Shown here: piece by piece, positions 1-64,000 of the stretch
How the letters are laid out: every line of letters begins with the position of its first letter
Position numbering within the stretch: the first letter of the stretch is position 1
NCBI RefSeq assembly: GCF_025854335.1
Contig: NZ_CP107716.1
Span: 985,001 to 1,049,000, forward strand
Length of the DNA: 64,000 nt
Direction: 5' to 3'
Source of the DNA: Pelagibacterium flavum
GTDB taxonomy: Bacteria > Pseudomonadota > Alphaproteobacteria > Rhizobiales > Devosiaceae
Position numbers and translations under genes: made by a program
Notes under the pieces: model-generated
Told to the model about the DNA's origin: nothing
The model's database searches: none
The model's input: only the letters and a program-made list of their open reading frames with translations

Positions 1-475
1 TGGCATAGATCGATCCGATCCGTGCGATGGCGGCCTCGTTGACCGCACGCAGTGCGGGCGAGCGCTCCATATAGCGGCCCGAATGGATGTTTTCGATCAT
101 CACCATTCGGATGAAATCCTCGTGCTCGGAATGGTGATCAAACGTAAACCCCACAAGGCGGCGGAGCCCCTCGAGCGGCGGCAGGCTTTCGATGTCGAGT
201 TCGGCTTCCCCCTCACGCACCACGCGATAGGCGTTTTCGAGAGCGCTGACGTAAAGGCCTTCCTTGTCCCCGAAATAATAGTAGATCATCCGCTTGCTGG
301 CGCGGGTCTTCTCGGCGATTTCGTCGATACGCGCTCCGGCCAACCCGTTGAGGGCAAATTCACTGGACGCAACTTCAATGATGTTGCGCCGCGTACCCTC
401 GGGGTCCTGCTGGCGACGGCCGGGCCGCTTGCTGTCTTCAGTTTTGCTCAATATCCCGCCCCCGCCACAGCCCAT
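1..475 (-). CDS. TetR-family transcriptional regulator (C-terminus cut by window edge)
   Basis: The first ~158 codons are visible and the reading frame runs off the left edge. An N-terminal helix-turn-helix of TetR type lies at about residues 25-75, with the hallmark segment KRMIYYYFGDKEGLY. The start is placed at the ATG ending at 475; a TTG nine codons in is an alternative. It is divergent from the shikimate/quinate dehydrogenase gene, and the gap between them holds an AACTAGTT palindrome inside a promoter. A nearly identical promoter/operator lies before the TRAP transporter operon. The inference is that this protein represses both; its ligand is probably a transported or metabolised cyclic hydroxy-acid, which is not shown by sequence. 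Confidence 0.85.
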   Translation of the reverse strand, partial: MGCGGGGILSKTEDSKRPGRRQQDPEGTRRNIIEVASSEFALNGLAGARIDEIAEKTRASKRMIYYYFGDKEGLYVSALENAYRVVREGEAELDIESLPPLEGLRRLVGFTFDHHSEHEDFIRMVMIENIHSGRYMERSPALRAVNEAAIARIGSIYA

Positions 476-481
476 GGCCGA

Positions 482-508
482 TTGACTAAACTAACTAGTT
501 CGTACATT
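482..508 (+). promoter_or_regulatory. Promoter with TetR-type operator, copy 1
   Basis: TTGACT (482-487) and TACATT (503-508) flank a short spacer holding the palindrome AACTAGTT (493-500). The block matches the element at 2363-2390 almost base for base; the only differences are one missing base after TTGAC and one substitution. It points rightward to the dehydrogenase gene and also lies just upstream of the divergent TetR gene. Binding by that TetR protein is inferred. Confidence 0.6.
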
Positions 509-627
509 AATCACCTATTGTCGCGCCTGCATTTAGGTCGAGACGCTCAAAAAACACAAGGGCAAGCCAAATTGCTCAAAGGGGAATGCATTTGACCGCG
601 GCTTCAGCATCAACGGGATCTTCAGGC

Positions 628-1509
628 ATGGCGAAACTGGGCAGCGGCCTTACGGAATTGCTCAATATTGGCGCCAAGGGTGCGATCCACATCGGACTGC
701 TGGGCCGCGGAATTGGCGCGTCGCTCTCCCCGATCATGCACCGCCAGGAGGGGGAACGACAGGGACTTGATTACCACTACCATCTGATCGATTTCGACGC
801 CCTTGATCTGGGCAACGAGCATTTGGGCGATGTGATCGATCTGCTCGAAAAAGTCGGCTTCCGCGGCGTCAATGTTACCCACCCGTTCAAACAGGCCGTC
901 CTCGATCACCTCAATCAGCTCGCTCCCGATGCGAAAGAGATCGGCGCGGTCAATACGGTGCTGTTTGATGGCGGCCAGCGCAGTGGCCATAACACCGATT
1001 GCTGGGGATTTGCCGAAAGCTTCCGGCGCGGCCTGCCAGGTGCCGGGCGCAAACGCGTGCTTCAGATCGGGGCAGGGGGCGCCGGCGCTGCCGTTGCCCG
1101 CGCCCTCGTCGAAGTGGGTGTTGAACAGTTGTTGGTGTTCGATACCGATGCCACCCGCAGCCAGGGCCTCGCGACGCGCATGTGCGAGATGGGCTACGGG
1201 GTCGCCGCAGTCGCGGACGTCTCATCGGCCGCGTCTTCCGATGGCATCGTCAATGCAACTCCCGTTGGCATGGACAAATATCCCGGCGTGCCGGTCGATA
1301 TCGAGCTTATGCACCCGGGTCAATGGATCGCCGATATCATCTATTTCCCGCGCGAAACAGTGTTGATCAAGCGCGCGGCAGCGCTCGGATGCGCAACGCT
1401 ACCAGGGGCCGGGATGGCAATATTTCAGGCGGTCAAAGCGTTCGAACTCTTTACCGGGCGCTCTCCATCGGCCGAGGAAATGACCCGCACTTTCCAGTCG
1501 GCGGCCTGA
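628..1509 (+). CDS. Shikimate/quinate dehydrogenase (AroE/QsuD family)
   Basis: This is an NAD(P)-dependent dehydrogenase interconverting dehydroshikimate with shikimate, or dehydroquinate with quinate. Visible marks are the substrate-binding segment SLSPIMH, NVTHPFKQAVL with the catalytic Lys, GAVNTV, GHNTDCWGF with the catalytic Asp, a GAGGAGAA Rossmann loop, and the C-terminal GAGMAIFQAVKAFELFTG. The sequence resembles catabolic QsuD-type enzymes more than biosynthetic AroE. The start is uncertain: an ATG at 586 has its purine run almost touching the start codon, while the ATG at 628 follows GGGA at a normal distance and leaves an N-terminus of usual length. The neighbouring TetR gene, TRAP transporter and type II dehydroquinase support a role in quinate/shikimate use. 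NAD versus NADP preference cannot be read here. Confidence 0.85.
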   Translation: MAKLGSGLTELLNIGAKGAIHIGLLGRGIGASLSPIMHRQEGERQGLDYHYHLIDFDALDLGNEHLGDVIDLLEKVGFRGVNVTHPFKQAVLDHLNQLAPDAKEIGAVNTVLFDGGQRSGHNTDCWGFAESFRRGLPGAGRKRVLQIGAGGAGAAVARALVEVGVEQLLVFDTDATRSQGLATRMCEMGYGVAAVADVSSAASSDGIVNATPVGMDKYPGVPVDIELMHPGQWIADIIYFPRETVLIKRAAALGCATLPGAGMAIFQAVKAFELFTGRSPSAEEMTRTFQSAA

Positions 1510-1519
1510 TCGGCAGACC

Positions 1520-2209
1520 TTAGAGCCTGCCGGTACTCAAGATGTGATCGATGCCCGAGTGGATGTGTTGAGCCAATTTGGCCTGCGCCCCGGCAACATC
1601 GCGCTCGAGGGCCAGCCGGAACAGCTCCTTGTGGTCCTCGGAAACACCATCCCCACGAAAGCTCACCGCCAGAAGGTGATAGCGCATGAAGCGGTCGAAG
1701 ATCGATTGGTGGATCGCTAGCAACGACTTTGAGCCGCAGGCCGAGATCAGCGCGTGATGGAAGGCGAAATCATATTTGATCCACTCGAACGTCCGGTTCG
1801 CATCCCCGCCGAGCAGCGCCTTTTCGATCGATGACAGCTTGTGATGGGCCGCAACGACATCTGCTTCCCAATCGAGGTCGCCAGCGGCAAAGGACAGAGC
1901 AAGGGCATGGTTTTCAAGAACAAGGCGCAGATCGCCCACTTCGCGCAGATTATCCACCGAGGCAGGGCTGACTTCGAACCCGCGTTGACCTTCAGCCACC
2001 ACCAAATCCTCTGTGGTCAGCCGGTTGAGAATTTCGCGGAGCGTGGAAACACTGACGCCGTACTTGCTTTTCAGCTGCTCGAGCTTGAGCTTCTGCCCAG
2101 GCTTGAGATCGCCCGAGACAATATCGCCGCGAATCTTGCGGAAGGCCTGTTCACCTACCGTGTCGGAAATTTCGTCCATTGCGTCGTGTAGCGGTTTTGC
2201 GTTTGCCAT
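1520..2209 (-). CDS. GntR-family regulator, FadR/FCD subgroup
   Basis: A winged helix-turn-helix of GntR type lies at about residues 15-80 (GDLKPGQKLKLEQLKSKYGV, then TLREILNRL). It is followed by an all-helical FCD ligand domain with the metal-site histidines typical of this group (DFAFHHALISACGS, then a C-terminal HIHSGIDHI). The start at 2209 is chosen because a purine-rich AAGAGACGAG precedes it; an ATG six codons upstream is possible. It is convergent with the dehydrogenase gene and divergent from the TRAP operon. The locus therefore has two regulators of different families; this one may act on the TRAP promoter region or on the inverted repeat at 6368. Confidence 0.88.
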   Translation of the reverse strand: MANAKPLHDAMDEISDTVGEQAFRKIRGDIVSGDLKPGQKLKLEQLKSKYGVSVSTLREILNRLTTEDLVVAEGQRGFEVSPASVDNLREVGDLRLVLENHALALSFAAGDLDWEADVVAAHHKLSSIEKALLGGDANRTFEWIKYDFAFHHALISACGSKSLLAIHQSIFDRFMRYHLLAVSFRGDGVSEDHKELFRLALERDVAGAQAKLAQHIHSGIDHILSTGRL

Positions 2210-2362
2210 GCTCGTCTCTTCCCTCATGGGCTGTTCCTGCCACGTCTACGTGCGCTTGTCACCTTCACGTTATCACGGTGGAAAATTGTTTCATATGATA
2301 TTTTGTAATTTGACATACGTTATTGGGAAAGATAGATGCATTGACAGCAGGTGGAAAGCCGC

Positions 2363-2390
2363 TTGACATAAACGAACTAGTTCGTACATT
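2363..2390 (+). promoter_or_regulatory. TRAP operon promoter with TetR-type operator, copy 2
   Basis: TTGACA (2363-2368) and TACATT (2385-2390) are separated by 16 bases, and the perfect 14-base palindrome ACGAACTAGTTCGT (2372-2385) fills most of the spacer. A repressor bound there would block RNA polymerase. The 16 bases AACTAGTTCGTACATT are identical to those in copy 1 at 482-508. The dctP start lies about 80 bases downstream of the expected transcription start. Confidence 0.7.
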
Positions 2391-2475
2391 TTGACACAGG
2401 CGACAGAGAGGGGAGATGTTGCGCGTCGTGACGCTGCGCCAATCATCGCCGGACGTAACAAGGAGGAAGATCGTT

Positions 2476-3462
2476 ATGCTTTTGAATCTCACCCGCCGGG
2501 CTCTCATGCTCGGCACGGTTGCAGTCGCGGCCGCTGTGTCGATGCCGGCCGTGGCCCAAGATGCGCCCACGCTCCGGTTTTCGGCAGTGTTTTCCGATCA
2601 GGACATTCGTGCCGGCATGATGGGCCAGTTTGCCGATGCCGTGCGCGACATTGCGACCATCGAGCCCTATTACGGCGGCACCCTGTTTCGTCAGGGGACC
2701 GAGCTCGTTGCTCTCCAGCGTGGAAACCTCGAAATGGGCAATATCGCCCCTCAGGACATTTCCAACCAGATTCCCGAATGGTCACTTCTGACTTCGGCCT
2801 ATCTGTTCCGTGACGCCGAACACCTGCGCGCATTCTTCGAGAGCGAAGTGGGCGAAGAGTTCAAGCAGATGGCTGAAGATCAGCTCGGCATCCACATTCT
2901 GGGGCCCACCTATTTTGGCGCCCGTCAGGTAGGTCTGCGCATCGACAAGGAAATCCAGACCCCGGCCGATATGGAAGGGGTTCGCCTGCGTATGCCGGGC
3001 GGCGATGCGTGGCAGTTCCTGGGCAGCGCGATTGGTGCCAATCCCACTCCGATGGACTATGCCGAGGTCTATACCGGCCTTCAGACCGGAGCCATCGACG
3101 GACAGGACAATCCCCTTCCCAACGTCCAGAACATGAAGTTCTACGAGGTTATGGATCAGATCGTTCTTACCTCACACCTGATCGGTTACGATCTTTTGGT
3201 GATCTCGTCCGATGCTTGGAATGCAATGTCGGCAGAGGATCAGGAAGCTTTCCAGGCTGCCGCCAGCGAAGCCATCAACTGGAGCCAGGCCGAACACATC
3301 GCCATGGAAGAGCAGTTGATCGGCGAGTTCGAAGCTGCCGGCCTTAAGATCTACGAGCCTGACCAGGACGCCTTCCGTGCCTACGCCCAGGAGCAGTACC
3401 TGAACTCCGATATCTCGGCCAGCTGGCCCGAAGGTGCGCTCGAAGCTATCAACGCCCTCTAA
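2476..3462 (+). CDS. dctP: TRAP transporter substrate-binding protein (DctP family)
   Basis: This is the periplasmic receptor that delivers a carboxylate substrate to the DctQM membrane pair. It has a signal peptide of about 28 residues ending AVAQDA. The conserved DctP core includes GGTLFRQGTELVALQRG, a helix-1 region with VRLRMPGGDAWQFLGSAIGANPTP (Arg that pairs with the substrate carboxylate), and TGLQTGAIDGQDNPLPN. The start at 2476 follows AAGGAGG (2460-2466) at ideal distance. It is the first gene of dctPQM-aroQ-hbpS, and a hairpin after its stop probably lowers expression of the membrane genes relative to it. The substrate is inferred from the neighbours as quinate, shikimate or dehydroshikimate. 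Confidence 0.92.
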   Translation: MLLNLTRRALMLGTVAVAAAVSMPAVAQDAPTLRFSAVFSDQDIRAGMMGQFADAVRDIATIEPYYGGTLFRQGTELVALQRGNLEMGNIAPQDISNQIPEWSLLTSAYLFRDAEHLRAFFESEVGEEFKQMAEDQLGIHILGPTYFGARQVGLRIDKEIQTPADMEGVRLRMPGGDAWQFLGSAIGANPTPMDYAEVYTGLQTGAIDGQDNPLPNVQNMKFYEVMDQIVLTSHLIGYDLLVISSDAWNAMSAEDQEAFQAAASEAINWSQAEHIAMEEQLIGEFEAAGLKIYEPDQDAFRAYAQEQYLNSDISASWPEGALEAINAL

Positions 3463-3471
3463 GGGAATATT

Positions 3472-3510
3472 GGGCGCCGTGGTTATTGCCGCGGCGCCCT
3501 TTCTGTATTT
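3472..3510 (+). terminator. Hairpin attenuator between dctP and dctQ
   Basis: GGGCGCCG (3472-3479) pairs with CGGCGCCC (3492-3499), extended inward by UGG/CCG, and is followed by a T-rich run. Its place after the receptor gene fits partial termination or mRNA 3'-end protection, giving more receptor than permease. Confidence 0.6.
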
Positions 3511-3548
3511 CCCTGATGCCTTAGTGGCTGTGAGGGGAGGAGATTTCC

Positions 3549-4055
3549 ATGTCCGGACTATTGCGCATTGGACGATGGCTTGCCGCGCGGGCCGAGAACA
3601 TTCTGGCCTTGATGCTAGGCGCCATGTTCGCCCTGTTCATCCTGCAAATCGTGTTCCGTTACGGGTTGCGCATGCAGAGCGGCTGGGCCTACGAGCTCAG
3701 CGCAGTTCTGTGGGTATGGATCGTGCTGTTCGGGACGACCTTCGTCTTGCGCTCGCGAGACGATGTGCGGCTCGATATCATCTACAGCGCGGTGAGTTCA
3801 CGCACGCGCAGGATAATGACCGTCATAACGGCCGTTGCACTTGTAGCATTGTTCGGCCTCGCTTTGCCGGCCATCATTGACTACGTCCTCTTCATGAAGG
3901 TGGAAAAGACCGCCTACCTCAAGTTCCGCTACGACTACGTCTATTCCATCTTCATTGTTTTTACCGTCGTGACTATGGCCCGCTACATCTGGCGCGCCGG
4001 CGTCGCCGTATGGGGCAAGCAAGCCGATGACGAGATCGAAGGCCCCGCAAAATGA
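3549..4055 (+). CDS. dctQ: TRAP transporter small membrane subunit (DctQ)
   Basis: A 168-residue protein with four hydrophobic segments and the DctQ pattern QIVFRYGLRMQSGWAYELS in the second helix region, followed by WVWIVLFGTTFVLRSRDDVRLDI. It forms the small half of the sodium-coupled transporter in the inner membrane. The ATG follows GAGGGGAGGAG at good distance. Its stop overlaps the dctM start by four bases (ATGA), indicating translational coupling. Confidence 0.9.
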   Translation: MSGLLRIGRWLAARAENILALMLGAMFALFILQIVFRYGLRMQSGWAYELSAVLWVWIVLFGTTFVLRSRDDVRLDIIYSAVSSRTRRIMTVITAVALVALFGLALPAIIDYVLFMKVEKTAYLKFRYDYVYSIFIVFTVVTMARYIWRAGVAVWGKQADDEIEGPAK

Positions 4056-5353
4056 TTTTTCTCGACCCCTTCTTTCTGTGCATCGTTTCGATCCTGGCGC
4101 TTGCCATTCTCGGTTTGCCAATCGGCCTATCGATGATCGCCGGCTCGATCCTCTATTTGTTCATGTCAGGACTCGACATGGGCATAGCGGCCGAACAATT
4201 CCTCAACCGGATGTATTCCAACTACATCATCCTTGCGGTTCCCCTGTTTATTCTTGCTGCCGAGTTCATGAACACCGGGTCGTTGTCCGACAGGCTTTTG
4301 GCATGGTGCAACGCGGTCGTCGGTCGTTTCCGGGGCGGGCTGGCCCAGGTGAACGTGCTGCAATCAATGGTATTTGCCGGCATGTCCGGCTCGGCCATTG
4401 CCGACGCCGCCGGCACGGGCAAGATGATCTATTCGCTCATGACCCGCGATGGCAAATACCCCGCCTCGTTTGCCGCGGCACTCACCGCCTCTTCTGCCGT
4501 GATTGGGCCGATCATTCCCCCCTCGATCCCCATGGTCCTTTACGCGCTCGTTTCTGACGCCTCGATCGGGTACCTTTTTTTGGGCGGCATCGTCCCCGGC
4601 GCCATCATGGGCGTTTCGTTGGCAATCATTGTCTATTTCAAGGCCCGCACCAACGACTTTCCGGTCGAAGACCCCGTGCCGCTGCGCGAATTGCCCCGCA
4701 TCACCTGGACCTCGCTTCCCGCTCTGATGATGCCGGTCGTTCTGCTGTTCTGCATTTATAGCGGCATCACAACGCCAACCGAAGCCGCGGCCGTCGCCGC
4801 CGCTTACGCGCTAATCATTTCAATTGTTCTCTATCGTTCGATCAGTCTTAAGAGCTTCTATCGGTCTCTGGTGACTTCGTCGAAAACCACCGTGTCGATC
4901 GGAATGCTGATCGCCGGGGCGCTGGTCCTCAATTACGTGGTTACGGTCGAAAATATTCCCGCCACTCTCAGCGTCATACTGACCGAATGGAACCTCGATC
5001 CGGTCGCCTTTCTGATCTTCGTCAATGTGGTGCTCCTGCTTCTGGGCTGCATGCTTGAGGGAACCGCAATCATCCTCATCATCGTTCCGGTGCTCGTGCC
5101 CTCGGCTGCGGCATTGGGCATCGATCTCGTCCATTTCGGCGTCGTTGTCGTCATCAACGTCATGATTGGCCTGATTACGCCGCCATACGGCATGCTGCTC
5201 TTTGTCATGCAGTCCATCTCGCGGGCCAAGCTGCGCCATATCGTGGGCGACACTCTGCCCTTCCTCGGTGCGCTTCTTGTGGCGCTGATGCTCTTCACCT
5301 TCGTTCCCGATACCGTCCTGTGGCTACCGCGCATGTTCGGGTACCAGGGTTAG
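4052..5353 (+). CDS. dctM: TRAP transporter large membrane subunit (DctM)
   Basis: A 433-residue hydrophobic protein of the DctM/Siap-M family with about 12 membrane segments. Recognisable parts are VPLFILAAEFMNTGSL, the GMSGSAIADAAGTG loop, GPIIPPSIPMVLYAL, and the C-terminal GLITPPYGMLLFVMQSIS. These paired loops bind sodium in this family. It overlaps dctQ by four bases and is followed 18 bases later by aroQ. Together with dctP and dctQ it makes a complete unfused TRAP system. Confidence 0.93.
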   Translation: MIFLDPFFLCIVSILALAILGLPIGLSMIAGSILYLFMSGLDMGIAAEQFLNRMYSNYIILAVPLFILAAEFMNTGSLSDRLLAWCNAVVGRFRGGLAQVNVLQSMVFAGMSGSAIADAAGTGKMIYSLMTRDGKYPASFAAALTASSAVIGPIIPPSIPMVLYALVSDASIGYLFLGGIVPGAIMGVSLAIIVYFKARTNDFPVEDPVPLRELPRITWTSLPALMMPVVLLFCIYSGITTPTEAAAVAAAYALIISIVLYRSISLKSFYRSLVTSSKTTVSIGMLIAGALVLNYVVTVENIPATLSVILTEWNLDPVAFLIFVNVVLLLLGCMLEGTAIILIIVPVLVPSAAALGIDLVHFGVVVVINVMIGLITPPYGMLLFVMQSISRAKLRHIVGDTLPFLGALLVALMLFTFVPDTVLWLPRMFGYQG

Positions 5354-5371
5354 TTTTCGAAAGTTTGCGTA

Positions 5372-5812
5372 ATGACCAAACCCATTTTTGTCCTCAATGG
5401 CCCCAATCTCAACCGGCTGGGCTTGCGTGAACCCGACCTTTACGGTGCAACCACTCTGGCTCAGGTCGAGGCGCTGTGCCACGCAAGCGCCGGCGGGCGG
5501 ACAATAGAGTTCCGGCAAACCAACTCAGAAGAACGTCTGATCGATTGGGTGCATGAAGCAATCGATGCGGCGGCGGGCATCATCATCAATCCGGCGGCCT
5601 TCACCTTCACCTCTCTGGCCCTGTTTGATGCGCTAAAGATGTTCCCCGGACCGATCTTTGAATTCCACATCACCAATGTGCACCGGCGCGAGGCCGTATA
5701 TCACCATTCCTACGTGTCCAAAGTGGCCACGGCCGTCATGGCAGGCATGGGTGCTGATGGCTATGGGATTGCCGTTCAGGCAATGTGCGCCCGCAAGGAT
5801 TTGCTGGACTGA
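5372..5812 (+). CDS. aroQ: Type II 3-dehydroquinate dehydratase
   Basis: It converts 3-dehydroquinate to 3-dehydroshikimate in the cytoplasm. The 146-residue length is standard for the type II dodecameric enzyme. The motifs FVLNGPNLNRLGLREPDLYG (start, with the flexible lid Arg and catalytic Tyr), GIIINPAAFTFTSLAL, EFHITNVHRREAVYHHSY and the final GYGIAVQAM are all present. Placement inside a transporter operon, not with chorismate genes, suggests use in quinate breakdown, where this step precedes protocatechuate formation. The following dehydratase (QuiC/AsbF type) is not in the window. Confidence 0.93.
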   Translation: MTKPIFVLNGPNLNRLGLREPDLYGATTLAQVEALCHASAGGRTIEFRQTNSEERLIDWVHEAIDAAAGIIINPAAFTFTSLALFDALKMFPGPIFEFHITNVHRREAVYHHSYVSKVATAVMAGMGADGYGIAVQAMCARKDLLD

Positions 5813-5814
5813 CC

Positions 5815-6231
5815 ATGGAAAAGCGTACCCTCACATTCGCGCAGGCCGAAGAGATCGCCAGGACGGCAATGGACGGCGCGCGGCAAGAGGGGTTCGACCT
5901 TGCCGTCGCCGTCGTCGATGATGGCGGCTGGCCCCAAATTCAAACGCGCATGGACGATGCGTTTCCCGCAGCGGTCGATGCGGCGCTGGCCAAGGCCCGC
6001 AGCGCAGCCCTGTTTCGCAGGCCCACCTCGGACTTTTCCAGGCGGGTCAAGGAGGGCATGCCTCTGGCCCATCTTCCCCATGTGACACCACTTGGCGGCG
6101 GTGTTCTGCTTGAGCGTGACGGCGTCTTCTTCGGCGCTCTGGGGCTGAGCGGTGCCCGTGAGGATACCGAGACGGCGCTGGCCGAACGCATCGCGGCCGA
6201 ATTCGCGGCGGGCCGCATGGTCCTGGCATAG
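5815..6231 (+). CDS. HbpS/GlcG-family heme-binding-like protein
   Basis: A 138-residue protein with the family fold signature LTFAQAEEIARTAMDGARQ near the start, VAVVDDGGWPQIQTRMDDAF, then a glycine-rich LGGGVLLERDGVFFGALGLSG. The ATG at 5815 sits two bases after the aroQ stop, so the two are coupled. Members of this family occur widely as small accessory proteins in catabolic operons; some bind heme, many have no known function. It lacks a signal peptide, so it is cytoplasmic here. Its role in the quinate/shikimate module is unknown. Confidence 0.8.
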   Translation: MEKRTLTFAQAEEIARTAMDGARQEGFDLAVAVVDDGGWPQIQTRMDDAFPAAVDAALAKARSAALFRRPTSDFSRRVKEGMPLAHLPHVTPLGGGVLLERDGVFFGALGLSGAREDTETALAERIAAEFAAGRMVLA

Positions 6232-6367
6232 GGGAAAGCCCGCCGGCGGCTCCCAGCTCAAGGCCTCTGAGCCCGGCAACCGACAAATGAACACGATTTC
6301 AGCCGGACGCACCCTTGCGTTCGGACGCTAGGCGTTTGTCCTTTTACCCTCGAAATCAAAAAACAAC

Positions 6368-6390
6368 ATATGAAACAGAAAGTCTCATAT
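6368..6390. promoter_or_regulatory. Inverted repeat, candidate regulator operator upstream of the PQQ locus
   Basis: ATATGAAAC (6368-6376) and GTCTCATAT (6382-6390) form an inverted repeat with eight of nine positions matching across a five-base spacer. The half-site, as GTTTCATAT, recurs at 2288-2296 between the GntR gene and the TRAP promoter. Both sites sit in promoter-like AT-rich patches. A common regulator, possibly the GntR protein at 1520-2209, is a guess. The rest of the gap 6232-6521 holds no gene I can support. Confidence 0.35.
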
Positions 6391-6521
6391 TAAATCTTGC
6401 ATGACGGATTTTAACATGCAATCAATCGGCGGGCTGGAGATCAGATTGCTCAGCCGGTGCAGCTGCTGGCCGTCACCAGCGGCACTGCGGCTCGACCGAA
6501 GATTTTGGAGGAGATTTAAAA

Positions 6522-7415
6522 ATGACCAAGCTATTCGCGCGCCTCGCCGGCGCGGCCACCGTGATGACCGCCCTCACTACGATGCCCGCTCTGGCGCAAC
6601 AGCCCGAGCAATACACGACGTTTGAAAAATACGGCTTTTGCGGCAGCATTGACGATAGCTGCTACAACTCATGGTACGATCGTACATCGGGCGAAGAAGA
6701 GCCCTGGAAGGTCTTTATCTACTCTCACGTCGCCACGGGCGTGAACCCGCATGACAATCGCGATGCGGGCGTTGAGGCGCTCACTGAACTGCTCGAGGGG
6801 CAGGGCTACGAGGTCACCACAAGTCAGGATCCTGCCGACCTCGAAAGCGGATTCGGGCTTCGGCCCTATGATGCCATCGTGTTCTTCAACACCGGCCGCG
6901 ATGCCGTGACCAGCCTGGGCATGATGGCGCTTCGCATTTACGTCGAAGGCGGTGGCGGTTTTGTGGGTATCCACAACGCGTTCGGCACCAATTTCAACTC
7001 GACATGGTTCGAAGGTCTTCTTGGCGCGCAGCTTTATGACCACGGTCCGCGGCAGGCGGGCACTGTCATCGTCGAGAGCGAGAATGACGTCTCGGTGGCG
7101 CATCTGGCCGAGGGTACTCAGTTCAGCGATGAAGAGTTCTATAACCTCAACCCCGACCCGCGTTGGCTGAGCGATGTGCGCATTCTGCTCAGCGTCGACA
7201 ATGCGACGCGCGAGCAGGGACTGGATGGCTATTACGGCAATCCCGGCATGGGCGACACCAACCCCGTGTCCTGGTGCCACTATTACGATGGCGGGCGGGC
7301 ATGGCTCACCACGCTCGGCCACAGTTTTGAAATTCTAGAGGATGAGAACTGGCGCCAGCACGTGCTCGGCGGCATCGACAGCGTGATGGGCAAAGAGCCC
7401 TTCTGTCAGGAGTAA
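6522..7415 (+). CDS. Secreted ThuA-like domain protein
   Basis: A 297-residue protein with a signal peptide ending ALAQQ. The body matches the ThuA/glutamine-amidotransferase-like fold: YDAIVFFNTGRDAVT (strand and turn), IYVEGGGGFVGIHNAFGTNF and the C-terminal GGRAWLTTLGHSFE. A cysteine pair near the mature N-terminus (CGSIDDSC) may form a disulfide. It is the first gene of a run with cytochrome c and PQQ dehydrogenase, so it probably acts in the periplasm with them. ThuA proteins are linked to sugar metabolism, but the enzymatic activity is not defined. A substrate-recognition or sugar-product role is possible; I assign no reaction. Confidence 0.8.
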   Translation: MTKLFARLAGAATVMTALTTMPALAQQPEQYTTFEKYGFCGSIDDSCYNSWYDRTSGEEEPWKVFIYSHVATGVNPHDNRDAGVEALTELLEGQGYEVTTSQDPADLESGFGLRPYDAIVFFNTGRDAVTSLGMMALRIYVEGGGGFVGIHNAFGTNFNSTWFEGLLGAQLYDHGPRQAGTVIVESENDVSVAHLAEGTQFSDEEFYNLNPDPRWLSDVRILLSVDNATREQGLDGYYGNPGMGDTNPVSWCHYYDGGRAWLTTLGHSFEILEDENWRQHVLGGIDSVMGKEPFCQE

Positions 7416-7506
7416 TCCTCCCGGGTGTGTCTGCCGGATGCGTCACTTGGCGGTCCGGCAGCGCATCCGCGCCTCGCTCCCCTGTCTGCATCAACGGAGT
7501 CCTCCC

Positions 7507-7950
7507 GTGCAATTTCTCTTAAAGCATCCGCACATCCCGGTCCTTGGTTGCGCGCTCGCATTTGCTGGCTTGGCCGCACTGCCGGCGATTGCGCAGGACC
7601 ATGCGCTTGAAGGCGGTTCCATTGGCGTCGATCAGGTCGAGCGCGGCCAGCAAGAGTACATGGCGAACTGTTCGATTTGCCATGGCGAGGATCTTCATTC
7701 GGTCCTCTCGACGGCGCCCGATCTTACCGGCTCCGTGTTCAAATATGGCTGGGTCGGGCAAACCGTCGGCGCAAAATACAACGTCATTTCGACAACCATG
7801 CCTGCAGGCATGGGCGGGTCGCTTTCGGATCAGACCTATGTCGACATCGTCGCCTACATTCTGTCCGCCAACGGCGTTCCGGCGACAGAAGATGGCGAAC
7901 TGCCGGTCGATCCCGAAGCCCTTCAGGCCATCACCATAACCGCTCCGTGA
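7507..7950 (+). CDS. Periplasmic class I cytochrome c, partner of the PQQ dehydrogenase
   Basis: A 147-residue protein with a signal sequence ending AIAQD and one heme c motif CSICH at residues 55-59. A distal Met ligand is likely in STTMPAGMGG, about 45 residues later. The GTG at 7507 is chosen because GGAG precedes it at about eight bases and the hydrophobic signal then begins directly; an upstream ATG at 7438 would add an unlikely Arg-rich leader. It sits 60 bases before the PQQ dehydrogenase, the usual place for the soluble electron acceptor (XoxG/ExaB role). It would pass electrons to the terminal oxidase. Confidence 0.88.
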   Translation: MQFLLKHPHIPVLGCALAFAGLAALPAIAQDHALEGGSIGVDQVERGQQEYMANCSICHGEDLHSVLSTAPDLTGSVFKYGWVGQTVGAKYNVISTTMPAGMGGSLSDQTYVDIVAYILSANGVPATEDGELPVDPEALQAITITAP

Positions 7951-8010
7951 CGCTTGCGAGCCCAGCGCCCCGATCCCGACACCACTTCTGAAAATTCTGG
8001 AGGAGATACA

Positions 8011-9705
8011 ATGAAACTGAGATCTATTGTCAGCGTAGCAGCATTGCTTGCCGTACTTGGCGCCTCGGCTCCCGCATGGGCCCAAGACGATGCGTTCACC
8101 CCGGTCACCGATGAGATGCTGAGCGCCCCGGCCGATGGCGACTGGCCACTTTGGCGGCGCGCGCTTGACAGCTGGGGCTATTCCCCGCTCGATGAAATCG
8201 ACCGCGAAAACGTGAGCGATCTGACCCTGGCCTGGGGCTGGTCCATGGAGCCCGGCTGGCAGGAAACGGCGCCGATCGTCTATGACGGCGTTATGTATCT
8301 CGCCAATCCTGATGGCATTGCCCAGGCCCTTGATGCGGTGACCGGCGATCTCTTGTGGGAATACCGGCGCGAAATGCCCGAAGGGTTCCGTCCTGGCATG
8401 ATGAGCCGTGGTTTGGCCATCTATGGTGACAAGGTCTTTTTTGCGACGCCCGATGCGGGACTTGTCGCACTGGACGCGGTCTCGGGTCAGGTCGTCTGGG
8501 AAACCGACGTTGCTGGCGACGGCAAGACCGTAACAGCCGCTCCCGTCGTCGCTGATGGCAAGGTCATCGTCGGTTACATGGGGTGCTTCGGGTTCGTGGC
8601 GGACAAGTGCGGCGTGGCCGCGTTTGACACCGAAACCGGTGACGAAGTCTGGCGCACCATCACCGTTTCCGATGCCCCCGAAGGCGAGGACAGCTGGGGC
8701 GGCATGCCCTACGTCCTGCGCGGCGGTGGTGACATCTGGACGTCGGCATCATACGATCCCGAAGCCGATCTGGTCTATATCGGCTCGTCTCAGGCCAAGC
8801 CCTGGGCCCGCGCCAGCCGCGGTCAGGACGATGCCTCGCTCTACACCAGCTCAACCCTGGCGCTCGACCCCGATACCGGGGAAATCGAGTGGTTCCGCCA
8901 GTACATTCCGGGCGAAACAAACGATATGGACGAGGCCTTCGAGCACATCCTTGTCGATATCGATGGGGAGCCTTCTTACGTCAACATGGGCAAGCTAGCC
9001 ATTCTCTGGCGCGGCAACCGCGAGACGGGCGAGCCCTATCCCGCCTTTGACCTCGGCTGGCAGGACCAGATCGACATCACCGAGGAAGGTACATTTGCCA
9101 ACTATCGCGACGGCAAGATTGCCGAACTGGGTGAGCCCATAACCATGTGCCCGAGCACGACCGGGTTCCGCAGCTGGCGCTCGCTTGCCTATAGCCCGCA
9201 CACCCGCGCCGTCTACATCCCCATGAGCATCAATTGCGACACTGCCATGACCTATGGCGAAGTGGAGATGGTCGAAGGCGGCGGCGGCAATGGACAGGTT
9301 GGCAGCACCCGCGCCATCCACCCCGATAGCCCGGACAATGTCGGTCGCTTCGTTGCCATGAATATCGATACTGGCGAAGTGCTTTGGGAAAACCCCTCGC
9401 GCTCTCCGGCCAATACCGCCATGCTCACGACCGCCGGCGGTCTTGTTTTCGGCGGCGATTGGGATCGCCACATGTACGCATGGGACGAGGAAACCGGCGA
9501 AGTGCTTTGGGAAACCCGCCTGCCGCAGGCCGCACAGGGCTACCCGATCGCTTATGCCGTCGATGGAAAGCAGTATATTGCAGTCCCTGTAGGGGTGGGG
9601 GGGTATTCCTGGTCTTCCAGCGTTCCCAGCCAGTTGACCCCCGAAATCAAGCGTCCCAGTTCGGGCAATGCAGTGCTCGTCTTCGCACTACCCGACCGCG
9701 GCTGA
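8011..9705 (+). CDS. Soluble periplasmic PQQ-dependent alcohol dehydrogenase, probable lanthanide type
   Basis: A 564-residue eight-bladed quinoprotein with a signal peptide ending APAWAQD. Family marks include GYSPLDEIDRENVSDL, repeated blade motifs such as ALDAVTGDLLWEYR and AWDEETGEVLWETR, AKPWARASRG and LALDPDTGEIEWF. Aligned to methanol dehydrogenase, the catalytic Asp is D305 in GETNDMDE, and position +2 is D307. An Asp there marks lanthanide-using enzymes, whereas calcium MxaF has Ala. Two usual features are not seen: the vicinal Cys-Cys, and the Glu metal ligand in the GxxGxE segment, which instead has C192 and C200 (MGCFG, DKCG). Start at 8011 follows GGAGGAGA. Related Devosia enzymes (DepA type) oxidise deoxynivalenol; the substrate here is unknown. 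Confidence 0.88.
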   Translation: MKLRSIVSVAALLAVLGASAPAWAQDDAFTPVTDEMLSAPADGDWPLWRRALDSWGYSPLDEIDRENVSDLTLAWGWSMEPGWQETAPIVYDGVMYLANPDGIAQALDAVTGDLLWEYRREMPEGFRPGMMSRGLAIYGDKVFFATPDAGLVALDAVSGQVVWETDVAGDGKTVTAAPVVADGKVIVGYMGCFGFVADKCGVAAFDTETGDEVWRTITVSDAPEGEDSWGGMPYVLRGGGDIWTSASYDPEADLVYIGSSQAKPWARASRGQDDASLYTSSTLALDPDTGEIEWFRQYIPGETNDMDEAFEHILVDIDGEPSYVNMGKLAILWRGNRETGEPYPAFDLGWQDQIDITEEGTFANYRDGKIAELGEPITMCPSTTGFRSWRSLAYSPHTRAVYIPMSINCDTAMTYGEVEMVEGGGGNGQVGSTRAIHPDSPDNVGRFVAMNIDTGEVLWENPSRSPANTAMLTTAGGLVFGGDWDRHMYAWDEETGEVLWETRLPQAAQGYPIAYAVDGKQYIAVPVGVGGYSWSSSVPSQLTPEIKRPSSGNAVLVFALPDRG

Positions 9706-9723
9706 CGGCCAGGATTAGCGTGC

Positions 9724-9749
9724 AATGGGCCGGCTCACGCCGGCCCATT
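9724..9749 (+). terminator. Hairpin after the PQQ dehydrogenase gene
   Basis: AATGGGCCGGC (9724-9734) and GCCGGCCCATT (9739-9749) form a perfect 11-base-pair stem with the loop TCAC. Only a weak T-run follows, so it may be a partial terminator or an mRNA-stabilising hairpin that raises dehydrogenase levels above those of the downstream genes. Confidence 0.65.
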
Positions 9750-9791
9750 TGCCTGTTTGAAGGCGAAACCTGGAAAGAATTCGAGGATCAT

Positions 9792-10592
9792 ATGGGTCTT
9801 GGCTTGTTGAAACAGATCATCTGCTCCATGAGCCTGCTGGTTGCCGCGCTTCCAGCCGCTCCGGCTGCGTTGGCCCAGCCCTTCGTGCCTGTAGAATCTT
9901 ATAATCGCACCCGCCCCGACTTCGGAAACCGGCTGCCGCTGTGTGTGATTGCCAATAGCCCCACGCTCGGCCGGGACCGTGAGGTTGCCGCCGAGTTGGC
10001 TCATGTCCTGCTGCTCGAGCCCGAAATCGTCGAAATGGATGTCGATGTCGATCTCCTCGACAGTGAAGGCCTCTGGCCCTCAATTCTCCTCCACCTCGCA
10101 GAAAAGTGCGTCGGTATCATGGGCGTCCAGATCATTCCCGGCGAAATTGCGCCCGACTGGATGATCCTGTCGCGGCCCTATTTCGAGGCGCCCTATGTCC
10201 TGCTGACGCGCGACGACGAGATCGAAAATCTTGCCGATTTGCCGGCCGAAACCCGCGTGGGCGTCCCACTTTATACCCCAATCGATATCGAAATGATGAC
10301 TGTGATCGCAGCCGGCGGCCAGCTAGGGGAACTGCGACGGCTCCCCTATGACCGGCCCGAACTCATGGCATCACTGATGCGTAGTGGCGAGATGGACGCT
10401 GCCATCGTCTGGGAGCCTCATCTTGAACTGCCGACTGTCCAGCCGCTCGATTTCTTCGTGGGTCGGGCCAGCATTGCGCCGCTGCGGCAGGATAGGCGTG
10501 CCGTCGCCGTGCTCCTGCGCAGCCAGGACCGGATGCTTCGAACCATGATTGACGATGCCATTGCAGCCCTGTCCATGGAGATCGGGCCATGA
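9792..10592 (+). CDS. Periplasmic family-3 binding-like protein (MoxJ/XoxJ type)
   Basis: A 266-residue protein with a signal peptide ending AALAQP. Its fold is that of amino-acid-type binding proteins: LPLCVIANSPTLGRD opens lobe 1, then SRPYFEAPYVLLTRDDEIENLADLP, TRVGVPLYTP and GEMDAAIVWEPHLE. Proteins of this type accompany quinoprotein and cytochrome genes (MxaJ, XoxJ) and are thought to help mature the dehydrogenase, not to feed a transporter. Position right after cytochrome c and PQQ dehydrogenase supports that. GAGG precedes the ATG at 9792. A second, diverged family-3 protein closes the cluster at 16038. Confidence 0.82.
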   Translation: MGLGLLKQIICSMSLLVAALPAAPAALAQPFVPVESYNRTRPDFGNRLPLCVIANSPTLGRDREVAAELAHVLLLEPEIVEMDVDVDLLDSEGLWPSILLHLAEKCVGIMGVQIIPGEIAPDWMILSRPYFEAPYVLLTRDDEIENLADLPAETRVGVPLYTPIDIEMMTVIAAGGQLGELRRLPYDRPELMASLMRSGEMDAAIVWEPHLELPTVQPLDFFVGRASIAPLRQDRRAVAVLLRSQDRMLRTMIDDAIAALSMEIGP

Positions 10593-10681
10593 GCAATTAT
10601 GGATTGTCTTCAGATGGTTGGCCGTCCTTCTTGACGCGTCAGATTCTGGTGATTGCTGAAACAGAGTCGACGCGAGCATGA
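10589..10681 (+). CDS. Short open reading frame coupled to the XoxJ-like gene
   Basis: A 30-codon frame beginning MSNYGLSSDGWPSF starts at an ATG overlapping the previous stop by four bases (ATGA). It is not PqqA, as it lacks the Glu-x-x-x-Tyr core. It may be a chance frame or the stump of a lost gene. The stretch 10682-10781 that follows holds nothing recognised. Confidence 0.25.
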   Translation: MSNYGLSSDGWPSFLTRQILVIAETESTRA

Positions 10682-10781
10682 CAGATCGAACGTTCGCATT
10701 TGATGGCCGGGCGAAAACTGGCGGTTCCAGATCGATCCATGCTGCCGGTATCGGACGGGCGGCGAGCCGAGAGGGTCCATC

Positions 10782-11390
10782 ATGTTGGATTTGAGTTTTC
10801 TGCAAATCCTTTCGCGCCTCATTGCAATTATCATCGTATTGGCGGTGATGGGCTTTAGCCTGGCTGGATTTGCGCGGCTCTTGGGCGACAAGGGCATGAT
10901 CCACGACGGCAAGCTTTCGCTTAACCCGCTAACCCATATAGACATCTTTGCTCTGGTGGCCGGCGTTGCCGGGCGCATAGGCTGGCTTCGCCCCGTAAAC
11001 ATCGATCCGTTGGAATGTCGTGGTCACCGCGTGGCTCCGGTGCTGGCCGCGATTGGCGCTATGACCGCGCTCTTTTTTCTCGGTCGCGTTGCCGGCGTTC
11101 TTCAGCCGTGGGTCGCCACATCGTGGCCCACCAGCAGTGCGAGCTTTGCAACTGCTACTCTGCGAGCTATTGGCGATACGGCTGGATGGACGCTTGCCGC
11201 CAACGCCATTCCCGTCCCGCCGCTTCTCGGCGGCTATCTTGTTCAGGCTATTGCCCCGGCTACCCACGACTGGCTGGTTAAGCGACATTCCTTTGTTTCA
11301 TTCGCCCTCTCAGCGCTGGTCATTTTCAGTTACGGGAGTCTGTCTAACACGCCGTTTGGCGGATGGGCCAGTACATTGGGACGAGGTTGA
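10782..11390 (+). CDS. Membrane protein of the site-2 protease (M50) family lacking catalytic residues
   Basis: A 202-residue hydrophobic protein. It retains the framework of small M50 proteases: ARLLGD, GKLSLNPLTHID (residues 43-54), PVNIDP and the C-terminal NAIPVPPLLGG (141-151). The zinc motif HExxH expected about eleven residues before LGD reads MGFSL, and the third zinc ligand Asp in the NxxPxPPLDG motif is Leu149. It is therefore predicted to be an inactive homologue, perhaps a membrane scaffold or chaperone. GAGAGGG precedes the ATG. It lies between the XoxJ-like gene and the ABC exporter ATPase on the same strand. The 160 bases after it (11391-11550) show no gene. Confidence 0.7.
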   Translation: MLDLSFLQILSRLIAIIIVLAVMGFSLAGFARLLGDKGMIHDGKLSLNPLTHIDIFALVAGVAGRIGWLRPVNIDPLECRGHRVAPVLAAIGAMTALFFLGRVAGVLQPWVATSWPTSSASFATATLRAIGDTAGWTLAANAIPVPPLLGGYLVQAIAPATHDWLVKRHSFVSFALSALVIFSYGSLSNTPFGGWASTLGRG

Positions 11391-11550
11391 TCCTGGTGTT
11401 GCAAGCGTTCGCCGCCTTTGCCTCTGTCCTTGTCCGGCCGCATTGCGCCTTGCAAGCGTTCGGCGTCATTACACGTGGCGGCTCGGCGTCGTTGGGCCTA
11501 TCGGCTTTTGAGGGGTTTGGAACCTGTAGCTCTGCCGAGGGAGTGATCTT

Positions 11551-12516
11551 ATGAGCCGGACTGCCGGCACGCCCGCGATTTTGGTTGAAAGCGTATCCAA
11601 GCGCTTTGGTCGTGTTCTGGCGCTTGATGATGTGTCTTTGTCGGTGCGGCAGGGCGAGACATTTGCCTTGCTTGGCCCCAATGGTGCGGGAAAGTCGAGC
11701 CTGATCGATATTTTGTGCACGATCAGCAGGCCCGATGGCGGACGGGCCGAGATAACCGGTATCGATGTCGTCAGGCACCCCTTGCAGGCCCGCAAGCGGT
11801 TGGGTGTTGTGTTCCAGGAGGCAACGCTGGATACGCGCCTTTCGGTTTATGAGAACCTTAATTTCCACGGCATGGTCTATCAGATGAACCGGGCTGACCG
11901 GCGCCGGCGCATCGATGAGATGCTTGCGCTGGTTGAACTTTCCGACTGGCGCGATGCGGTGGTGAGAACCCTCTCTTCGGGTATGCGGCGACGCCTCGAG
12001 ATCGCACGCGGCCTGATGCACGAGCCCAGAATATTGTTTCTCGATGAGCCCACCATCGGTCTCGACACACAGTCGCGTGCCAAGATCTGGTCCTATCTCG
12101 AACAGCTGCGGGCCAGCCAGAATCTCTCCATCATCGTGACAACCCACTATATCGAGGAGGTCGATACCTGCGATACGATCTGCATCATCGATCATGGCAG
12201 GATTTTGGTGACCGGCACGCCGGAAACGCTCAAGGCAGCGCATGGCACGAGCCTGTTTCGCGTGACGCCCCGCACGCCTGACGCCCATGCAGCTCTTGTC
12301 GCGCGATATCCCGGCACCGTGGAAGGGGCCGAAGGTCAGTTGCTGATCAGGGCAGAAGACGCCGGCAGCGCCGATGCTCTGCTGGCCGAATTCGGAACCC
12401 GATTGCGCCAGGTCTCGGTCGATCAGCCGAGCCTTGAAAGCGTGTTCCTGTCACTCACCGGTCGCGACCTGCGCGAGGCGCCGCCTGCCGTCGGCAAGAC
12501 GCGGGGGCACCCATGA
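11551..12516 (+). CDS. ABC-2 exporter ATPase, PQQ-alcohol-dehydrogenase-associated type (PedA-like)
   Basis: A 321-residue ATPase with Walker A GPNGAGKSS, the Q-loop VVFQEATLD, signature LSSGMRRR and Walker B ILFLDEPT followed by the H-loop TTHY. A C-terminal extension of about 70 residues follows, as in drug/lipid-type exporters. ATPases of this type recur beside PQQ alcohol dehydrogenase genes, with an ABC-2 permease as partner. Here the permease is five genes away at 15226. The stop overlaps the next start by four bases, so this gene is translationally joined to the SsuC-like permease of a different transporter. Confidence 0.88.
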   Translation: MSRTAGTPAILVESVSKRFGRVLALDDVSLSVRQGETFALLGPNGAGKSSLIDILCTISRPDGGRAEITGIDVVRHPLQARKRLGVVFQEATLDTRLSVYENLNFHGMVYQMNRADRRRRIDEMLALVELSDWRDAVVRTLSSGMRRRLEIARGLMHEPRILFLDEPTIGLDTQSRAKIWSYLEQLRASQNLSIIVTTHYIEEVDTCDTICIIDHGRILVTGTPETLKAAHGTSLFRVTPRTPDAHAALVARYPGTVEGAEGQLLIRAEDAGSADALLAEFGTRLRQVSVDQPSLESVFLSLTGRDLREAPPAVGKTRGHP

Positions 12517-13307
12517 GCCAGCCCCCGCCCAAAGACATGGCCATTCAACCGGGCGAAGACCCGGGCCCATGGCTGGTTGCGGCAACCCGGATCGGGTTTC
12601 TCGCCATGCTGATCGTTCTGTGGTGGATCGCGTCGGTCAATGTGGCGCGCAACATCATCCCCTCGCCCTGGGCAACGCTGCAGGCGGCAGGCGGGCTGCT
12701 GCAGGAGGGGCGCCTGCAGACCGCTTTTGTCGATTCCCTGTCGGTCTATCTTTCGGGCTATGGCCTTGCGATCCTGTGTGCCATCCCGCTCGGGGTCGCC
12801 ATGGGCGCGTTCAACCTGCTTGGCCGGACGCTCGAGATCTATGTCTATGCGCTTTCGGCCACCCCCCGCGTCGCGTTCATTCCCCTTATCATCGTACTGC
12901 TCGGACTGGGCTCGGAAGCCAAGGTGTTCATCGTCTTTCTTGGCGCCGTAATGCCCATTCTGATCAACACCTATGCCGGCGTGCGCCAGTCCGATCCCGA
13001 GCTTGTCGAAATGGCCCGCTCGGTCGGCGCTGGGCGACTTCGGATCTTTACCCGTATCGTGCTACCCGGCGCCGTGCCTTATGTCATTGTCGGCCTGCGC
13101 CTTGGCGCTACGATCGGTCTCATCAATACCGTGGTCGCCGAGCTTTATACCGCCGTGCGTGGTCTGGGCGGGCTTCTGGCCATCTATGGCAACACGTTCA
13201 GGATGGCGGAGTACTTCGTCATCGTCCTTTCGCTCGCAGCCATCGGGGTCGTCGTGACCGAGGGGCTGCGTTTCGTCGAACTGCGCCTTGCCAGATGGCG
13301 GCGCTAA
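12513..13307 (+). CDS. ABC importer permease, SsuC/TauC/NrtB type
   Basis: A 264-residue inner-membrane protein with six predicted helices and the family EAA loop (EMARSVGAGRLRIFTRIVLPGAVPYV). It matches permeases for sulfonates, taurine, nitrate or pyrimidine precursors. It overlaps the preceding exporter ATPase by four bases and is followed 20 bases later by its binding protein and then by its own ATPase at 14359. The substrate cannot be deduced; the setting suggests an alcohol-related compound or a cofactor for the PQQ system. Confidence 0.88.
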   Translation: MSQPPPKDMAIQPGEDPGPWLVAATRIGFLAMLIVLWWIASVNVARNIIPSPWATLQAAGGLLQEGRLQTAFVDSLSVYLSGYGLAILCAIPLGVAMGAFNLLGRTLEIYVYALSATPRVAFIPLIIVLLGLGSEAKVFIVFLGAVMPILINTYAGVRQSDPELVEMARSVGAGRLRIFTRIVLPGAVPYVIVGLRLGATIGLINTVVAELYTAVRGLGGLLAIYGNTFRMAEYFVIVLSLAAIGVVVTEGLRFVELRLARWRR

Positions 13308-13327
13308 ACATCCAAGGGAGAGAGTAA

Positions 13328-14362
13328 ATGACCACCAAATCAATGATGCTGGCTCTGGCCGGATCGGTCGCGAGCCTGGCCCTGATGACCGGCGCCGGGC
13401 TGGCGCAATCGAGCGAGCCCTTCCGCCTGATCCTGACCCACCTCGAGCCGCCGCTTGTTCCCAATTCCGTAATGGATCTGGCCGCAGAGCTGGGCTATTT
13501 CGAAGCCGAAGGCGTCGATGTCGAACTCGTTCGCGTTCAGCAGACCCCCTCGGCCATCGCCGCGCTGCAATCGGGCGAGGGCGAAATGGCCAATATCGGT
13601 GTCGATGCGCTTTTGCAGGTGATCCACAATGGCGCTACCGATTTCCGCGCGGTGACCTCGCCCAACAAATCGTTGCCGTTCCTCATCGCCTCCAAGGACG
13701 ATATCGCAACGCCTGCCGATCTTGCCGGCCGCAGCTTTGGTGTTGGACGGGTGGGAAGTCTCGACCACTCGCTTTCGACATTGGTGCTGTCGAGCCAGGG
13801 CGTTTCAATCGATGATTCCGAAATCGTCTCGCTCGGCCAGCCCGATATCCGCGCCCAGGCGCTCCTGGCCGGGCAGGTCGATGCCACGACCATGTCGATC
13901 GGCGTGTGGAGCGAACTGCCCGACACTCAGGGTCTGCATGTTCTGATCGATCAGGACGCCTATTATGAGGGCGCGCCTGTGATCAACAAGGTCAATGCCG
14001 TCACCGGCGAGGTTCTGACCGAGCGGCGCGAGGACGTTGAAGCTGTGATCCGGGCTCTGACCAGGCTCTCGCGCGACTTCGCAGAAAACCCCCAGATGTG
14101 GGTCGACGCGATGATGGAGGTTCGCCCCGACGTCAGCCCCGAAGTGCTCGAGATGCTTGCGCAGTCCTTTGTTGGCAGCTGGAGCGTCAATGGCGGCATG
14201 AGCGTTGAGGAACTGAGCTTTACCAGCGACTGGCTGTATGAGACCGAAGACTTCACCGATTTCGAGCCTCTGGCGCTCGAAGACTGGGTCGATTTCGGGC
14301 CTGTTGATGCCGTTCTGGCCGAATTGGGCACTGACGATACCATGGACCCCGCCGATCGATGA
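13328..14362 (+). CDS. ABC importer substrate-binding protein, SsuA/NMT1 type
   Basis: A 344-residue protein with a signal peptide ending AGLAQS. The pattern DLAAELGYFEAEGVDVELVR with GEGEMANIGVDALLQ is typical of NMT1/SsuA binding proteins. It is very acidic, particularly in the C-terminal 60 residues. GGGAGAG precedes the ATG. It shares an operon with the 12513 permease and overlaps the 14359 ATPase gene by four bases. No residues specific for sulfonate or nitrate binding are recognisable. Confidence 0.88.
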   Translation: MTTKSMMLALAGSVASLALMTGAGLAQSSEPFRLILTHLEPPLVPNSVMDLAAELGYFEAEGVDVELVRVQQTPSAIAALQSGEGEMANIGVDALLQVIHNGATDFRAVTSPNKSLPFLIASKDDIATPADLAGRSFGVGRVGSLDHSLSTLVLSSQGVSIDDSEIVSLGQPDIRAQALLAGQVDATTMSIGVWSELPDTQGLHVLIDQDAYYEGAPVINKVNAVTGEVLTERREDVEAVIRALTRLSRDFAENPQMWVDAMMEVRPDVSPEVLEMLAQSFVGSWSVNGGMSVEELSFTSDWLYETEDFTDFEPLALEDWVDFGPVDAVLAELGTDDTMDPADR

Positions 14363-15216
14363 GCGTCGTCCATTTCCCGGGAGGTGACCGCGTGGCACCA
14401 AAGCCGCAGGCGTCAAAGACCCTGCTCACATTCGCAGATGTCCACAAACGCTTCGTCCAGCCGGACGGGTCGGTCAACACGGCGATCGATGGCGTTTCGC
14501 TCGACATCGCCGAACGCGAATTTGTTGCCCTGATCGGCCCCTCGGGATGCGGAAAGACCACAATCCTGCGGCTGGCCAACGGCCTGATCGTTCCCGATGC
14601 CGGATCGATCCGGATCGATGGTCGGCCGCCCGAACCTGGACCCGATATGGGCTTTGTCTTTCAGGCCTTCCGCCTGATCCCATGGGCCAATGCGCAGGCC
14701 AATATCGAATTCGCTTTGGAAAGCCTCGACCTCTCCAGGGCCGAGCGCGCCGAACGGGCCCGGCATTATCTCGATCTCGTCGGGTTGTCGCGCTCGGCCA
14801 AGGCCTATCCGGCCCAGCTTTCGGGCGGCATGAAGCAGCGCGTGGCCCTGGCGCGCGCGCTGGCGGGAGAACCGCGCGTGCTCCTGATGGACGAACCCTT
14901 CGCAAGCCTCGACGCGCAAACGCGCGAACTGATGCAGGGCGAATTGCTCTCCATCTGGCGGCGGCTCACCCCCACCGTCGTTTTTGTCACCCACAGCGTC
15001 GATGAGGCGCTCGTGCTGGCCGATACCATCGTGGTGATGGGCGCCGGAACGGTGCTCGAAACCATCAGGGTCGATCTGCCGCGACCACGGCTCACCGTCG
15101 AAATGCGCGCTGATCCGCGGTTCCTCGAACAGAGGTCCTATTTGTGGAACCGTATCCGCGACCTTGTGCTCACCGACCCCGCCTCTGAATTCTTCGGCCG
15201 TAATCTCAACGAATAG
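14359..15216 (+). CDS. ABC importer ATPase, SsuB/TauB type
   Basis: A 285-residue ATPase with Walker A GPSGCGKTT, Q-loop VFQAFRLIPW, signature LSGGMKQR and Walker B VLLMDEPFASLDAQTR with the H-loop VTHSVDEAL. This is the nitrate/sulfonate/taurine importer class. The start overlaps the binding-protein stop (ATGA). An N-terminal stretch of about 20 residues before the ATPase fold is longer than usual, so a downstream start is possible. It energises the 12513 permease. Confidence 0.9.
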   Translation: MSVVHFPGGDRVAPKPQASKTLLTFADVHKRFVQPDGSVNTAIDGVSLDIAEREFVALIGPSGCGKTTILRLANGLIVPDAGSIRIDGRPPEPGPDMGFVFQAFRLIPWANAQANIEFALESLDLSRAERAERARHYLDLVGLSRSAKAYPAQLSGGMKQRVALARALAGEPRVLLMDEPFASLDAQTRELMQGELLSIWRRLTPTVVFVTHSVDEALVLADTIVVMGAGTVLETIRVDLPRPRLTVEMRADPRFLEQRSYLWNRIRDLVLTDPASEFFGRNLNE

Positions 15217-15225
15217 GAGCTCCCG

Positions 15226-16038
15226 ATGACCGCCATGTGGGGACAATTGGTCGGCGTCTATGCCATCTGGCTGCGCGAGGTCAAACGCTCGCTGCGCGAC
15301 AAGGGACAACTGATCGGCGGCGTCAGTCGGCCCCTGCTGTGGGTGCTGATCCTGGGCATCGGTCTCAACCCCTATTTCCGGGGCGAAGTGTATGGCGAAG
15401 TGCGGTTCGTGGTGCCCTACACCTATCTCCAGTTCATCTTCCCCGCCGTCATCGTCCTCAACATTCTTTACACCTCCATCCAGTCTGCGGTCTCGCTGAT
15501 CTGGGACCGCGAGTTCGGGTTTTTGCGCGAGGTTCTGGTCTCACCCATGTCACGCAACATGATCCTTCTGGGCAAGGTCCTGGGCGGCGCCACGACCGCC
15601 GTCATCCATGGCTGCATGGTGCTGGTCGTCGCGCGCTTCGTCGGCGTCACCCTGACCTGGGAGACGATCTTTGCAGCTATCGGGCTGATGTTCGCCCTGG
15701 CGTTCGGGTTGACCGCCTTCGGCATCGTCATTGCCAATTACGTGCGTGGGTTCGAGAGCTTCGGGGTATTCTCCAATGCCGTGATCCTGCCGCTCTATTT
15801 CACCGCCAGTTCCGTCTTCCCGCTCGATCCGGCACTGACCCGCGCCCAGACGCTGGTGACCTACCCCGAATGGCTGGTCATCATCGTCGAGCACAACCCC
15901 CTGACCTATGCCGTCGATGCGATGCGCGGCATCCTGATCAAGTTCAATCAGTTCGATCCAGCTCTCGGTTTTCAGGTGGTTGGCATCATGGCCGTCGGCC
16001 TGTTCCTTCTGGCCATGTGGGAATTCCGGAAAGTCTGA
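15226..16038 (+). CDS. ABC-2 type exporter permease (PedC-like)
   Basis: A 270-residue permease with six helices and the ABC-2 pattern LREVLVSPMSRNMILLGKVLGG followed by AFGLTAFGIVIAN and LTYAVDAMRGILI. Permeases of this group are coupled to the PQQ-ADH ATPase type found at 11551. AGGAG precedes the ATG. Its TGA stop shares a base with the ATG of the next gene. The exported compound is unknown. Confidence 0.88.
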   Translation: MTAMWGQLVGVYAIWLREVKRSLRDKGQLIGGVSRPLLWVLILGIGLNPYFRGEVYGEVRFVVPYTYLQFIFPAVIVLNILYTSIQSAVSLIWDREFGFLREVLVSPMSRNMILLGKVLGGATTAVIHGCMVLVVARFVGVTLTWETIFAAIGLMFALAFGLTAFGIVIANYVRGFESFGVFSNAVILPLYFTASSVFPLDPALTRAQTLVTYPEWLVIIVEHNPLTYAVDAMRGILIKFNQFDPALGFQVVGIMAVGLFLLAMWEFRKV

Positions 16039-16871
16039 TGTCGGCTCCCGCTCACAAAAGGCCACGCAAGAGCCATTGGCTGTTCGACATGGCCCCTCTG
16101 GCGCTCTGCTTTGCGCTGCTGTTTGCCGTGAGCTTCTTGCCGCCCGACAGCGCGCGCTACGAGGTCGACAGGCTCGGTCGGCTCAATGTGTGCATGCCGC
16201 CCCTCTACCCGCCGCTTGTGACCGGCAAAGCGGACAGGCCCGGCTTTGAGGTCGAATTGCTCCAGGAAATCACCGAACGGCTTGGCTGGCGGCTCAACAT
16301 CGTCTCCAACGCGTCGATGGGGCGCGATTTCAATCCACGCAGCTGGCGCATCACCCGTGCCCAGTGCCAGGTCCTGGCCGGAGGCATCGCGGTCAATTCG
16401 ACGACGCGTTCGTTCCTCGACACCACCGACCCGCATCTCGTGACCGGATGGGCCCTGATCGCACCGCCCGGCACCACCATCGAGACCGTGCAAAGCCCGG
16501 TGGGCTTTCTGGCCGGCCTCACGGGTCTCGACCGGATCGGGCTGGGCCAGTATCTGCGCCAGCGCGCCATCACCGCGACCATCGTCAACGACGCCGCCAC
16601 CCTGCGCGCCCGCCTGGAGGCCGGCGATTACGATGCGGCGATCACCGAAGCCCTGCTGGCCAGCACCACTTTTTCCAACACCAACCTCGCCATCACCGTC
16701 CTCGGTCCACCCCTCGAACGCATTCCGCTGGGCATGGGGTTCTGGAAAGGCGATCTGACGCTCAAGCGCGCTGTGCAATCCACGATCGCCAACATCCGCG
16801 CAGACGGAACATTGGCCGTCATCGCAGCGCGATATAATCTGAAGAGCGAAGCCGTTTCTTCATCCAAGTAA
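16038..16871 (+). CDS. Periplasmic family-3 binding-like protein, second XoxJ-type copy
   Basis: A 277-residue protein with an N-terminal membrane anchor or uncleaved signal (APLALCFALLFAVSFLP). It has the binding-protein pattern LNVCMPPLYPPLV, PGFEVELLQEITERLGWRLN, AGGIAVNSTTRSFLDTTDP and AGDYDAAITEALLAS. It starts one base into the preceding stop codon, so it is coupled to the exporter permease. It is only distantly similar to the 9792 protein. A role in quinoprotein maturation or in substrate capture is possible. Confidence 0.78.
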   Translation: MSAPAHKRPRKSHWLFDMAPLALCFALLFAVSFLPPDSARYEVDRLGRLNVCMPPLYPPLVTGKADRPGFEVELLQEITERLGWRLNIVSNASMGRDFNPRSWRITRAQCQVLAGGIAVNSTTRSFLDTTDPHLVTGWALIAPPGTTIETVQSPVGFLAGLTGLDRIGLGQYLRQRAITATIVNDAATLRARLEAGDYDAAITEALLASTTFSNTNLAITVLGPPLERIPLGMGFWKGDLTLKRAVQSTIANIRADGTLAVIAARYNLKSEAVSSSK

Positions 16872-17170
16872 GGCAGGCACAGGAGCATTCCAGCACCATC
16901 TCCCTCCCTCAGCGGTCTTCAACACCTCTACCATAGCACAGAGATGCCCTCGGGGCGTCCAACCTTGGCTATCTCGGCGTGGATATCGAGGATGCATTGC
17001 TGCTGGCTGAACGGCCCGAAATATGTTCTGGAGCGGTCGTTTGTTCACAACGAATGACTGCTTCGTGCAGCTGACGCTTAGCCCACATCCGCGAAGAGGC
17101 GGGAGGAAGAGGGTCGGTTCTGGTGCCTTGACGCGTTAAGCTGCTATCAGCACCAAACGAGCTCAACTCC
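16872..17170. other. Non-coding gap after the PQQ cluster
   Basis: No gene, repeat or clear terminator is supported here. The last 60 bases presumably carry the promoter of the ureohydrolase gene. Confidence 0.5.
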
Positions 17171-18082
17171 ATGGCACCTTTCAAAACCTTTCTTAATCTA
17201 CCAAACCAACTTCAGGCGCAGGATCACCGTCGCATCGCGGTTTTAGGCGTCGAGCATTGTAGCGCCTATCCTGATCAGAGCAGCAGCGGGCATGCGCTGG
17301 CCGCTGATGCCATCCGAGCTGCCAGCCAAGAAGATGCGGCCCTGGTGGAGCATTGGGATTTCGATCTTGGCGGCCCCTTGTTCGATGACGGCCCCATTGC
17401 CTGTGCAGACTGGGGAAATGTTGAAACGGTGATAGGTGACAGCATCGGAAACCGCGCCCGGATCGAGCAAAAGACCCGAGAGGTTCTCGCCCAATCTGCC
17501 GTCCCGATTCTGATTGGAGGCAATGATTCAGTGCCAATCCCGTTTCTCGCGGCTTTTGCAGACCGGGGGCCGATCTGGATCCTCCAGATCGACGCCCACA
17601 TCGATTGGCGTGATGAACTGCAGGGCGAACGGTACGGCTTTTCCAGCCCGATGCGGCGAGCAAGCGAAATGCCTCATGTTGCCGGCATAGTGCAGGTTGG
17701 CATGAGGAGTGTGGGCAGTGCCACGAAGGCAGAGCTCGACGCGGCAATTTCATATGGCAGCAAGATCGTCACCGCCCGCGAAATCCATAGCCAAGGCGTC
17801 GAGGCCGCACTGCGCCATCTTCCAGACGGGGCTCGGATCGTTATAACTTTAGATTGTGATGGACTCGATCCTTCCATCATGCCCGGTGTAGCCGCACGAA
17901 CGCCCGGCGGACTCAGCTACACCCAAACAATTGATCTGATTGCCGGAGCCACGGCACGAGGACGCATCGTCGGCATGGACCTGGTTGAGTTACTGCCGCC
18001 AGCCGATCTCGATGGGCTGTCGGCTCTCACCGCTTCGCGTATCCTCGTCAACATGATCGGTGCCATCGTCCGGCAGTGCTAG
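17171..18082 (+). CDS. Ureohydrolase (arginase/agmatinase family) with altered metal motif
   Basis: A 303-residue cytoplasmic enzyme that would release urea from a guanidino compound. Manganese-site motifs are GGNDS (116-120), DAHID (141-145) and TLDCDGLDP (227-234). The first normally reads GGDHS, with the His as a metal ligand; here Asp119 replaces it. The segment ARTPGGLSY and the final GMDLVEL are standard. It stands alone between the PQQ cluster and an IS21 element, so context gives no substrate. Confidence 0.82.
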   Translation: MAPFKTFLNLPNQLQAQDHRRIAVLGVEHCSAYPDQSSSGHALAADAIRAASQEDAALVEHWDFDLGGPLFDDGPIACADWGNVETVIGDSIGNRARIEQKTREVLAQSAVPILIGGNDSVPIPFLAAFADRGPIWILQIDAHIDWRDELQGERYGFSSPMRRASEMPHVAGIVQVGMRSVGSATKAELDAAISYGSKIVTAREIHSQGVEAALRHLPDGARIVITLDCDGLDPSIMPGVAARTPGGLSYTQTIDLIAGATARGRIVGMDLVELLPPADLDGLSALTASRILVNMIGAIVRQC

Positions 18083-18262
18083 CCAACTGGCATCTACGGG
18101 GTGGTTGGCGGAGAGGCAGGTTGCCGTGACCAGCTTGCGAAAGCTGCCACGCAGCCGGCGCGCACCCTCTACAAGGCGCAAACTGGCGCTCAAGCTGGAG
18201 CCTGCCCCTGTGCCGGTGGAAGAAGATCCGGCGCGGGGCTTCTGAGTTTGCCAGGCTGAAGA

Positions 18263-18547
18263 TCATGACAGCCTGGGCTGCTCCGAAGCGAGCGCAACAT
18301 GCAGCTCGTGCCGGCCTGGAGGAAGTCCGAGGCTGTAGCCGAAATCCAGCTTGAAGTCAGTGGCCTTCAGGCCATGCGCCGCGGCATGGGCGTAGAGGCG
18401 CGCATACTGATCCGGGATGGCCTCGAGCGGGCCGTCATGGATGATGCGGAGGTACCGTCCCGGAGGGATGGAAAAACTGACCATTCCGGCAGGAACTTCG
18501 GTTGTCTTGGCTGCCAGGTATCCAACAAGCTCGCGATAGACGCCGTC
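18263..18547 (-). pseudogene. C-terminal remnant of a GyrI-like/AraC effector-binding domain protein
   Basis: Ninety-four in-frame codons run leftward from the IS21 edge: DGVYRELVGYLAAKTTEVP, then IPPGRYLRIIHDGP and the C-terminal FGYSLGLPPGRHELHVAL. This resembles the second half of a GyrI-like ligand-binding domain, as found in AraC-type regulators. The N-terminal part is missing; it is not found beyond the other IS end. The 180 bases from 18083 to 18262 hold no supported gene. Confidence 0.6.
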
Positions 18548-18575
18548 TGTTGATTTCCGCTGAGAAGTGACCCGG
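18548..18575 (+). repeat. IS21 left terminal inverted repeat
   Basis: Begins TGTTGATTTCCGCTGAGAAG; pairs with 21017-21044 with a single mismatch (C versus T at position 11). Confidence 0.9.
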
Positions 18576-18660
18576 TTCAGGGAGATTTTTCCACTGAGAA
18601 GTGACCCATGTTTGAACGCTATCCTGCTCGTTTTGGGCGGGAGATTTAGGAGTGTTGGAC

Positions 18661-20187
18661 ATGGCGTTTTTGAGCGTTATCCGGCGCTGGCATTTCCGGG
18701 ACGGTTTATCGATCCGGGAGATTGCGCGGCGCACGGGCCTGTCCCGGAATACCATTCGCAAATACCTTCGGACCGATACGGTTGAGCCGAAGTTCCAGGT
18801 TCCAGATCGGCCAAGCAAGATCGATGCTTTTGCCGAGAAGCTGTCAGGCTGGCTGAAGGCCGAGAGCCGCAAGCCGCGCAAGCAGCGGCGCACCATCAAG
18901 CAGATCCATGCTGATCTGGTGAGCCTCGGTTTCGAAGGCTCTTATGGTCGTGTGGCGGCCTTTGCCCGTCGATGGAAAGAGGAACGCCAGCGCGAGCAGA
19001 ATGTGAGCGGCAGGGGCGTTTTCGTTCCTCTTGTTTTTGAGCCTGGCGAAGCTTTCCAGTTTGACTGGAGCGAGGATTGGGCACTGATCGGGGGCGAGCG
19101 GATCAAGCTCCAGGTCGCCCATACCAAGCTCTGCTACAGCCGGGCCTTTATTGTGCGGGCCTATCTGCTCCAGACCCACGAGATGCTGTTTGATGCCCAC
19201 AACCATGCCTTCCGAGTTCTGGGCGGCGTCCCGCGCCGGGGCATTTATGACAACATGAGGACGGCCGTGGACAAGGTTGGCCGTGGCAAGGCACGTCAGG
19301 TCAATGCCCGGTTCTCGGCCATGGCCAGCCACTTCCTGTTCGAGCCCGAGTTCTGCAATCCCGCTGCCGGTTGGGAAAAGGGTATGGTGGAAAAGAACGT
19401 GCTCGATATGCGGCACCGGCTTTTCCAGCCCTTGCCACGTGCAAACTCGCTCGATGAGTTGAACGTCTGGCTCGAGCAGCGCTGTGTGGCTCTATGGGAA
19501 GAGATTGCTCATGGCGCGGAACCGGGTTCGGTTGCCAATTCCTGGTGCATCGAGACGCCGTATCTGATGACCGTGCCGCGGGCCTTTGACGGGTTCATCG
19601 AACATACCAAACGGGTCTCGCCCACCTGCCTGGTTCACCTCGAGCGCGTTCGCTATAGCGTTCCGGCCTCGTTCGCCAACAGACCGGTCAGCGTCAGGGT
19701 CTATCCGGACCGCATTGTCGTTGTCGCTGAAGGCCAGGCGATCTGCGAGCACAAGAGGATTATCGAGCGGCATCATGGGCAGGGTCACACCGTTTATGAC
19801 TGGCGCCATTATCTGGCGGTGATCCAGCGCAAGCCCGGTGCCCTGCGCAATGGTGCACCCTTTGCCGACATGCCCGATGGATTCCGGCAACTTCAGCGCC
19901 ACCTTCTGGGCAAACCCGGTGGCGATCGTGAGATGGTCGAGATCCTGGCTCTGGTTCTCCATCACGACGAACAGGCGGTGCTGGCCGCGGTCGAGATGGC
20001 GCTGGAGGCCGGGGTGCCCACCAAGACCCATATCCTCAACCTGTTGCACAGGCTGATCGATGGCAAGCCGGGAACGGTGCCGCCAGTCAGGGCACCGCAG
20101 GCCCTTGTGCTGGGCAAGGAACCGCAGGCCAATGTCGAGCGCTACGATACCCTGCGCGCGGACAAGGAGGTGCGCCATGCGTCATGA
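18661..20187 (+). CDS. istA: IS21 transposase IstA
   Basis: A 508-residue DDE transposase. An N-terminal helix-turn-helix reads [20 protein letters not shown]. The catalytic core starts at [14 protein letters not shown], continues through [16 protein letters not shown] and ends with the glutamate in [16 protein letters not shown] lies eight bases before the ATG at 18661; a GTG at 18652 is an alternative. It overlaps istB by 11 bases. Confidence 0.93.
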
Positions 20188-20968
20188 TCCGGCAAGCGCG
20201 GCCCTGATCATCATGCTCAAGAGCCTCAAGATGGCAGGCATGGCCCAGGCAATCAGCGAACTCACCGAACAGGGATCTCCGGCCTTTGAATCGGCCGTTC
20301 CGATCCTCTCACAATTGCTCAAGGCCGAGATGGCTGAAAGAGAGACGCGATCCATTGCCTATCAGCTCAAGGTGGCGCGCTTTCCAACCTACAAGGACTT
20401 GGCTGGCTTTGATTTTGCCAGTAGCGAGATCAATGAGGCCCTGGTGCGCCAGCTTCATGCCGGCGCCTTTATCGACAAGGCCGACAACGTGGTGTTGGTG
20501 GGCGGGCCGGGAACCGGCAAGACCCACATCGCCACGGCACTGGGCATTCAGGCCATCGAGCATCACCGCAAGCGGGTTCGCTTCTTTTCGACCGTCGAAC
20601 TGGTCAATGCGCTGGAGCAGGAAAAGGCCCAGGGCAAGGCCGGGCAGATCGCCAACCGGCTCATCCATTCCGATCTGGTGATCCTTGATGAGCTCGGATA
20701 TTTGCCCTTCAGCGCTTCAGGAGGAGCATTGCTCTTCCATCTGCTGAGCAAGCTCTATGAGCGCACCAGCGTCATCATCACCACCAATCTCAGCTTTGCC
20801 GAATGGGCCAGCGTATTCGGCGACGCCAAGATGACGACCGCGCTGCTCGACCGGCTGACCCATCACTGCCATATCCTCGAGACCGGAAACGACAGCTTCC
20901 GGTTCAAAAACAGCTCGGCCCAAACCGTCAAAACCAAAAAGGAGAAAACACCCGGCTTGACCACCTGA
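20177..20968 (+). CDS. istB: IS21 helper ATPase IstB
   Basis: A 263-residue AAA+ ATPase related to DnaC, which assembles on target DNA and recruits IstA. Walker A is GGPGTGKTH and Walker [13 protein letters not shown], followed by TNLSFAEW and [16 protein letters not shown]. All expected motifs are present, so the element looks active. The start overlaps the end of istA and follows AAGGAGG. Confidence 0.93.
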
Positions 20969-21016
20969 CCAATCCCAAATCATATCCATGAGGCGGGTCA
21001 ATTCTCGGTGAAAATA

Positions 21017-21044
21017 CCGGGTCACTTCTCAGCAGAAATCAACA
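21017..21044 (-). repeat. IS21 right terminal inverted repeat
   Basis: Reverse complement matches 18548-18575 at 27 of 28 positions. Confidence 0.9.
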
Positions 21045-21221
21045 CAGCCCGTATTGCCCCGAGGTGAGGGTAAATTCAGCTCGAATCGCAGCCCCGAAAA
21101 GAGCGATAAAGAGCGTCTGGCCCGCAAGTGACGAGAACATCGAAATGTAGCCGCCGGCGATCCAGCGGACTTGGTTGCGCGTCAGGTCACGCAAGGGGGG
21201 CGAGGGAGCTGTCAGGGACAT
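21045..21221 (-). pseudogene. N-terminal stump of an MFS transporter cut by IS21
   Basis: Fifty-nine codons starting MSLTAPSPPLRDLTRNQV and entering the first membrane helix (GYISMFSSLAGQTLFIALFG) stop at the IS21 edge. The remainder of the transporter is absent from the window. This looks like the first helix and loop of a major facilitator protein. Translation would run into IS sequence and end at once. Confidence 0.6.
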
Positions 21222-21388
21222 GGGAAGCTAGGCGTAACCGGAAGGTGAGCGGTCGGAAAGGAATCGGGCGACCATAACGGCCGAACGCCTGGGCGCGCAA
21301 TGGCAACGTCCAGACTTTGCCGACAGACTTACAAACCCGGCAAATAACGGCCGATAGCAATTGCCCTTCGATCCGGTAAGGTGCGCTT

Positions 21389-22108
21389 ATGAGCAAACTG
21401 TTTGAAGAACTCGACTATCGACCCACGCCCATTGGACCGATCAGCTTGCGAAGGCGCCGCGAGCTGGTGACCAACACCGATATCGTGGAGATCAAGCTCG
21501 GCGAAGAACACCTGATGTCCAGTCTGTTCACTGCCTCCGAGATCGCCCTGGGGACATTGGGGGTTGCCGCAAGCAAGGGTGCCAGCCTCGATGTGGTCGT
21601 CGGCGGCCTTGGACTTGGATATACTGCACAGGCGGTGCTGGACGATCCCCGCATCAATGAGCTTCTGGTGGTGGAATTTCTCGTCCCGGTCATTGAGTGG
21701 CACGAGGAAGGACTGCTGCCGCTTGGGGCGCAGCTGAGCGCGGACAGGCGCTGCCGGTTCGTGGAGGGAGATTTCTTTGCGTTGGCCGGTCCAGGGAAAG
21801 GATTTGATCTGCAGAGGCTGGGTCGCCGGTTCGACGCGATACTCGTCGACATCGATCACTCTCCCGATGCACTTCTGGACAGCCGCAGCACCAGCTTCTA
21901 TCGCCCCGAGGGCCTTGCTGGTTTGGCGCGCCACCTAAAACCCGGTGGCATCTTTGGCCTCTGGTCCAATGACCGGCCGGATGCGCGGTTTACCGACAGG
22001 CTTTCGGAAGTGTTCTCGACTGCCTGGGCCGAACCCGTGACGTTCGACAACCCGCTGCAGGGCAACAGGGTAACGCAGACCATTTATCTGGCCCAAGCCT
22101 CGACTTGA
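21389..22108 (+). CDS. Spermidine synthase-like methyltransferase-fold protein
   Basis: A 239-residue protein with the spermidine-synthase-type nucleotide fold: DVVVGGLGLGYTAQAVLDD, an acidic strand end ELLVVEF, RFVEGDFFAL, FDAILVDIDHSP and HLKPGGIFGLWSND. The conserved Asp in the DIDH segment sits where the amine-binding Asp of polyamine synthases falls. It is shorter than classical SpeE and lacks its N-terminal beta domain, so it may modify another amine. It is a single gene after the IS21 remnant region, convergent with the stress protein gene. Confidence 0.75.
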   Translation: MSKLFEELDYRPTPIGPISLRRRRELVTNTDIVEIKLGEEHLMSSLFTASEIALGTLGVAASKGASLDVVVGGLGLGYTAQAVLDDPRINELLVVEFLVPVIEWHEEGLLPLGAQLSADRRCRFVEGDFFALAGPGKGFDLQRLGRRFDAILVDIDHSPDALLDSRSTSFYRPEGLAGLARHLKPGGIFGLWSNDRPDARFTDRLSEVFSTAWAEPVTFDNPLQGNRVTQTIYLAQAST

Positions 22109-22139
22109 GGATGTGCGAGGTCTGTCGAGCCGCAACCCA

Positions 22140-22991
22140 TCAGCGAAACAGCATGACCGGGATCAAGACCGAACGGATCATCTCGGTGGTCGTCGAGCCG
22201 ATAATGAAGTTGCGGATACGCGAGTGGCCATAGGCACCCATCACGAGCAAGCCAATATCATGGGCCTTGACGTATTCCGAAATTACCTTCTCGGCTTCAC
22301 CCGGGATCAGAGACGTCTCGGTCTGGAAACCGGCTTCCGTCAATTTTCGACTGGCACTTTCGAGCCGTGAGCGTGCCTGCTCGGTATCGGCTCCAGCCAT
22401 GACCAGATGGCACGGCGTTCCCGGAAAAAGTTTACCGTGTGCGATGTGTTCGACGGCTTTGTCGGCGCTTGAACCACCATCGTAAGCGATCATGAAGGCA
22501 TTGACCGGATTGAAGGCGCGGGACGCCACCATGACCGGCTTCTTGCTGACCCGAGCGACCCGCTCGAGGTTCGACCCCAGGTGCATCTTGGCGAAGTCTG
22601 CCGCCTCGCCGCGCTTGCCAAGAACGATGAGGTCGGCTTCGGCCTCGAGTTCCTTGAGGACTTCAACAACGTCCCCCCTTTGCAGCCGGGCTCTGGCCTC
22701 GATAACGCCCGCCGACAGGAGGTGTTGTACTCCCGCGTCGACGATCAGCTTGCCACGTTCCTGGGCCAGGCGCGCCTTTTGCGCATCGTGCTCGGCAAGT
22801 TCGTGCAGCAGATGGCTGCGAACGCCAAGTTCGAGGCTCCCGCTCCAGTCCATCGGCGTATCGCTCTGGCGTCGCCCAATGACGTGGACCACATCGACGC
22901 TAGCCCCCGTTTTCAGCGCGGCCCAGGCCGTGTGGTCGAGGACGCTCTTTGTGTAATCGGAGCCATCCAGCAGCGTTATGATCTTGGTCAT
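22140..22991 (-). CDS. Tandem-domain universal stress protein
   Basis: A 283-residue protein with two UspA domains. The first starts KIITLLDGSDYTKSVLDH and ends with DLIVLGKRGEA; the second ends GLLVMGAYGHSRIRNFIIGSTT, which contains the ATP-binding G-x2-G-x9-G(S/T) motif. The second domain looks nucleotide-binding; the first less so. It lies 11 bases downstream of the SulP transporter gene in one operon, a pairing seen in many bacteria, where the stress protein may adjust anion transport. Confidence 0.9.
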   Translation of the reverse strand: MTKIITLLDGSDYTKSVLDHTAWAALKTGASVDVVHVIGRRQSDTPMDWSGSLELGVRSHLLHELAEHDAQKARLAQERGKLIVDAGVQHLLSAGVIEARARLQRGDVVEVLKELEAEADLIVLGKRGEAADFAKMHLGSNLERVARVSKKPVMVASRAFNPVNAFMIAYDGGSSADKAVEHIAHGKLFPGTPCHLVMAGADTEQARSRLESASRKLTEAGFQTETSLIPGEAEKVISEYVKAHDIGLLVMGAYGHSRIRNFIIGSTTTEMIRSVLIPVMLFR

Positions 22992-23002
22992 GTGTTCCTC
23001 CC

Positions 23003-24487
23003 TTAGTGCCCCATCAGCTTTTCAAGAGCGCCCGGCTTGTCGTGGATTGCAAGTCTGTCGACGATGGTTTCACTGGCTTCGTTCATCCCCAGGATCTCAA
23101 CTTCGGCCCCCTCCCTGCGGAATTTGAGGATAATCATATCAAGCGCCTGCACGCTCGAAATGTCCCAGATGTGGGAGCGGCCGACATCGATAGTGACTTT
23201 TTCAAGCACTTCCTTGAAGTCAAACGCGCCTGCGAACTCTTCCGCCGAGGCAAAAAAGATCTGGCCCTCGACCACATACGTTCTGTGACGTCCATCCTCT
23301 GTCACCGTAGAAGTCACACGGAAGATCTGCGAGATCTTCCAGGCAAAGAAGACACCTGAGAGCATTACGCCCACAAGCACGCCGATGGCGAGGTTGTGGG
23401 TGTAAACCACGGTCACGACCGTTGCGAGCATCACAATGGACGAACTCTTGGGATGCGTGGTGAGGTTCTTGATCGAGCTCCAGGAGAAAGTCCCGATCGA
23501 GACCATGATCATGACCGCGACGAGGGCAGCCATGGGAATCTGGGTCACGAGATCATCGAGCACCAGCACCATGAACAACAGATAGACGCCCGCCAGAAAG
23601 CATGAGAGTCGGCCGCGACCTCCGGACTTCACATTGATCATCGACTGCCCAATCATTGCACAACCGGCCATGCCGCCAACAAATCCGGTGGCCGTGTTGG
23701 CAATGCCCTGACCAACACACTCCTGGTTCTTATCCGATTTGGTATCGGTAAGGTCGTCCACGATCTGGGCTGTCATCAGCGATTCCAGAAGCCCCACAAC
23801 GGCAATCGCGGCCGAGTAGGGGAGAATGATCATCAGGGTTTCAAAGGTGAGCGGGATCTGGGGGATAAGGAAAACCGGCAGGGTATCGGGCAATGCCCCC
23901 ATATCGCCGACCGTCCGCAAATCCATGCCCAAAGCCATGGCCAGCGCCGTCAATACCACGATGCAGACCAGTGGCGATGGAATGGCTTTGGTCACGTAAG
24001 GAAAGAGGTAAATGATGGCCAGCCCACCAGCGACCATGACGTAGGTCAGCCAGCTCACATTGGTCAATTCGGGCAATTGCGCCATGAAAATCAGAATGGC
24101 CAATGCGTTTACAAAGCCGGTCATCACAGAGCGGGAGACGAACCGCATGACAGCGCCCAGTTTTAGGAGTCCGGCGCCGATCTGAAGTAACCCTGCCAGG
24201 ACGGTAGCAGCCAATAGATATTCAAGGCCGTGGTCGCGAACCAGCGTGACCATCAAGACGGCAGTGGCCGCGGTGGCCGCTGAAATCATGCCCGGACGTC
24301 CGCCGACGAAGGCGATAAGCACGGCGATGGAGAATGACGCATAGAGGCCGACCTTGGGGTCGACACCGGCGATAATGGAGAAAGCGATTGCTTCAGGAAT
24401 GAGGGCCAGCGCTACGACGATGCCAGCAATGGCATCGCCGCGGATATTGCCGAACCACTCGCGCTTGTACGCGGTGATGAAGTTCAT
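23003..24487 (-). CDS. SulP-family anion transporter with STAS domain
   Basis: A 494-residue inner-membrane protein with about 12 helices. It begins with the conserved [20 protein letters not shown], has [15 protein letters not shown] in helix 3 and [23 protein letters not shown] in the SulP signature. The last 100 residues form a STAS domain ([20 protein letters not shown]). SulP proteins of this type move sulfate, bicarbonate or other anions. The downstream stress protein gene is co-transcribed. No sulfur or carbon-fixation genes are adjacent, so the anion is open. Confidence 0.92.
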
Positions 24488-24835
24488 ATGAGGATAGTTT
24501 CCAACAGGCAGGCGACGGCGCCATTATGGCGCATTCAGGGGTCTGGGTGCTGGTTGCCGGGGGATAGGCGCCCGGAGAAGCCACTCAACGTTTCCGCCGA
24601 GTCCAATTTACGCCACATTCTTTGACGGCAAACGGCTCTCAATGCAAGTCATAGCAGCCATGAGCACAGCGAATAATTGCCAAAAAGTACATTCTAGTGC
24701 GTTAATGGCCCACCTTTCCGCGTTTCTTGATGCCCTGTCCGGCGCCGGTTGATAGTCGATCGCCCCGAAATCCAGCCGACGTCGTCATAGAACTGTCTTG
24801 TGGACCTTCTACTCGAAAGGGGGAAAGGATCACCC
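24488..24835. other. Divergent intergenic region
   Basis: Promoter space between the leftward SulP gene and the rightward ABC operon. I see no gene, riboswitch or convincing inverted repeat. Confidence 0.5.
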
Positions 24836-25894
24836 ATGGCAAACGTCAATCTGCGCGGCGTGCGCAAGAAATTCGGCACGGTTTCCGTCGTCGATGGGGT
24901 CTCGATCGACGTGGAGGATGGTGAGTTTATCGCATTGCTTGGGCCATCGGGGTGCGGGAAAACGACCTTGTTGCGCCTGATCGCCGGGCTGGAGCGCTCT
25001 GATGCCGGAGAGATCTCCATTGGTGGCAACATCGTTTCTTCAGCCAGCGACCACGTCGATCCCGAAGACCGCAATCTGGGCATGATGTTTCAATCCTATG
25101 CTCTGTGGCCAACAATGAGCGTTGCCGGCAATGTTGGTTTTGCGCTCAAGGCCGCCGGTCTCACACGTGAGGACCGGGACAGGCGTGTAAACGCTGCTCT
25201 CGAAAAAGTGGGAATGACGGCATTTGCGATGCGTCGTCCCAGCCAGCTATCGGGCGGGCAGCGGCAACGTACCGCTCTGGCCCGGTGTCTTGCGCTTGAG
25301 CCGCGCCTCTTGCTGCTCGATGAGCCATTGGCAAATCTCGATGCCCATTTGCGCCACGAGATGCAGACCGAGTTCCGGCGCATCCACCGCGAGACAGGTT
25401 CTACTTTCATATTCGTGACCCACGATCAAAATGAAGCCATGGCGTTGGCTCAGCGTATCGCGGTGATGGACAAGGGCCGTCTCCAGCAGGTCGGCACCCC
25501 CGAAGAACTTTATACCAGGCCGCAGACGGAAATGGTTGCAAGGTTCCTCGGCGGCGGGATGGTAGTGCCTGGCACCGTGACTCAATCCCACAATGGAGCC
25601 GCCCGCGCCCGCCTTGCGGGATACGATTTTTCGGCGCGCGGCGACGCCGCACCGGGCCCAGCACAAATCTGCCTGCGCCCGGAAACCATCGAAATCGGCA
25701 ACACCAGCCGCTCCGGTGTCAGGGCGCGCGTCGTCGATATCGTCTATCGCGGAGGCAATTATCAGCACAAGCTCGTGCCCGAAGGCGTAGGTGCGACGAT
25801 GTTCGATGCCAACAGCACCACGCCATTTCCACCCGGTTCGGACGTTTCGCTTCACATCCAGGACGCCTGGATCGTTCCGGGCGCGGCGTCATGA
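24836..25894 (+). CDS. ABC importer ATPase (PotA/FbpC/PhnT class)
   Basis: A 352-residue ATPase with Walker A GPSGCGKTT, Q-loop MMFQSYALWPT, signature LSGGQRQR, Walker B LLLLDEPLANLDAHLR and the H-loop VTHDQNEAMAL. A C-terminal TOBE-type beta domain starts near residue 240. The ATG at 24836 follows GGGAAAGGA; an upstream in-frame start would add 12 poorly conserved residues. It overlaps the next gene by four bases (ATGA) and powers the 27051/28033 importer. Confidence 0.9.
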   Translation: MANVNLRGVRKKFGTVSVVDGVSIDVEDGEFIALLGPSGCGKTTLLRLIAGLERSDAGEISIGGNIVSSASDHVDPEDRNLGMMFQSYALWPTMSVAGNVGFALKAAGLTREDRDRRVNAALEKVGMTAFAMRRPSQLSGGQRQRTALARCLALEPRLLLLDEPLANLDAHLRHEMQTEFRRIHRETGSTFIFVTHDQNEAMALAQRIAVMDKGRLQQVGTPEELYTRPQTEMVARFLGGGMVVPGTVTQSHNGAARARLAGYDFSARGDAAPGPAQICLRPETIEIGNTSRSGVRARVVDIVYRGGNYQHKLVPEGVGATMFDANSTTPFPPGSDVSLHIQDAWIVPGAAS

Positions 25895-27015
25895 ACGTGC
25901 AGGCGATTTCGGGGTTCGGCGTTAAGGGCCCGGCCTGTTTTCTGCTTGAGCTGGAAGGGCGTCGTATCCTTCTTGACTTCGGACAGGGGCCAGACGAGGA
26001 CGCGCATCTAGACCTCGGCGCGATCGGCAGGATCGACGCCGTGCTGATCGGCCATGCACACAAGGATCATGCCGGTGCATTGTCCCGGTTGTGGGAAATC
26101 GGTGATCCCCCTGTCTATGCGACAGAATGCGTCCAGATGCTGGTCGGTGGCGGCGCCAATATCCGATCCTTGCCGATGTTTGGAGAGGCAGAGGTTTTGG
26201 GTCTTCAGGTGCGCACCGGACGCAACGGTCACGCGCCTGGAGGCGTCTGGATTCGCGTTGGTGGTGAGGATGGCGTGCTTTATGGCGGCGATTTTTCGTT
26301 CGAGAGTTTGCTCTATCCGTTTGATCCGTTCCCGACAGCGGCCGTCGCCATTCTTGATGCATCGTACGGCATATGGGACGAACCCTTGATCAATGGGGTC
26401 AATCTCATCCTGGACCGAGCCAGCCAAGGACCCATACTGCTACCAGCGCCGGCCGGGGGTAGGGGGCTCGATATGGCCATTGCCTGTTATCGGGCTGGCC
26501 TGCCGGTGGCACTGTGCTCCGCGAACCGCATGGTGGCGCAAATGGTGCTTGGCCGGCCCGGGCTCATTGGGGCAGAGGGAACTGAACTGCTGGTCGCGAC
26601 GCTTGCTGCCGCACGCCCACTCGAAGCCATGACAATCCCTCAAGGTGTGATGATCGCCGCCAAGCCCGATGGAGCCGCCGGAATTTCCGCCGAACTGATC
26701 GCCCGCTACGCGGACCGTTCCGAGGTGGCAATCATCTTTACCGGTTACCTGCCAAAGGGCACCCCCGCCCGGGACCTTGTCGAGAGCGGTCGCGCCGAGA
26801 TCGTGCGATGGAATGTTCATCCCCGGCTCAGCGATTTCAGAGCTGCGATGGAGGCTATCGCCCCCGATAAGGTGATCCCTGCGTTCCTTCCGCAAAACGA
26901 CATCGAAGCCTTTAGGGCCGCGGTTGGTGATGCGCGGCTCGTTGATGGTCAATGGAAAAATGTTGAGACGGGCGATGGCCACGAGCGTCATGCCAGTGTC
27001 ATTGCGTCCGCCTAA
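25891..27015 (+). CDS. Metallo-beta-lactamase-fold hydrolase with beta-CASP-like tail
   Basis: A 374-residue cytoplasmic protein with the metal motif HAHKDH (55-60), an upstream Asp in ILLDFGQG, a third ligand His in NGHAPGG and GGDFSFES for the bridging Asp. The second half carries FTGYLPKGTPAR and WNVHPRLSDFRAAME, which resemble the beta-CASP segments of RNase-like members. The final ligand His of the usual VHGE segment is replaced in VIPAFLPQND. It is translationally fused into an ABC importer operon, where an RNase is unexpected; a phosphodiesterase acting on the imported compound is an alternative. Confidence 0.75.
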   Translation: MNVQAISGFGVKGPACFLLELEGRRILLDFGQGPDEDAHLDLGAIGRIDAVLIGHAHKDHAGALSRLWEIGDPPVYATECVQMLVGGGANIRSLPMFGEAEVLGLQVRTGRNGHAPGGVWIRVGGEDGVLYGGDFSFESLLYPFDPFPTAAVAILDASYGIWDEPLINGVNLILDRASQGPILLPAPAGGRGLDMAIACYRAGLPVALCSANRMVAQMVLGRPGLIGAEGTELLVATLAAARPLEAMTIPQGVMIAAKPDGAAGISAELIARYADRSEVAIIFTGYLPKGTPARDLVESGRAEIVRWNVHPRLSDFRAAMEAIAPDKVIPAFLPQNDIEAFRAAVGDARLVDGQWKNVETGDGHERHASVIASA

Positions 27016-27050
27016 AGCACGGGCGTCAATTCCCTACTCCAGAGGCTTTC

Positions 27051-28040
27051 ATGACACGCTTGTTTTTCACCTTGGGCGCTGCCCTGATGCTTGGCACTGC
27101 CCCTGCGGCCGTTCTGGCGCAAGACAACTCCACCATCATGGTCTACACCTCGCAGCCGACCGAGCAAATGGAGGCGGTGGTGGCCGCTTTCAATCAGGAT
27201 CATCCTGAAATCACTGTCGAATTGTTCCGCTCGGGTACCACTGAAGTCATGAGCCGCATCCAGGCAGAGGCCGCTGCCGGCGACGTTCAGGCCGACGTCG
27301 TGCTCATCGCCGACGCCGTCGCCATGACCCAGCTCAAGAATCAGGGCATGCTCTATGCCTATGAGGACGCCCCGGTCGAAAACCTGCCCTCAAGCGTCGT
27401 CGATCCCGACATGACCTTTTTCGGCACCAAGCTGATCACGACCGGCATCATCTACAACACCGAGCTGGTGGAAACCGCCCCCACATCCTGGGCCGATTTG
27501 ACTGCTCCTGAGGTGGCATCCGGCCTTATCATGCCCAGCCCGCTTTACTCGGGCGCTGCCGTGATCCACGTGGGCACCATGGTTCAACAGGATCAGTTCG
27601 GTTGGGACTATTACGAGACCCTTGCAGACAACGGCGCGATTGCCGGTCAGGGCAACGGCACCGTGGTCGAAGCCGTCGCTCGCGGTGAGAAGCCCTACGG
27701 CATCATCATCGAATATATAGCGCTCAATGCCAAGGCCGACGGCTCGCCTGTCGAGTTCGTGTTCCCCGAGGAAGGCGTGACCTCGATCACCCAGCCTGTC
27801 GCCATTTTCGAAGGCACCGACAATCTCGAGGCCGCCCAGACTTTCGTCGATTGGCAGCTCTCGGAAGTTGCCCAGCAGCAGTCGGTCGAACAGGGATACT
27901 TCCCGATCTTTGCCGGCGTTCAGCCTCCTGCCGGTTATCCTGAAGTCGAGACTCTGACGATCATTGAGGCCGATCCGGCAGTGATGCTCGCAGAGGACGA
28001 AGCCAACAAGCAGAATTTTGCCGACCTCTTTGGTGGCTGA
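27051..28040 (+). CDS. ABC importer substrate-binding protein (Fe3+/2-aminoethylphosphonate class)
   Basis: A 329-residue acidic periplasmic protein with a signal peptide ending AVLAQD. The pattern IMVYTSQPTEQMEAVVAAFNQDHPEI, GDVQADVVLIADAV and ITTGIIYNTELV matches the class that binds ferric iron, phosphonates or thiamine. The tyrosine pair of ferric-iron binders is not seen at its usual C-terminal place, so iron is less likely. GAGG precedes the ATG. The gene ends inside the start of the permease gene. Confidence 0.85.
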   Translation: MTRLFFTLGAALMLGTAPAAVLAQDNSTIMVYTSQPTEQMEAVVAAFNQDHPEITVELFRSGTTEVMSRIQAEAAAGDVQADVVLIADAVAMTQLKNQGMLYAYEDAPVENLPSSVVDPDMTFFGTKLITTGIIYNTELVETAPTSWADLTAPEVASGLIMPSPLYSGAAVIHVGTMVQQDQFGWDYYETLADNGAIAGQGNGTVVEAVARGEKPYGIIIEYIALNAKADGSPVEFVFPEEGVTSITQPVAIFEGTDNLEAAQTFVDWQLSEVAQQQSVEQGYFPIFAGVQPPAGYPEVETLTIIEADPAVMLAEDEANKQNFADLFGG

Positions 28041-29763
28041 TCCGAACTTGGATACGGCTGCTTCGCGAAAGCGATTTCCAGTGTCCGGCGAGCAGGTTTT
28101 GCTCGCCGGGCTCTGCATTTACGTGCTTGTCCTAACCATTCTGCCACTTGGCCGTCTGCTTGTTGAGGGGCTCCAGCCTGGCGATGAGGGGGAAGCGCTG
28201 GGGGTGTTGCTCGACACCTGGACCGGGCGCGCCGTCGGGCGTGCGCTGCCCAACACAATTGTTGCGGGGTTGGCCTCGACGCTGGTGTCGGTGGTCATCG
28301 GGGCCGTTTTGGCCTTCGTGTTGCGGCTGACCGACCTCTGGGGCAAATCGGCGCTCATCTTTCTGGCCATGCTGCCGATGCTGATCCCGCCGCAGATTTC
28401 GGCGCTGGCCTGGATCGAATTGAGTGGGCCGTCCAGCCCCATCCTGCGGGCGTTGGCTCTCGCGCCGCCGCCGGGAACAACAAATCCGCTGTACTCGCTC
28501 GGCGGTATCATTTTCGTGATGGGTATCGAACATTCACCGCTCGTATTTCTTGCCGTTGCGGCGGCACTGGGGAGCGTTTCCAACGACCTTGTGGAAGCCG
28601 CTCGGGTGAGTGGTATCAGACCGGGCCGCATTGTTGGTGCCATCATCGTACCAGCTGTCGCGCCGGCATTGACCGCGGGCGCCGCTCTCGCCTTTGTGTC
28701 TGCGATCGGCAATTTTGGCGTGCCAGCGCTCCTGGGCATTCCGGGGCGCGTCACGCTTCTGACCACTCTGATCTATCAGCGACTAAACGGCTTTGGTCCC
28801 AGCGTCCTGGGGCAGGTGGCCGCCATAGCGTTCATTCTGATCGGACTTGCCATTGTCGGACTGGCCGTCCGGGCATTTCTGGTCCGGCAGGTTCCCACTC
28901 TTGACCGCACCGGCGAGCCGATCCGGCCCTTTGCGCTTGGGCGTTGGCGCTTGCCGGCCACCCTTGTGGTGTGGCTGGTTATGCTCGTGCTTTCCATCCT
29001 GCCCTTAATAGCACTGGTCGCGGGGGCGCTGGTACCCGCGATTGGCGTCAGGCTGAGCCTTGAAACGCTATCCTTGGAGAATTTTCAGTTTGTCTTGTTT
29101 GGGAGCGATGCCATCCGCCGGGCTTTTGCCAACTCGATGGCTCTGGCCGGGCTATCGGCGCTGATCTGCGCCGCGGCAGCCGTGCCTCTGAGCTATTTCG
29201 CCATTGTGCGCAATCATCCTCTTGCCAAGGCGCTCGATATGGCTGCAGAAGCGCCCTATGCCGTGCCTGGCACCGTGGTCGCACTCGGGATCATCATCGT
29301 TTTTCTTCCACCGATCCCGCTGCTGGGCTTTTCGATCTATGGGTCCTTTTTGATCCTGCTCGTCGCCTATCTCGCACGGTTTTTGTTGCTGGCCCTGCGG
29401 CCGGTGAGTGCCGCGTTTGCCACGATGGACCCGGCGCTTGATGAGGCTGCACGGGTCTCGGGGATTCGGTCGTTGCGTCGGCTGGCCTTTATTGCCGCGC
29501 CCATTGCGCTGCCCTCCGCCATCGCGGGCGCAATGCTGATCTTCATGGCTGCGTTCAACGAGTTGACCCTATCGGCTTTGCTTTGGTCGACGGGCGTCGA
29601 AACGCTCGGTGTCGTGGTGTTCTTTCTGCAATACGAAGGTAATTCGCCCGCTGCCGCGGCGTTGGCGAGCGTCGTTGTCGCTGTTACTCTTTTGCTGGCT
29701 GCGATTGTCGATCTGGCCGGACGCCGCCTTGCTCCCGGGGCGGTGCCATGGGATGTCCGCTGA
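28033..29763 (+). CDS. Fused two-domain ABC importer permease (FbpB/ThiP class)
   Basis: A ~576-residue protein with about 12 membrane helices and two permease domains. Each has an EAA loop: DLVEAARVSGIRPGRIVGAI near residue 190 and ALDEAARVSGIRSLRRLAFI near 480. The start is unclear: a GTG at 28033 overlaps the binding-protein stop, and a TTG at 28018 is possible. It completes the ATPase, hydrolase, binding protein and permease operon. Convergent with the BKACE gene 57 bases away. Confidence 0.87.
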   Translation: MADPNLDTAASRKRFPVSGEQVLLAGLCIYVLVLTILPLGRLLVEGLQPGDEGEALGVLLDTWTGRAVGRALPNTIVAGLASTLVSVVIGAVLAFVLRLTDLWGKSALIFLAMLPMLIPPQISALAWIELSGPSSPILRALALAPPPGTTNPLYSLGGIIFVMGIEHSPLVFLAVAAALGSVSNDLVEAARVSGIRPGRIVGAIIVPAVAPALTAGAALAFVSAIGNFGVPALLGIPGRVTLLTTLIYQRLNGFGPSVLGQVAAIAFILIGLAIVGLAVRAFLVRQVPTLDRTGEPIRPFALGRWRLPATLVVWLVMLVLSILPLIALVAGALVPAIGVRLSLETLSLENFQFVLFGSDAIRRAFANSMALAGLSALICAAAAVPLSYFAIVRNHPLAKALDMAAEAPYAVPGTVVALGIIIVFLPPIPLLGFSIYGSFLILLVAYLARFLLLALRPVSAAFATMDPALDEAARVSGIRSLRRLAFIAAPIALPSAIAGAMLIFMAAFNELTLSALLWSTGVETLGVVVFFLQYEGNSPAAAALASVVVAVTLLLAAIVDLAGRRLAPGAVPWDVR

Positions 29764-29820
29764 AGCGCTCGCAGGAAAAAGCCGACCGATCTCGTTTGGC
29801 TGGTTTGCCTTTCAGGATGC

Positions 29821-30672
29821 TTATTGTGCCGCTGACGGGTGACCAGTCCGGCCCAATATTTCGAGAGCTCTATGTCCCTCAACCCGACTACGTCCTAGCA
29901 CTTCGGCAATCCCGGCGACCTGCGCCACGGAAATGGAATTGCTGGCAATAGGCCGGCCATGGGGATCAACGATGCTGTTCTCAAACCCGACGCGGGCATG
30001 AAGGCCGAGCCCTAGCGCTGTCGCAAGTGCCGCACGCTCTCCCTTACCGAACGCGCATACCATCCCGATTAGGTCGGCATCGCCGGCTTCATGCAGTCGG
30101 GCCGCGAAGGCCATGAGTTCGGCCGGATTGCTGGTGTGCTCATCTGCGTAGCGTCCAAGAACCATCAATATAGCTGTTGGGCCGTCAGGCAACGCGCCGG
30201 ACGTCCGCAGGGCGAGCAAGCGCTCCAGGTCGCCGAGATCGTACAGAATGTGCTGGACGCCGATTTGCTCGAGGCGGCACCAGGCATAGAAATCGCAAGC
30301 TTCCGAATACGGTTCCGGATCGGGCAGCATTTCCCTGATGGCTATCGATACGGCATCGGGATGCACCGCATTTACGAGGGAACGTTGTTGGGCGGGCGTA
30401 TAGCGGCCAACGGCTTCCGTCGTAATCTGCACAGCCAGGTCGGGACCGGCTTCGCGGCCTATTGCGGCGATGAGGTCCTTATAGCCCTCGGGGTCCAGCA
30501 CGTGCCGGCCGTGTTCGTCGCGGATATGGGCGTGGATGGCACCGGCGCCCGTCGCAAAACACTCGGCAGCGCAACGCGCCGTCTCGGCAATCGATACGGG
30601 CAGGGCCGGGTGGTCCTTTTTGGTGCGGCGAGCGCCGTTGGGCGCAACCATGATGAGAACAGGCTCGGCCAT
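29821..30672 (-). CDS. Beta-keto acid cleavage enzyme (BKACE) family protein
   Basis: A 283-residue TIM-barrel enzyme. In this family a zinc enzyme transfers an acetyl group from a beta-keto acid to a CoA thioester. The zinc histidines lie in AGAIHAHIRDEHGRH, and further marks are ITTEAVGRYT, SIAIREMLP, MVLGRYADEHTSNP and the C-terminal HARVGFENSIVDPHG. Specificity in the family ranges from 3-keto-5-aminohexanoate to carnitine-derived and other beta-keto acids. It is the last gene after a class III aminotransferase (3 bases apart), so an amino acid that becomes a beta-keto acid on transamination is a plausible substrate. Confidence 0.88.
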   Translation of the reverse strand: MAEPVLIMVAPNGARRTKKDHPALPVSIAETARCAAECFATGAGAIHAHIRDEHGRHVLDPEGYKDLIAAIGREAGPDLAVQITTEAVGRYTPAQQRSLVNAVHPDAVSIAIREMLPDPEPYSEACDFYAWCRLEQIGVQHILYDLGDLERLLALRTSGALPDGPTAILMVLGRYADEHTSNPAELMAFAARLHEAGDADLIGMVCAFGKGERAALATALGLGLHARVGFENSIVDPHGRPIASNSISVAQVAGIAEVLGRSRVEGHRALEILGRTGHPSAAQ

Positions 30673-30675
30673 CGG

Positions 30676-32007
30676 TCAGATCAGGCTGTTTTCGATCGCT
30701 GCGGCGAGCCGGTCGACGATCAGATCGATTTCCGTGTTCTCGACTATAAACGGTGGTGCAAGAAGGATGTGATCGCCACTCTCGCCGTCTATCGTGCCGC
30801 TCATCGGATAACACATCAGCCCCAACGCCATCGCGTTTGCCTTGATCCGGGCCGCCAGCCTGGTCCCGGGTGGAAACGGTGTCTTTGTCTCGCGGTCTGC
30901 AACCAGTTCGAGCCCGATGAACAGGCCGCGCCCGCGAATATCGCCAATGTGGGCATGATCGGAGAACTGCTTTGCAAGCCGGTCCGTGAGGTATCGTCCC
31001 TTTTCGCGCACTCCCGCCAGCATGTGAGGATGTGAAATCTTTTCTAGAACGGCGAGTCCGGCGGCAGTCGCCATAGCGTGGCCGTTATAGGTATGCCCGT
31101 GCTGGAAAAAGCCGGAGCCGGCGGCGACGGCATCATAGATGCGGCCCGACACCATAAGGGCACCGATCGGTTGATAGCCGGCGCCGAGGCCTTTTGCGAT
31201 AGCGATCATATCGGGGGCAATGCCGTCCTGCTCGCATGCAAACAATGTTCCCGTGCGCCCCATGCCGCACATGACCTCGTCGGCAACAAGCAGAATGTCA
31301 TATTTGTCGCAAACTGCCTTGATCTTCTGGAAATAGCCCTCGACGGGCGGCACGGCACCCATGGTGGCGCCGACCACTGGCTCGGCAAGGAACGCCGCCA
31401 CGGTATCGGGGCCGAGTTCGACGATCTTGTCCTCGAGTTCGGCGGCAAGTCGATCGGCATAGGCAGTGTCGGATTCGTTGGGCAGCTTGTCGCGATAGGC
31501 GCGGCAGGGCGAGACGTGATGCATCGCCTCGACCATAAAGGGCGCGAACTGGGAGCGACGCCAGCGGTTGCCGCCCGCCGACAAGGCGCCGATCGTGTTG
31601 CCGTGGTAGGACTGCCAGCGGGCGATGATGTTGCGCCGCTCGGGTTGATCGATCTCCAGAAAATATTGCCGGGCGAGCTTGATCGCTGCTTCCATCGCCT
31701 CCGAGCCCCCGGACACGAAATAAGTGCGCTCGATGCCATCGGGGGCCAGACTCACAAGTTTTTCAGCCAGTGCTTCTGCGGGTTCGCAGGTGAAAAAGCC
31801 GCTGTGAGCAAAAGCGAGCGTATCGAGTTGGTCTTGGATGGCGGCGCGGATGTCTAGATCGGAATGGCCGAGACAGGAGACCGCCGCTCCGCCAGAGGCA
31901 TCGAGATAGCGCTTGCCCTCGGCGTCGATCAGATAGGGGCCGTCCCCGGCAACCGCAACCGGCATGTCGGCCTTGGTGTGGCGGGGGAAAACGAATCGGG
32001 ATTTCAT
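30676..32007 (-). CDS. Class III PLP-dependent aminotransferase
   Basis: A 443-residue enzyme of the omega-amino acid aminotransferase family. The PLP lysine lies in MIAIAKGLGAGYQPIGA, preceded by LLVADEVMCGMGRTG and the family segment YFVSGGSEAMEAAIKLAR. The start at 32007 (MKSRFVFPRHT) gives the typical N-terminus; an upstream in-frame ATG at 32067 would add 20 atypical residues. It is upstream of the BKACE gene in a leftward operon with a stress protein and TRAP transporter. It probably transfers the terminal amino group of an imported amine or omega-amino acid. Confidence 0.9.
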   Translation of the reverse strand: MKSRFVFPRHTKADMPVAVAGDGPYLIDAEGKRYLDASGGAAVSCLGHSDLDIRAAIQDQLDTLAFAHSGFFTCEPAEALAEKLVSLAPDGIERTYFVSGGSEAMEAAIKLARQYFLEIDQPERRNIIARWQSYHGNTIGALSAGGNRWRRSQFAPFMVEAMHHVSPCRAYRDKLPNESDTAYADRLAAELEDKIVELGPDTVAAFLAEPVVGATMGAVPPVEGYFQKIKAVCDKYDILLVADEVMCGMGRTGTLFACEQDGIAPDMIAIAKGLGAGYQPIGALMVSGRIYDAVAAGSGFFQHGHTYNGHAMATAAGLAVLEKISHPHMLAGVREKGRYLTDRLAKQFSDHAHIGDIRGRGLFIGLELVADRETKTPFPPGTRLAARIKANAMALGLMCYPMSGTIDGESGDHILLAPPFIVENTEIDLIVDRLAAAIENSLI

Positions 32008-32033
32008 GGCGATCTCTGAGTTCGGGTTGAATT

Positions 32034-32468
32034 TCAGTCTTGAGAGCGAACCACGAGAACCGAACACTTTGCATGACGCACCACGCGCGCCGCGTTGGGG
32101 CCGAGAAGATAGTCTTCGAGTTCGGGACGCCCTGCCGACATGATGATCAGATCGGTCCCGATTTCGCGCGCATAGTGGAGGATGACCTTGTAAATGACCC
32201 CGTGGTCAACGATGTGGCGGTGCCTGACTTCCGGGGGGATCACCTGCCTGGTGAAGGCATGAAGCTGCTGGTTGCCCGCTTCGAGTGCCTTTTTTTCGTG
32301 ATCAGCGGGAAAAAAACCGCCCACAAATGACAGGCCGAAATCGGGGACCACGGTCAGGATGTGGATCTTGGATCCGAAATCGCGCGCATAGCGTACAGCG
32401 GTTTCAACAGCTTCGCGCTCATCGTCGAGATGGGCGAGGTCGATGGCAAGCAGGATATTGTCGTACAT
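32034..32468 (-). CDS. Single-domain universal stress protein
   Basis: A 144-residue UspA protein with NILLAIDLAHLDDEREAVETA at the start and the ATP-binding DLIIMSAGRPELEDYLLGPNAARVV near the end, where the usual G-x2-G spacing is partly changed. Universal stress proteins are common companions of TRAP-TAXI operons (TeaD in the ectoine system regulates its transporter). It lies nine bases downstream of the fused TRAP permease gene. Confidence 0.9.
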   Translation of the reverse strand: MYDNILLAIDLAHLDDEREAVETAVRYARDFGSKIHILTVVPDFGLSFVGGFFPADHEKKALEAGNQQLHAFTRQVIPPEVRHRHIVDHGVIYKVILHYAREIGTDLIIMSAGRPELEDYLLGPNAARVVRHAKCSVLVVRSQD

Positions 32469-32477
32469 GTCGGCCTC

Positions 32478-35249
32478 TCAAGCTTTCGCCGTATCGGTTG
32501 CTGCGAGTTTTCCGCCATTGCGGCGCCGCCGCTGAAGCCAATAGACCAGTCCGAGTATCAAAAGGGCTGGGATGAACATCAGCTCCTTGGGGGGGCGGGA
32601 CTCATCGACGACCAGTACTTCGGTGATCTGCATGCCGAAATTGACCCCGAAACGTTCGGCTTCCGATCCGAAATCGACAGACGTGATCTGGGCCTGCTCG
32701 CCCATGGTCATCACCTGCAATCCGGCCTGTGCCAAGCGCTCCTGGCCCGAGCCCTCCGGACCGAGATTGAGCATTACCGTTTTGGAGACGTTATCGCCCA
32801 GCGGCGATAATCCTTCGACACTTAGCCGGATATAGCCGTTCTCGGGCAACTGCTCGGCAATTTCGACGACCTCAGCGGGTGAGCGACTCTCATAGGGCGG
32901 ATAAATCATATCCATCCAGAATCCGGGGCGGAACAGCGTGAAGCATACGATCAACAGGAGAACGGATTCATAGATGCGGCTGCGTACAATGAAGAACCCT
33001 TGCGTCCCGGCTGCGAACAGCAGCATGGCTCCGATTGAAGATACGACGAGGAGGATCAGTTCGAACGGCGAGCCGATGCCGATGAGCAGCAACTGGGTGT
33101 TGAAAATAAAGATGAAGGGCAAGAGCATAGTGCGGATGTCGTAGCTGATTGCCTTGAGCCCGGTGCGAATGGGATCGCCCCTCGAGACAGCCGCGGCCGC
33201 AAAGGACGCCAGACCTACGGGCGGTGTGACGTCGGCCATCAGCCCGAAATAAAAGACAAACAGGTGCGCGGCGATCAGTGGAATTACCAGCCCTTGTTGC
33301 GAACCTAGTTCCACGAGTACTGGCGCCATGAGCGTGGCGACGATGATGTAGTTGGCGGTGGTGGGAAGCCCCAGACCGAGCAGAATGCAAATCGCCGCGG
33401 TCAGAATGAGCATGATCAGCAGATTGCCACCCGAGACGTACTGGACCACATCGACCAGAACGCCGCCGATGCCTGTTTGAGCCACAACGCCCACGATGAT
33501 GCCGGCGGCGGCGGTCGCGACGCCAATTCCAACCATATTGCGCGCGCCGGCGACCAGCCCCTGAAAGAGGTCGATGACCCCCTGTCGGGCTGGCCCGACA
33601 ATGTCGGACGCCCGGCGCATCAGCGCAATGATGGGCCGTTGAGTGAGGAGAATGAAGATGAGGAAGGCCACGGCGTAAAAAGCCGAAAGACCCGGCGAAA
33701 GCCGTTCGACGATCAACGCCCAGACCAGTACGACGACGGGCAGGATGAAATGGAGGCCCGTGCGCAGGGTCTTGCCAACCTCGGGCAACTCGATCACGGG
33801 GGCGTTGGGGTCATCGAGTTCGAGATCGTCCTCGCGCGCCGCCACCCAGAGTAGGGCGAGATAAGCGAGAAGGACTCCAATGGCGACAATGTTGGTTGCG
33901 ATTGGGCCGAAGACGTCGCGCGTCCAGCCAATGCCGTAATAGATGGCGCCTGCGAGAATGATCAGGCTCGCAACGGTGATGCCGAAGTTGATGGCCGAGC
34001 GATACCAGACAGTTTGCGTGCGGCGCGGCAGACCTTTGAGGTCATCCTTTACCGCTTCGAGATGCACGAGGTACAGCAGCCCGATATAGGAAATGATGGC
34101 CGGAAGAAAGGCGTGTCGAATGACATCGACATAGGGAATGCCGACATATTCGACCATCAGGAACGCTGCGGCGCCCATGACAGGGGGCATGATCTGGCCG
34201 TTGGTCGATGCGGCGACCTCTACGGCACCGGCACGTTCGGCGGGGAAGCCGACGCGCTTCATCAGGGGGATGGTGAAGGTGCCTGTGGTCACCACATTGG
34301 CAATCGATGAGCCTGAAATAAGCCCGGTCAATCCGGAAGCGACGACGGCGGCCTTGGCCGGGCCGCCGCGGAAGTGGCCGAGCAGCGAAAAGGCGACCTT
34401 GATGAAATAATTTCCGGCACCGGCCTTGTCGAGCAACGCACCGAACAGAACAAAGAGAAAGACGAAGCTCGTCGAGACCCCAAGGGCAATGCCGAAAACG
34501 CCTTCGGCGGTCAGCCATTGCTGGCTCATGGCGCGCTGAAAGGAGGAGCCGCGATGCGCGATCATGTCGGGCATGATCTGGCCGCCAAACGTATAGAACA
34601 GAAAAATGCAGGCGATTACCAACAGGGCCGGGCCGAGCGCGCGACGTGTGGCCTCAAGCAGCAAAACCATGCCAACGCCCGCTGCAATAAGATCGAGCAG
34701 AGTGGGCAGGCCGGGACGCGCCGCCAGATCGGTGTAGAATATGTACAGATAGCCAGCGGACACGGCCGCGAGCACTGCCAGGACCCAATCGACGGCGGGG
34801 ACGACATCGAGCGGCTTGGGGCGGAAGGCGGCAAACGCAACTGCACCGGCCACCAGTGCCATGATTGCGAAAATGGGCCATTGCTCCGAACCGCCGGCAA
34901 AGAGCGAGGCCGCATAGAGCAGAAATCCTGCTCCAGCGAGCCCGAAGACGATGGCGAAGACGGGGACGCCGCCAGTGCGCTTCACTATGCCGGGATAGGC
35001 CGTAAAGGCAAGAAACAGTGCGAAGGCGAGATGGATTGAGCGCGCCTGGGTATCGTTGAAGATGCCGAAGCGGAACCAGAAGGGGAAGGGCGAAGCGATC
35101 CATATCTGGAACAATGACCAGGCCAGAGCGACAAGGAACAAGATTTTGGCTGGCAGGCCCGAAGGGTTGCGCGCGCCGGTATCGGCCTTGGCAACGATGT
35201 CCTCGGGATTGTCGCCGCCGACCGCTTGACCGGATGTTTGTTCGCTCAT
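32478..35249 (-). CDS. Fused TRAP permease (DctQM fusion, TAXI type) with DUF3394-like tail
   Basis: A 923-residue protein with about 17 membrane segments, joining the small and large TRAP subunits. The large-subunit loops SGSSIANVVTTGTFTIPLMK and GLGLPTTANYIIVATLMAPV with LMADVTPPVGLASFAAAAVS are present. After the membrane part lies a tail of about 150 residues with a PDZ-like pattern (QITSVDFGSEAERFGVNFG) and a last helix followed by QRRRRNGG, as in the DUF3394 domain. The start at 35249 follows GGGAGGC. It works with the TAXI receptor at 35322. Confidence 0.92.
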   Translation of the reverse strand: MSEQTSGQAVGGDNPEDIVAKADTGARNPSGLPAKILFLVALAWSLFQIWIASPFPFWFRFGIFNDTQARSIHLAFALFLAFTAYPGIVKRTGGVPVFAIVFGLAGAGFLLYAASLFAGGSEQWPIFAIMALVAGAVAFAAFRPKPLDVVPAVDWVLAVLAAVSAGYLYIFYTDLAARPGLPTLLDLIAAGVGMVLLLEATRRALGPALLVIACIFLFYTFGGQIMPDMIAHRGSSFQRAMSQQWLTAEGVFGIALGVSTSFVFLFVLFGALLDKAGAGNYFIKVAFSLLGHFRGGPAKAAVVASGLTGLISGSSIANVVTTGTFTIPLMKRVGFPAERAGAVEVAASTNGQIMPPVMGAAAFLMVEYVGIPYVDVIRHAFLPAIISYIGLLYLVHLEAVKDDLKGLPRRTQTVWYRSAINFGITVASLIILAGAIYYGIGWTRDVFGPIATNIVAIGVLLAYLALLWVAAREDDLELDDPNAPVIELPEVGKTLRTGLHFILPVVVLVWALIVERLSPGLSAFYAVAFLIFILLTQRPIIALMRRASDIVGPARQGVIDLFQGLVAGARNMVGIGVATAAAGIIVGVVAQTGIGGVLVDVVQYVSGGNLLIMLILTAAICILLGLGLPTTANYIIVATLMAPVLVELGSQQGLVIPLIAAHLFVFYFGLMADVTPPVGLASFAAAAVSRGDPIRTGLKAISYDIRTMLLPFIFIFNTQLLLIGIGSPFELILLVVSSIGAMLLFAAGTQGFFIVRSRIYESVLLLIVCFTLFRPGFWMDMIYPPYESRSPAEVVEIAEQLPENGYIRLSVEGLSPLGDNVSKTVMLNLGPEGSGQERLAQAGLQVMTMGEQAQITSVDFGSEAERFGVNFGMQITEVLVVDESRPPKELMFIPALLILGLVYWLQRRRRNGGKLAATDTAKA

Positions 35250-35276
35250 TGAAGCCTCCCGCATGCTCAGCCGAAC

Positions 35277-35307
35277 CAAAACGGCCGGGGCGTTCTCACC
35301 CCGGCCG
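35277..35307 (-). terminator. Hairpin attenuator between TAXI receptor and TRAP permease
   Basis: CGGCCGGGG and CCCCGGCCG (35282-35290 and 35299-35307) form a nine-base-pair stem, followed by TTTTGG on the leftward strand. As in the dctPQM operon at 3472, a hairpin separates receptor from permease genes. Confidence 0.6.
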
Positions 35308-35321
35308 CAAAGCGTATTGGA

Positions 35322-36314
35322 CTATTCGAGGAGACCGGCTTCCCGATAGTAGCGCTCGGCGCCTTCATGAAGAGGGGCCGAATTGCCCGAGCTCACCATG
35401 GTTTCAGGATCGAGCACCGCAAAGGCGGGGTGCAAGCCCTGGAACGTGTCGAAGTTTTCAAACACCGCCTTGGTGACCTCATAGACCACATCGGCGCTGG
35501 TTTGTGTCGAGCTGACGAGGGTGGCGCCGACACCGAAGGTGTTCACGTCTTCCTCGTTGTTATACATCCCGGCAGGGATGGTGGCGTGGAAGTAGTAGGG
35601 GGTTTCTTCCACCAGCGTATCAATGATGTCTCCGGTCACGTTGACCAGAACCGCATCACAGGTTGCAACGGGCTCCGAGATCGAACCCGAAGGATGGCCG
35701 ACCGTAAAGACGAAGGCGTCGAAATTGTCGTCGCACAGCGCCTGGGCCTGCTCACGGCTGGGCAACTCCGAGGCAAGCTCGAAATCGTCCATGGTCCAGC
35801 CGTATTCTTCCATCAGCAATTCCATGGTGTTGCGTTGGCCAGAGCCAGGATTGCCGATATTGACGCGCTTGCCTTTCAGGTCTTCGAAATTCTCGATGCC
35901 GGCGTCGGCGCGGGCGACGACGGTAAAGGGTTCAGGGTGAAGAGAAAATACGGCACGCAGCTCCTCGAAGGGGCCGGCGCCGGCGAAGTCAGCTTCACCA
36001 TTGAGCGCATTGTACTGGACGTCCGATTGGACGACACCCATGTCCAACTCGCCTTCGCGGATGGTATTGAGGTTAAAGACCGAACCACCTGTGGATTCGG
36101 CCGAACAGCGGATGCCATGTTCCCCGCGACCCTGATTGACCAGCGAACAGATCGCGCCACCAGCCGGGTAATAGACGCCGGTTACACCGCCCGTCCCGAT
36201 TGTGACGAACTGTTGCTCCTGGGCGAGGCTTGGCGCCGAAACAAATGCAATCGCTCCGCCCAGCAGGGCGGCTGCTGCCTTGAGTGTCGTTTTGCGCGCA
36301 ATTAAGGTGCTCAT
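35322..36314 (-). CDS. TRAP transporter solute receptor, TAXI family
   Basis: A 330-residue periplasmic receptor with a signal peptide ending PSLAQE. The family marks are [50 protein letters not shown] and [25 protein letters not shown] receptors bind glutamate/glutamine-like or other compounds, but few are characterised. It is the first gene of the leftward operon that continues with permease, stress protein, aminotransferase and BKACE. Confidence 0.92.
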
Positions 36315-36502
36315 GGAAGTCTCCCTTGTAGATTTTTAGCTTTAGTCTACGAGGGGCAATCCTTTTCCATATTCGACTTTTGATCAACCCTTTGCGTCCG
36401 ACGTGGTGCAATGAGCGGGCAGTCGGCAGAACGCCATGCTCCGCCGATCGGCTGGTTCTGGTGTCTTTTAGGATACGGCAGTTAAAGAGGCGATGAAGAC
36501 GC

Positions 36503-37060
36503 TCACCTAACCGTGACAGTTCGGAATGTCAGTGAGACCCGGCGCCTGCGAGGGACCTTCTTGCCTTCTATCACGTCCGATTTGCGGGCAGGAATGCCAT
36601 GAGACCAATTGAACCGGGCCTCGCCGCTCAGCACGAGCATGCTGCGAGGTGCAAGGGTATGGGTCAACGAGCGGCCGCAATCAATGTGGGTAAACTCCAT
36701 CAAACATGTCGAGCCCAGACTGAGGGACGCGATGGTTTCGCCAAAACACGGTTCGCAGTCAACGTGAGAAGCGATGCCTTGGCCGGGCAAATATTCATTG
36801 ACGATGACTTGGTCGGGTTGCTGGTGGAAAATTCCATCCTTCCGTAGCCGGTCTGCCATCACGGCCAGCCAGTCGGGCAGGGGACCAAGACAGGAGTCCA
36901 CCGTTACACGTCGAGCCCTGTAGTCATAACGAAAGCCGTAGTGCTGGACGCGCCGTCTGAGATCCCCTAGCCACGTGGACCCATCGATGGTGCTCAAAAG
37001 CGCGACTTCGTACGCCTCATCGATATAGTCGGGGATGTAGCGGGATGACGGTGGCAACAT
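36503..37060 (-). CDS. AlkB-like 2-oxoglutarate/Fe(II) dioxygenase
   Basis: A 185-residue dioxygenase fold of the ALKBH type. Iron ligands are likely H and D in GIASHVDCEPCF and the distal His in FNWSHGIPARKSD; the 2-oxoglutarate Arg is in RRRRVSLTFR. The segment VNEYLPGQGI is a family hallmark. It is shorter than E. coli AlkB and closer to ALKBH proteins with demethylase activity on nucleic acids or proteins. It stands alone; the 190 bases to its left (36315-36502) hold only the presumed TAXI operon promoter. Confidence 0.88.
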   Translation of the reverse strand: MLPPSSRYIPDYIDEAYEVALLSTIDGSTWLGDLRRRVQHYGFRYDYRARRVTVDSCLGPLPDWLAVMADRLRKDGIFHQQPDQVIVNEYLPGQGIASHVDCEPCFGETIASLSLGSTCLMEFTHIDCGRSLTHTLAPRSMLVLSGEARFNWSHGIPARKSDVIEGKKVPRRRRVSLTFRTVTVR

Positions 37061-37296
37061 CGGCAGGTCTCAGGTTTCACTGCACATTAACAATTGACCA
37101 TCGCCGCGTCATGGCAGTTGAAACACCGAATTGAGGGATTGCCAATGCTCCGTGAGCCAAAGGGCTGTGCAGTGCTCTGCCCCGTTTGGGAGAGGCCGGC
37201 CATGGGAGTTGAGGAACGTTTCGGGAGGGTTCCGGGCGTTGCCGGCAAGCCCAAGACCATTCGATCTCGCAACTTGCAACAGTCGTGCCATAAATA

Positions 37297-37311
37297 TGAT
37301 TGCAATTGTCA
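37297..37311. promoter_or_regulatory. Candidate RirA iron-responsive operator
   Basis: TGATTGCAATTGTCA fits the TGA-N9-TCA pattern of the RirA operator used for iron control in Rhizobiales. It lies 136 bases before the iron-type ABC ATPase stump. The remaining bases of the gap 37061-37446 hold no gene I can support. Confidence 0.45.
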
Positions 37312-37446
37312 TGTTCTGTAATTAAGACTGCGCCGTGAAGATATTTTGCCTTGGGGGTGTGCCGGGGCCGTGCTGAACAGGCATCGGTACCGGTACTTGT
37401 TGCACGCTGCCCCGGTCTAAAGGCAAGCAGACAACGAGACGGCGTT

Positions 37447-37743
37447 ATGCCCAGCAATGATCAGCCCGATGCAAGGAAAAATCCCGCGCGTCTTACAACC
37501 CAAGCCATTGCTGCCGGCTATGACTCGACGCAGATTCTCTCGGATGTTTCGCTCGCTGTTGCGAACGGGCAGATGACGGTGCTGGTCGGTCCGAACGGGT
37601 CGGGAAAATCGACGCTGCTCAAGACGATGGCGCGGATTCTGGCCCCGAATGCCGGGCAGGTCCTTTTAGACGGCAAATCGATCCATGCTGCCAAAAGTGT
37701 TCCCCGTCAGCGCCTATGGCACAGATTTGAGGTTGTGATTTAA
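37447..37743 (+). pseudogene. Truncated FecE/FepC-type siderophore ABC ATPase
   Basis: About 95 native codons: TTQAIAAGYDSTQILSDVSL, Walker A GPNGSGKST and ARILAPNAGQVLLDGKSIHAAKS, typical of ferric-siderophore/heme/cobalamin import ATPases. The frame then enters the IS3 element and stops at 37743. Signature motif and Walker B are lost, so no function is expected. The remaining part of the transporter, including permeases, is missing; a binding-protein stump lies beyond the IS. Confidence 0.8.
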
Positions 37744-37782
37744 GGAGGATTTGGGTCTCATCGTAGTGACGAAGGAACGAAG

Positions 37783-38169
37783 ATGAGACCCAAATCCTCC
37801 AATGCAAAATCGCGGACCAAGGCCCCTGCGGAAGCCGTGGTAAAGGACATCCGCCGGGCCACCCGGCGGCATTTTTCGGCGGAAGACAAGATCAGGATCG
37901 TCCTGGAAGGCTTGCGCGGCGATGACAGCATCGCCGAGTTGTGCCGCAAGGAAGGCATCGCCCAGAGCCTGTATTACACCTGGTCGAAGGAATTCATGGA
38001 AGCGGGAAAGCGTCGGCTTTCTGGCGATACAGCCCGGGCCGCCACCAGCGACGAGGTCAAGGATCTGCGCCGTGAGGCCGGAGCGCTCAAGGAATGTGTT
38101 GCCGATCTGACGCTGGAAAACCGTCTGCTTAAAAAAAGCATGATCGCGGATGGGGACGACGACGCATGA
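37783..38169 (+). CDS. IS3-family OrfA (helix-turn-helix subunit)
   Basis: A 128-residue protein with the IS3 OrfA helix-turn-helix (FSAEDKIRIVLEGLRGDDSIAEL, GIAQSLYYTWSKEFMEAGK) and a coiled segment ending LTLENRLLKKSM. Its stop overlaps the orfB start as ATGA, so orfB would be made by coupling and not by the usual programmed frameshift. Confidence 0.9.
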   Translation: MRPKSSNAKSRTKAPAEAVVKDIRRATRRHFSAEDKIRIVLEGLRGDDSIAELCRKEGIAQSLYYTWSKEFMEAGKRRLSGDTARAATSDEVKDLRREAGALKECVADLTLENRLLKKSMIADGDDDA

Positions 38170-38825
38170 GGTATCCATCATCCGAGAAGCTCGAGATCAT
38201 CAGGCTGGTCGAGCAATCCCATCTGCCAGCAACACGAACGCTCGATAAACTGGGAATCCCACGCCGGACCTTCTACCGCTGGTATGACCGCTACCTCGAA
38301 GGCGGCCCAGAGGCGCTGAAAGATCGGCCATCGGCACCAAGCCGGGTGTGGAACCGTATCCCGCCTGACATCCGCGACCAGATCATCGAGCTGGCGCTGG
38401 AACAGTCCGAGCTGAGCCCGAGAGAACTGGCCGTGCGCTTCACCGATGAGAAGCGCTACTTCGTGTCGGAGGCCACGGTTTACCGCCTGCTGAAGGCCCA
38501 GGACCTGATCACCAGCCCGGCCTATGTGGTGATCAAGGCCGCCGATCGCTTCCATACCCAGACCACGCGGCCCAACGAGATGTGGCAGACCGATTTTACC
38601 TACTTCAAGATCATCGGCTGGGGTTGGATGTATCTGTCGACTGTGCTCGACGATTACTCGCGCTACATCATCAGCTGGAAGCTGTGCAGCACGATGCGCG
38701 CCGAGGACGTCACCGACACGCTGGATCTGGCGCTCGCGGCCTCGGGCTGCGATCAGGCCCATGTGTGCCACAAACCCCGGCTGCTCAGCGACAACGTCCT
38801 ATGTCGGGAATTTTTTGCAGCGTAG
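38166..38825 (+). pseudogene. IS3 OrfB transposase, N-terminal part
   Basis: It carries GIPRRTFYRWYDRYLEGG and the first two catalytic regions: QTDFTYFK and the start of the LLSDN(G) motif. Native sequence ends at about 38795, in the codon after Asn of that motif, where the IS1111-type element enters; the frame stops at 38825. It continues at 40430. Confidence 0.88.
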
Positions 38826-39005
38826 GTCAACAGGTCATGGGGCACCCGGCGTTCCGGGTGCCCTTATAAAGTTGCCCAGACGGGCTCTGCCGTCAAGAAA
38901 TGATCTCTTCCATAGCAAACACAGGGTACGCGCTGTGGCGGCCCTCACCGTCCTTAATACGAGATCCCAAATCCCAAGCAGAAGGCCCGAACATTATCTA
39001 CGAGG
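38797..39005 (-). ncRNA. Putative bridge-RNA region of the IS1111-type element
   Basis: These 209 non-coding bases lie downstream of the transposase stop, the place where IS1111 members encode their target-guiding RNA. They include a perfect ten-base-pair hairpin with a CGTT loop at 38840-38863. The RNA boundaries and guide loops were not resolved. Confidence 0.35.
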
Positions 39006-40295
39006 TCAGCGAACTGCCTCACTGCCTCCACGGCTCCGACAGATGGAGGTCCTTCCGCCTGGGCTCGCCCCCTCAAAAAAGGGGCGATAGGGTTCGCCAC
39101 GCTTAAGCACGGCGTGAACGGTGCGCGCCATCTTGGCTGCAATGGCAGTATAGGCCTTGCGGCGCAGATGGGCGTTGTGCCGATCCTTGGAGATGTATCG
39201 CTCGAATTTATCCCGGAAGCTATTGGTCCGTTTGAGAACTGCGGTTTGGCCAGCCATCCAGAGCGTTCGCCGCAATCGGGCATTACCGTATTTTGAGATG
39301 CGGCTGCTTCCACGAAACATGCCCGACTGAACTGTGGCGAGGTCCATGCCGCAGAACTTAAGAAACTGACGGTGGTGACGAAAACGACGCAGATCGCCGG
39401 CTTCGGCGAGGATGGTCATTGCGTTGATTGGCCCGATCCCGGGAATGGTCGTCAGCAACTGATAGTCAGGGTTATCCGATAGTAGCGCGACAGCACGGGC
39501 TTCAATCTCATCGCGTTGCCGGATCAGGCTACGACCTTCTGCAAGCACGAGCCGGAACATGCGGACAGCATCAGATTCTGGATGGACAGGCAGACCCACC
39601 GATCCGGTCGCCGTGGCGTAAATATCGGAAAGCAGGCGTTCTTTGGAGACCTTGCGGCCAACGACCTCCCAGGCATCCGCGATGAATGCATCGCGGTCCA
39701 TGGCCGTGATCATGGATGGTGAGGGATACTTCTCCAGAAATGCAAGGAACCAATCTGTCCGTGAGCTTCGGTGGAATCGTTCGGCTTCGGGGAAATACAG
39801 CGGCAGGTAGTGGGTCAGAATACGGTGCCAGAGCTCAGTCTTGGAGCGGGAAACGATCTCGTGGGTCTTCGACAGTTCCTGGATATCGGCGGTCCCGGAC
39901 ACCAGCGGATCATGGAAGAACTGAACGGCCCCGATCTCGAGCATGTGCAGGATGACCTGGGCATCCTTCGGATCGTTCTTGTCCCAGCTATTGTGCAGCG
40001 CCTCACGTGTTCGCGCCAATCCGACAGATGACACAAGCTTGAGCTCGAAACCGGCCCGTCCAAGATGATGGGCCAGGGTCCGATGATAATTACCAGTCGC
40101 CTCGAACCCGATTCGCACCGGGAGATCATAAGCCGCAAGAACACCAGTCAGGCGTTCAAAATCTTCGAGCGTATTGGTGACTGTCAAACGACGACGGCGC
40201 TTTTTGCAAGGTATCCCGATCAGGACCTCATGGCGATGCTTGGAAATATCGATAGCGACCAACAAGGTGGACGCAATAGGATAGGTAGCGGTCAT
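39006..40295 (-). CDS. IS110-family transposase (DEDD/serine recombinase)
   Basis: A 429-residue protein with the N-terminal RuvC-like DEDD domain (VAIDISKHRHEVLIG, FEATGNYHRTLAHHL, KNDPKDAQVIL) and the C-terminal transposase-20 domain (LTTIPGIGPINAMTILAEAGD, followed by GSSRISKYGNARLRRTLW with the nucleophilic Ser region). Both domains look complete. The ATG at 40295 is preferred to one 12 codons upstream. It is antisense to the host transposase gene. Confidence 0.93.
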   Translation of the reverse strand: MTATYPIASTLLVAIDISKHRHEVLIGIPCKKRRRRLTVTNTLEDFERLTGVLAAYDLPVRIGFEATGNYHRTLAHHLGRAGFELKLVSSVGLARTREALHNSWDKNDPKDAQVILHMLEIGAVQFFHDPLVSGTADIQELSKTHEIVSRSKTELWHRILTHYLPLYFPEAERFHRSSRTDWFLAFLEKYPSPSMITAMDRDAFIADAWEVVGRKVSKERLLSDIYATATGSVGLPVHPESDAVRMFRLVLAEGRSLIRQRDEIEARAVALLSDNPDYQLLTTIPGIGPINAMTILAEAGDLRRFRHHRQFLKFCGMDLATVQSGMFRGSSRISKYGNARLRRTLWMAGQTAVLKRTNSFRDKFERYISKDRHNAHLRRKAYTAIAAKMARTVHAVLKRGEPYRPFFEGASPGGRTSICRSRGGSEAVR

Positions 40296-40429
40296 AGCCG
40301 TCTCCTCAGCGGTGTGGTTCAGCAAAACCACTGTTGAGACCTGAGACCGGTTATGGCCACCCGCTGCGCTATGTGGAGGCTACGCGCGTGGCCATAACCT
40401 AGCTGCAGCGCTTATTCCTGACGTGCTAC

Positions 40430-40780
40430 GGCCCCAGCTACATCGCCGGCGACCTGGCCGAATATATTGAGGCCCAAGCCATGAGCCATGTGCGCGGCGC
40501 TCCAATGCATCCCCAGACCCAGGGCAAGATCGAGCGTTGGCATCAGACGCTGAAGAACCGCATCCTGCTGGAAAACTACTTCCTGCCGGGCGATCTCGAG
40601 GCCCAGATCGAGGCGTTCGTCGAGCACTATAACCACCGGCGCTATCACGAGAGCCTGCGCAATGTGACCCCCGCCGACGCCTACTTCGGCAGAGCCGCCG
40701 CCATCATCGAACAGCGAGAAAGGATCAAACGCAAGACAATCGAACATCGGCGCTTGCAGCACCGCAAGCTCGCCGCTTAA
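40430..40780 (+). pseudogene. IS3 OrfB transposase, C-terminal part
   Basis: It resumes exactly where the first part stopped (GPSYIAGDLAEYIEAQ) and holds the final catalytic glutamate in QTQGKIERWHQTLKNRIL, followed by HYNHRRYHESL and the usual IS3 C-terminus. Frame and sequence are intact, so precise loss of the inner element would restore OrfB. Confidence 0.88.
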
Positions 40781-40820
40781 TATTAACCCCCAGATGAGGC
40801 CAATGCTCCGCTAATCTACA

Positions 40821-41385
40821 CCGCGAGTTGCGCCAAATGTTCTGACGACGGACAGATTTCAACGTCTACCGGACCATCGCCCAAGTCACCGGCACCACCG
40901 ATGTGCTCGACAAGCTCGAGACCCGCTATCAGGCGCAGTTGGATATGATCGCGGGCCTGACCGACCCCGCTGAAACGCAAGTCAGCGTCATTCAGGCTTA
41001 TGGCGGCGAATTGCAGGTTTGGAACACGTACGGTTCGCTGGGCAAGGTACTGCGCGACGCCGGTTTCGCCTTCCCTGCCGCCATTGACGCCATCGAAGGC
41101 AATGAGCGCCAGGTTTTTTCGGGCGAATCCTATCCGGAATTCGATGCCGATTTCATCTTCGTCACCTATGCGGTGGAGCGGGGCGAGACCCCGGCCATGG
41201 CACGCGCAGCGCTCGATGAGGTTTTGCCGGGCTGGTGCGAGGTAATACACGCCTGCCGCAACGGTCAGATTGTCTATATCCCGCGCGAGATCGCCTCGTC
41301 GGCGACCTACGATTCCCTCACCGCGCTCACCCAGATCGTCGCCTCCCATGTGGTGGGCCGCGATTACACGCCGCTCGAACAGTAA
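40821..41385 (+). pseudogene. C-terminal remnant of a FepB/FecB-type binding protein
   Basis: Codons from about 40858 read DFNVYRTIAQVTGTTDVL, then VSVIQAYGGELQVWNTYGSL and the C-terminal VVGRDYTPLEQ. They align with the last half of the two intact paralogues that follow. Just before this, TGA at 40843 breaks the frame, and the left edge is the IS3 end. The N-terminal half and signal peptide are gone, so it is inactive. Confidence 0.8.
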
Positions 41386-41408
41386 AGTCCAAACCGGGGG
41401 ATCAAATC

Positions 41409-42368
41409 ATGAGCCTGTTGAGATCAATCATTGCAATTGGCGCGATCGTTTTCGCCGCGCCAGTGCTGGCGCAGGAGACGCGCAGCTTTACCGACGATGC
41501 CGGGAGGACAGTGAACATCCCGGCCGATCCGCAGCGCATCGCGTCGCTGCAGGATCTTTCGATCACCATTCCGCTGATCGAGCTTGGCGTCCATCCGGTC
41601 GCCAGCCACGGACGGACCACCGAGGCGGGCGAGGGGTTCATCCGCTCGTCCAAGGTTTTGACCGGTGTCGATTTCGACAATTCCGACATCGCCTTTGTGG
41701 GCAATCTACCGGTCGATATCGAAGCTGTTGCCGCGGCCGAACCGGATCTGATCATCACGACCCCCTGGCAGACCGCTCCCGTGGAGCAGCTCGAATCCAT
41801 TGCGCCGACCATCGTGCTCGATGACACAGTGCGCGGCGATTTCGGCATGTATGAAGCGCTGGCCGAGATTACCGGAACGACCGATACGCTGGCCATTCTT
41901 GAGGGCCGGTATGACAACCAGATCGAACAGATCAAGCGCCTGATCGATACGGGATCAGTGTCGGTGAACGTGATCCAGGGCGTTAACGGCGAGGTGCTGT
42001 CCTGGCACACATATGGCGGTTTGGGGCGAGTGTTGCGCGATGCGGGATTTGTATTTCCCGAACGCGTGGACGCCATACCTGAGGGTGAATTCGCGCGCAT
42101 GAGCGCCGAGGCATTGCCTGAACTCGATGCCGATTTCGTGTTCGTGACCTATCGAACCGATACGCTGGAAACCCCCGAAGATGCTTTCGGGCATCTCGAG
42201 CAGGTGGTCCCCAATTTCTGCGATTATCTCCACGCATGCCGGGAAAATCAGATGATCGTCATGCCGCGCGAGGAGGCGTCCGCCAGCTCCTACTATGCAC
42301 TTGGAGTCATGGCTTACACCGTCATCTCGCACATTTCGGGCCGCGATTTCACGCCCAAGCCTGAATAG
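41409..42368 (+). CDS. Iron-siderophore/heme-type ABC binding protein, paralogue 1
   Basis: A 319-residue periplasmic protein with a signal peptide ending PVLAQE. The class III fold shows RSFTDDAGRTVNIPADPQRI (the FepB/FecB entry strand), VEAVAAAEPDLIIT-like spacing and the single backbone helix between lobes. No permease or ATPase is left at the locus, so it must use transport parts elsewhere or be an orphan. It starts 24 bases after the remnant stop and is about half identical in pattern to the next gene. Confidence 0.85.
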   Translation: MSLLRSIIAIGAIVFAAPVLAQETRSFTDDAGRTVNIPADPQRIASLQDLSITIPLIELGVHPVASHGRTTEAGEGFIRSSKVLTGVDFDNSDIAFVGNLPVDIEAVAAAEPDLIITTPWQTAPVEQLESIAPTIVLDDTVRGDFGMYEALAEITGTTDTLAILEGRYDNQIEQIKRLIDTGSVSVNVIQGVNGEVLSWHTYGGLGRVLRDAGFVFPERVDAIPEGEFARMSAEALPELDADFVFVTYRTDTLETPEDAFGHLEQVVPNFCDYLHACRENQMIVMPREEASASSYYALGVMAYTVISHISGRDFTPKPE

Positions 42369-42400
42369 TGTCGATCTCACGCTGAAAGAAAACGTCGCTT

Positions 42401-43372
42401 ATGAACGCCATACTCTCTTTGGCCCTCGGGGCCGCATTGGCCCTTTCGTCCTTTCCCGCCATTGCGCAGGAAAGTCGCACCTTCACCGATGGGACAGGCA
42501 CCGAGATCGCCGTACCCGCGAATCCGCAGCGCATTGTGACGCTGCATGACAGCCGGCTCACCGTGCCTTTGCTCGAACTCGGAGTCGTGCCGGTCGGCAG
42601 TCACGGTCGGCTGGCCGAGGACGGAACGCCCTTTATCCGCTCGAGCCTCGAAATCACCGGCTACGATTTCGCCAACACCGATATCACTTTCGTCGGCGAA
42701 ACACCCATCGACGTCGAACAGGTCGCCGCACTCGAACCCGATCTGATCATCGCCCCCAATTGGGAGGAGGCCGGCATCGACCAGTTGCGCACCATCGCGC
42801 CGACCTATGTCTTTGACTATGGCGATATCACGGACGAGTTCGAAATCTACCAAAAACTTGCCGAACTTGCTGGCGTCGAGGATCGCCTCGAGACGCTGGA
42901 AGCGCGCTACGCAGAGCAGATTGCCATGATCCGGGCACTGGTTGACGATCCCGCCGACATTACGGTCAACGTCATCCAGCCGCGCCAGGGCCAAATCCGG
43001 GTGTGGAATACCTATTTTTCGCTCGGCAAGGTATTGCGCGACGTAGGCTTCTCGTTCCCCGAAGCAGTGGACGGTATCGGACAGACAGATGTTGCCGATT
43101 TCAGCGCCGAAGTTCTTCCTGAACTCGATGCCGATTTCATCTTCATCACCTATCCGCTCAAGGCGTTCGGGCAGACGCCCGCCGATACCGATGCGGGCAT
43201 GGCCGAAGTTCTGCCCGGTTGGTGTGACGTACTCCACGCCTGCCGCAACAGTCAGGTGATCTACCTGCCGCGTTCGGTGGCGTCCTCGACGGCCTATGAG
43301 GCCTTGGGACAGATGGCTCAGGCCGTCGGCAGCCATATTGTCGGGCGCAATTTCGTGTCGATGCCAGAATAA
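42401..43372 (+). CDS. Iron-siderophore/heme-type ABC binding protein, paralogue 2
   Basis: A 323-residue protein with a signal peptide ending PAIAQE, then RTFTDGTGTEIAVPANPQRI. Shared features with the preceding gene include DVEQVAALEPDLII and WNTYFSLGKVLRDVGFSFPE. Both keep a Cys pair near WCDVLHACRN that also appears in the remnant (WCEVIHACRN), possibly a disulfide. The three genes form a tandem family, probably by duplication. The ligand is unknown; the nearby RirA-like box supports iron. Confidence 0.85.
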   Translation: MNAILSLALGAALALSSFPAIAQESRTFTDGTGTEIAVPANPQRIVTLHDSRLTVPLLELGVVPVGSHGRLAEDGTPFIRSSLEITGYDFANTDITFVGETPIDVEQVAALEPDLIIAPNWEEAGIDQLRTIAPTYVFDYGDITDEFEIYQKLAELAGVEDRLETLEARYAEQIAMIRALVDDPADITVNVIQPRQGQIRVWNTYFSLGKVLRDVGFSFPEAVDGIGQTDVADFSAEVLPELDADFIFITYPLKAFGQTPADTDAGMAEVLPGWCDVLHACRNSQVIYLPRSVASSTAYEALGQMAQAVGSHIVGRNFVSMPE

Positions 43373-43379
43373 ATGATCT

Positions 43380-43410
43380 GGTCCGCCGGGAGTCCAGCGG
43401 ACCTGTCTTT
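43380..43410. terminator. Terminator between binding-protein genes and the arsenic operon
   Basis: GGTCCGC and GCGGACC form a seven-base-pair stem at 43380-43403, followed by TGTCTTT. It separates the convergent rightward and leftward operons. Confidence 0.65.
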
Positions 43411-43412
43411 CG

Positions 43413-44132
43413 CTAAACTGAGCGCTGATTGACCCGCTTGGCAACCGCCTCAGCGCTCTCGACCCGTTCGGAGTAACGGTCGACCAGATAGTCGGCCCGA
43501 TCGCGCACCAGGAGAGTGAATTTGACCAGTTCTTCCATCACATCAACGATGCGGTTGTAAAATGGCGACGGGCGCATGCGCCCGGCCTCATCGAATTCGT
43601 TGAAGGCCTTGGGTACCGAGGACTGGTTGGGGATAGTGACCATACGCATCCAACGGCCCAGAATACGGAGCTGGTTCACGGCGTTAAACGATTGACTGCC
43701 GCCGTTGACCTGCATCACCGCGAGCGTGCGCCCTTGCGTGGGGCGAATACCGCCCATTGAGAGGGGAAGCCAGTCGATCTGCGACTTCATAACGCCGGTC
43801 ATCGCCCCATGCCGCTCGGGTGAGCACCAGACCATACCCTCTGACCACATCGCGAGTTCGCGCAGTTCGACGACCTTGGGATGATCCTTGGGCGCGCCAT
43901 CGGGGAGCGGAAGACCCTCGGGGTTGAAGATGCGCGTCTCAGCGCCGAAGCGACGCAGGATGCGGGCGGCTTCAAACGCGGCAAAGCGCGAATAAGAGCG
44001 CTCGCGCAGCGAGCCGTACAACAAGAGGATGCGCGGGGCATGTTGCTTGTGTTCCGGCGTGAGCAGGGCCGCTTCGTCGATGGAGTGAAAGTGCTCTTCC
44101 GCAAGGGCGGGGAAACTATCGATCTCAGACAA
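43413..44132 (-). CDS. arsH: ArsH NADPH-dependent FMN reductase / organoarsenical oxidase
   Basis: A 239-residue flavoprotein with the ArsH pattern [21 protein letters not shown] (FMN loop), [20 protein letters not shown] and the C-terminal extension typical for ArsH. ArsH oxidises trivalent methylated arsenicals to pentavalent forms and reduces quinones or azo dyes. It is the last gene of the leftward ars operon and overlaps arsC by eight bases. Confidence 0.92.
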
Positions 44133-44547
44133 TGCGCTTTCCGCTTCCGTCTATGACGACCTTTCCATCTTCCTTGGTGAACGACCCGATATCGGGATTG
44201 GGGAGGATATCGAGCACCAATTCGGACGGACGGCATTGACGTACGCCCTTGTCGGTGACCACGAAGGGGCGGTTGATAAGGATGGGGTGGGTCAGCATTG
44301 CGTCGATCAGTGCTTCATCGGTGACTGAAGGATCGTCGAGACCGAGTTCGGTGTATGGCGCTTCTTTCTTTCGCATCGCATCGCGGACCGACAGACCCGA
44401 CCGCACGATGAGATCGACAAGCGTTTCGCGGCTCGGCGGGGTCTTGAGATATTCGACGATTTCGGGCTCTTCGCCGGACTGGCGGATCATGGCGAGCGTG
44501 TTGCGCGACGTGCCGCAGTCGGGATTGTGATAGATGGTTATGGCCAA
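44125..44547 (-). CDS. arsC: Arsenate reductase, glutaredoxin-linked type
   Basis: A 140-residue protein with the catalytic cysteine in the segment [15 protein letters not shown] and the substrate-binding Arg triad including [17 protein letters not shown]. It reduces arsenate to arsenite with glutathione and glutaredoxin. The operon also has an unrelated thioredoxin-type reductase. It lies one base after the acr3 stop. Confidence 0.93.
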
Positions 44548-44548
44548 G

Positions 44549-45616
44549 TCAGACCTCCGTGAAGCGATGGCGGGTGCGGTTGGCGATAGCGACCAGCGAG
44601 AGCATGACAGGCACTTCCACCAGCACGCCGACCACCGTGGCGAGCGCGGCGCCCGAATTGAGCCCGAACAGGGATATCGCCACCGCCACTGCGAGCTCGA
44701 AGAAGTTCGAAGTGCCGATCAGGGCGCAGGGGGCCGCAATATTGAAGGGAACCTTCCATTTCCACGCGGCCCAATAGGTGATGGCAAAGATGCCGTAGGA
44801 CTGGATCAGCAGTGGGATGGCGATCAGGACAATGACCAGCGGGTTGGCGAGGATCGTCTGCCCCTGAAAGCCGAACAGCAGGACTACGGTCGCCAGAAGT
44901 CCGATAATCGAGGCGGGTTTGATCCGTGCGTTGAACGCGTCGATGCGGCGCGTTTCGGCAGCATGACCACGCAAGAGCATCTGGCGCGTGATGGCGCCGG
45001 CGATCAGTGGTAGAATGACGTAGAGCCCAACCGAGAGCAGCAGGGTTTCCCACGGAACGGTGATGTCGGTCAGGCCAAGCAGCACCGCAACGATAGGGGC
45101 GAAGGCAACGACCATAATCGCGTCGTTCACTGAAACCTGGACGAGGGTATAGTTGGGATCGCCCTTGGTCAGTTGCGACCAGACAAAGACCATGGCGGTG
45201 CAGGGGGCTGCACCCAGAAGGATTAGGCCGGCGATATATTGCTGGGCATCGGTCGGATCGATCAGCGGCGCGAAGAGGAAATTGAAGAAAAGGACCGCCA
45301 GTAGCGCCATGGAAAACGGCTTGATGAGCCAATTGACCACGAGTGTGAGCACCAGCCCCTTGGGCTGCCGACCGACCTGACCGATGGCGGTAAAATCTAC
45401 GGCGACCATCATGGGATAGACCATGGCCCAGATGAGCACGGCGACGACGAAATTGACCGAGGCGTATTCCAGGCCGGCGAGGGCGGCAAACAGATCGGGC
45501 ATGAGATTGCCGAGCACGACACCGGCAATAATGCAGGCGGCGACCCAAACCGAAAGCCATTTCTCAAAAAAGCCGATGCCGCCCGCCGGGGCGGGAGCGA
45601 TTGTGTCCAATGTCAT
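44549..45616 (-). CDS. acr3: Arsenite efflux permease Acr3
   Basis: A 355-residue membrane protein of the bile/arsenite/riboflavin superfamily with ten helices. The signature [23 protein letters not shown] contains the catalytic cysteine region of Acr3, and [19 protein letters not shown] helix 9 is present. It exports arsenite using the proton gradient. The ATG at 45616 is chosen because upstream codons look non-coding. It follows the LMW arsenate reductase by four bases. Confidence 0.93.
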
Positions 45617-45620
45617 CAGA

Positions 45621-46121
45621 TCAGTCCTGCGTTTGGCCGATGGCGTCGAGTTTGGACTTGAGTGCCAACCGATCGAGGCTGGCGATGGGCAAATTGAGGA
45701 GCAGGGAGATACGGTTGCCCAATTGGCGCGCAGCCTGGGCGAACGCAAGGTGTCGCTCCGCGTCGGTGCCCTCCGCAGCGGCAGGATCGGGGACGCCCCA
45801 ATGCGCGGTCATGGGATGACCGGGCCATATCGGGCAGGTCTCATTTGCCGCCGTGTCGCAGACCGTGAAGATGAAGTCGAACTCGGGAGCGCCCGGCTCA
45901 GCGAATTCATCCCAGCTTTTCGAACGGGCAAAACCTGTGTCTATCCCCAGGCTCTTGAGCAGATCGAGCGTGAAGGGATGGACCTCGCCCTTGGGCTGAC
46001 TGCCGGCGGACCAGGCCTTGAAGCGGCCTTTGCCGTCACGATTGAGCAGGGCTTCGGCAATGATCGAGCGCGCGGAATTGCCCGTGCACAGGAAAAGGAC
46101 GGAATAGGGTGTGTCAGTCAC
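45621..46121 (-). CDS. arsC2: Arsenate reductase, low-molecular-weight phosphatase type
   Basis: A 166-residue protein with the phosphatase-like P-loop CTGNSARS near the N-terminus, WDEF and the redox cysteine region [13 protein letters not shown]. The motif [13 protein letters not shown] is typical of the thioredoxin-linked ArsC. A GTG start at 46121 overlaps the arsR stop by eight bases and gives the standard N-terminus ([11 protein letters not shown]). It works in parallel with the glutaredoxin-type enzyme. Confidence 0.9.
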
Positions 46122-46473
46122 AGCAGGGCTCCGTGGCGGATTGTTGCAGGCAAGAGAGATTGGTAACCAGCGGCGCGCACACTTCGGGACGTCCGCCGCA
46201 GCAATCTTCGAGCAGAAACGCCACGAGATCGCCGGCAGCCTTGTAGTTGGCGCTATAGCGAATGGTCCGGCCCTCACGTTGGGAGACGATCAGCCCCGAG
46301 CGGGTGAGGGCGGCAAGATGACTGGAAATCGTATTTTGCCGTCCATTGACGGCCTCGGCAACTTCACCCGCGGGCAGACCCTCGGGGCCAATTTTGACCA
46401 GACGCCGGAAAATGGCCAGGCGGGTCGGCTGGGAAAGCGCATCAAAAGCGGTAAGAGCATGTTCAGTATCCAT
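46114..46473 (-). CDS. arsR: ArsR-family arsenic repressor
   Basis: A 119-residue winged-helix repressor with FDALSQPTRLAIFRRLVKIG, GLPAGEVAEAVNGRQNTISS (recognition helix) and SANYKAAGDLVAFLLEDCCGG. Arsenite-binding cysteines are likely the CC pair in EDCCGGRPEVC and the C-terminal PCCD, a pattern different from the CVC box of E. coli ArsR. The start codon lies inside the operator, which suggests a leaderless transcript. First gene of arsR-arsC2-acr3-arsC-arsH. Confidence 0.92.
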   Translation of the reverse strand: MDTEHALTAFDALSQPTRLAIFRRLVKIGPEGLPAGEVAEAVNGRQNTISSHLAALTRSGLIVSQREGRTIRYSANYKAAGDLVAFLLEDCCGGRPEVCAPLVTNLSCLQQSATEPCCD

Positions 46474-46509
46474 ATATCGAGAAATATCGATATATGGATA
46501 CTGCGTCAA
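46470..46509 (-). promoter_or_regulatory. arsR promoter and operator
   Basis: A perfect 11-base inverted repeat (CCATATATCGA, spacer of six, TCGATATATGG) spans 46470-46497. On the leftward strand TTGACG (46504-46509) is 17 bases from TATTTC (46481-46486), which is the spacer of the repeat. Transcription would start within a few bases of the arsR ATG. ArsR binding would directly cover the -10 region. Confidence 0.75.
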
Positions 46510-46649
46510 GGTGGTTTTGCAGGGGGGATCCATCGGACCCTGAATGCAAGAGCGTGTCCAGTTAAAGTGGAAACCACTCATCCGGTTCGGAAGCGCGACA
46601 AGACAAGGTCCTGGATCGTTGCGCCGCTTTAGCGAACCGGTGAACTGAT

Positions 46650-48020
46650 CTAGGCTGCAAGGCCCGCAAGGTTGAAGGCAATTCCGGCTGCGGCGCAGCT
46701 TGCCAAAACGGTGACCGGGCCGAGGCCGAACCGGAAGATTGCAATCATCGCCGCCGCGATCAGCAGGGCCGACAGCCAGTCAATCGAGGCGAGCATTGGG
46801 ATGTCGAGGTTCAGTCCGAAGGCGGAAAATTCCACGACTTCGGAGAACACCACATGCAGCCCGAACCATATCGCCAGATTGAGAATAACCCCGACAACGG
46901 CCGCGGTGATGGCGGTCAGGGCGGCGGTCAGAATCTTGTTGTCCCGCAACCGCTCGATGAAGGGTGCGCCCAGGAATATCCATAAGAAACACGGCGCGAA
47001 GGTAACCCAGGTGGTCAGCAAGCCGCCGAGTGTTCCTGCAAGCAAGGGCGGCAGCGTACCGGGAGCGCGGAAAGCACCCATGAAGCCGACGAACTGGGTG
47101 ACCATGATAAGGGGGCCGGGCGTCGTTTCGGCCATGCCCAACCCATCGAGCATTTCGCCGGGGGACAGCCATCCAAAATTCTGAACCGCTTCCTGGGCGA
47201 CATAGGCAAGAACCGCATAAGCACCGCCAAAAGTGACGATGGCCATAACGCTAAAAAAACCGGCGATTTGCGAGAACACATCATCGGGTCCCAAAAGAGC
47301 GAAAAGAAATGCGACCGGGATCAGCCAAAGGGAGAGAATGACAAGGGAAATCCGAAGCGCCCAACCCGCATCGACGTGGGTGTGGGCCGGAGATTCCTGA
47401 CCGAGCAGCGTGTCGGCATCGGCGATTTGAGTGCCTCCGATCTTGCCGTGATTGAGTTTGGGCTCGAAGGCGGGCATCCCGGCCCGCGCGCCCAGAAATC
47501 CGATCAGGCCGGCAGCTAGGATGATGAGTGGAAACGGTACGGCAAAGCCGAAAATGGCGATAAATGCGCCGGCGGCGATGGCCAGCATCGCGCCGTTTTT
47601 CAGCGCCCGACCGCCGATGCGGATAACGGCTTGGATGACGATCGCGAGCACGGCGGCCTTGAGCCCGAAAAACAGCCCCTCCACGATCCCGATATTGCCC
47701 CAGATGGCATAGATCCAACTCAGGGCCATGATGGCGACGGCCCCGGGCATAACGAACAACACGCCAGCTATGATGCCACCTGCAGTGCGGTGCATCAGCC
47801 AGCCTATATAGACGGCGAGTTGCTGCGCCTCGGGTCCGGGCAGGAGCATGCAATAGTTCAGCGCGTGCAAAAACCGCTGTTCGCCGAGCCATTTTTGTTC
47901 CTCGACCAGAATGCGGTGCATCATCGCGATCTGGCCGGCCGGCCCGCCAAAGCTCAAGAGCCCGATCCGCGCCCAGATCTTTGTAGCCTCGGCGAGTGTG
48001 GGATAAGAGTGATTCTGCAT
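46650..48020 (-). CDS. chrA: Chromate transporter ChrA (long-chain)
   Basis: A 456-residue membrane protein with two homologous CHR domains. Marks are ARIGLLSFGGPAGQIAMMHRI, LPGPEAQQLAVYIGWLMHRT and the second-domain FGGAYAVLAYVAQEAVQNFGWLSP followed by TTPGPLIMVTQFVGF. It exports chromate. It is on the same strand as the arsenic operon but has its own 176-base gap after arsR, so it is a separate unit. No chrB regulator is seen. The 174 bases upstream (48021-48194) hold no gene. Confidence 0.92.
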   Translation of the reverse strand: MQNHSYPTLAEATKIWARIGLLSFGGPAGQIAMMHRILVEEQKWLGEQRFLHALNYCMLLPGPEAQQLAVYIGWLMHRTAGGIIAGVLFVMPGAVAIMALSWIYAIWGNIGIVEGLFFGLKAAVLAIVIQAVIRIGGRALKNGAMLAIAAGAFIAIFGFAVPFPLIILAAGLIGFLGARAGMPAFEPKLNHGKIGGTQIADADTLLGQESPAHTHVDAGWALRISLVILSLWLIPVAFLFALLGPDDVFSQIAGFFSVMAIVTFGGAYAVLAYVAQEAVQNFGWLSPGEMLDGLGMAETTPGPLIMVTQFVGFMGAFRAPGTLPPLLAGTLGGLLTTWVTFAPCFLWIFLGAPFIERLRDNKILTAALTAITAAVVGVILNLAIWFGLHVVFSEVVEFSAFGLNLDIPMLASIDWLSALLIAAAMIAIFRFGLGPVTVLASCAAAGIAFNLAGLAA

Positions 48021-48194
48021 GCGCGTCCAGAATATCAGATTGGTGACGCGCAGTTTAACTACGCAATAGCTTCAAATGTCTATTGCGCCTCAATGACGGT
48101 CGGATGAAGATCGGAAATTGCAGCGGTGACTGCAGGCTCCACGCCCGGCTCACCGTGCTGACAGTCAGCCAGCGGTCTATCCCCAAAGTTGGGC

Positions 48195-49166
48195 CTATGG
48201 CCGATATCCCACATCTATCGTCGCCCGCCCGGAGGCGAGCCTGGAAACGCAGGCGCACATGCGCTTGCCTTCCTCTTTTTCTTCGGCGCTGAAAAATACG
48301 TCCCGGTGATCGATCTCGCCGGTTCGGTCCACCACATCAACGGCGCACAGGCCGCATTCGCCGCGCTGACAGTCGTAGATCATATCGACCCCGGCCGCCA
48401 TCAACGCTTCGAGCAGGCTTTGATCGGGTCGCACTGAAACCGTTACACCGCGATTGGCGACGGTGACTTCAAACGCATCCTCGGCAAATGCGCCGCTGTC
48501 ACCGAAAACCTCGTAACGCAACCGGCCCGGCGGCCGGCCGGCACTCTCCCAGGCGGCCTTGACGGCATTCAGCATGGGGATCGGTCCGCAAACATAGAGT
48601 TCGCCATTATCCGGCAGCGCGGCGATTTCGCCTGCGACGTCGATGAACTCCTCCTGTTCTCCGTCGCGGAGCGCGACCGAGGTACCCAATTGCGCCAGAA
48701 TATCGTCCGCATAGGCCATCAGCGCCTTGCTGCGCGCGCCATAAACCAGCCGGAATGGAACGCCCCGCGCTTGGAGCGCCAACGCCATGCCGTAGATGGG
48801 TGTTATCCCGATTCCGCCGGCGAGCAGCAGGTAGTAAGGGGCGCGCCAGGAGAGCTCGAACCGGTTCTCGGGCAAACTCATGGTGATCGGATCGCCAGGG
48901 GCCAAGGTCCACATGAACTGCGAACCGCCCCGGCTTTTTTCGTGCAGTTTCACTGCCACCCGGATCTGCCCAGGGTGCGGGGTGGGCACGCAGCTATAAG
49001 TGCGTGTCACCGGGGCGCCTGAGATTTGCGTTTGAAAGTTGACGTGGGAGCCGGGATCGAACCGCGGCAGCCTCCCCTCAAGCGCAAAATCGATTTGCCG
49101 GACATCGCTCGCGACGTTGCAAACAGCCGCGACGCGCGCCTGGCGCCATTCAAGCTTGCTGCGCAT
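48195..49166 (-). CDS. vanB: Rieske dioxygenase reductase (VanB-like)
   Basis: A 323-residue reductase of the phthalate-dioxygenase-reductase class: FMN/FAD domain (GSHVNFQTQ, TRTYSCVPT), NAD domain (LLLAGGIGITPIYGMALAL), and a C-terminal plant-type [2Fe-2S] site with four cysteines (YDCQRGECGLCAVDVV and MCACV). It transfers electrons from NADH to the oxygenase encoded at 49925. Order in the operon is oxygenase, regulator, reductase. Confidence 0.88.
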   Translation of the reverse strand: MRSKLEWRQARVAAVCNVASDVRQIDFALEGRLPRFDPGSHVNFQTQISGAPVTRTYSCVPTPHPGQIRVAVKLHEKSRGGSQFMWTLAPGDPITMSLPENRFELSWRAPYYLLLAGGIGITPIYGMALALQARGVPFRLVYGARSKALMAYADDILAQLGTSVALRDGEQEEFIDVAGEIAALPDNGELYVCGPIPMLNAVKAAWESAGRPPGRLRYEVFGDSGAFAEDAFEVTVANRGVTVSVRPDQSLLEALMAAGVDMIYDCQRGECGLCAVDVVDRTGEIDHRDVFFSAEEKEEGKRMCACVSRLASGRATIDVGYRP

Positions 49167-49178
49167 GGGGTCTCCTCC

Positions 49179-49922
49179 TTATTCGTTGACCAAAGCCAGC
49201 GCGGGTACACGCGCCAAAAGGCTCCGGTCTTCCTCCATGACATATTCGAGATTTGCCCGCGCCAGCCGTGCGTGCTCGCGTGCGAGGGCTTCGGCGCGTG
49301 TGCCCTCGCCCATTTCGATCGCCTCGACGATGGCGCGATGCTGAGCCTGGCCTGTCACCAGAGACCTGCGGAAGGCGGGGACATCGGCCTGTTTGTCCAG
49401 AAACGCGCTGGGTGAGGCAAAGGGCAGATTTTTGACGCGTTCGACTTCCCGCCTTATCGTTTCGCTTCCGGCCAATCCGGCCAGGGCGTCGTGGAACGCT
49501 GCGTTAAGCTCAACATAGCGATCGAAATCGAGCGCCTCGGGCCAGTCGGCAACCGCGCCCTCCAGTGCTTCAACGATGTCTTTCAGCGCCGCCAGCCGCT
49601 CGGGCAGCGCCCCGCGTTCCGCGGCCAGCCGGGCTGCGGTGCCTTCCAGAACGCCTCGCAATTCGATGGCATCGAGCACCTCGGCGCGCGAAAAGCGCCG
49701 CACTGCATATCCACCTGAAGGCAGGATTTTAACGAGCCCTTCCTGTTCCAGCCGCGCCAGTGCCGCCCGGATCGGGGTGCGTGATATCCCCAGTCGCTCG
49801 GCGATAGCGACTTCGGAAAGCCGGGTGCCCGGCGTCACTGCACCGCCCAGCACGAGATCGCGGATACCCATCAGCGCCTTGAGCGCTTGGGGTTGCTGAT
49901 GGAGCGGATGGGTCTGGCTCAT
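49179..49922 (-). CDS. GntR-family regulator of the vanAB-like operon
   Basis: A 247-residue regulator with the GntR winged helix (LGGAVTPGTRLSEVAIAERLGISRTPIRAALARLEQEG) and an FCD domain (ELNAAFHDALAGLAGSE). It lies between oxygenase and reductase genes: two bases separate it from the oxygenase stop and 12 from the reductase start. Co-transcription suggests autoregulated control. The palindrome at 51020 upstream of the operon is the best candidate operator. Confidence 0.88.
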   Translation of the reverse strand: MSQTHPLHQQPQALKALMGIRDLVLGGAVTPGTRLSEVAIAERLGISRTPIRAALARLEQEGLVKILPSGGYAVRRFSRAEVLDAIELRGVLEGTAARLAAERGALPERLAALKDIVEALEGAVADWPEALDFDRYVELNAAFHDALAGLAGSETIRREVERVKNLPFASPSAFLDKQADVPAFRRSLVTGQAQHRAIVEAIEMGEGTRAEALAREHARLARANLEYVMEEDRSLLARVPALALVNE

Positions 49923-49924
49923 CG

Positions 49925-50971
49925 CTATTCGGCTGCGTTCTGGACGGCCTGCTCTTCGGCGATCATCCGGTCGATCAGTTTGCGTGCCCACATCGATCCG
50001 GCGTCGATATTGAGATTGTAGATGACGTGGTCGGGATTGGCGTCGATGGCGATCTGCTGGGCCTCGAGAATCGTTTCATCCTCGCGGAAGATCGAGGCGA
50101 CACCCTCACGCAGCTCATGGGTGCGACGTTGCTCGTCTAGATTATAGTTGCGCGCGAAGGCCCAGAAATAGTGGCAGGTTTTGTCGGTTTCGGGGGTGAT
50201 GGTGTTGAGGACGAAGCCGTTCACACCCTCGCTTCTGTCGCCCTCGGGAGCGCCAGTGCCGTGGGGGGCTACTCCCACGTCGATGGCAATGGTCGCGGGC
50301 GCCTCGAAATTGATGATCTGCCAGCGATCCACATTGCCCGGCTTGCCCAGTTGCGCGCGCCAGAATGGAGGGGGGTCGATATCGGTCATCCAGCGCGTAA
50401 TCGTCGCTGTGGTGTTCGAATGGGTGGCGGTGAACGGCGCTTCGGCCACGGCCCGGTTGCCGATGGATGAGCCATGCACGTAGGTCTCGTGGGTCAGGTC
50501 CATCAGGTTATCGATCACGAGGCGATAGTCGCACTTGACGTGGATCATCTTGCCATCCGCGGCCCATTCGGGGTCGTCGTTCCAATGCAGATCAGGGACC
50601 TTATCGGGGTCAGCGAGCGCCGGGTCACCCATCCACAGCCAGATGAAGCGGTGTTTCTCGACCAGAGGATAGGCTTTGACGCAGGCAGAAGGATTAATCG
50701 TGTCTTGGGATGGCATGTATACACATCGGCCCGTGTCGTCGAATTCGAGCCCGTGATAGCCGCAAATGACGTTGTCGCCGTAAAGCTCACCCATGGAGAG
50801 CGGTAGCAGTCTGTGCCAACACGCATCGGCGAGCGCAGCCGCCGTTCCATCTTGTCGGCGGTACAAAACCACCGGCTTTCCGCAGATTTTACGGGGAAGC
50901 AGCGCGCGCTTGACTTCGACGTCCCACGCCGCTGCATACCATGCATTCAAGGGGAATGTCTGATCGCTCAT
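49925..50971 (-). CDS. vanA: Rieske aromatic O-demethylase oxygenase subunit (VanA-like)
   Basis: A 348-residue oxygenase. The Rieske [2Fe-2S] ligands are in ACWHRLLPLSMG and ICGYHGLEFDDTG. The mononuclear iron site is in DNLMDLTHETYVHGSS, identical in pattern to vanillate demethylase, followed by APFTATHS. C-terminal LNIDAGSMWARKLIDRMIAEE matches VanA. It likely demethylates vanillate or a similar methoxybenzoate. GGAGG precedes the ATG at 50971; an ATG eight codons upstream is possible. Confidence 0.87.
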   Translation of the reverse strand: MSDQTFPLNAWYAAAWDVEVKRALLPRKICGKPVVLYRRQDGTAAALADACWHRLLPLSMGELYGDNVICGYHGLEFDDTGRCVYMPSQDTINPSACVKAYPLVEKHRFIWLWMGDPALADPDKVPDLHWNDDPEWAADGKMIHVKCDYRLVIDNLMDLTHETYVHGSSIGNRAVAEAPFTATHSNTTATITRWMTDIDPPPFWRAQLGKPGNVDRWQIINFEAPATIAIDVGVAPHGTGAPEGDRSEGVNGFVLNTITPETDKTCHYFWAFARNYNLDEQRRTHELREGVASIFREDETILEAQQIAIDANPDHVIYNLNIDAGSMWARKLIDRMIAEEQAVQNAAE

Positions 50972-51019
50972 GTTCGGCCACCTCCACGATGCCATATTGT
51001 CTGTTTTATGTTATAATGA

Positions 51020-51031
51020 AATGTATACATT
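51020..51031. promoter_or_regulatory. Palindrome, candidate GntR operator of the vanAB-like operon
   Basis: AATGTATACATT is a perfect 12-base palindrome located 49 bases upstream of the vanA start in an AT-rich stretch. TGTATACA-type sites are bound by FadR-class GntR proteins. It also lies on the nasT side of this divergent gap. Confidence 0.55.
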
Positions 51032-51089
51032 ATGCGACCATGACTGGCAATACGGCCGAAACTCTGGTGAGGTGGCTGTGGCGGCCTGT

Positions 51090-51104
51090 GCCCAATAATT
51101 GTGC
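51090..51104. promoter_or_regulatory. Candidate NtrC-type half-conserved site upstream of nasT
   Basis: GCCC-AATAATT-GTGC follows the GCAC-N7-GTGC pattern with one mismatch. The 12 bases ATTGTGCATTCTG minus its last base recur around 53042, within the NtrC site before nrtA, so the two promoters may share control. Confidence 0.4.
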
Positions 51105-51151
51105 ATTCTGGTGGATTGCCTAGAACCTAAAGCTGCGCCATAACGCGGCCC

Positions 51152-51739
51152 ATGCCTCACACGCTTTCCATTCTGGTGGTTGACGACAATCGCATCCGGG
51201 CCTCGATCATCGAGGACGGCTTGCGTGAGGCCGGTCATGGGCCGGTTCATGTCATCACGGAAATCAATGAGGTTGCGAGCCGGATTGGGGAAATCGCGCC
51301 CGATGTGGTGATCATCGATCTCGAGAATCCCAACCGCGACATGCTCGAACACTTCTTTGCTCTTTCGCGCGTCCTGCAGCGGCCGATTGCCATGTTCGTG
51401 GATCGGGCCGATCCCGGCTCGATCGAGGCCGCCGTCGAGGCAGGGGTTTCTGCCTATGTCGTCGATGGACTGAAAAAGGAGCGGGTCAAGCCGATCCTCG
51501 ATATGGCGATTTCGCGCTTCAACGCCTTTTCGCGGTTGAGGGGCGAACTCGCTGCAGCGCGTTCCGAACTCGAGGACCGCAAGACTGTCGAAAAGGCCAA
51601 GGGCATATTGATGCGCACCCGCGGGCTGTCCGAGGATGAAGCCTATAGCCTGCTGCGCAAGACGGCCATGAACCAGAACCGCAAGATCGCCGAAATCGCT
51701 CAAAGCCTGATTACGGCGGCAGGGTTGCTCGAACCATGA
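51152..51739 (+). CDS. nasT: ANTAR-domain antiterminator NasT
   Basis: A 195-residue protein with an N-terminal receiver-like domain (SILVVDDNRIRASIIEDGLRE; Asp at DVVIIDLENP) and a C-terminal ANTAR RNA-binding domain (VEKAKGILMRTRGLSEDEAYSLLRKTAMNQNRKIAEIAQSL, given here as family description spread over residues ~140-185). NasT binds paired hexaloop hairpins in the leader of nitrate genes and prevents termination; NasS holds it inactive without nitrate or nitrite. Sixteen bases separate it from nasS. Confidence 0.93.
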   Translation: MPHTLSILVVDDNRIRASIIEDGLREAGHGPVHVITEINEVASRIGEIAPDVVIIDLENPNRDMLEHFFALSRVLQRPIAMFVDRADPGSIEAAVEAGVSAYVVDGLKKERVKPILDMAISRFNAFSRLRGELAAARSELEDRKTVEKAKGILMRTRGLSEDEAYSLLRKTAMNQNRKIAEIAQSLITAAGLLEP

Positions 51740-51755
51740 GCAAGGGGACGCAAAA

Positions 51756-52988
51756 ATGGGGCTGACACAGATCACCTTGGGCTATGTGCCGTTGCTAGAC
51801 AGTGCGGTGTTGATTGCCGCCCAGGAACAGGGGTTTGCCGAGGCTGAAGGGCTCGAGTTCGGGCTCGTGCGCGAAACGTCCTGGGCCAACATCCGAGACC
51901 GGGTGGCTGTGGGCCATTTCGACGGCGCGCATATGCTGGCGCCCATGCCGCTGAGTGTAAATCTCGGGCTGACCCCGCTCGATGTGCCGCTTATAGCGCC
52001 AATGGCGCTGGGGCTCGGTGGTAACGCCGTCACCGTGGGGCTACCGCTTTGGCGGGCTATGGAGGAGCACGGCGCCAGTTCGGGAGTCAATGCGAGTGCA
52101 AGCGGAATGGCGCTCGCCAAGGTCATTGCCGGTCGGCGCGAAAGAGGTCTGCCGCCGCTGCGCTTCGGGGTGGTTCATCCCGAAAGCGGGCATAATTACG
52201 AGCTGCGCTACTGGCTGACCGCTTCGGGCGTCGATACGACGCGAGACATCGAGATCGTGGTCGTGCCGCCGCCCTTCCTGCCCGACGCTCTGGGCGCTGG
52301 TCGTGTCGATGGCTATTGCGTTGGTGAGCCGTTCAATTCGGTTGCGATCGCGCGCGGCGTTGGGCGTATTGTGACGATCAAATCGTCCATATGGCGCTCC
52401 AGTCCGGAAAAGGTGCTTGGCGTGCGCCGTGAATGGGCCGAAAGGTTTCCCGAGCAGATGGCCGCAGTCATTAGGGCCATAACGCGTGCCGCGCGGTGGT
52501 GCGGAGACCCTGACAATCACGATACGCTCGCCAGGGTTCTATCCAGAGAGGATAGGCTGGGCATTTCCTCGGCCATCCTCATGCGTGCCCTGACTGGGCG
52601 ACTGTATATCGGCGACAAGGAAATCATCGATGTGCCGGACTTTTTCCTGCCGTTCGAGCGCGCCGCGAATTTCCCATGGATCAGCCATGCGCTGTGGTTT
52701 TATTCCCAGATGGTGCGCTGGCAACAAGTCGGACACAGTACAGAAAACGCGCACAAGGCCGCCGGCACGTATCGCCCTGATATTTATCGTGCGGCACTGG
52801 ACGGTATGGGCATCGCGGTGCCCTCGGCGAATTCCAAGGTCGAAGGTGCACTGGCTGAGGCTACGGCGCTCGGGGCTCAGGGCGGGCGCCTGATGCTTGG
52901 GCCGGATGGCTTTTTTGACGGTGCCCAGTTCGATCCTGAGGCGCTCGACCTCTATATCGCAAGCCAGGCTCTGCCGTCCGGCCAGTAG
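51756..52988 (+). CDS. nasS: Nitrate/nitrite sensor NasS
   Basis: A 410-residue NrtA-like protein without a signal peptide, so it stays in the cytoplasm, as expected for NasS. Shared binding-protein marks are TLGYVPLLDSAVLIAAQEQGF, FDGAHMLAPMPLSVNLG and GYCVGEPFNSVAIARGVG. In known systems it binds NasT in the absence of nitrate and releases it when nitrate or nitrite is present. Its neighbour arrangement (nasT-nasS, then the nrt operon) is classical. Confidence 0.92.
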   Translation: MGLTQITLGYVPLLDSAVLIAAQEQGFAEAEGLEFGLVRETSWANIRDRVAVGHFDGAHMLAPMPLSVNLGLTPLDVPLIAPMALGLGGNAVTVGLPLWRAMEEHGASSGVNASASGMALAKVIAGRRERGLPPLRFGVVHPESGHNYELRYWLTASGVDTTRDIEIVVVPPPFLPDALGAGRVDGYCVGEPFNSVAIARGVGRIVTIKSSIWRSSPEKVLGVRREWAERFPEQMAAVIRAITRAARWCGDPDNHDTLARVLSREDRLGISSAILMRALTGRLYIGDKEIIDVPDFFLPFERAANFPWISHALWFYSQMVRWQQVGHSTENAHKAAGTYRPDIYRAALDGMGIAVPSANSKVEGALAEATALGAQGGRLMLGPDGFFDGAQFDPEALDLYIASQALPSGQ

Positions 52989-53031
52989 GGTGGAGCAGCA
53001 TTGCTATCGCGGTGGGCAATTGCGGGCTCGC

Positions 53032-53066
53032 GCACAGAAATTGTGCATTCTGCGCGAGACTTGTGC
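53032..53066. promoter_or_regulatory. Paired NtrC-type binding sites upstream of the nrt operon
   Basis: GCAC-AGAAATT-GTGC at 53032-53046 is a perfect match to the NtrC core GCAC-N7-GTGC; GCGC-GAGACTT-GTGC at 53052-53066 has one mismatch. The two centres are 20 bases apart, about two helical turns, and about 115 bases upstream of the sigma-54 promoter. Confidence 0.65.
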
Positions 53067-53153
53067 GCCCGACGCTCGGAACTGCGTTGGCGTTCTCGAG
53101 CCTGTAGTTTTTAAAACTTTGATTTTCAATAATTTTTTCTTGGATGGTGCAAT

Positions 53154-53169
53154 TGGCATGCTTTGTGCA
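53154..53169 (+). promoter_or_regulatory. Sigma-54 promoter of the nrt-nir-nas operon
   Basis: TGGCATGCTTTGTGCA keeps the GG and GC pairs at the exact ten-base spacing of the -24/-12 promoter; C at the sixth position is T. It lies between NtrC-type sites and the NasT-responsive leader. Transcription would begin near 53180. Confidence 0.65.
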
Positions 53170-53215
53170 AAGTCGTTGCCGATGAGCTCCTCCCAAGACG
53201 GCTCATAACAGAACT

Positions 53216-53311
53216 GGCGTCCAAGGGCGGGCGCCGCAAATATGGCAAAGCCGCCAACTGGTGCGTGTGATCGGGCGAAATGTCCCGGTGCGCGTCGGTT
53301 GGCGGCTTTTT
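53216..53311 (+). promoter_or_regulatory. NasT (ANTAR)-responsive leader: two hexaloop hairpins and terminator
   Basis: Hairpin P1 is GGCGTCC (53216-53222), loop AAGGGC, GGGCGCC (53229-53235), with one G-U pair. After a seven-base linker, hairpin P2 is TGGC (53243-53246), loop AAAGCC, GCCA (53253-53256). Both loops have six bases with A first and G fourth, the ANTAR recognition pattern. P2 overlaps the left arm of a perfect 12-base-pair terminator stem (53247-53258 with 53298-53309) ending in a T-run. Formation of P2 on NasT would prevent termination. Confidence 0.85.
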
Positions 53312-53371
53312 CGTTTTGCGGTGCGCGGCGTGGTCCATGCCAGACGAATGGTGCAACCGACGGAGACGACA

Positions 53372-54766
53372 ATGAACTGGAACAGGGGCAAGGCCAAAAC
53401 CGCAGCTTTCGTGCTGCTCGCAACGACGGCACTGAGTGCCGGAGCTGCCAATGCTCAAATGCTTGATCTTGAAAAGGACGAACTGACGTTCGGCTTTATC
53501 AAACTCACTGACATGGCCCCGCTCGCGGTCGCTTATGAGAATGGCTATTTCTGGGACGAGGGGCTGTTCGTCACGCTGCAGGCGCAGGCGAACTGGAAGG
53601 TTCTGCTCGATGGCGTCATTACTGGCGAACTCGACGGGGCGCACATGCTTGCCGGGCAGCCGTTGGCCGCGACCATCGGCTATGGCACGCCCGCCCATAT
53701 CGTGACCCCCTTTTCGATGGATCTCAACGGCAATGGGATCACGGTCTCCAACCAGGTCTGGGAGCTGATGAAGCCCCACCTTGAGATGGACGCCGACGGT
53801 CGGCCGGTGCATCCGATTTCGGCAGCGGCGCTCGGACCGGTCATCGAGGAATATGAGCTTTCGGGCCGCCCCTTCAACATGGGAATGGTCTTCCCGGTCT
53901 CCACCCACAACTATGAACTGCGCTACTGGCTCGCCGCCGGTGGCATCAATCCGGGCTTTTATTCACCCGACGACATCTCGGGTACCATTGCAGCCGATGC
54001 CTATCTGTCGGTCACCCCGCCGCCGCAGATGCCCGCCACGCTCGAAGCCGGAACCATCGACGGGTATGCCGTGGGCGAACCCTGGAACCAGGCCGCGGTG
54101 TTCAAGGAGATCGGTGTGCCGGTCATCACCGATTACGAAATATGGAAAAACAATCCTGAAAAGGTCTTCGGCATCACCGCTGAATTTGCCGAGCAAAATC
54201 CCAATACCACGATCGCCATCACCAAGGCGCTGATCCGCGCTGCCCAATGGCTCGACGAGAACGACAACGCCAACCGTGCCGAAGCCGTCGAAATTCTCTC
54301 CCGTTCTGAATATGTCGGTGCCGACGCTGAAGTCATAGCCGCCTCGATGACGGGCACATTCGAATATGAACGCGGCGACGTGCGCGAAATCCCCGATTTC
54401 AACGTCTTCTACCGCTATTACGCGACCTATCCGTACTATTCGGATGCAGTCTGGTATCTCACCCAGATGCGGCGCTGGGGACAGATTGCCGACGACAAGC
54501 CCGACGATTGGTACGCCGAAATCGCCGAGTCCGTCTATCGCCCTGACATCTACCTCGAAGCAGCGCGTCTGCTCGTCGAGGAAGGGCTGATCTCCGAGGC
54601 CGACATTCCCTGGGATACCGACGGCTATCGCGCGCCCACAAACGAGTTCATCGACGGCGTCGTCTATGACGGCACTCAACCCAACGCCTATCTCGACTCC
54701 CTCGAAATCGGCCTCAAGTCCGGCGATCGGGTTGAAGGCACCGCCGTCGTGCCGGCCGCAAACTAG
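53372..54766 (+). CDS. nrtA: Nitrate ABC transporter binding protein NrtA
   Basis: A 464-residue protein with a signal peptide ending GAANAQM. Homologous to NasS but exported: [54 protein letters not shown] and [19 protein letters not shown] precedes the ATG at 53372. It is the first gene after the antitermination leader. The surface is strongly acidic, as in other binding proteins here. Confidence 0.93.
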
Positions 54767-54834
54767 CAAAACCTCACACTGGGGGCGGCTGGGTCGGCCC
54801 GGCTGCCCGCCAGAAAACAAAGGATGTTTCGACA

Positions 54835-55914
54835 ATGAGCATCGCGACTGACACATCGGAAACCGCGGGTGGCGCGAGCCGCCGCGAAAAGCTCTTTGCA
54901 GTCATCAACCGCGCATCGGCCTGGCTGACGGCGCTCGGCTTTGGCTGGCTCACCCCCTTGCTTCGCATCGCAGCCGGTGACGACCCGCGCCAGCAAATGA
55001 GCGAGTTGCGGGACAGTCTGCTTTTTCCGCTTATGGGGCTGGTGGTGTTCGTTTCTGGCTGGGCGATCCTTGCGCCGCAGGTCCAGACCTCGCTGGGGGC
55101 CATTCCGGGCCCTGTGCAAGTCCTCGAGCAGGCTGGCGGGTTGTGGCAGGATCATCAGGCCGAACGCGAGCGCCAGACGCGGTTCTACCTGATGCAGGAA
55201 GAGCGCAATGCCGAGCTTCTGGCCGAGGATCCCGAAGCTGACGTCCGCATCCGCGCCTACACCGGCAACCCGACCTTCATCGACCAGATTTTCACCTCAC
55301 TCAAGACAGTGGGCCTTGGCTTTGCGTTCGCAACGATCGTCGCGGTGCCGCTGGGCATCGCTTCGGGTCTTTCAAAGCCCTTCAACGGGGCACTCAATCC
55401 AATCGTTCAGTTGTTCAAACCCGTGTCGCCTCTTGCCTGGCTGCCCATTGTCACCATGGTCGTGTCGGCGGTTTATGTCGATGCGTCCGAAGCCTTCCCC
55501 AAGGCGTTGGTGATTTCAGCAGTAACGGTCACGCTGTGCTCGCTCTGGCCGACATTGATCAACACCACGCTCGGTGTCGCTTCGATCGACAAGGACCTCG
55601 TCAACGTTTCCAAGGTACTGCGACTGTCGACCGCCAAGACGGTCACCAAGCTGGTGCTGCCCTCGGCGCTGCCGTTGATTTTCACCGGTCTTCGCCTTTC
55701 GCTGGGTGTGGGCTGGATGGTGCTGATCGCCGCGGAAATGCTGGCCCAGAACCCCGGGCTCGGCAAGTTCGTCTGGGATGAATTCCAGAACGGCTCGTCG
55801 TCCTCGCTGGCGCGCATCATGGTGGCGGTTCTCACCATCGGCATTATCGGCTTTCTGCTCGACCGGGTGATGTTCACCCTCCAGACCGCCTTCACCTTCT
55901 CGTCCGAGCGCTAG
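54835..55914 (+). CDS. nrtB: Nitrate ABC transporter permease NrtB
   Basis: A 359-residue permease. A long N-terminal region with one membrane segment and a charged helix (residues ~100-130, QDHQAERERQTRFYLMQEER) precedes the permease domain with an EAA loop (DLVNVSKVLRLSTAKTVTKL). This layout is typical for proteobacterial NasE/NrtB. Ten bases separate it from the fused ATPase gene, with AGGAGG at the junction. Confidence 0.92.
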   Translation: MSIATDTSETAGGASRREKLFAVINRASAWLTALGFGWLTPLLRIAAGDDPRQQMSELRDSLLFPLMGLVVFVSGWAILAPQVQTSLGAIPGPVQVLEQAGGLWQDHQAERERQTRFYLMQEERNAELLAEDPEADVRIRAYTGNPTFIDQIFTSLKTVGLGFAFATIVAVPLGIASGLSKPFNGALNPIVQLFKPVSPLAWLPIVTMVVSAVYVDASEAFPKALVISAVTVTLCSLWPTLINTTLGVASIDKDLVNVSKVLRLSTAKTVTKLVLPSALPLIFTGLRLSLGVGWMVLIAAEMLAQNPGLGKFVWDEFQNGSSSSLARIMVAVLTIGIIGFLLDRVMFTLQTAFTFSSER

Positions 55915-55923
55915 GAGGCACCA

Positions 55924-57657
55924 ATGCCGACAATTCTAGAACTCACGGACATTGCCAAGCGCTATGGTGAGGGCGCCAGCCGCACAAGCGTGCTCGAGGG
56001 GCTCAATCTCAAGGTCGAGGATGGCGAGTTCGTCGCCATTCTCGGGTTTTCGGGCGCCGGCAAGACGACGCTGATCTCGCTGATGGCCGGTCTGATCGAG
56101 CCAGACCGGGGCGGCGTTCTCTACAAAGGCAAGGAGATCGACGGCCCCGGTCCCGAGCGCGGAGTGGTGTTTCAATCCTATTCGCTGATGCCGTGGCTGA
56201 CGGTTGGCGGCAATGTTGACCTCGCCATCGACGCTGTCCACAAAAGGCTCCCCAAATCCGAGCGCATCGCCCTGCGCAACCGCTATGTGGAAATGGTGGG
56301 CCTCTCGCATGCGGTGGACCGGCGTCCGTCCGAGCTCTCGGGCGGCATGCGCCAGCGCGTTGCGGTTGCCCGCGCTCTGGCCATGCAGCCGGAGGTCCTG
56401 CTGCTCGACGAGCCGCTTTCGGCGCTCGATGCGCTGACCCGCTCCAAATTGCAGAATGAGTTCGCTGACATCTCACAGGCGGAAAAAAGGACCATCGTGC
56501 TCATCACCAATGATGTGGACGAGGCCATCCTCTTGGCGGATCGGGTCATCCCGCTGATGCCGGGACCGGAGGCTACGCTTGGGCCGTCCTTTTCCGTCGA
56601 TTTCGCCCGCCCCAGGGACCGGGTGGCGCTCAACAGCGATGACAGGTTCATCGCGCTCAGGCGCGAAATAACCGAATATCTCATGGACGTGGGTGCCGGA
56701 CGGAGCCTATCGGACGAGCGCGATATCACGCTGCCCAATGTCGTGCCGATCACCGTGGGCCGGACCCAGGCGCCAAAGGCCCTCCAGGACGCGGCCCGTG
56801 GTTCGGCCAGCGCACGCTATGTGGAATTTTCCGACGTCAAGAAAGTCTATCCCACGCCCAAGGGCCCTCTCACGGTTGTCGATGGGTTCGATCTCAAGAT
56901 GAAGAAGGGGGAATTTATCACCCTGATCGGGCATTCGGGCTGCGGCAAGTCCACGGTGCTCTCGATGGCTGCCGGGCTCAACGACATATCCTCGGGTGGC
57001 ATCGTGCTCGATGGCAACGAGGTTGTGGGCGCTGGCCCGGACAGGGCCGTGGTTTTTCAGGCGCCTTCGCTCATGCCGTGGCTCACGACACGCGACAATG
57101 TGGCTCTTGGGGTTGATCGCGTCTATCCCAAAGCCAGTGCTGCCGAACGTCGCGACATCGTCGAATATTATCTCGACCGGGTCGGTCTGGGTGATGCGAT
57201 GGACCGCAGCGCTGCCGATCTTTCCAACGGCATGAAACAGCGGGTCGGCATTGCGCGGGCGTTTGCGCTTTCGCCGAAACTGCTGTTGCTCGACGAGCCG
57301 TTCGGCATGCTCGATTCGATCACCCGTTGGGAGCTCCAGGACGTTCTGATGGATGTCTGGGCGCGCACCAAGGTTACGGCCATCTGCGTTACCCACGATG
57401 TCGATGAAGCGATCCTTCTGGCCGACCGCGTGGTGATGATGTCGAACGGTCCCAACGCAAAAATCGGCAACATCATGGATGTCGATCTGCCACGCCCACG
57501 CTCGCGCAAGGCGCTGCTCGCCCACAAGGACTATTACGCGTACCGCGAGGAGCTTTTCGACTTCCTAGAGGCCTATGAGGGCGGCGCGAACCCCGATCAG
57601 GAAACACTCGACCGCATACGCTCCAAGCGCGCCCAACGCGCCGTAGCGGCCGAATAG
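55924..57657 (+). CDS. nrtCD: Fused nitrate ABC transporter ATPases (NrtC-NrtD)
   Basis: A 577-residue protein with two complete ATPase domains. Domain 1 has Walker [10 protein letters not shown] and signature LSGGMRQR with [16 protein letters not shown]. Domain 2 starts near residue 300 with Walker [10 protein letters not shown] and signature LSNGMKQR (one change from the consensus GG) and [16 protein letters not shown]. Separate genes or an NrtA-like tail on NrtC are more common, so the fusion makes the ATPase pair in fixed ratio. Confidence 0.92.
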
Positions 57658-57670
57658 GAGGACTACAACG

Positions 57671-60118
57671 ATGAAACAGAAGCTTGTCGTTATCGGTGCC
57701 GGCATGGCCTCGGGGCGTATGCTCGAGCACCTGTTTGACGCCGATCCCGGCGCCTATGACGTTACGCTCTTTGGCTCCGAACCGCGCGGAAACTACAACC
57801 GCATCATGCTCTCCCCGGTCCTTGCGGGCGAGAAAACCTATGAGGAAATCGTCACCCATGACGCGGACTGGTATGAACAACATGGCGTTCAGTGCCAGTT
57901 CGGCAAGACGGTCACCAAGATCGATCGTGAGAGCAAGACCGTATTCGCCGATGGTGTCGAAACGCCTTACGACAAACTGGTGATCGCTACGGGGTCAGCC
58001 CCGTTCATCATCCCGATCGCCGGCAAGGATTTGCCCGGTGTTATGGCCTTCCGCGACCTCGACGACGTTGAAAAAATGGTTGCAGCGGCTGAAAAGCCAA
58101 ACGCCAAAGCCGTCGTCATCGGTGGCGGGTTGCTGGGGCTCGAAGCGGCTGCAGCGCTTTCCAACCGCGGCATGGAAGTCGTGGTGCTCCACCTCATGGG
58201 GCATCTGATGGAACGTCAGCTCGATCCTGCTGCCGGTTATCTGCTGCAGCGCGAACTCGAAGGGCGTGGCATCAAGATCCACTGCAAGGCGCAGACCAAG
58301 GCAATCCTCGGCGAGGACAAGGTCGAGGCCGTCGTTCTCGATGACGGTACGGTTTATGACGCCGATCTGGTGGTGATGGCTGTGGGCATCCGCCCTGAAA
58401 CGCGCATCGCAACCGATGCCGGCGTCACTGTTGAGCGCGGCATTATCGTTGACGATGCAATGCGGACATCGGACCCTGATATTCTGGCTCTCGGAGAGTG
58501 CGTCGAGCACAACGGCATGGTCTATGGTCTGGTTGCACCGCTCTATGACATGGCCAAGGTCGCAGCCAAGACGCTGACTCAAACCGAGGCGGCGTTCAAG
58601 CCGGTCCAGACGGCCACGCAGCTCAAAGTAACGGGGGTTAGTCTGTATTCAGCGGGCGACTTCGCCGATGGCGAAGGGCGCGAAGAGATCGTTTTGCGCG
58701 ACGCAGCGGCCGGGGTTTACAAGCGGCTGGTTCTCGAAGGCGACAAGGTGATCGGCACCGTTCTCTATGGGGAAACCGGCGATGGGGCGTGGTTCTTCGA
58801 TCTCATCAAGAAAGCTGAGCCGATCAGCACCATGCGCGACACCTTGATTTTTGGCCAGGCCTACCAGGGGGGTGCCGAACTGGACCCTATGGCGGCCGTT
58901 GCAGCCTTGCCGGATGATGCAGAAATCTGCGGCTGCAACGGTGTCTGCAAATCCGCGATCACCGGCGCGATCGCATCCAAAGGCCTCAACACTCTCGATG
59001 GCGTTCGGGCCCACACCAAAGCATCGGCCAGTTGTGGCTCTTGCACGGGGTTGGTTGAAAAGCTGCTCGCGGCAACCCTCGGGGATTCCTACAATCCGGC
59101 CGCGGTGCAGCCGGTTTGCCCGTGTTCGGATCTCGGGCACGATGACGTGCGTCGCCTGATCGTCGCCAAGGAGCTCAAGTCAATTCCGGCGGTCATGCAG
59201 GAATTGGAATGGAAAACTTCGTGCGGCTGCGCGAAATGCCGCCCAGCCCTCAATTATTACCTGCTCTCGACATGGCCGGGCGAATATGAGGACGACAACC
59301 AGTCGCGCTTCATCAATGAGCGTGTGCACGCCAATATCCAGAAGGACGGCACCTATTCGGTGGTTCCGCGCATGTGGGGTGGCATCACCAATCCGCGCGA
59401 ATTGCGGGCCATCGCCGATGTCGCCGACAAGTTCGCTATCCCAACCATCAAGGTCACCGGTGGCCAGCGCATCGACCTCTTGGGGGTCAAGAAGGAAGAT
59501 CTGCCCGCCGTGTGGGGTGACCTCAACGCCGCCGGCATGGTTTCTGGCGCTGCCTACGCCAAAGGACTGCGTACGGTCAAAACCTGCGTCGGGTCGGACT
59601 GGTGCCGTTTTGGGACCCAGGATTCGACCGGGCTCGGGGTGCGCATCGAAAAATTCATGTGGGGGAGCTGGACGCCGGCCAAGGTCAAGATGGCCGTTTC
59701 GGGCTGCCCGAGAAACTGCGCCGAGGCGACCTGCAAGGACGTTGGCGTTATCTGCGTGGATTCGGGCTACGAAATCCATTTCGCTGGCGCTGCCGGTCTC
59801 GACATCAAGGGCACCGAAGTTCTCTGCCATGCCAAGACTGAGGATGAGGCGCTCGAAATCATTGTGGCTCTGACCCAGCTCTATCGCGAGCAGGGGCGGT
59901 ACCTCGAGCGCATCTACAAATGGGCCAAGCGCGTCGGATCGGCCTCGATCAAGGCGAACATCGTCGATGACCTGGAAAAGCGCCGCCACTATTTCGAGCG
60001 CTTTGTCTATTCGCAGAAATTCTCGCAGGTCGATCCATGGGAAGAGCGGGTCAACGGCAAGGACGCGCACGAGTTTGCGGCCATGGCCGAATTCGGCTTT
60101 CCCCAGGCAGCGGAGTAG
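57671..60118 (+). CDS. nirB: Assimilatory nitrite reductase large subunit NirB
   Basis: An 815-residue enzyme reducing nitrite to ammonium with NADH. Order: FAD/NAD oxidoreductase (LVVIGAGMASGRMLEHLF, VVIGGGLLGLEAAAAL), two BFD-type [2Fe-2S] segments (CGCNGVCKSAI and SCGSC; CPCSDL and CGCAKCRPALNYYLL), then the siroheme/[4Fe-4S] half with TCVGSDWCRFG and SGCPRNCAEATCKD. All cofactor cysteines are present. It starts 13 bases after nrtCD with GGAGGA before the ATG. Confidence 0.95.
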   Translation: MKQKLVVIGAGMASGRMLEHLFDADPGAYDVTLFGSEPRGNYNRIMLSPVLAGEKTYEEIVTHDADWYEQHGVQCQFGKTVTKIDRESKTVFADGVETPYDKLVIATGSAPFIIPIAGKDLPGVMAFRDLDDVEKMVAAAEKPNAKAVVIGGGLLGLEAAAALSNRGMEVVVLHLMGHLMERQLDPAAGYLLQRELEGRGIKIHCKAQTKAILGEDKVEAVVLDDGTVYDADLVVMAVGIRPETRIATDAGVTVERGIIVDDAMRTSDPDILALGECVEHNGMVYGLVAPLYDMAKVAAKTLTQTEAAFKPVQTATQLKVTGVSLYSAGDFADGEGREEIVLRDAAAGVYKRLVLEGDKVIGTVLYGETGDGAWFFDLIKKAEPISTMRDTLIFGQAYQGGAELDPMAAVAALPDDAEICGCNGVCKSAITGAIASKGLNTLDGVRAHTKASASCGSCTGLVEKLLAATLGDSYNPAAVQPVCPCSDLGHDDVRRLIVAKELKSIPAVMQELEWKTSCGCAKCRPALNYYLLSTWPGEYEDDNQSRFINERVHANIQKDGTYSVVPRMWGGITNPRELRAIADVADKFAIPTIKVTGGQRIDLLGVKKEDLPAVWGDLNAAGMVSGAAYAKGLRTVKTCVGSDWCRFGTQDSTGLGVRIEKFMWGSWTPAKVKMAVSGCPRNCAEATCKDVGVICVDSGYEIHFAGAAGLDIKGTEVLCHAKTEDEALEIIVALTQLYREQGRYLERIYKWAKRVGSASIKANIVDDLEKRRHYFERFVYSQKFSQVDPWEERVNGKDAHEFAAMAEFGFPQAAE

Positions 60119-60122
60119 GGCG

Positions 60123-60458
60123 ATGACCGAGTGGATCAAGATCGGACAGCTTTCCGACATTCCCCAGCGCGGTGCGCGGTGCCTCAATACGCCCATCGGC
60201 AAGATCGCCGTATTCCGGACCGCTACCGACGATGTCTTTGCGATCGAGGATCGCTGCCCGCACAGGGGCGGGCCGTTGAGCCAGGGCATCGTTCACGGTG
60301 CGCAGGTGACCTGTCCTCTACACAATTGGGTGTTTTCGCTCGAAACCGGCGAGGCGCAGGGCGCCGATGAGGGCAAGGTTCAGACGTTTGCGCTTCGCCG
60401 CGATGGTGAAACGCTGCTGATCGACGCAAGCTTTGCGCTTGCTGTCGCTGCGGAGTAG
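60123..60458 (+). CDS. nirD: Nitrite reductase small subunit NirD
   Basis: A 111-residue Rieske-fold subunit that keeps CPHRGGPLS and CPLHNWVFSL, so it appears to retain all four cluster ligands (two Cys, two His). Many NirD proteins lack them, so this one may carry a real [2Fe-2S] cluster. It lies four bases after nirB. Confidence 0.93.
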   Translation: MTEWIKIGQLSDIPQRGARCLNTPIGKIAVFRTATDDVFAIEDRCPHRGGPLSQGIVHGAQVTCPLHNWVFSLETGEAQGADEGKVQTFALRRDGETLLIDASFALAVAAE

Positions 60459-60462
60459 CGAC

Positions 60463-63093
60463 TTGACCGAACCCATCCGCACAACCTGTCCCTATTGCGG
60501 CGTCGGCTGCGGCGTGCTCGCCACGCCGCAGGACGATGGCTCGGTTCTAATCGCCGGCGATCCCCAGCATCCGGCCAATTTCGGCCGGTTATGCTCGAAG
60601 GGTTCGGCGCTGGCCGAAACCATCTCACTGGAAGGTCGTCAGCTCGTTCCCATGATCGATGGCGTTGAAGCCAGCTGGTCCGACGCGCTCGATGCGGCTG
60701 CCGGCCGGTTGCGCGCAATTATCGACGCGCACGGGCCGGACGCCGTTGCCCTTTACGGATCGGGACAACTGCTCACCGAGGATTATTACGTCGCCAACAA
60801 GCTGATGAAGGGATTTATCGGCACTGCCAATATCGACACCAATTCGCGGCTTTGCATGGCATCCTCGGTTGCCGGGCACAAACGCGCCTTTGGGTCCGAT
60901 ACTGTTCCGGGCACCTATGAGGATCTCGAACTTGCCGATCTGGTCGTGCTGGTCGGATCCAATCTCGCCTGGTGCCACCCGGTTCTCTATCAACGTATCC
61001 TCGCGGCCCGGGACGCCAGGCCGGATCTGCGGATCGTGGTGATCGATCCACGCCGCACCAATTGCGCTGAAACCGCCGATTTGCACCTGCCCATCGCTTC
61101 CGATGGCGACGTGGCGCTTTTTGCGGGTCTCTTCGCCCACCTTTCAAATGCCGGCGTACTCGATGCCCGCTTTATCGCCGACCACACCACAGGCATTTCC
61201 GATGCGCTTGACGCAGCCGACGACTGGACGATCTCTCGCGTTGCAGAGGCAACGGGCCTCTCGACAGCCGATGTAGCGATGTTTTTTGACATGTTCACGG
61301 CCACCGAAAGGGTCGTGACCGTCTATTCCCAAGGGGTCAACCAATCGACTTCGGGAACCGACAAGGTCAACGCCATTCTCAACTGCCACCTGGGTACGGG
61401 CCGCATCGGGCGGCCGGGTATGGGGCCGTTTTCGATCACCGGCCAACCCAACGCCATGGGCGGGCGCGAGGTGGGCGGTTTGGCCAACATGCTGGCCGCG
61501 CATATGGAATTTGACGATGCGGATCGTGTGGCCCGGTTCTGGAATGCGCCCGCCATCGCCACCAAACCGGGGCTCAAGGCCGTCGACATGTTCGATGCCA
61601 TTGGCGACGGGCGGATTAAGGCCGTGTGGATCATGGCGACCAATCCCGTCGTATCGCTCCCTGACGCCGATGCCGCCCGCAAGGCCCTTGCGGACTGCGA
61701 CACGGTAATTGTCTCGGACATGTTTGCGACCACCGATACGGCGCGCATGGCTAATATTTTCTTGCCCGCCGCCGGCTGGGGAGAAAAGTCGGGCACCGTG
61801 ACCAATTCGGAGCGCCGGATTTCACGTCAACGCGCCTTCCGCCCGCTTCCCGGAGACGCGCGTCCCGATTGGTGGATCATTTGCCAGATTGCCAGGCGTC
61901 TTGGCTTTTCCGGTTTCGATTACGCTTCGCCTGCCGAAATCTTTGCCGAGCACGCCGAACTTTCGGGGTTTGAGAATCGGGGCAGCCGCGATTTCGATAT
62001 CTCGGCCCTGGCCGACCGCGATTATGAAACGCTCGCTCCGGCCCAATGGCCGGTGCCACGGTCCGGCAGAGGAGCAACGCGGTTTTTCGGTTCGGGAGGC
62101 TTTTTCACGCCGGACGGCAAGGCTCGCATTCTTCCTCTCGCCCCTCCGCCCCCCAAGGATCGCGGGCCGGGCCAATTGATCCTCAACACCGGCCGCGTGC
62201 GCGACCATTGGCACACCATGACCCGCACGGGCCGCACGCCGCGCCTTTCAGCGCATTACGCGGAACCCTTCGCCGAAATTCATCCCCACGATGCCGAGCG
62301 GCTTTCGATCCGCCGCACCCAGCTCGTCCGGCTCGAGAATGCCTACGGCACCGCTATCGTTCGCGCCCTCGTCACCGACCGGCAGCAGAAGGGCTCGGTC
62401 TTTGTGCCCATGCACTGGACGGGGGAAACTGCCGTAACGGGCCGAGCGAATGCACTCCTTGGCCCGTTCACCGACCCGGTTTCCGGGCAACCGGCGCTCA
62501 AGATGGGTCGGGTCAGCGCAACGCCGGTCGATGTGGCGCTCTATGGATTCCTCGTGAGCTGCCGCAAGCCCGATCTGAGCACGCTCGACTATTGGGCCGT
62601 GGCACCGGCTCGGGAAGGCTGGCGCGCTGAAATCGCGTTCTTTGAGCGTCCCGAGGATATACTTGTCCAGGCCCGCGCCATTCTGGGTCTGCCTGCCAAC
62701 GCTCAACTGACCACGAGCCTGGATGCCCGAACGGGCCGGATCAACCTTGTCCGCTTTGACGGCGATCGGCTCGATTGCGCGCTTTATCTTTCGCCCGACC
62801 CGGTACTCGCCGCCCGCCAATGGATCATCGAACAATTCGCCGGAACACATGACACGCCAATCGCGCGGGCCAGGGTGCTCGCGGGTCGCCCAGGTGCCGA
62901 TCAGCCCGATCCGGGACCGCTGGTCTGTTCGTGTTTTGGCGTCGGTGCCAACCAGATTGCCGATGCAGTCGTCGGCGGATGCGCCAGCGTGGCGGACATA
63001 GGCGATGCCCTGCAAGCGGGCACAAATTGCGGTTCCTGCCGCACAGAAATCGGGAGAATTATCGATGCAAATCGTCTCGCGGCAGCCGAGTAA
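60463..63093 (+). CDS. nasA: Assimilatory nitrate reductase catalytic subunit NasA
   Basis: An 876-residue cytoplasmic molybdenum enzyme. The N-terminal [4Fe-4S] site is CPYCGVGCGV with GRLCSKG; molybdopterin-domain segments include DTNSRLCMASSVAGHKRAFGSD-type pattern around residue 130 and GQPNAMGGREVGGLANMLAAH. A C-terminal BFD-like [2Fe-2S] domain has CSCFGVG and NCGSCRTEIGRI. The start is a TTG at 60463 after GGAG; no ATG or GTG fits as well. It reduces nitrate to nitrite for NirBD. Confidence 0.92.
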   Translation: MTEPIRTTCPYCGVGCGVLATPQDDGSVLIAGDPQHPANFGRLCSKGSALAETISLEGRQLVPMIDGVEASWSDALDAAAGRLRAIIDAHGPDAVALYGSGQLLTEDYYVANKLMKGFIGTANIDTNSRLCMASSVAGHKRAFGSDTVPGTYEDLELADLVVLVGSNLAWCHPVLYQRILAARDARPDLRIVVIDPRRTNCAETADLHLPIASDGDVALFAGLFAHLSNAGVLDARFIADHTTGISDALDAADDWTISRVAEATGLSTADVAMFFDMFTATERVVTVYSQGVNQSTSGTDKVNAILNCHLGTGRIGRPGMGPFSITGQPNAMGGREVGGLANMLAAHMEFDDADRVARFWNAPAIATKPGLKAVDMFDAIGDGRIKAVWIMATNPVVSLPDADAARKALADCDTVIVSDMFATTDTARMANIFLPAAGWGEKSGTVTNSERRISRQRAFRPLPGDARPDWWIICQIARRLGFSGFDYASPAEIFAEHAELSGFENRGSRDFDISALADRDYETLAPAQWPVPRSGRGATRFFGSGGFFTPDGKARILPLAPPPPKDRGPGQLILNTGRVRDHWHTMTRTGRTPRLSAHYAEPFAEIHPHDAERLSIRRTQLVRLENAYGTAIVRALVTDRQQKGSVFVPMHWTGETAVTGRANALLGPFTDPVSGQPALKMGRVSATPVDVALYGFLVSCRKPDLSTLDYWAVAPAREGWRAEIAFFERPEDILVQARAILGLPANAQLTTSLDARTGRINLVRFDGDRLDCALYLSPDPVLAARQWIIEQFAGTHDTPIARARVLAGRPGADQPDPGPLVCSCFGVGANQIADAVVGGCASVADIGDALQAGTNCGSCRTEIGRIIDANRLAAAE

Positions 63094-64000
63094 GGCCGAA
63101 CCACCCCGGATGGCACGCCTCGACGTGCTTCCGGTTTTCTTCGATCTCAAGGGAAAAAAGGTGCTTGTTGCCGGTGGCGAAGAGCCTGCCGCCTGGAAGG
63201 CCGAATTGATGGCCGCCGCCGGTGCGAGAGTGAGCGTTTTTGCTGAACACTTCTGCGAGGAGATGGTCGCGCTCGAAGCGCGTGGAGCCATCCAGTTTGT
63301 ACAAGGCGATTGGCGGCAGGCGGACTGGGCTGGCCTGGCACTGGCCATAGGGGATTGTTCAGAGGAAGAAGCCGCCGAGTTTGTTGCAATGGCACGAGTG
63401 CATGGGGTGCCGGTCAATGTGATCGACAAGCCCGAGCATTGCCAGTTTCAGTTCGGCTCCATCGTCAACCGCTCTCCGCTCGTTGTCGGCATTTCCACCA
63501 GCGGAGCGGCGCCGATATTGGGTCAGGCGGTGCGCCGGCGTATCGAGACCCTGTTGCCCAAAACGCTTAGCGCATGGGCGCGGCTTGCACAGTCTGTGCG
63601 CTCTATTGTGCTGGATCGGCTCGCCGCCGGCGCGGAGCGCCGCGCTTTCTGGGAGCGGTTCACCGACCTGAGTTTTTCGGGCAAGGAGCCAGTTGGCGAC
63701 CCGGAGGCGATGATTGCCCACGCGTCGCGGGTACCCTCCGGGCGTGTCACCCTTGTGGGGGCTGGTCCGGGAGACGCGGAATATCTCACCCTCAAAGCCG
63801 TCCGCGCGCTGCAGTCCGCCGATGTGATCTTGTTTGACGATCTGGTTTCCGACGATGTTCTTGAACTGGCGCGCCGGGAGGCCAAGCGCATTCTCGTCGG
63901 GAAACGCGCTCGCCGGGCGAGTTGCCGTCAGGAAGATATAAATTCGATGATGGCCGACCTTGCCCGCAAGGGCCGGCATGTGGTGCGGCTCAAGTCCGGT
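63065..64000 (+). CDS. cysG: Siroheme synthase CysG (runs off the window)
   Basis: About 312 codons are visible. The N-terminal precorrin-2 dehydrogenase/ferrochelatase part has LPVFFDLKGKKVLVAGGEE and GSIVNRSPLVVGISTSGAAPILGQ. The methyltransferase part begins at GRVTLVGAGPGDAEYLTLKAV. It makes siroheme for NirB. The ATG at 63065 overlaps nasA by 29 bases and has GGGAGAA before it; an ATG at 63110 is an alternative. The frame continues past 64000. Confidence 0.92.
   Translation, partial: MQIVSRQPSKAEPPRMARLDVLPVFFDLKGKKVLVAGGEEPAAWKAELMAAAGARVSVFAEHFCEEMVALEARGAIQFVQGDWRQADWAGLALAIGDCSEEEAAEFVAMARVHGVPVNVIDKPEHCQFQFGSIVNRSPLVVGISTSGAAPILGQAVRRRIETLLPKTLSAWARLAQSVRSIVLDRLAAGAERRAFWERFTDLSFSGKEPVGDPEAMIAHASRVPSGRVTLVGAGPGDAEYLTLKAVRALQSADVILFDDLVSDDVLELARREAKRILVGKRARRASCRQEDINSMMADLARKGRHVVRLKSG

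Follow-up and report, generated by a model that had tools for sequence, protein, structure and literature searches.

How a soluble PQQ dehydrogenase of Pelagibacterium flavum comes to be followed by a protease homologue, an ABC-2 transporter and a second importer, and what these neighbours might do for the enzyme, is the question raised by the locus described here. It lies in a 64,000-nucleotide stretch of the genome (hereafter, the window); the features given below by position are on its forward strand.

Gene content of the locus

The locus is conserved and falls into two parts, one for substrate oxidation (part 1) and one comprising a pseudoprotease and ABC transporter genes (part 2). Part 1 has the order TRAP transporter–AroQ–HbpS–ThuA–cytochrome c–sorbose-type PQQ dehydrogenase (QDH)–XoxJ-like protein, with quinate/shikimate genes adjoining. 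The substrate context is provided by a quinate/shikimate dehydrogenase-like gene (586..1509; PF08501; NF009201, 381 bits, above cut-off) and by the TRAP transporter DctP-DctQ-DctM (2416..5353, composed of 2416-3462, 3549-4055, and 4052-5353; PF03480, PF04290, PF06808), whose gene order is the same in five other Pelagibacterium genomes over the extent of the stretches fetched. These are followed by the type II 3-dehydroquinate dehydratase AroQ (5372..5812; PF01220, 164 bits; NF003806, above cut-off), an HbpS/GlcG-like protein (5785..6231; PF03928, 94 bits), a ThuA-like protein with a signal-like N-terminus (6522..7415; PF06283), and a cytochrome c (7438..7950; PF13442/PF00034; CSICH present in the sequence), the likely electron acceptor. 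Beyond QDH lies a XoxJ/MxaJ-like periplasmic protein (9792..10592) with weak profile matches to MxaJ 9ism (E 0.011) and XoxJ 6onp (E 0.073), which scores 11.5 and 17.3 bits on NCBIfam TIGR03870 and TIGR03871, below both cut-offs.

Among 97 QDHs, which are distinct sequences and not independent events, a XoxJ-like gene is nearby in 96 and a cytochrome in 86; ThuA is near only 7, which rules it out as a core member and leaves it on the substrate side. Part 1 probably serves periplasmic quinate/shikimate oxidation. Promoter and terminator scans gave matches no commoner than in shuffled sequences, and Rfam gave no match in positions 1-20000 of the window.

QDH itself (8011..9705) has a signal-like N-terminus and a PF01011 beta-propeller (202 bits), and its best-scoring solved chains are 22vi, 4mh1, 4cvb, 9m2c, and 7wmd, the last of which we take to be a Devosia enzyme. 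It is below the cut-off of the methanol/ethanol subfamily (TIGR03075, 366 bits vs 480), and identity with the ‘acido-empty’ non-PQQ quinoproteins was dropped (TIGR04528, 261 bits against a cut-off of 650). The alignment places the catalytic Asp at D305, conserved in 96 of the 97 QDHs, within D305-M-D307 (8923..8931), where the second Asp is of the lanthanide type; this D-x-D motif is shared by 86 of the 97. By its motif QDH would be a lanthanide-type PQQ dehydrogenase. The motif is no stand-in for an assay: for DON dehydrogenases of the wider family, passages describe assays in which Ca was the metal used.

A site-2-protease homologue without its catalytic motifs

Part 2 has the order M50ps–ABC-2 ATPase–SsuCAB-like importer–ABC-2 permease–anchored family-3 binding protein. 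M50ps (10782..11390) is a homologue of the site-2 proteases and has the site-2 protease (M50) fold in the fold comparison, in which the second match is the RasP-EcsA model 9a6w. At the position of HExxH in active relatives it reads M23-G24-F25-S26-L27 (10848..10862). This zinc motif is found in none of the 81 M50ps members and none of 49 database members, window protein included, and in all 29 of the ordinary M50 relatives fetched. The Asp of the LDG motif, the third ligand, is absent from the 71 of the 81 members in which the pattern placed the site (the remaining 10 are unplaced), and is replaced by L149 in the window protein. The sequences show that M50ps has lost the protease active site.

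NCBI and JGI label the family hypothetical, and we found no description of such a pseudoprotease in the literature, in line with an initial sequence-only reading of the window that had taken the locus for its best candidate for an undescribed system. In a class-wide sample of 385 genomes (up to eight candidates scored per genome), at least 175 other genomes match the M50ps profile at no more than 85 bits, compared with 218-235 bits for the two copies in the window genome; the 29 fetched are the ordinary HExxH proteins.

The ABC genes of part 2

The best NCBIfam subfamily matches of the ABC-2 pair are drrA and drrB, to which both proteins are nearer than to the Ped/PQQ models while staying under every one of these cut-offs. 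The ATPase (11551..12516) scores 292 bits on TIGR01188 (cut-off 312) and 238 bits on TIGR03864 (cut-off 302); the permease (15226..16038; PF01061) scores 155 bits on TIGR01247, and 111 bits on the PedC model TIGR03861 (cut-off 241). Between them are an SsuC-like importer permease (12513..13307; PF00528), an SsuA/NMT1-like binding protein (13328..14362; PF09084), and an SsuB-like ATPase (14359..15216; PF00005; NF040729, 225 bits, and TIGR01184, 220 bits, both under cut-off). The last gene, SBP3 (16038..16871), encodes a family-3 binding protein (PF00497, 44 bits) with an N-terminal hydrophobic segment, and the protein is probably membrane-anchored.

A 5,255-base tract (11563..16817) has a second copy near 1,480 kb in the same genome that is 99.98% identical, with one mismatch at 16815, a sign of recent duplication or conversion, inside this genome, of the ABC part of the M50ps-ABC unit. 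A second M50ps-ABC unit stands without a QDH.

Among 63 named loci of at least 16 kb, SBP3 is present in 62, a count that may be slightly high: over-long reading frames were among the sequences used for its model, and some permeases were labelled SBP3 (the permease was counted in 52 of the 63, though every locus was fetched by it). SsuABC is present in 26 of the 63 and is an optional extra in the module. An informal look at SsuABC against missing PQQ synthesis showed no pattern, with G001, G007, G008, and G009 holding both SsuABC and pqqC, and SsuABC as a compensator for absent PQQ synthesis was set aside.

Co-occurrence with one dehydrogenase clade

Across 101 related genomes, QDH of this clade, M50ps, and the ABC-2 permease occur in an identical 18, one of which (G018) is 71% complete with partial permease and M50ps matches; no genome has the set without such a QDH. 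The permease search matched 21 genomes at E 1e-40, of which G015, G022, and G035, at only 144-155 bits, were taken for carriers of other ABC-2 permeases. A permease of this kind or PedC is found in 34 of 38 genomes with QDH vs 1 of 63 without. When the permease alone was used to fetch loci, QDH was present in 58 of the 63 named loci and M50ps likewise in 58; these come from the best 80 of 131 and overlap with our genome set (e.g., L128, L046). This check, named in the sequence-only reading, speaks against a chance neighbourhood in general. Among the best 80 of 131, 44 are not assigned to Devosiaceae, and 30 of these 44 hold QDH and M50ps; genera with named strains that have the set are Devosia, Pelagibacterium, Haematobacter, and Paracoccus. 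Other QDHs are accompanied by the set too, with its genes in many orders and on either strand. The conserved partner set proposed initially therefore stands for the pseudoprotease, the ABC-2 pair, and the binding protein, and has to give up ThuA as a member and SsuABC as a constant one.

Mean distances over 56 loci are lowest for the permease (0.29), followed by the ATPase (0.44), QDH (0.50), XoxJ (0.64), and M50ps (0.67); since the permease is least changed, it seems to handle a ligand that all these QDHs share. Partial correlation links M50ps distances to those of the ABC ATPase (0.47) and not to those of QDH (0.00); none of 500 permutations was as high for any pair, so the partial correlations alone are used, descriptively.

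Outside the clade the pattern changes. In the class-wide sample, a permease match at E 1e-60 was confined to the window genome among the matches scored (up to six per genome), and at least 76 other genomes have a QDH-like match (up to three scored per genome); 14 such loci from 12 genomes (about 13 kb each, one 3 kb) contain no module gene except QDH. In the genomes sampled, the module occurs with a single QDH clade. Another family contributes three D-x-D QDHs, from two genomes (L194, L195, L198), and the 13 kb fetched for them contain no other module gene; possession of the motif therefore does not in itself entail the module. The same M50ps and ABC genes accompany D-x-E QDHs (9 and 10 of 10, respectively), and these parts are therefore not lanthanide-specific by motif.

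The two motifs differ in another set of neighbours. MoxR/VWA genes are near 10 of 10 D-x-E vs 6 of 86 D-x-D QDHs, for which the Fisher p of 7e-10 is not to be taken at face value: the D-x-E enzymes are one clade, with one change on the tree, and the link thus counts as one event. Three further D-x-E loci (G001, G028, G032), in stretches partly chosen by VWA matches, fit the link; L206 is the same locus as L112 and adds no case. In L074 the module forms one gene run with MoxR, DUF58, and a 1,407-residue VWA protein, whose BatA and GATase-like parts score slightly under the Pfam cut-offs. In the window locus the interval 11390-11551, which in L074 is occupied by four genes, has no MoxR, DUF58, or VWA genes, and the window genome (G000) gave no VWA-protein match at E 1e-40. 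L208 is a MoxR/VWA locus without QDH in 20 kb.

Nine of the 18 carriers lack the gene pqqC, eight of them among the 16 carriers with a completeness of 90% or more, and the window genome, itself one of the nine, also has no PqqE match above cut-off. PQQ export is unlikely for this reason, and the idea that the module makes or exports PQQ was rejected for the window genome. In the other nine carriers, pqqC and the module are both present.

Comparison with known systems

Like the lanthanide-linked PedA1A2BC of Pseudomonas putida, part 2 places an ABC-2 pair and a periplasmic binding protein in the neighbourhood of a PQQ dehydrogenase, and genomes with QDH tend to have either PedC or this permease; the likeness of the binding protein to PedA1 is drawn from gene content. 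The eleven genes from 6522 to 16871 include no PedA2-like beta-propeller, the binding protein is of family 3, M50ps is added, both ABC-2 proteins stay below the Ped models, and 8 of the 18 carriers have PedC as well. LutABEF, the lanthanide transport system of Methylorubrum extorquens, likewise uses a binding protein, an ATPase, and a membrane component to serve a lanthanide quinoprotein in the passages describing it; set beside that description, the eleven genes lack a TonB receptor and lanmodulin. Relative to systems of both types, the pseudoprotease is best read as a new component.

For M50ps the closest parallel is RasP-EcsAB of Bacillus subtilis, whose site-2 protease is, according to a passage, reliant on an ABC transporter, with like phenotypes upon loss of EcsA or RasP (PMC7478892). 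RasP is an active protease, unlike M50ps, and the parallel is drawn here from the fold and from that passage. The calcium-insertion genes mxaRSACKLD of methanol dehydrogenase maturation resemble the MoxR, DUF58, and VWA genes of related loci, mostly beside D-x-E QDHs, and differ from the window locus, which has none of them. QDH, cytochrome, and the binding-protein-like partner repeat the three-gene logic of xoxFGJ, with a dehydrogenase of the sorbose type and a partner that matches XoxJ only weakly.

The DepA-type DON dehydrogenases of Devosia belong to the same broad family as QDH, as the 7wmd match illustrates, and passages on them report hosts that rely on neighbours' PQQ, some Devosia strains oxidising DON only when PQQ is supplied externally; those passages make no mention of M50ps-ABC genes, and the substrate of the window QDH is probably quinate-like. 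Closer in substrate is Acinetobacter QuiA-QuiB-QuiC, where PQQ-dependent quinate oxidation precedes dehydroquinate and dehydroshikimate dehydratases (PMC4213383, in the passage cited); QuiA is membrane-bound with ubiquinone as acceptor, whereas QDH is soluble, of the sorbose type, and paired with a cytochrome c.

A 2025 survey predicts that sorbose-type enzymes use lanthanides, and its cited passages name TonB receptors and metallophore clusters, four of these with FecCD-type importers; the term ‘ABC transporter’ is absent from the survey (PMC11996626). For metal entry into periplasmic quinoproteins, above all those of the sorbose type, the module offers concrete candidate genes, the M50ps family included. 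Because Devosia enzymes of the broad family oxidise the mycotoxin DON, as passages on them state, these partners may be relevant to obtaining such enzymes in active form, and the use of a site-2-protease fold other than for cutting would be of interest in itself.

Possible functions of the module

By analogy, part 2 is best read as a cofactor-supply or maturation system that would work like PedA1A2BC and LutABEF, while lying outside those families by curated models. Passages on those systems report that PedA1A2BC is required for La-dependent growth and that in lutA, lutE, and lutF mutants La deposits stay in the periplasm. The whole proposal, which we rate at not quite an even chance, is a locus for oxidation in the periplasm that brings along its own machinery for supplying the enzyme. 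QDH would oxidise a cyclic polyol in the periplasm, most likely quinate or shikimate, passing electrons to the cytochrome c with the help of the XoxJ-like partner, and the product would travel through the TRAP transporter to AroQ. M50ps, the ABC-2 ATPase and permease, and anchored SBP3 would form one inner-membrane complex handling a cofactor common to the clade's enzymes, most likely the active-site metal, which D-x-D suggests to be a lanthanide. The part of M50ps in this ABC complex would be that of a membrane subunit that does not cleave, in keeping with the correlation of its distances with those of the ATPase and not of QDH and with the occurrence of an M50ps-ABC unit without QDH; SsuCAB would be a second, optional importer made together with the complex. 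Of the two functions first guessed from the sequence, cofactor or metal handling is thus the better one, and uptake of an alcohol substrate or product is probably better assigned to the upstream TRAP transporter. The label of exporter has become doubtful, since the ABC-2 pair has a binding protein as do PedA1A2BC and LutABEF, which passages on them take to be importers.

Tentatively, we think it possible that part 2 is a new loading machine, in which the ABC-2 transporter would import or present the active-site metal by way of anchored SBP3, the dead site-2 protease would be a standing subunit of the ABC complex, much as RasP relies on EcsAB though with no cutting, and MoxR/DUF58/VWA proteins would be added according to metal type (D-x-E or D-x-D); in hosts lacking PQQ it would complete an enzyme that gets its organic cofactor from neighbours. 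More doubtful is an ATP-driven folding or maturation device that carries no ligand, helping QDH to fold, load its cofactor, or detach from the membrane, where M50ps would act as a chaperone. Such a device would serve both Ca-type and Ln-type enzymes, which is what the sharing of the M50ps-ABC genes between them would need, and the gene run of L074, which recalls the MoxR/VWA proteins of calcium-type methanol dehydrogenase, the D-x-E/MoxR link, and the independence of XoxF from mxaACKLD and mxaRSEH reported in a passage all point toward it; against this, the link is the event of one clade, L208 has these genes without QDH, the window genome lacks a VWA match, and M50ps shows no partial correlation with QDH. 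We consider it rather unlikely that PQQ, often scavenged from neighbours, is what the ABC-2/SBP3/M50ps complex or SsuABC takes up, transports, or inserts, even though half of the carriers lack pqqC and some Devosia depend on outside PQQ: nine carriers with pqqC keep the module, export would be senseless where PQQ is not made, and for a periplasmic QDH scavenged PQQ would have to cross the outer membrane only.

Improbable on present evidence is DrrAB-type efflux of a toxic product or antibiotic-like compound with no tie to cofactor supply, as the drrA and drrB matches might suggest, given that a binding protein accompanies the pair in nearly all loci and that co-occurrence with one dehydrogenase clade is strict. 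That the M50ps-ABC unit merely happens to stand behind QDH in the window is very improbable and, as a general statement, contradicted by the recurrence of the set with other QDHs and by the 101 genomes, none of which has the set without such a QDH. In five Pelagibacterium genomes the relatives of QDH lack an adjoining M50ps-ABC, in G009 and G011 the 96% identical QDH has none next to it, and the ABC part appears recently copied or converted; for the window's exact neighbour pair, juxtaposition by chance may hold.

Distribution of the quinoprotein and its partner genes

The soluble sorbose-type PQQ dehydrogenase of the locus (QDH, 8011..9705) represents a clade found in 18 of 101 relatives (best match at least 364 bits; next genome, 276), and the same 18 genomes carry the site-2-protease homologue without active site (M50ps, 10782..11390) and the ABC-2 permease (15226..16038; above 200 bits). 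A search for co-occurrence was the check proposed by the sequence-only reading; all three genes are missing in three of 12 Pelagibacterium genomes. That reading's description of the eleven genes agrees with what we find in this 3.93-Mb, single-contig genome, of which the window spans 985,001-1,049,000. It had joined the last six genes by overlaps throughout; overlaps of 4, 4 and 1 base stand, but two other junctions are gaps of 20 and 9 bases. An IS21-type transposase and its helper ATPase lie downstream of the locus (18652-20968).

Forty QDH loci (39 from relatives, one from the window genome), drawn from QDH matches, were searched with the eleven window proteins. XoxJ-like genes (9792..10592 in the window) occur at all 40, and an M50-like protein at 26 of 41 with the window counted; the ABC-2 ATPase (11551..12516), permease and family-3 binding protein (SBP3, 16038..16871) recur as a group, in many different orders and strands. 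By a second route, named loci were retrieved by the ABC-2 permease alone, and the best 80 of 131 were considered. Among these, 63 span 16 kb or more and contain the ATPase (63), SBP3 (62), QDH, XoxJ-like and M50ps genes (58 each), cytochrome (53), SsuA, SsuB and SsuC (26 each), VWA (14), MoxR (10) and ThuA (1). The best 80 of 131 derive from Devosiaceae (36), Paracoccaceae (18), Beijerinckiaceae (6), Phyllobacteriaceae (5) and families with fewer, with one Meiothermus and six loci lacking a family assignment; QDH and M50ps are both present in 30 of the 44 outside assigned Devosiaceae. The Meiothermus hypogaeus locus (L168) would be a distant transfer: beside the ABC-2 set and MoxR it holds two QDHs, one with D-x-E and one with G-x-D, in which the catalytic Asp is lost, and M50ps was not found within its 15.8 kb. 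QDHs of other families (L192-L199, L211; 616-755 residues, 546-694 bits on the family model, three with D-x-D) have no XoxJ, M50ps or ABC genes nearby.

Two sub-modules and a duplicate unit

Across 56 loci with all five compared genes in single copy, QDH distances track those of XoxJ (partial correlation 0.85), M50ps distances track the ABC ATPase (0.47) and not QDH (0.00), and the ABC-2 permease changes most slowly. A second, inverted M50ps-ABC unit (L186, G000:C1 about 1,479,300-1,485,400) has no QDH nearby, both QDHs of the genome being distant at 993 and 2,405 kb. Its ABC parts match window 11563-16817 at 99.98% identity, with one base difference in 5,255, and the flanking M50ps genes and SBP3 C-termini are alike but not identical; gene conversion between older copies is therefore the likely origin of the near-identity. 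The only other such QDH of the genome (L051, G000:C1:2404564-2406309) carries D-x-D and has XoxJ-like and cytochrome genes; M50ps and the ABC-2 permease were not found within 20 kb.

The M50ps family

HExxH is absent from all 81 distinct members of the linked M50ps family, and its Glu position is Gly in all 22 aligned. The 22-member profile matches M50 proteins in 175 other genomes of a class-wide sample, and all 29 of those fetched have HExxH. A database search gave 49 members with E values up to 1.1e-49, all without the motif; it is present in 20 of 24 weaker matches, and three of the remaining four are fragments of the linked family. With PF02163, only four of the 22 give any match at E 0.05. 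The AlphaFold model (pLDDT 93.4) gave no significant match in Foldseek by itself; its top five VIA-align rows are all site-2 proteases (Z <13), a RasP-EcsA model being second. RasP and EcsAB of Bacillus subtilis are a reported precedent for a site-2 protease dependent on an ABC transporter (PMC7478892). Source names, available for 11 of the 49 close members, are all ‘hypothetical protein’ (NCBI or JGI), and UniRef also calls three of the 11 ‘peptidase M50’. No description of the pseudoprotease or this gene set came up in the open-licence papers covered. Among ABC systems linked to quinoproteins it is a variant, M50ps being the new component.

Cofactors and proposed function

The window QDH has the metal-site motif D305-M-D307; among 97 distinct QDHs, D-x-D occurs in 86, D-x-E in 10 and G-x-D in one. 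According to one survey (PMC11996626), D-x-D is the mark of a lanthanide enzyme, and sorbose-type enzymes that have it are predicted to use lanthanides. C192 and C200 (window numbering), close to the metal-site loop, are invariant in all 97. MoxR/VWA genes are close to all 10 D-x-E QDHs versus 6 of 86 with D-x-D, and the link fits in three additional D-x-E loci; the association is tempered because D-x-E has a single origin and one MoxR/VWA locus (L208) has no QDH within 20 kb. The split resembles the known contrast between mxa-dependent enzymes and XoxF, described as needing neither mxaACKLD nor mxaRSEH (PMC11845868). The order at L074, a locus of relative G008, is cytochrome, QDH, XoxJ-like, M50ps, a 468-residue protein, a 1,407-residue VWA protein, MoxR, DUF58, ABC-2 ATPase, SsuCAB and permease; the window differs in being without the four genes from the 468-residue protein to DUF58.

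PedC, the ABC-2 permease of the Pseudomonas putida PedA1A2BC system, scores above cut-off in 25 of 101 genomes, eight of them among the 18 carriers; PedC or the present permease occurs in 34 of 38 QDH-bearing genomes, and PedC in one of 63 without QDH. A cofactor common to these enzymes is a better candidate than a substrate for what the M50ps-ABC set handles, given this complementarity, the strict tie of the set to a single enzyme clade, how slowly the permease changes and the binding protein that comes with it. La-dependent growth reportedly requires PedA1A2BC, and lut ABC mutants are reported to retain La in the periplasm (PMC6839425, PMC12997753, PMC7391723). With these precedents, the cofactor arguments favour, by analogy, a reading in which the set would supply metal to QDH. 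A rival role in folding or maturation draws on the same M50ps and ABC genes beside D-x-E enzymes, which count against a purely lanthanide role. The other rival to metal supply is that the set handles PQQ. Nine of the 18 carriers, one of them the window genome, gave no pqqC match (eight of the 16 at 90% completeness or more), PqqE had no match above cut-off in the window genome, and some Devosia strains are reported to oxidise DON only with externally supplied PQQ (PMC8779532, PMC10467086); PQQ is therefore probably scavenged.

The substrate side of the locus

Upstream on the same strand lie genes for quinate/shikimate dehydrogenase, a TRAP transporter, type II dehydroquinate dehydratase (AroQ) and an HbpS-like protein. 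Directly outside the window, a 630-residue fusion joins a xylose-isomerase-like barrel to an HPPD N-terminal domain; from these domains we take it to be a QuiC-like dehydroshikimate dehydratase. The order TRAP-AroQ-HbpS-ThuA-cytochrome-QDH-XoxJ is conserved in five further Pelagibacterium genomes, to the limits of the fetched stretches, with no match to the cytochrome in one locus (L040). Past the same block, relative G009 has a QuiC-like gene (91% identical), and in P. xiamenense one lies close to QDH, in two pieces either side of a fetched-stretch boundary. Given this context and the conserved block, the most likely substrate of the window QDH is quinate, shikimate or a polyol like them. Just seven of 97 QDHs have ThuA close by. 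The quinate/shikimate catabolic block ahead of the PQQ dehydrogenase comprises 12795-14687 (minus strand) of the fetched locus L212 and window 586-6231.
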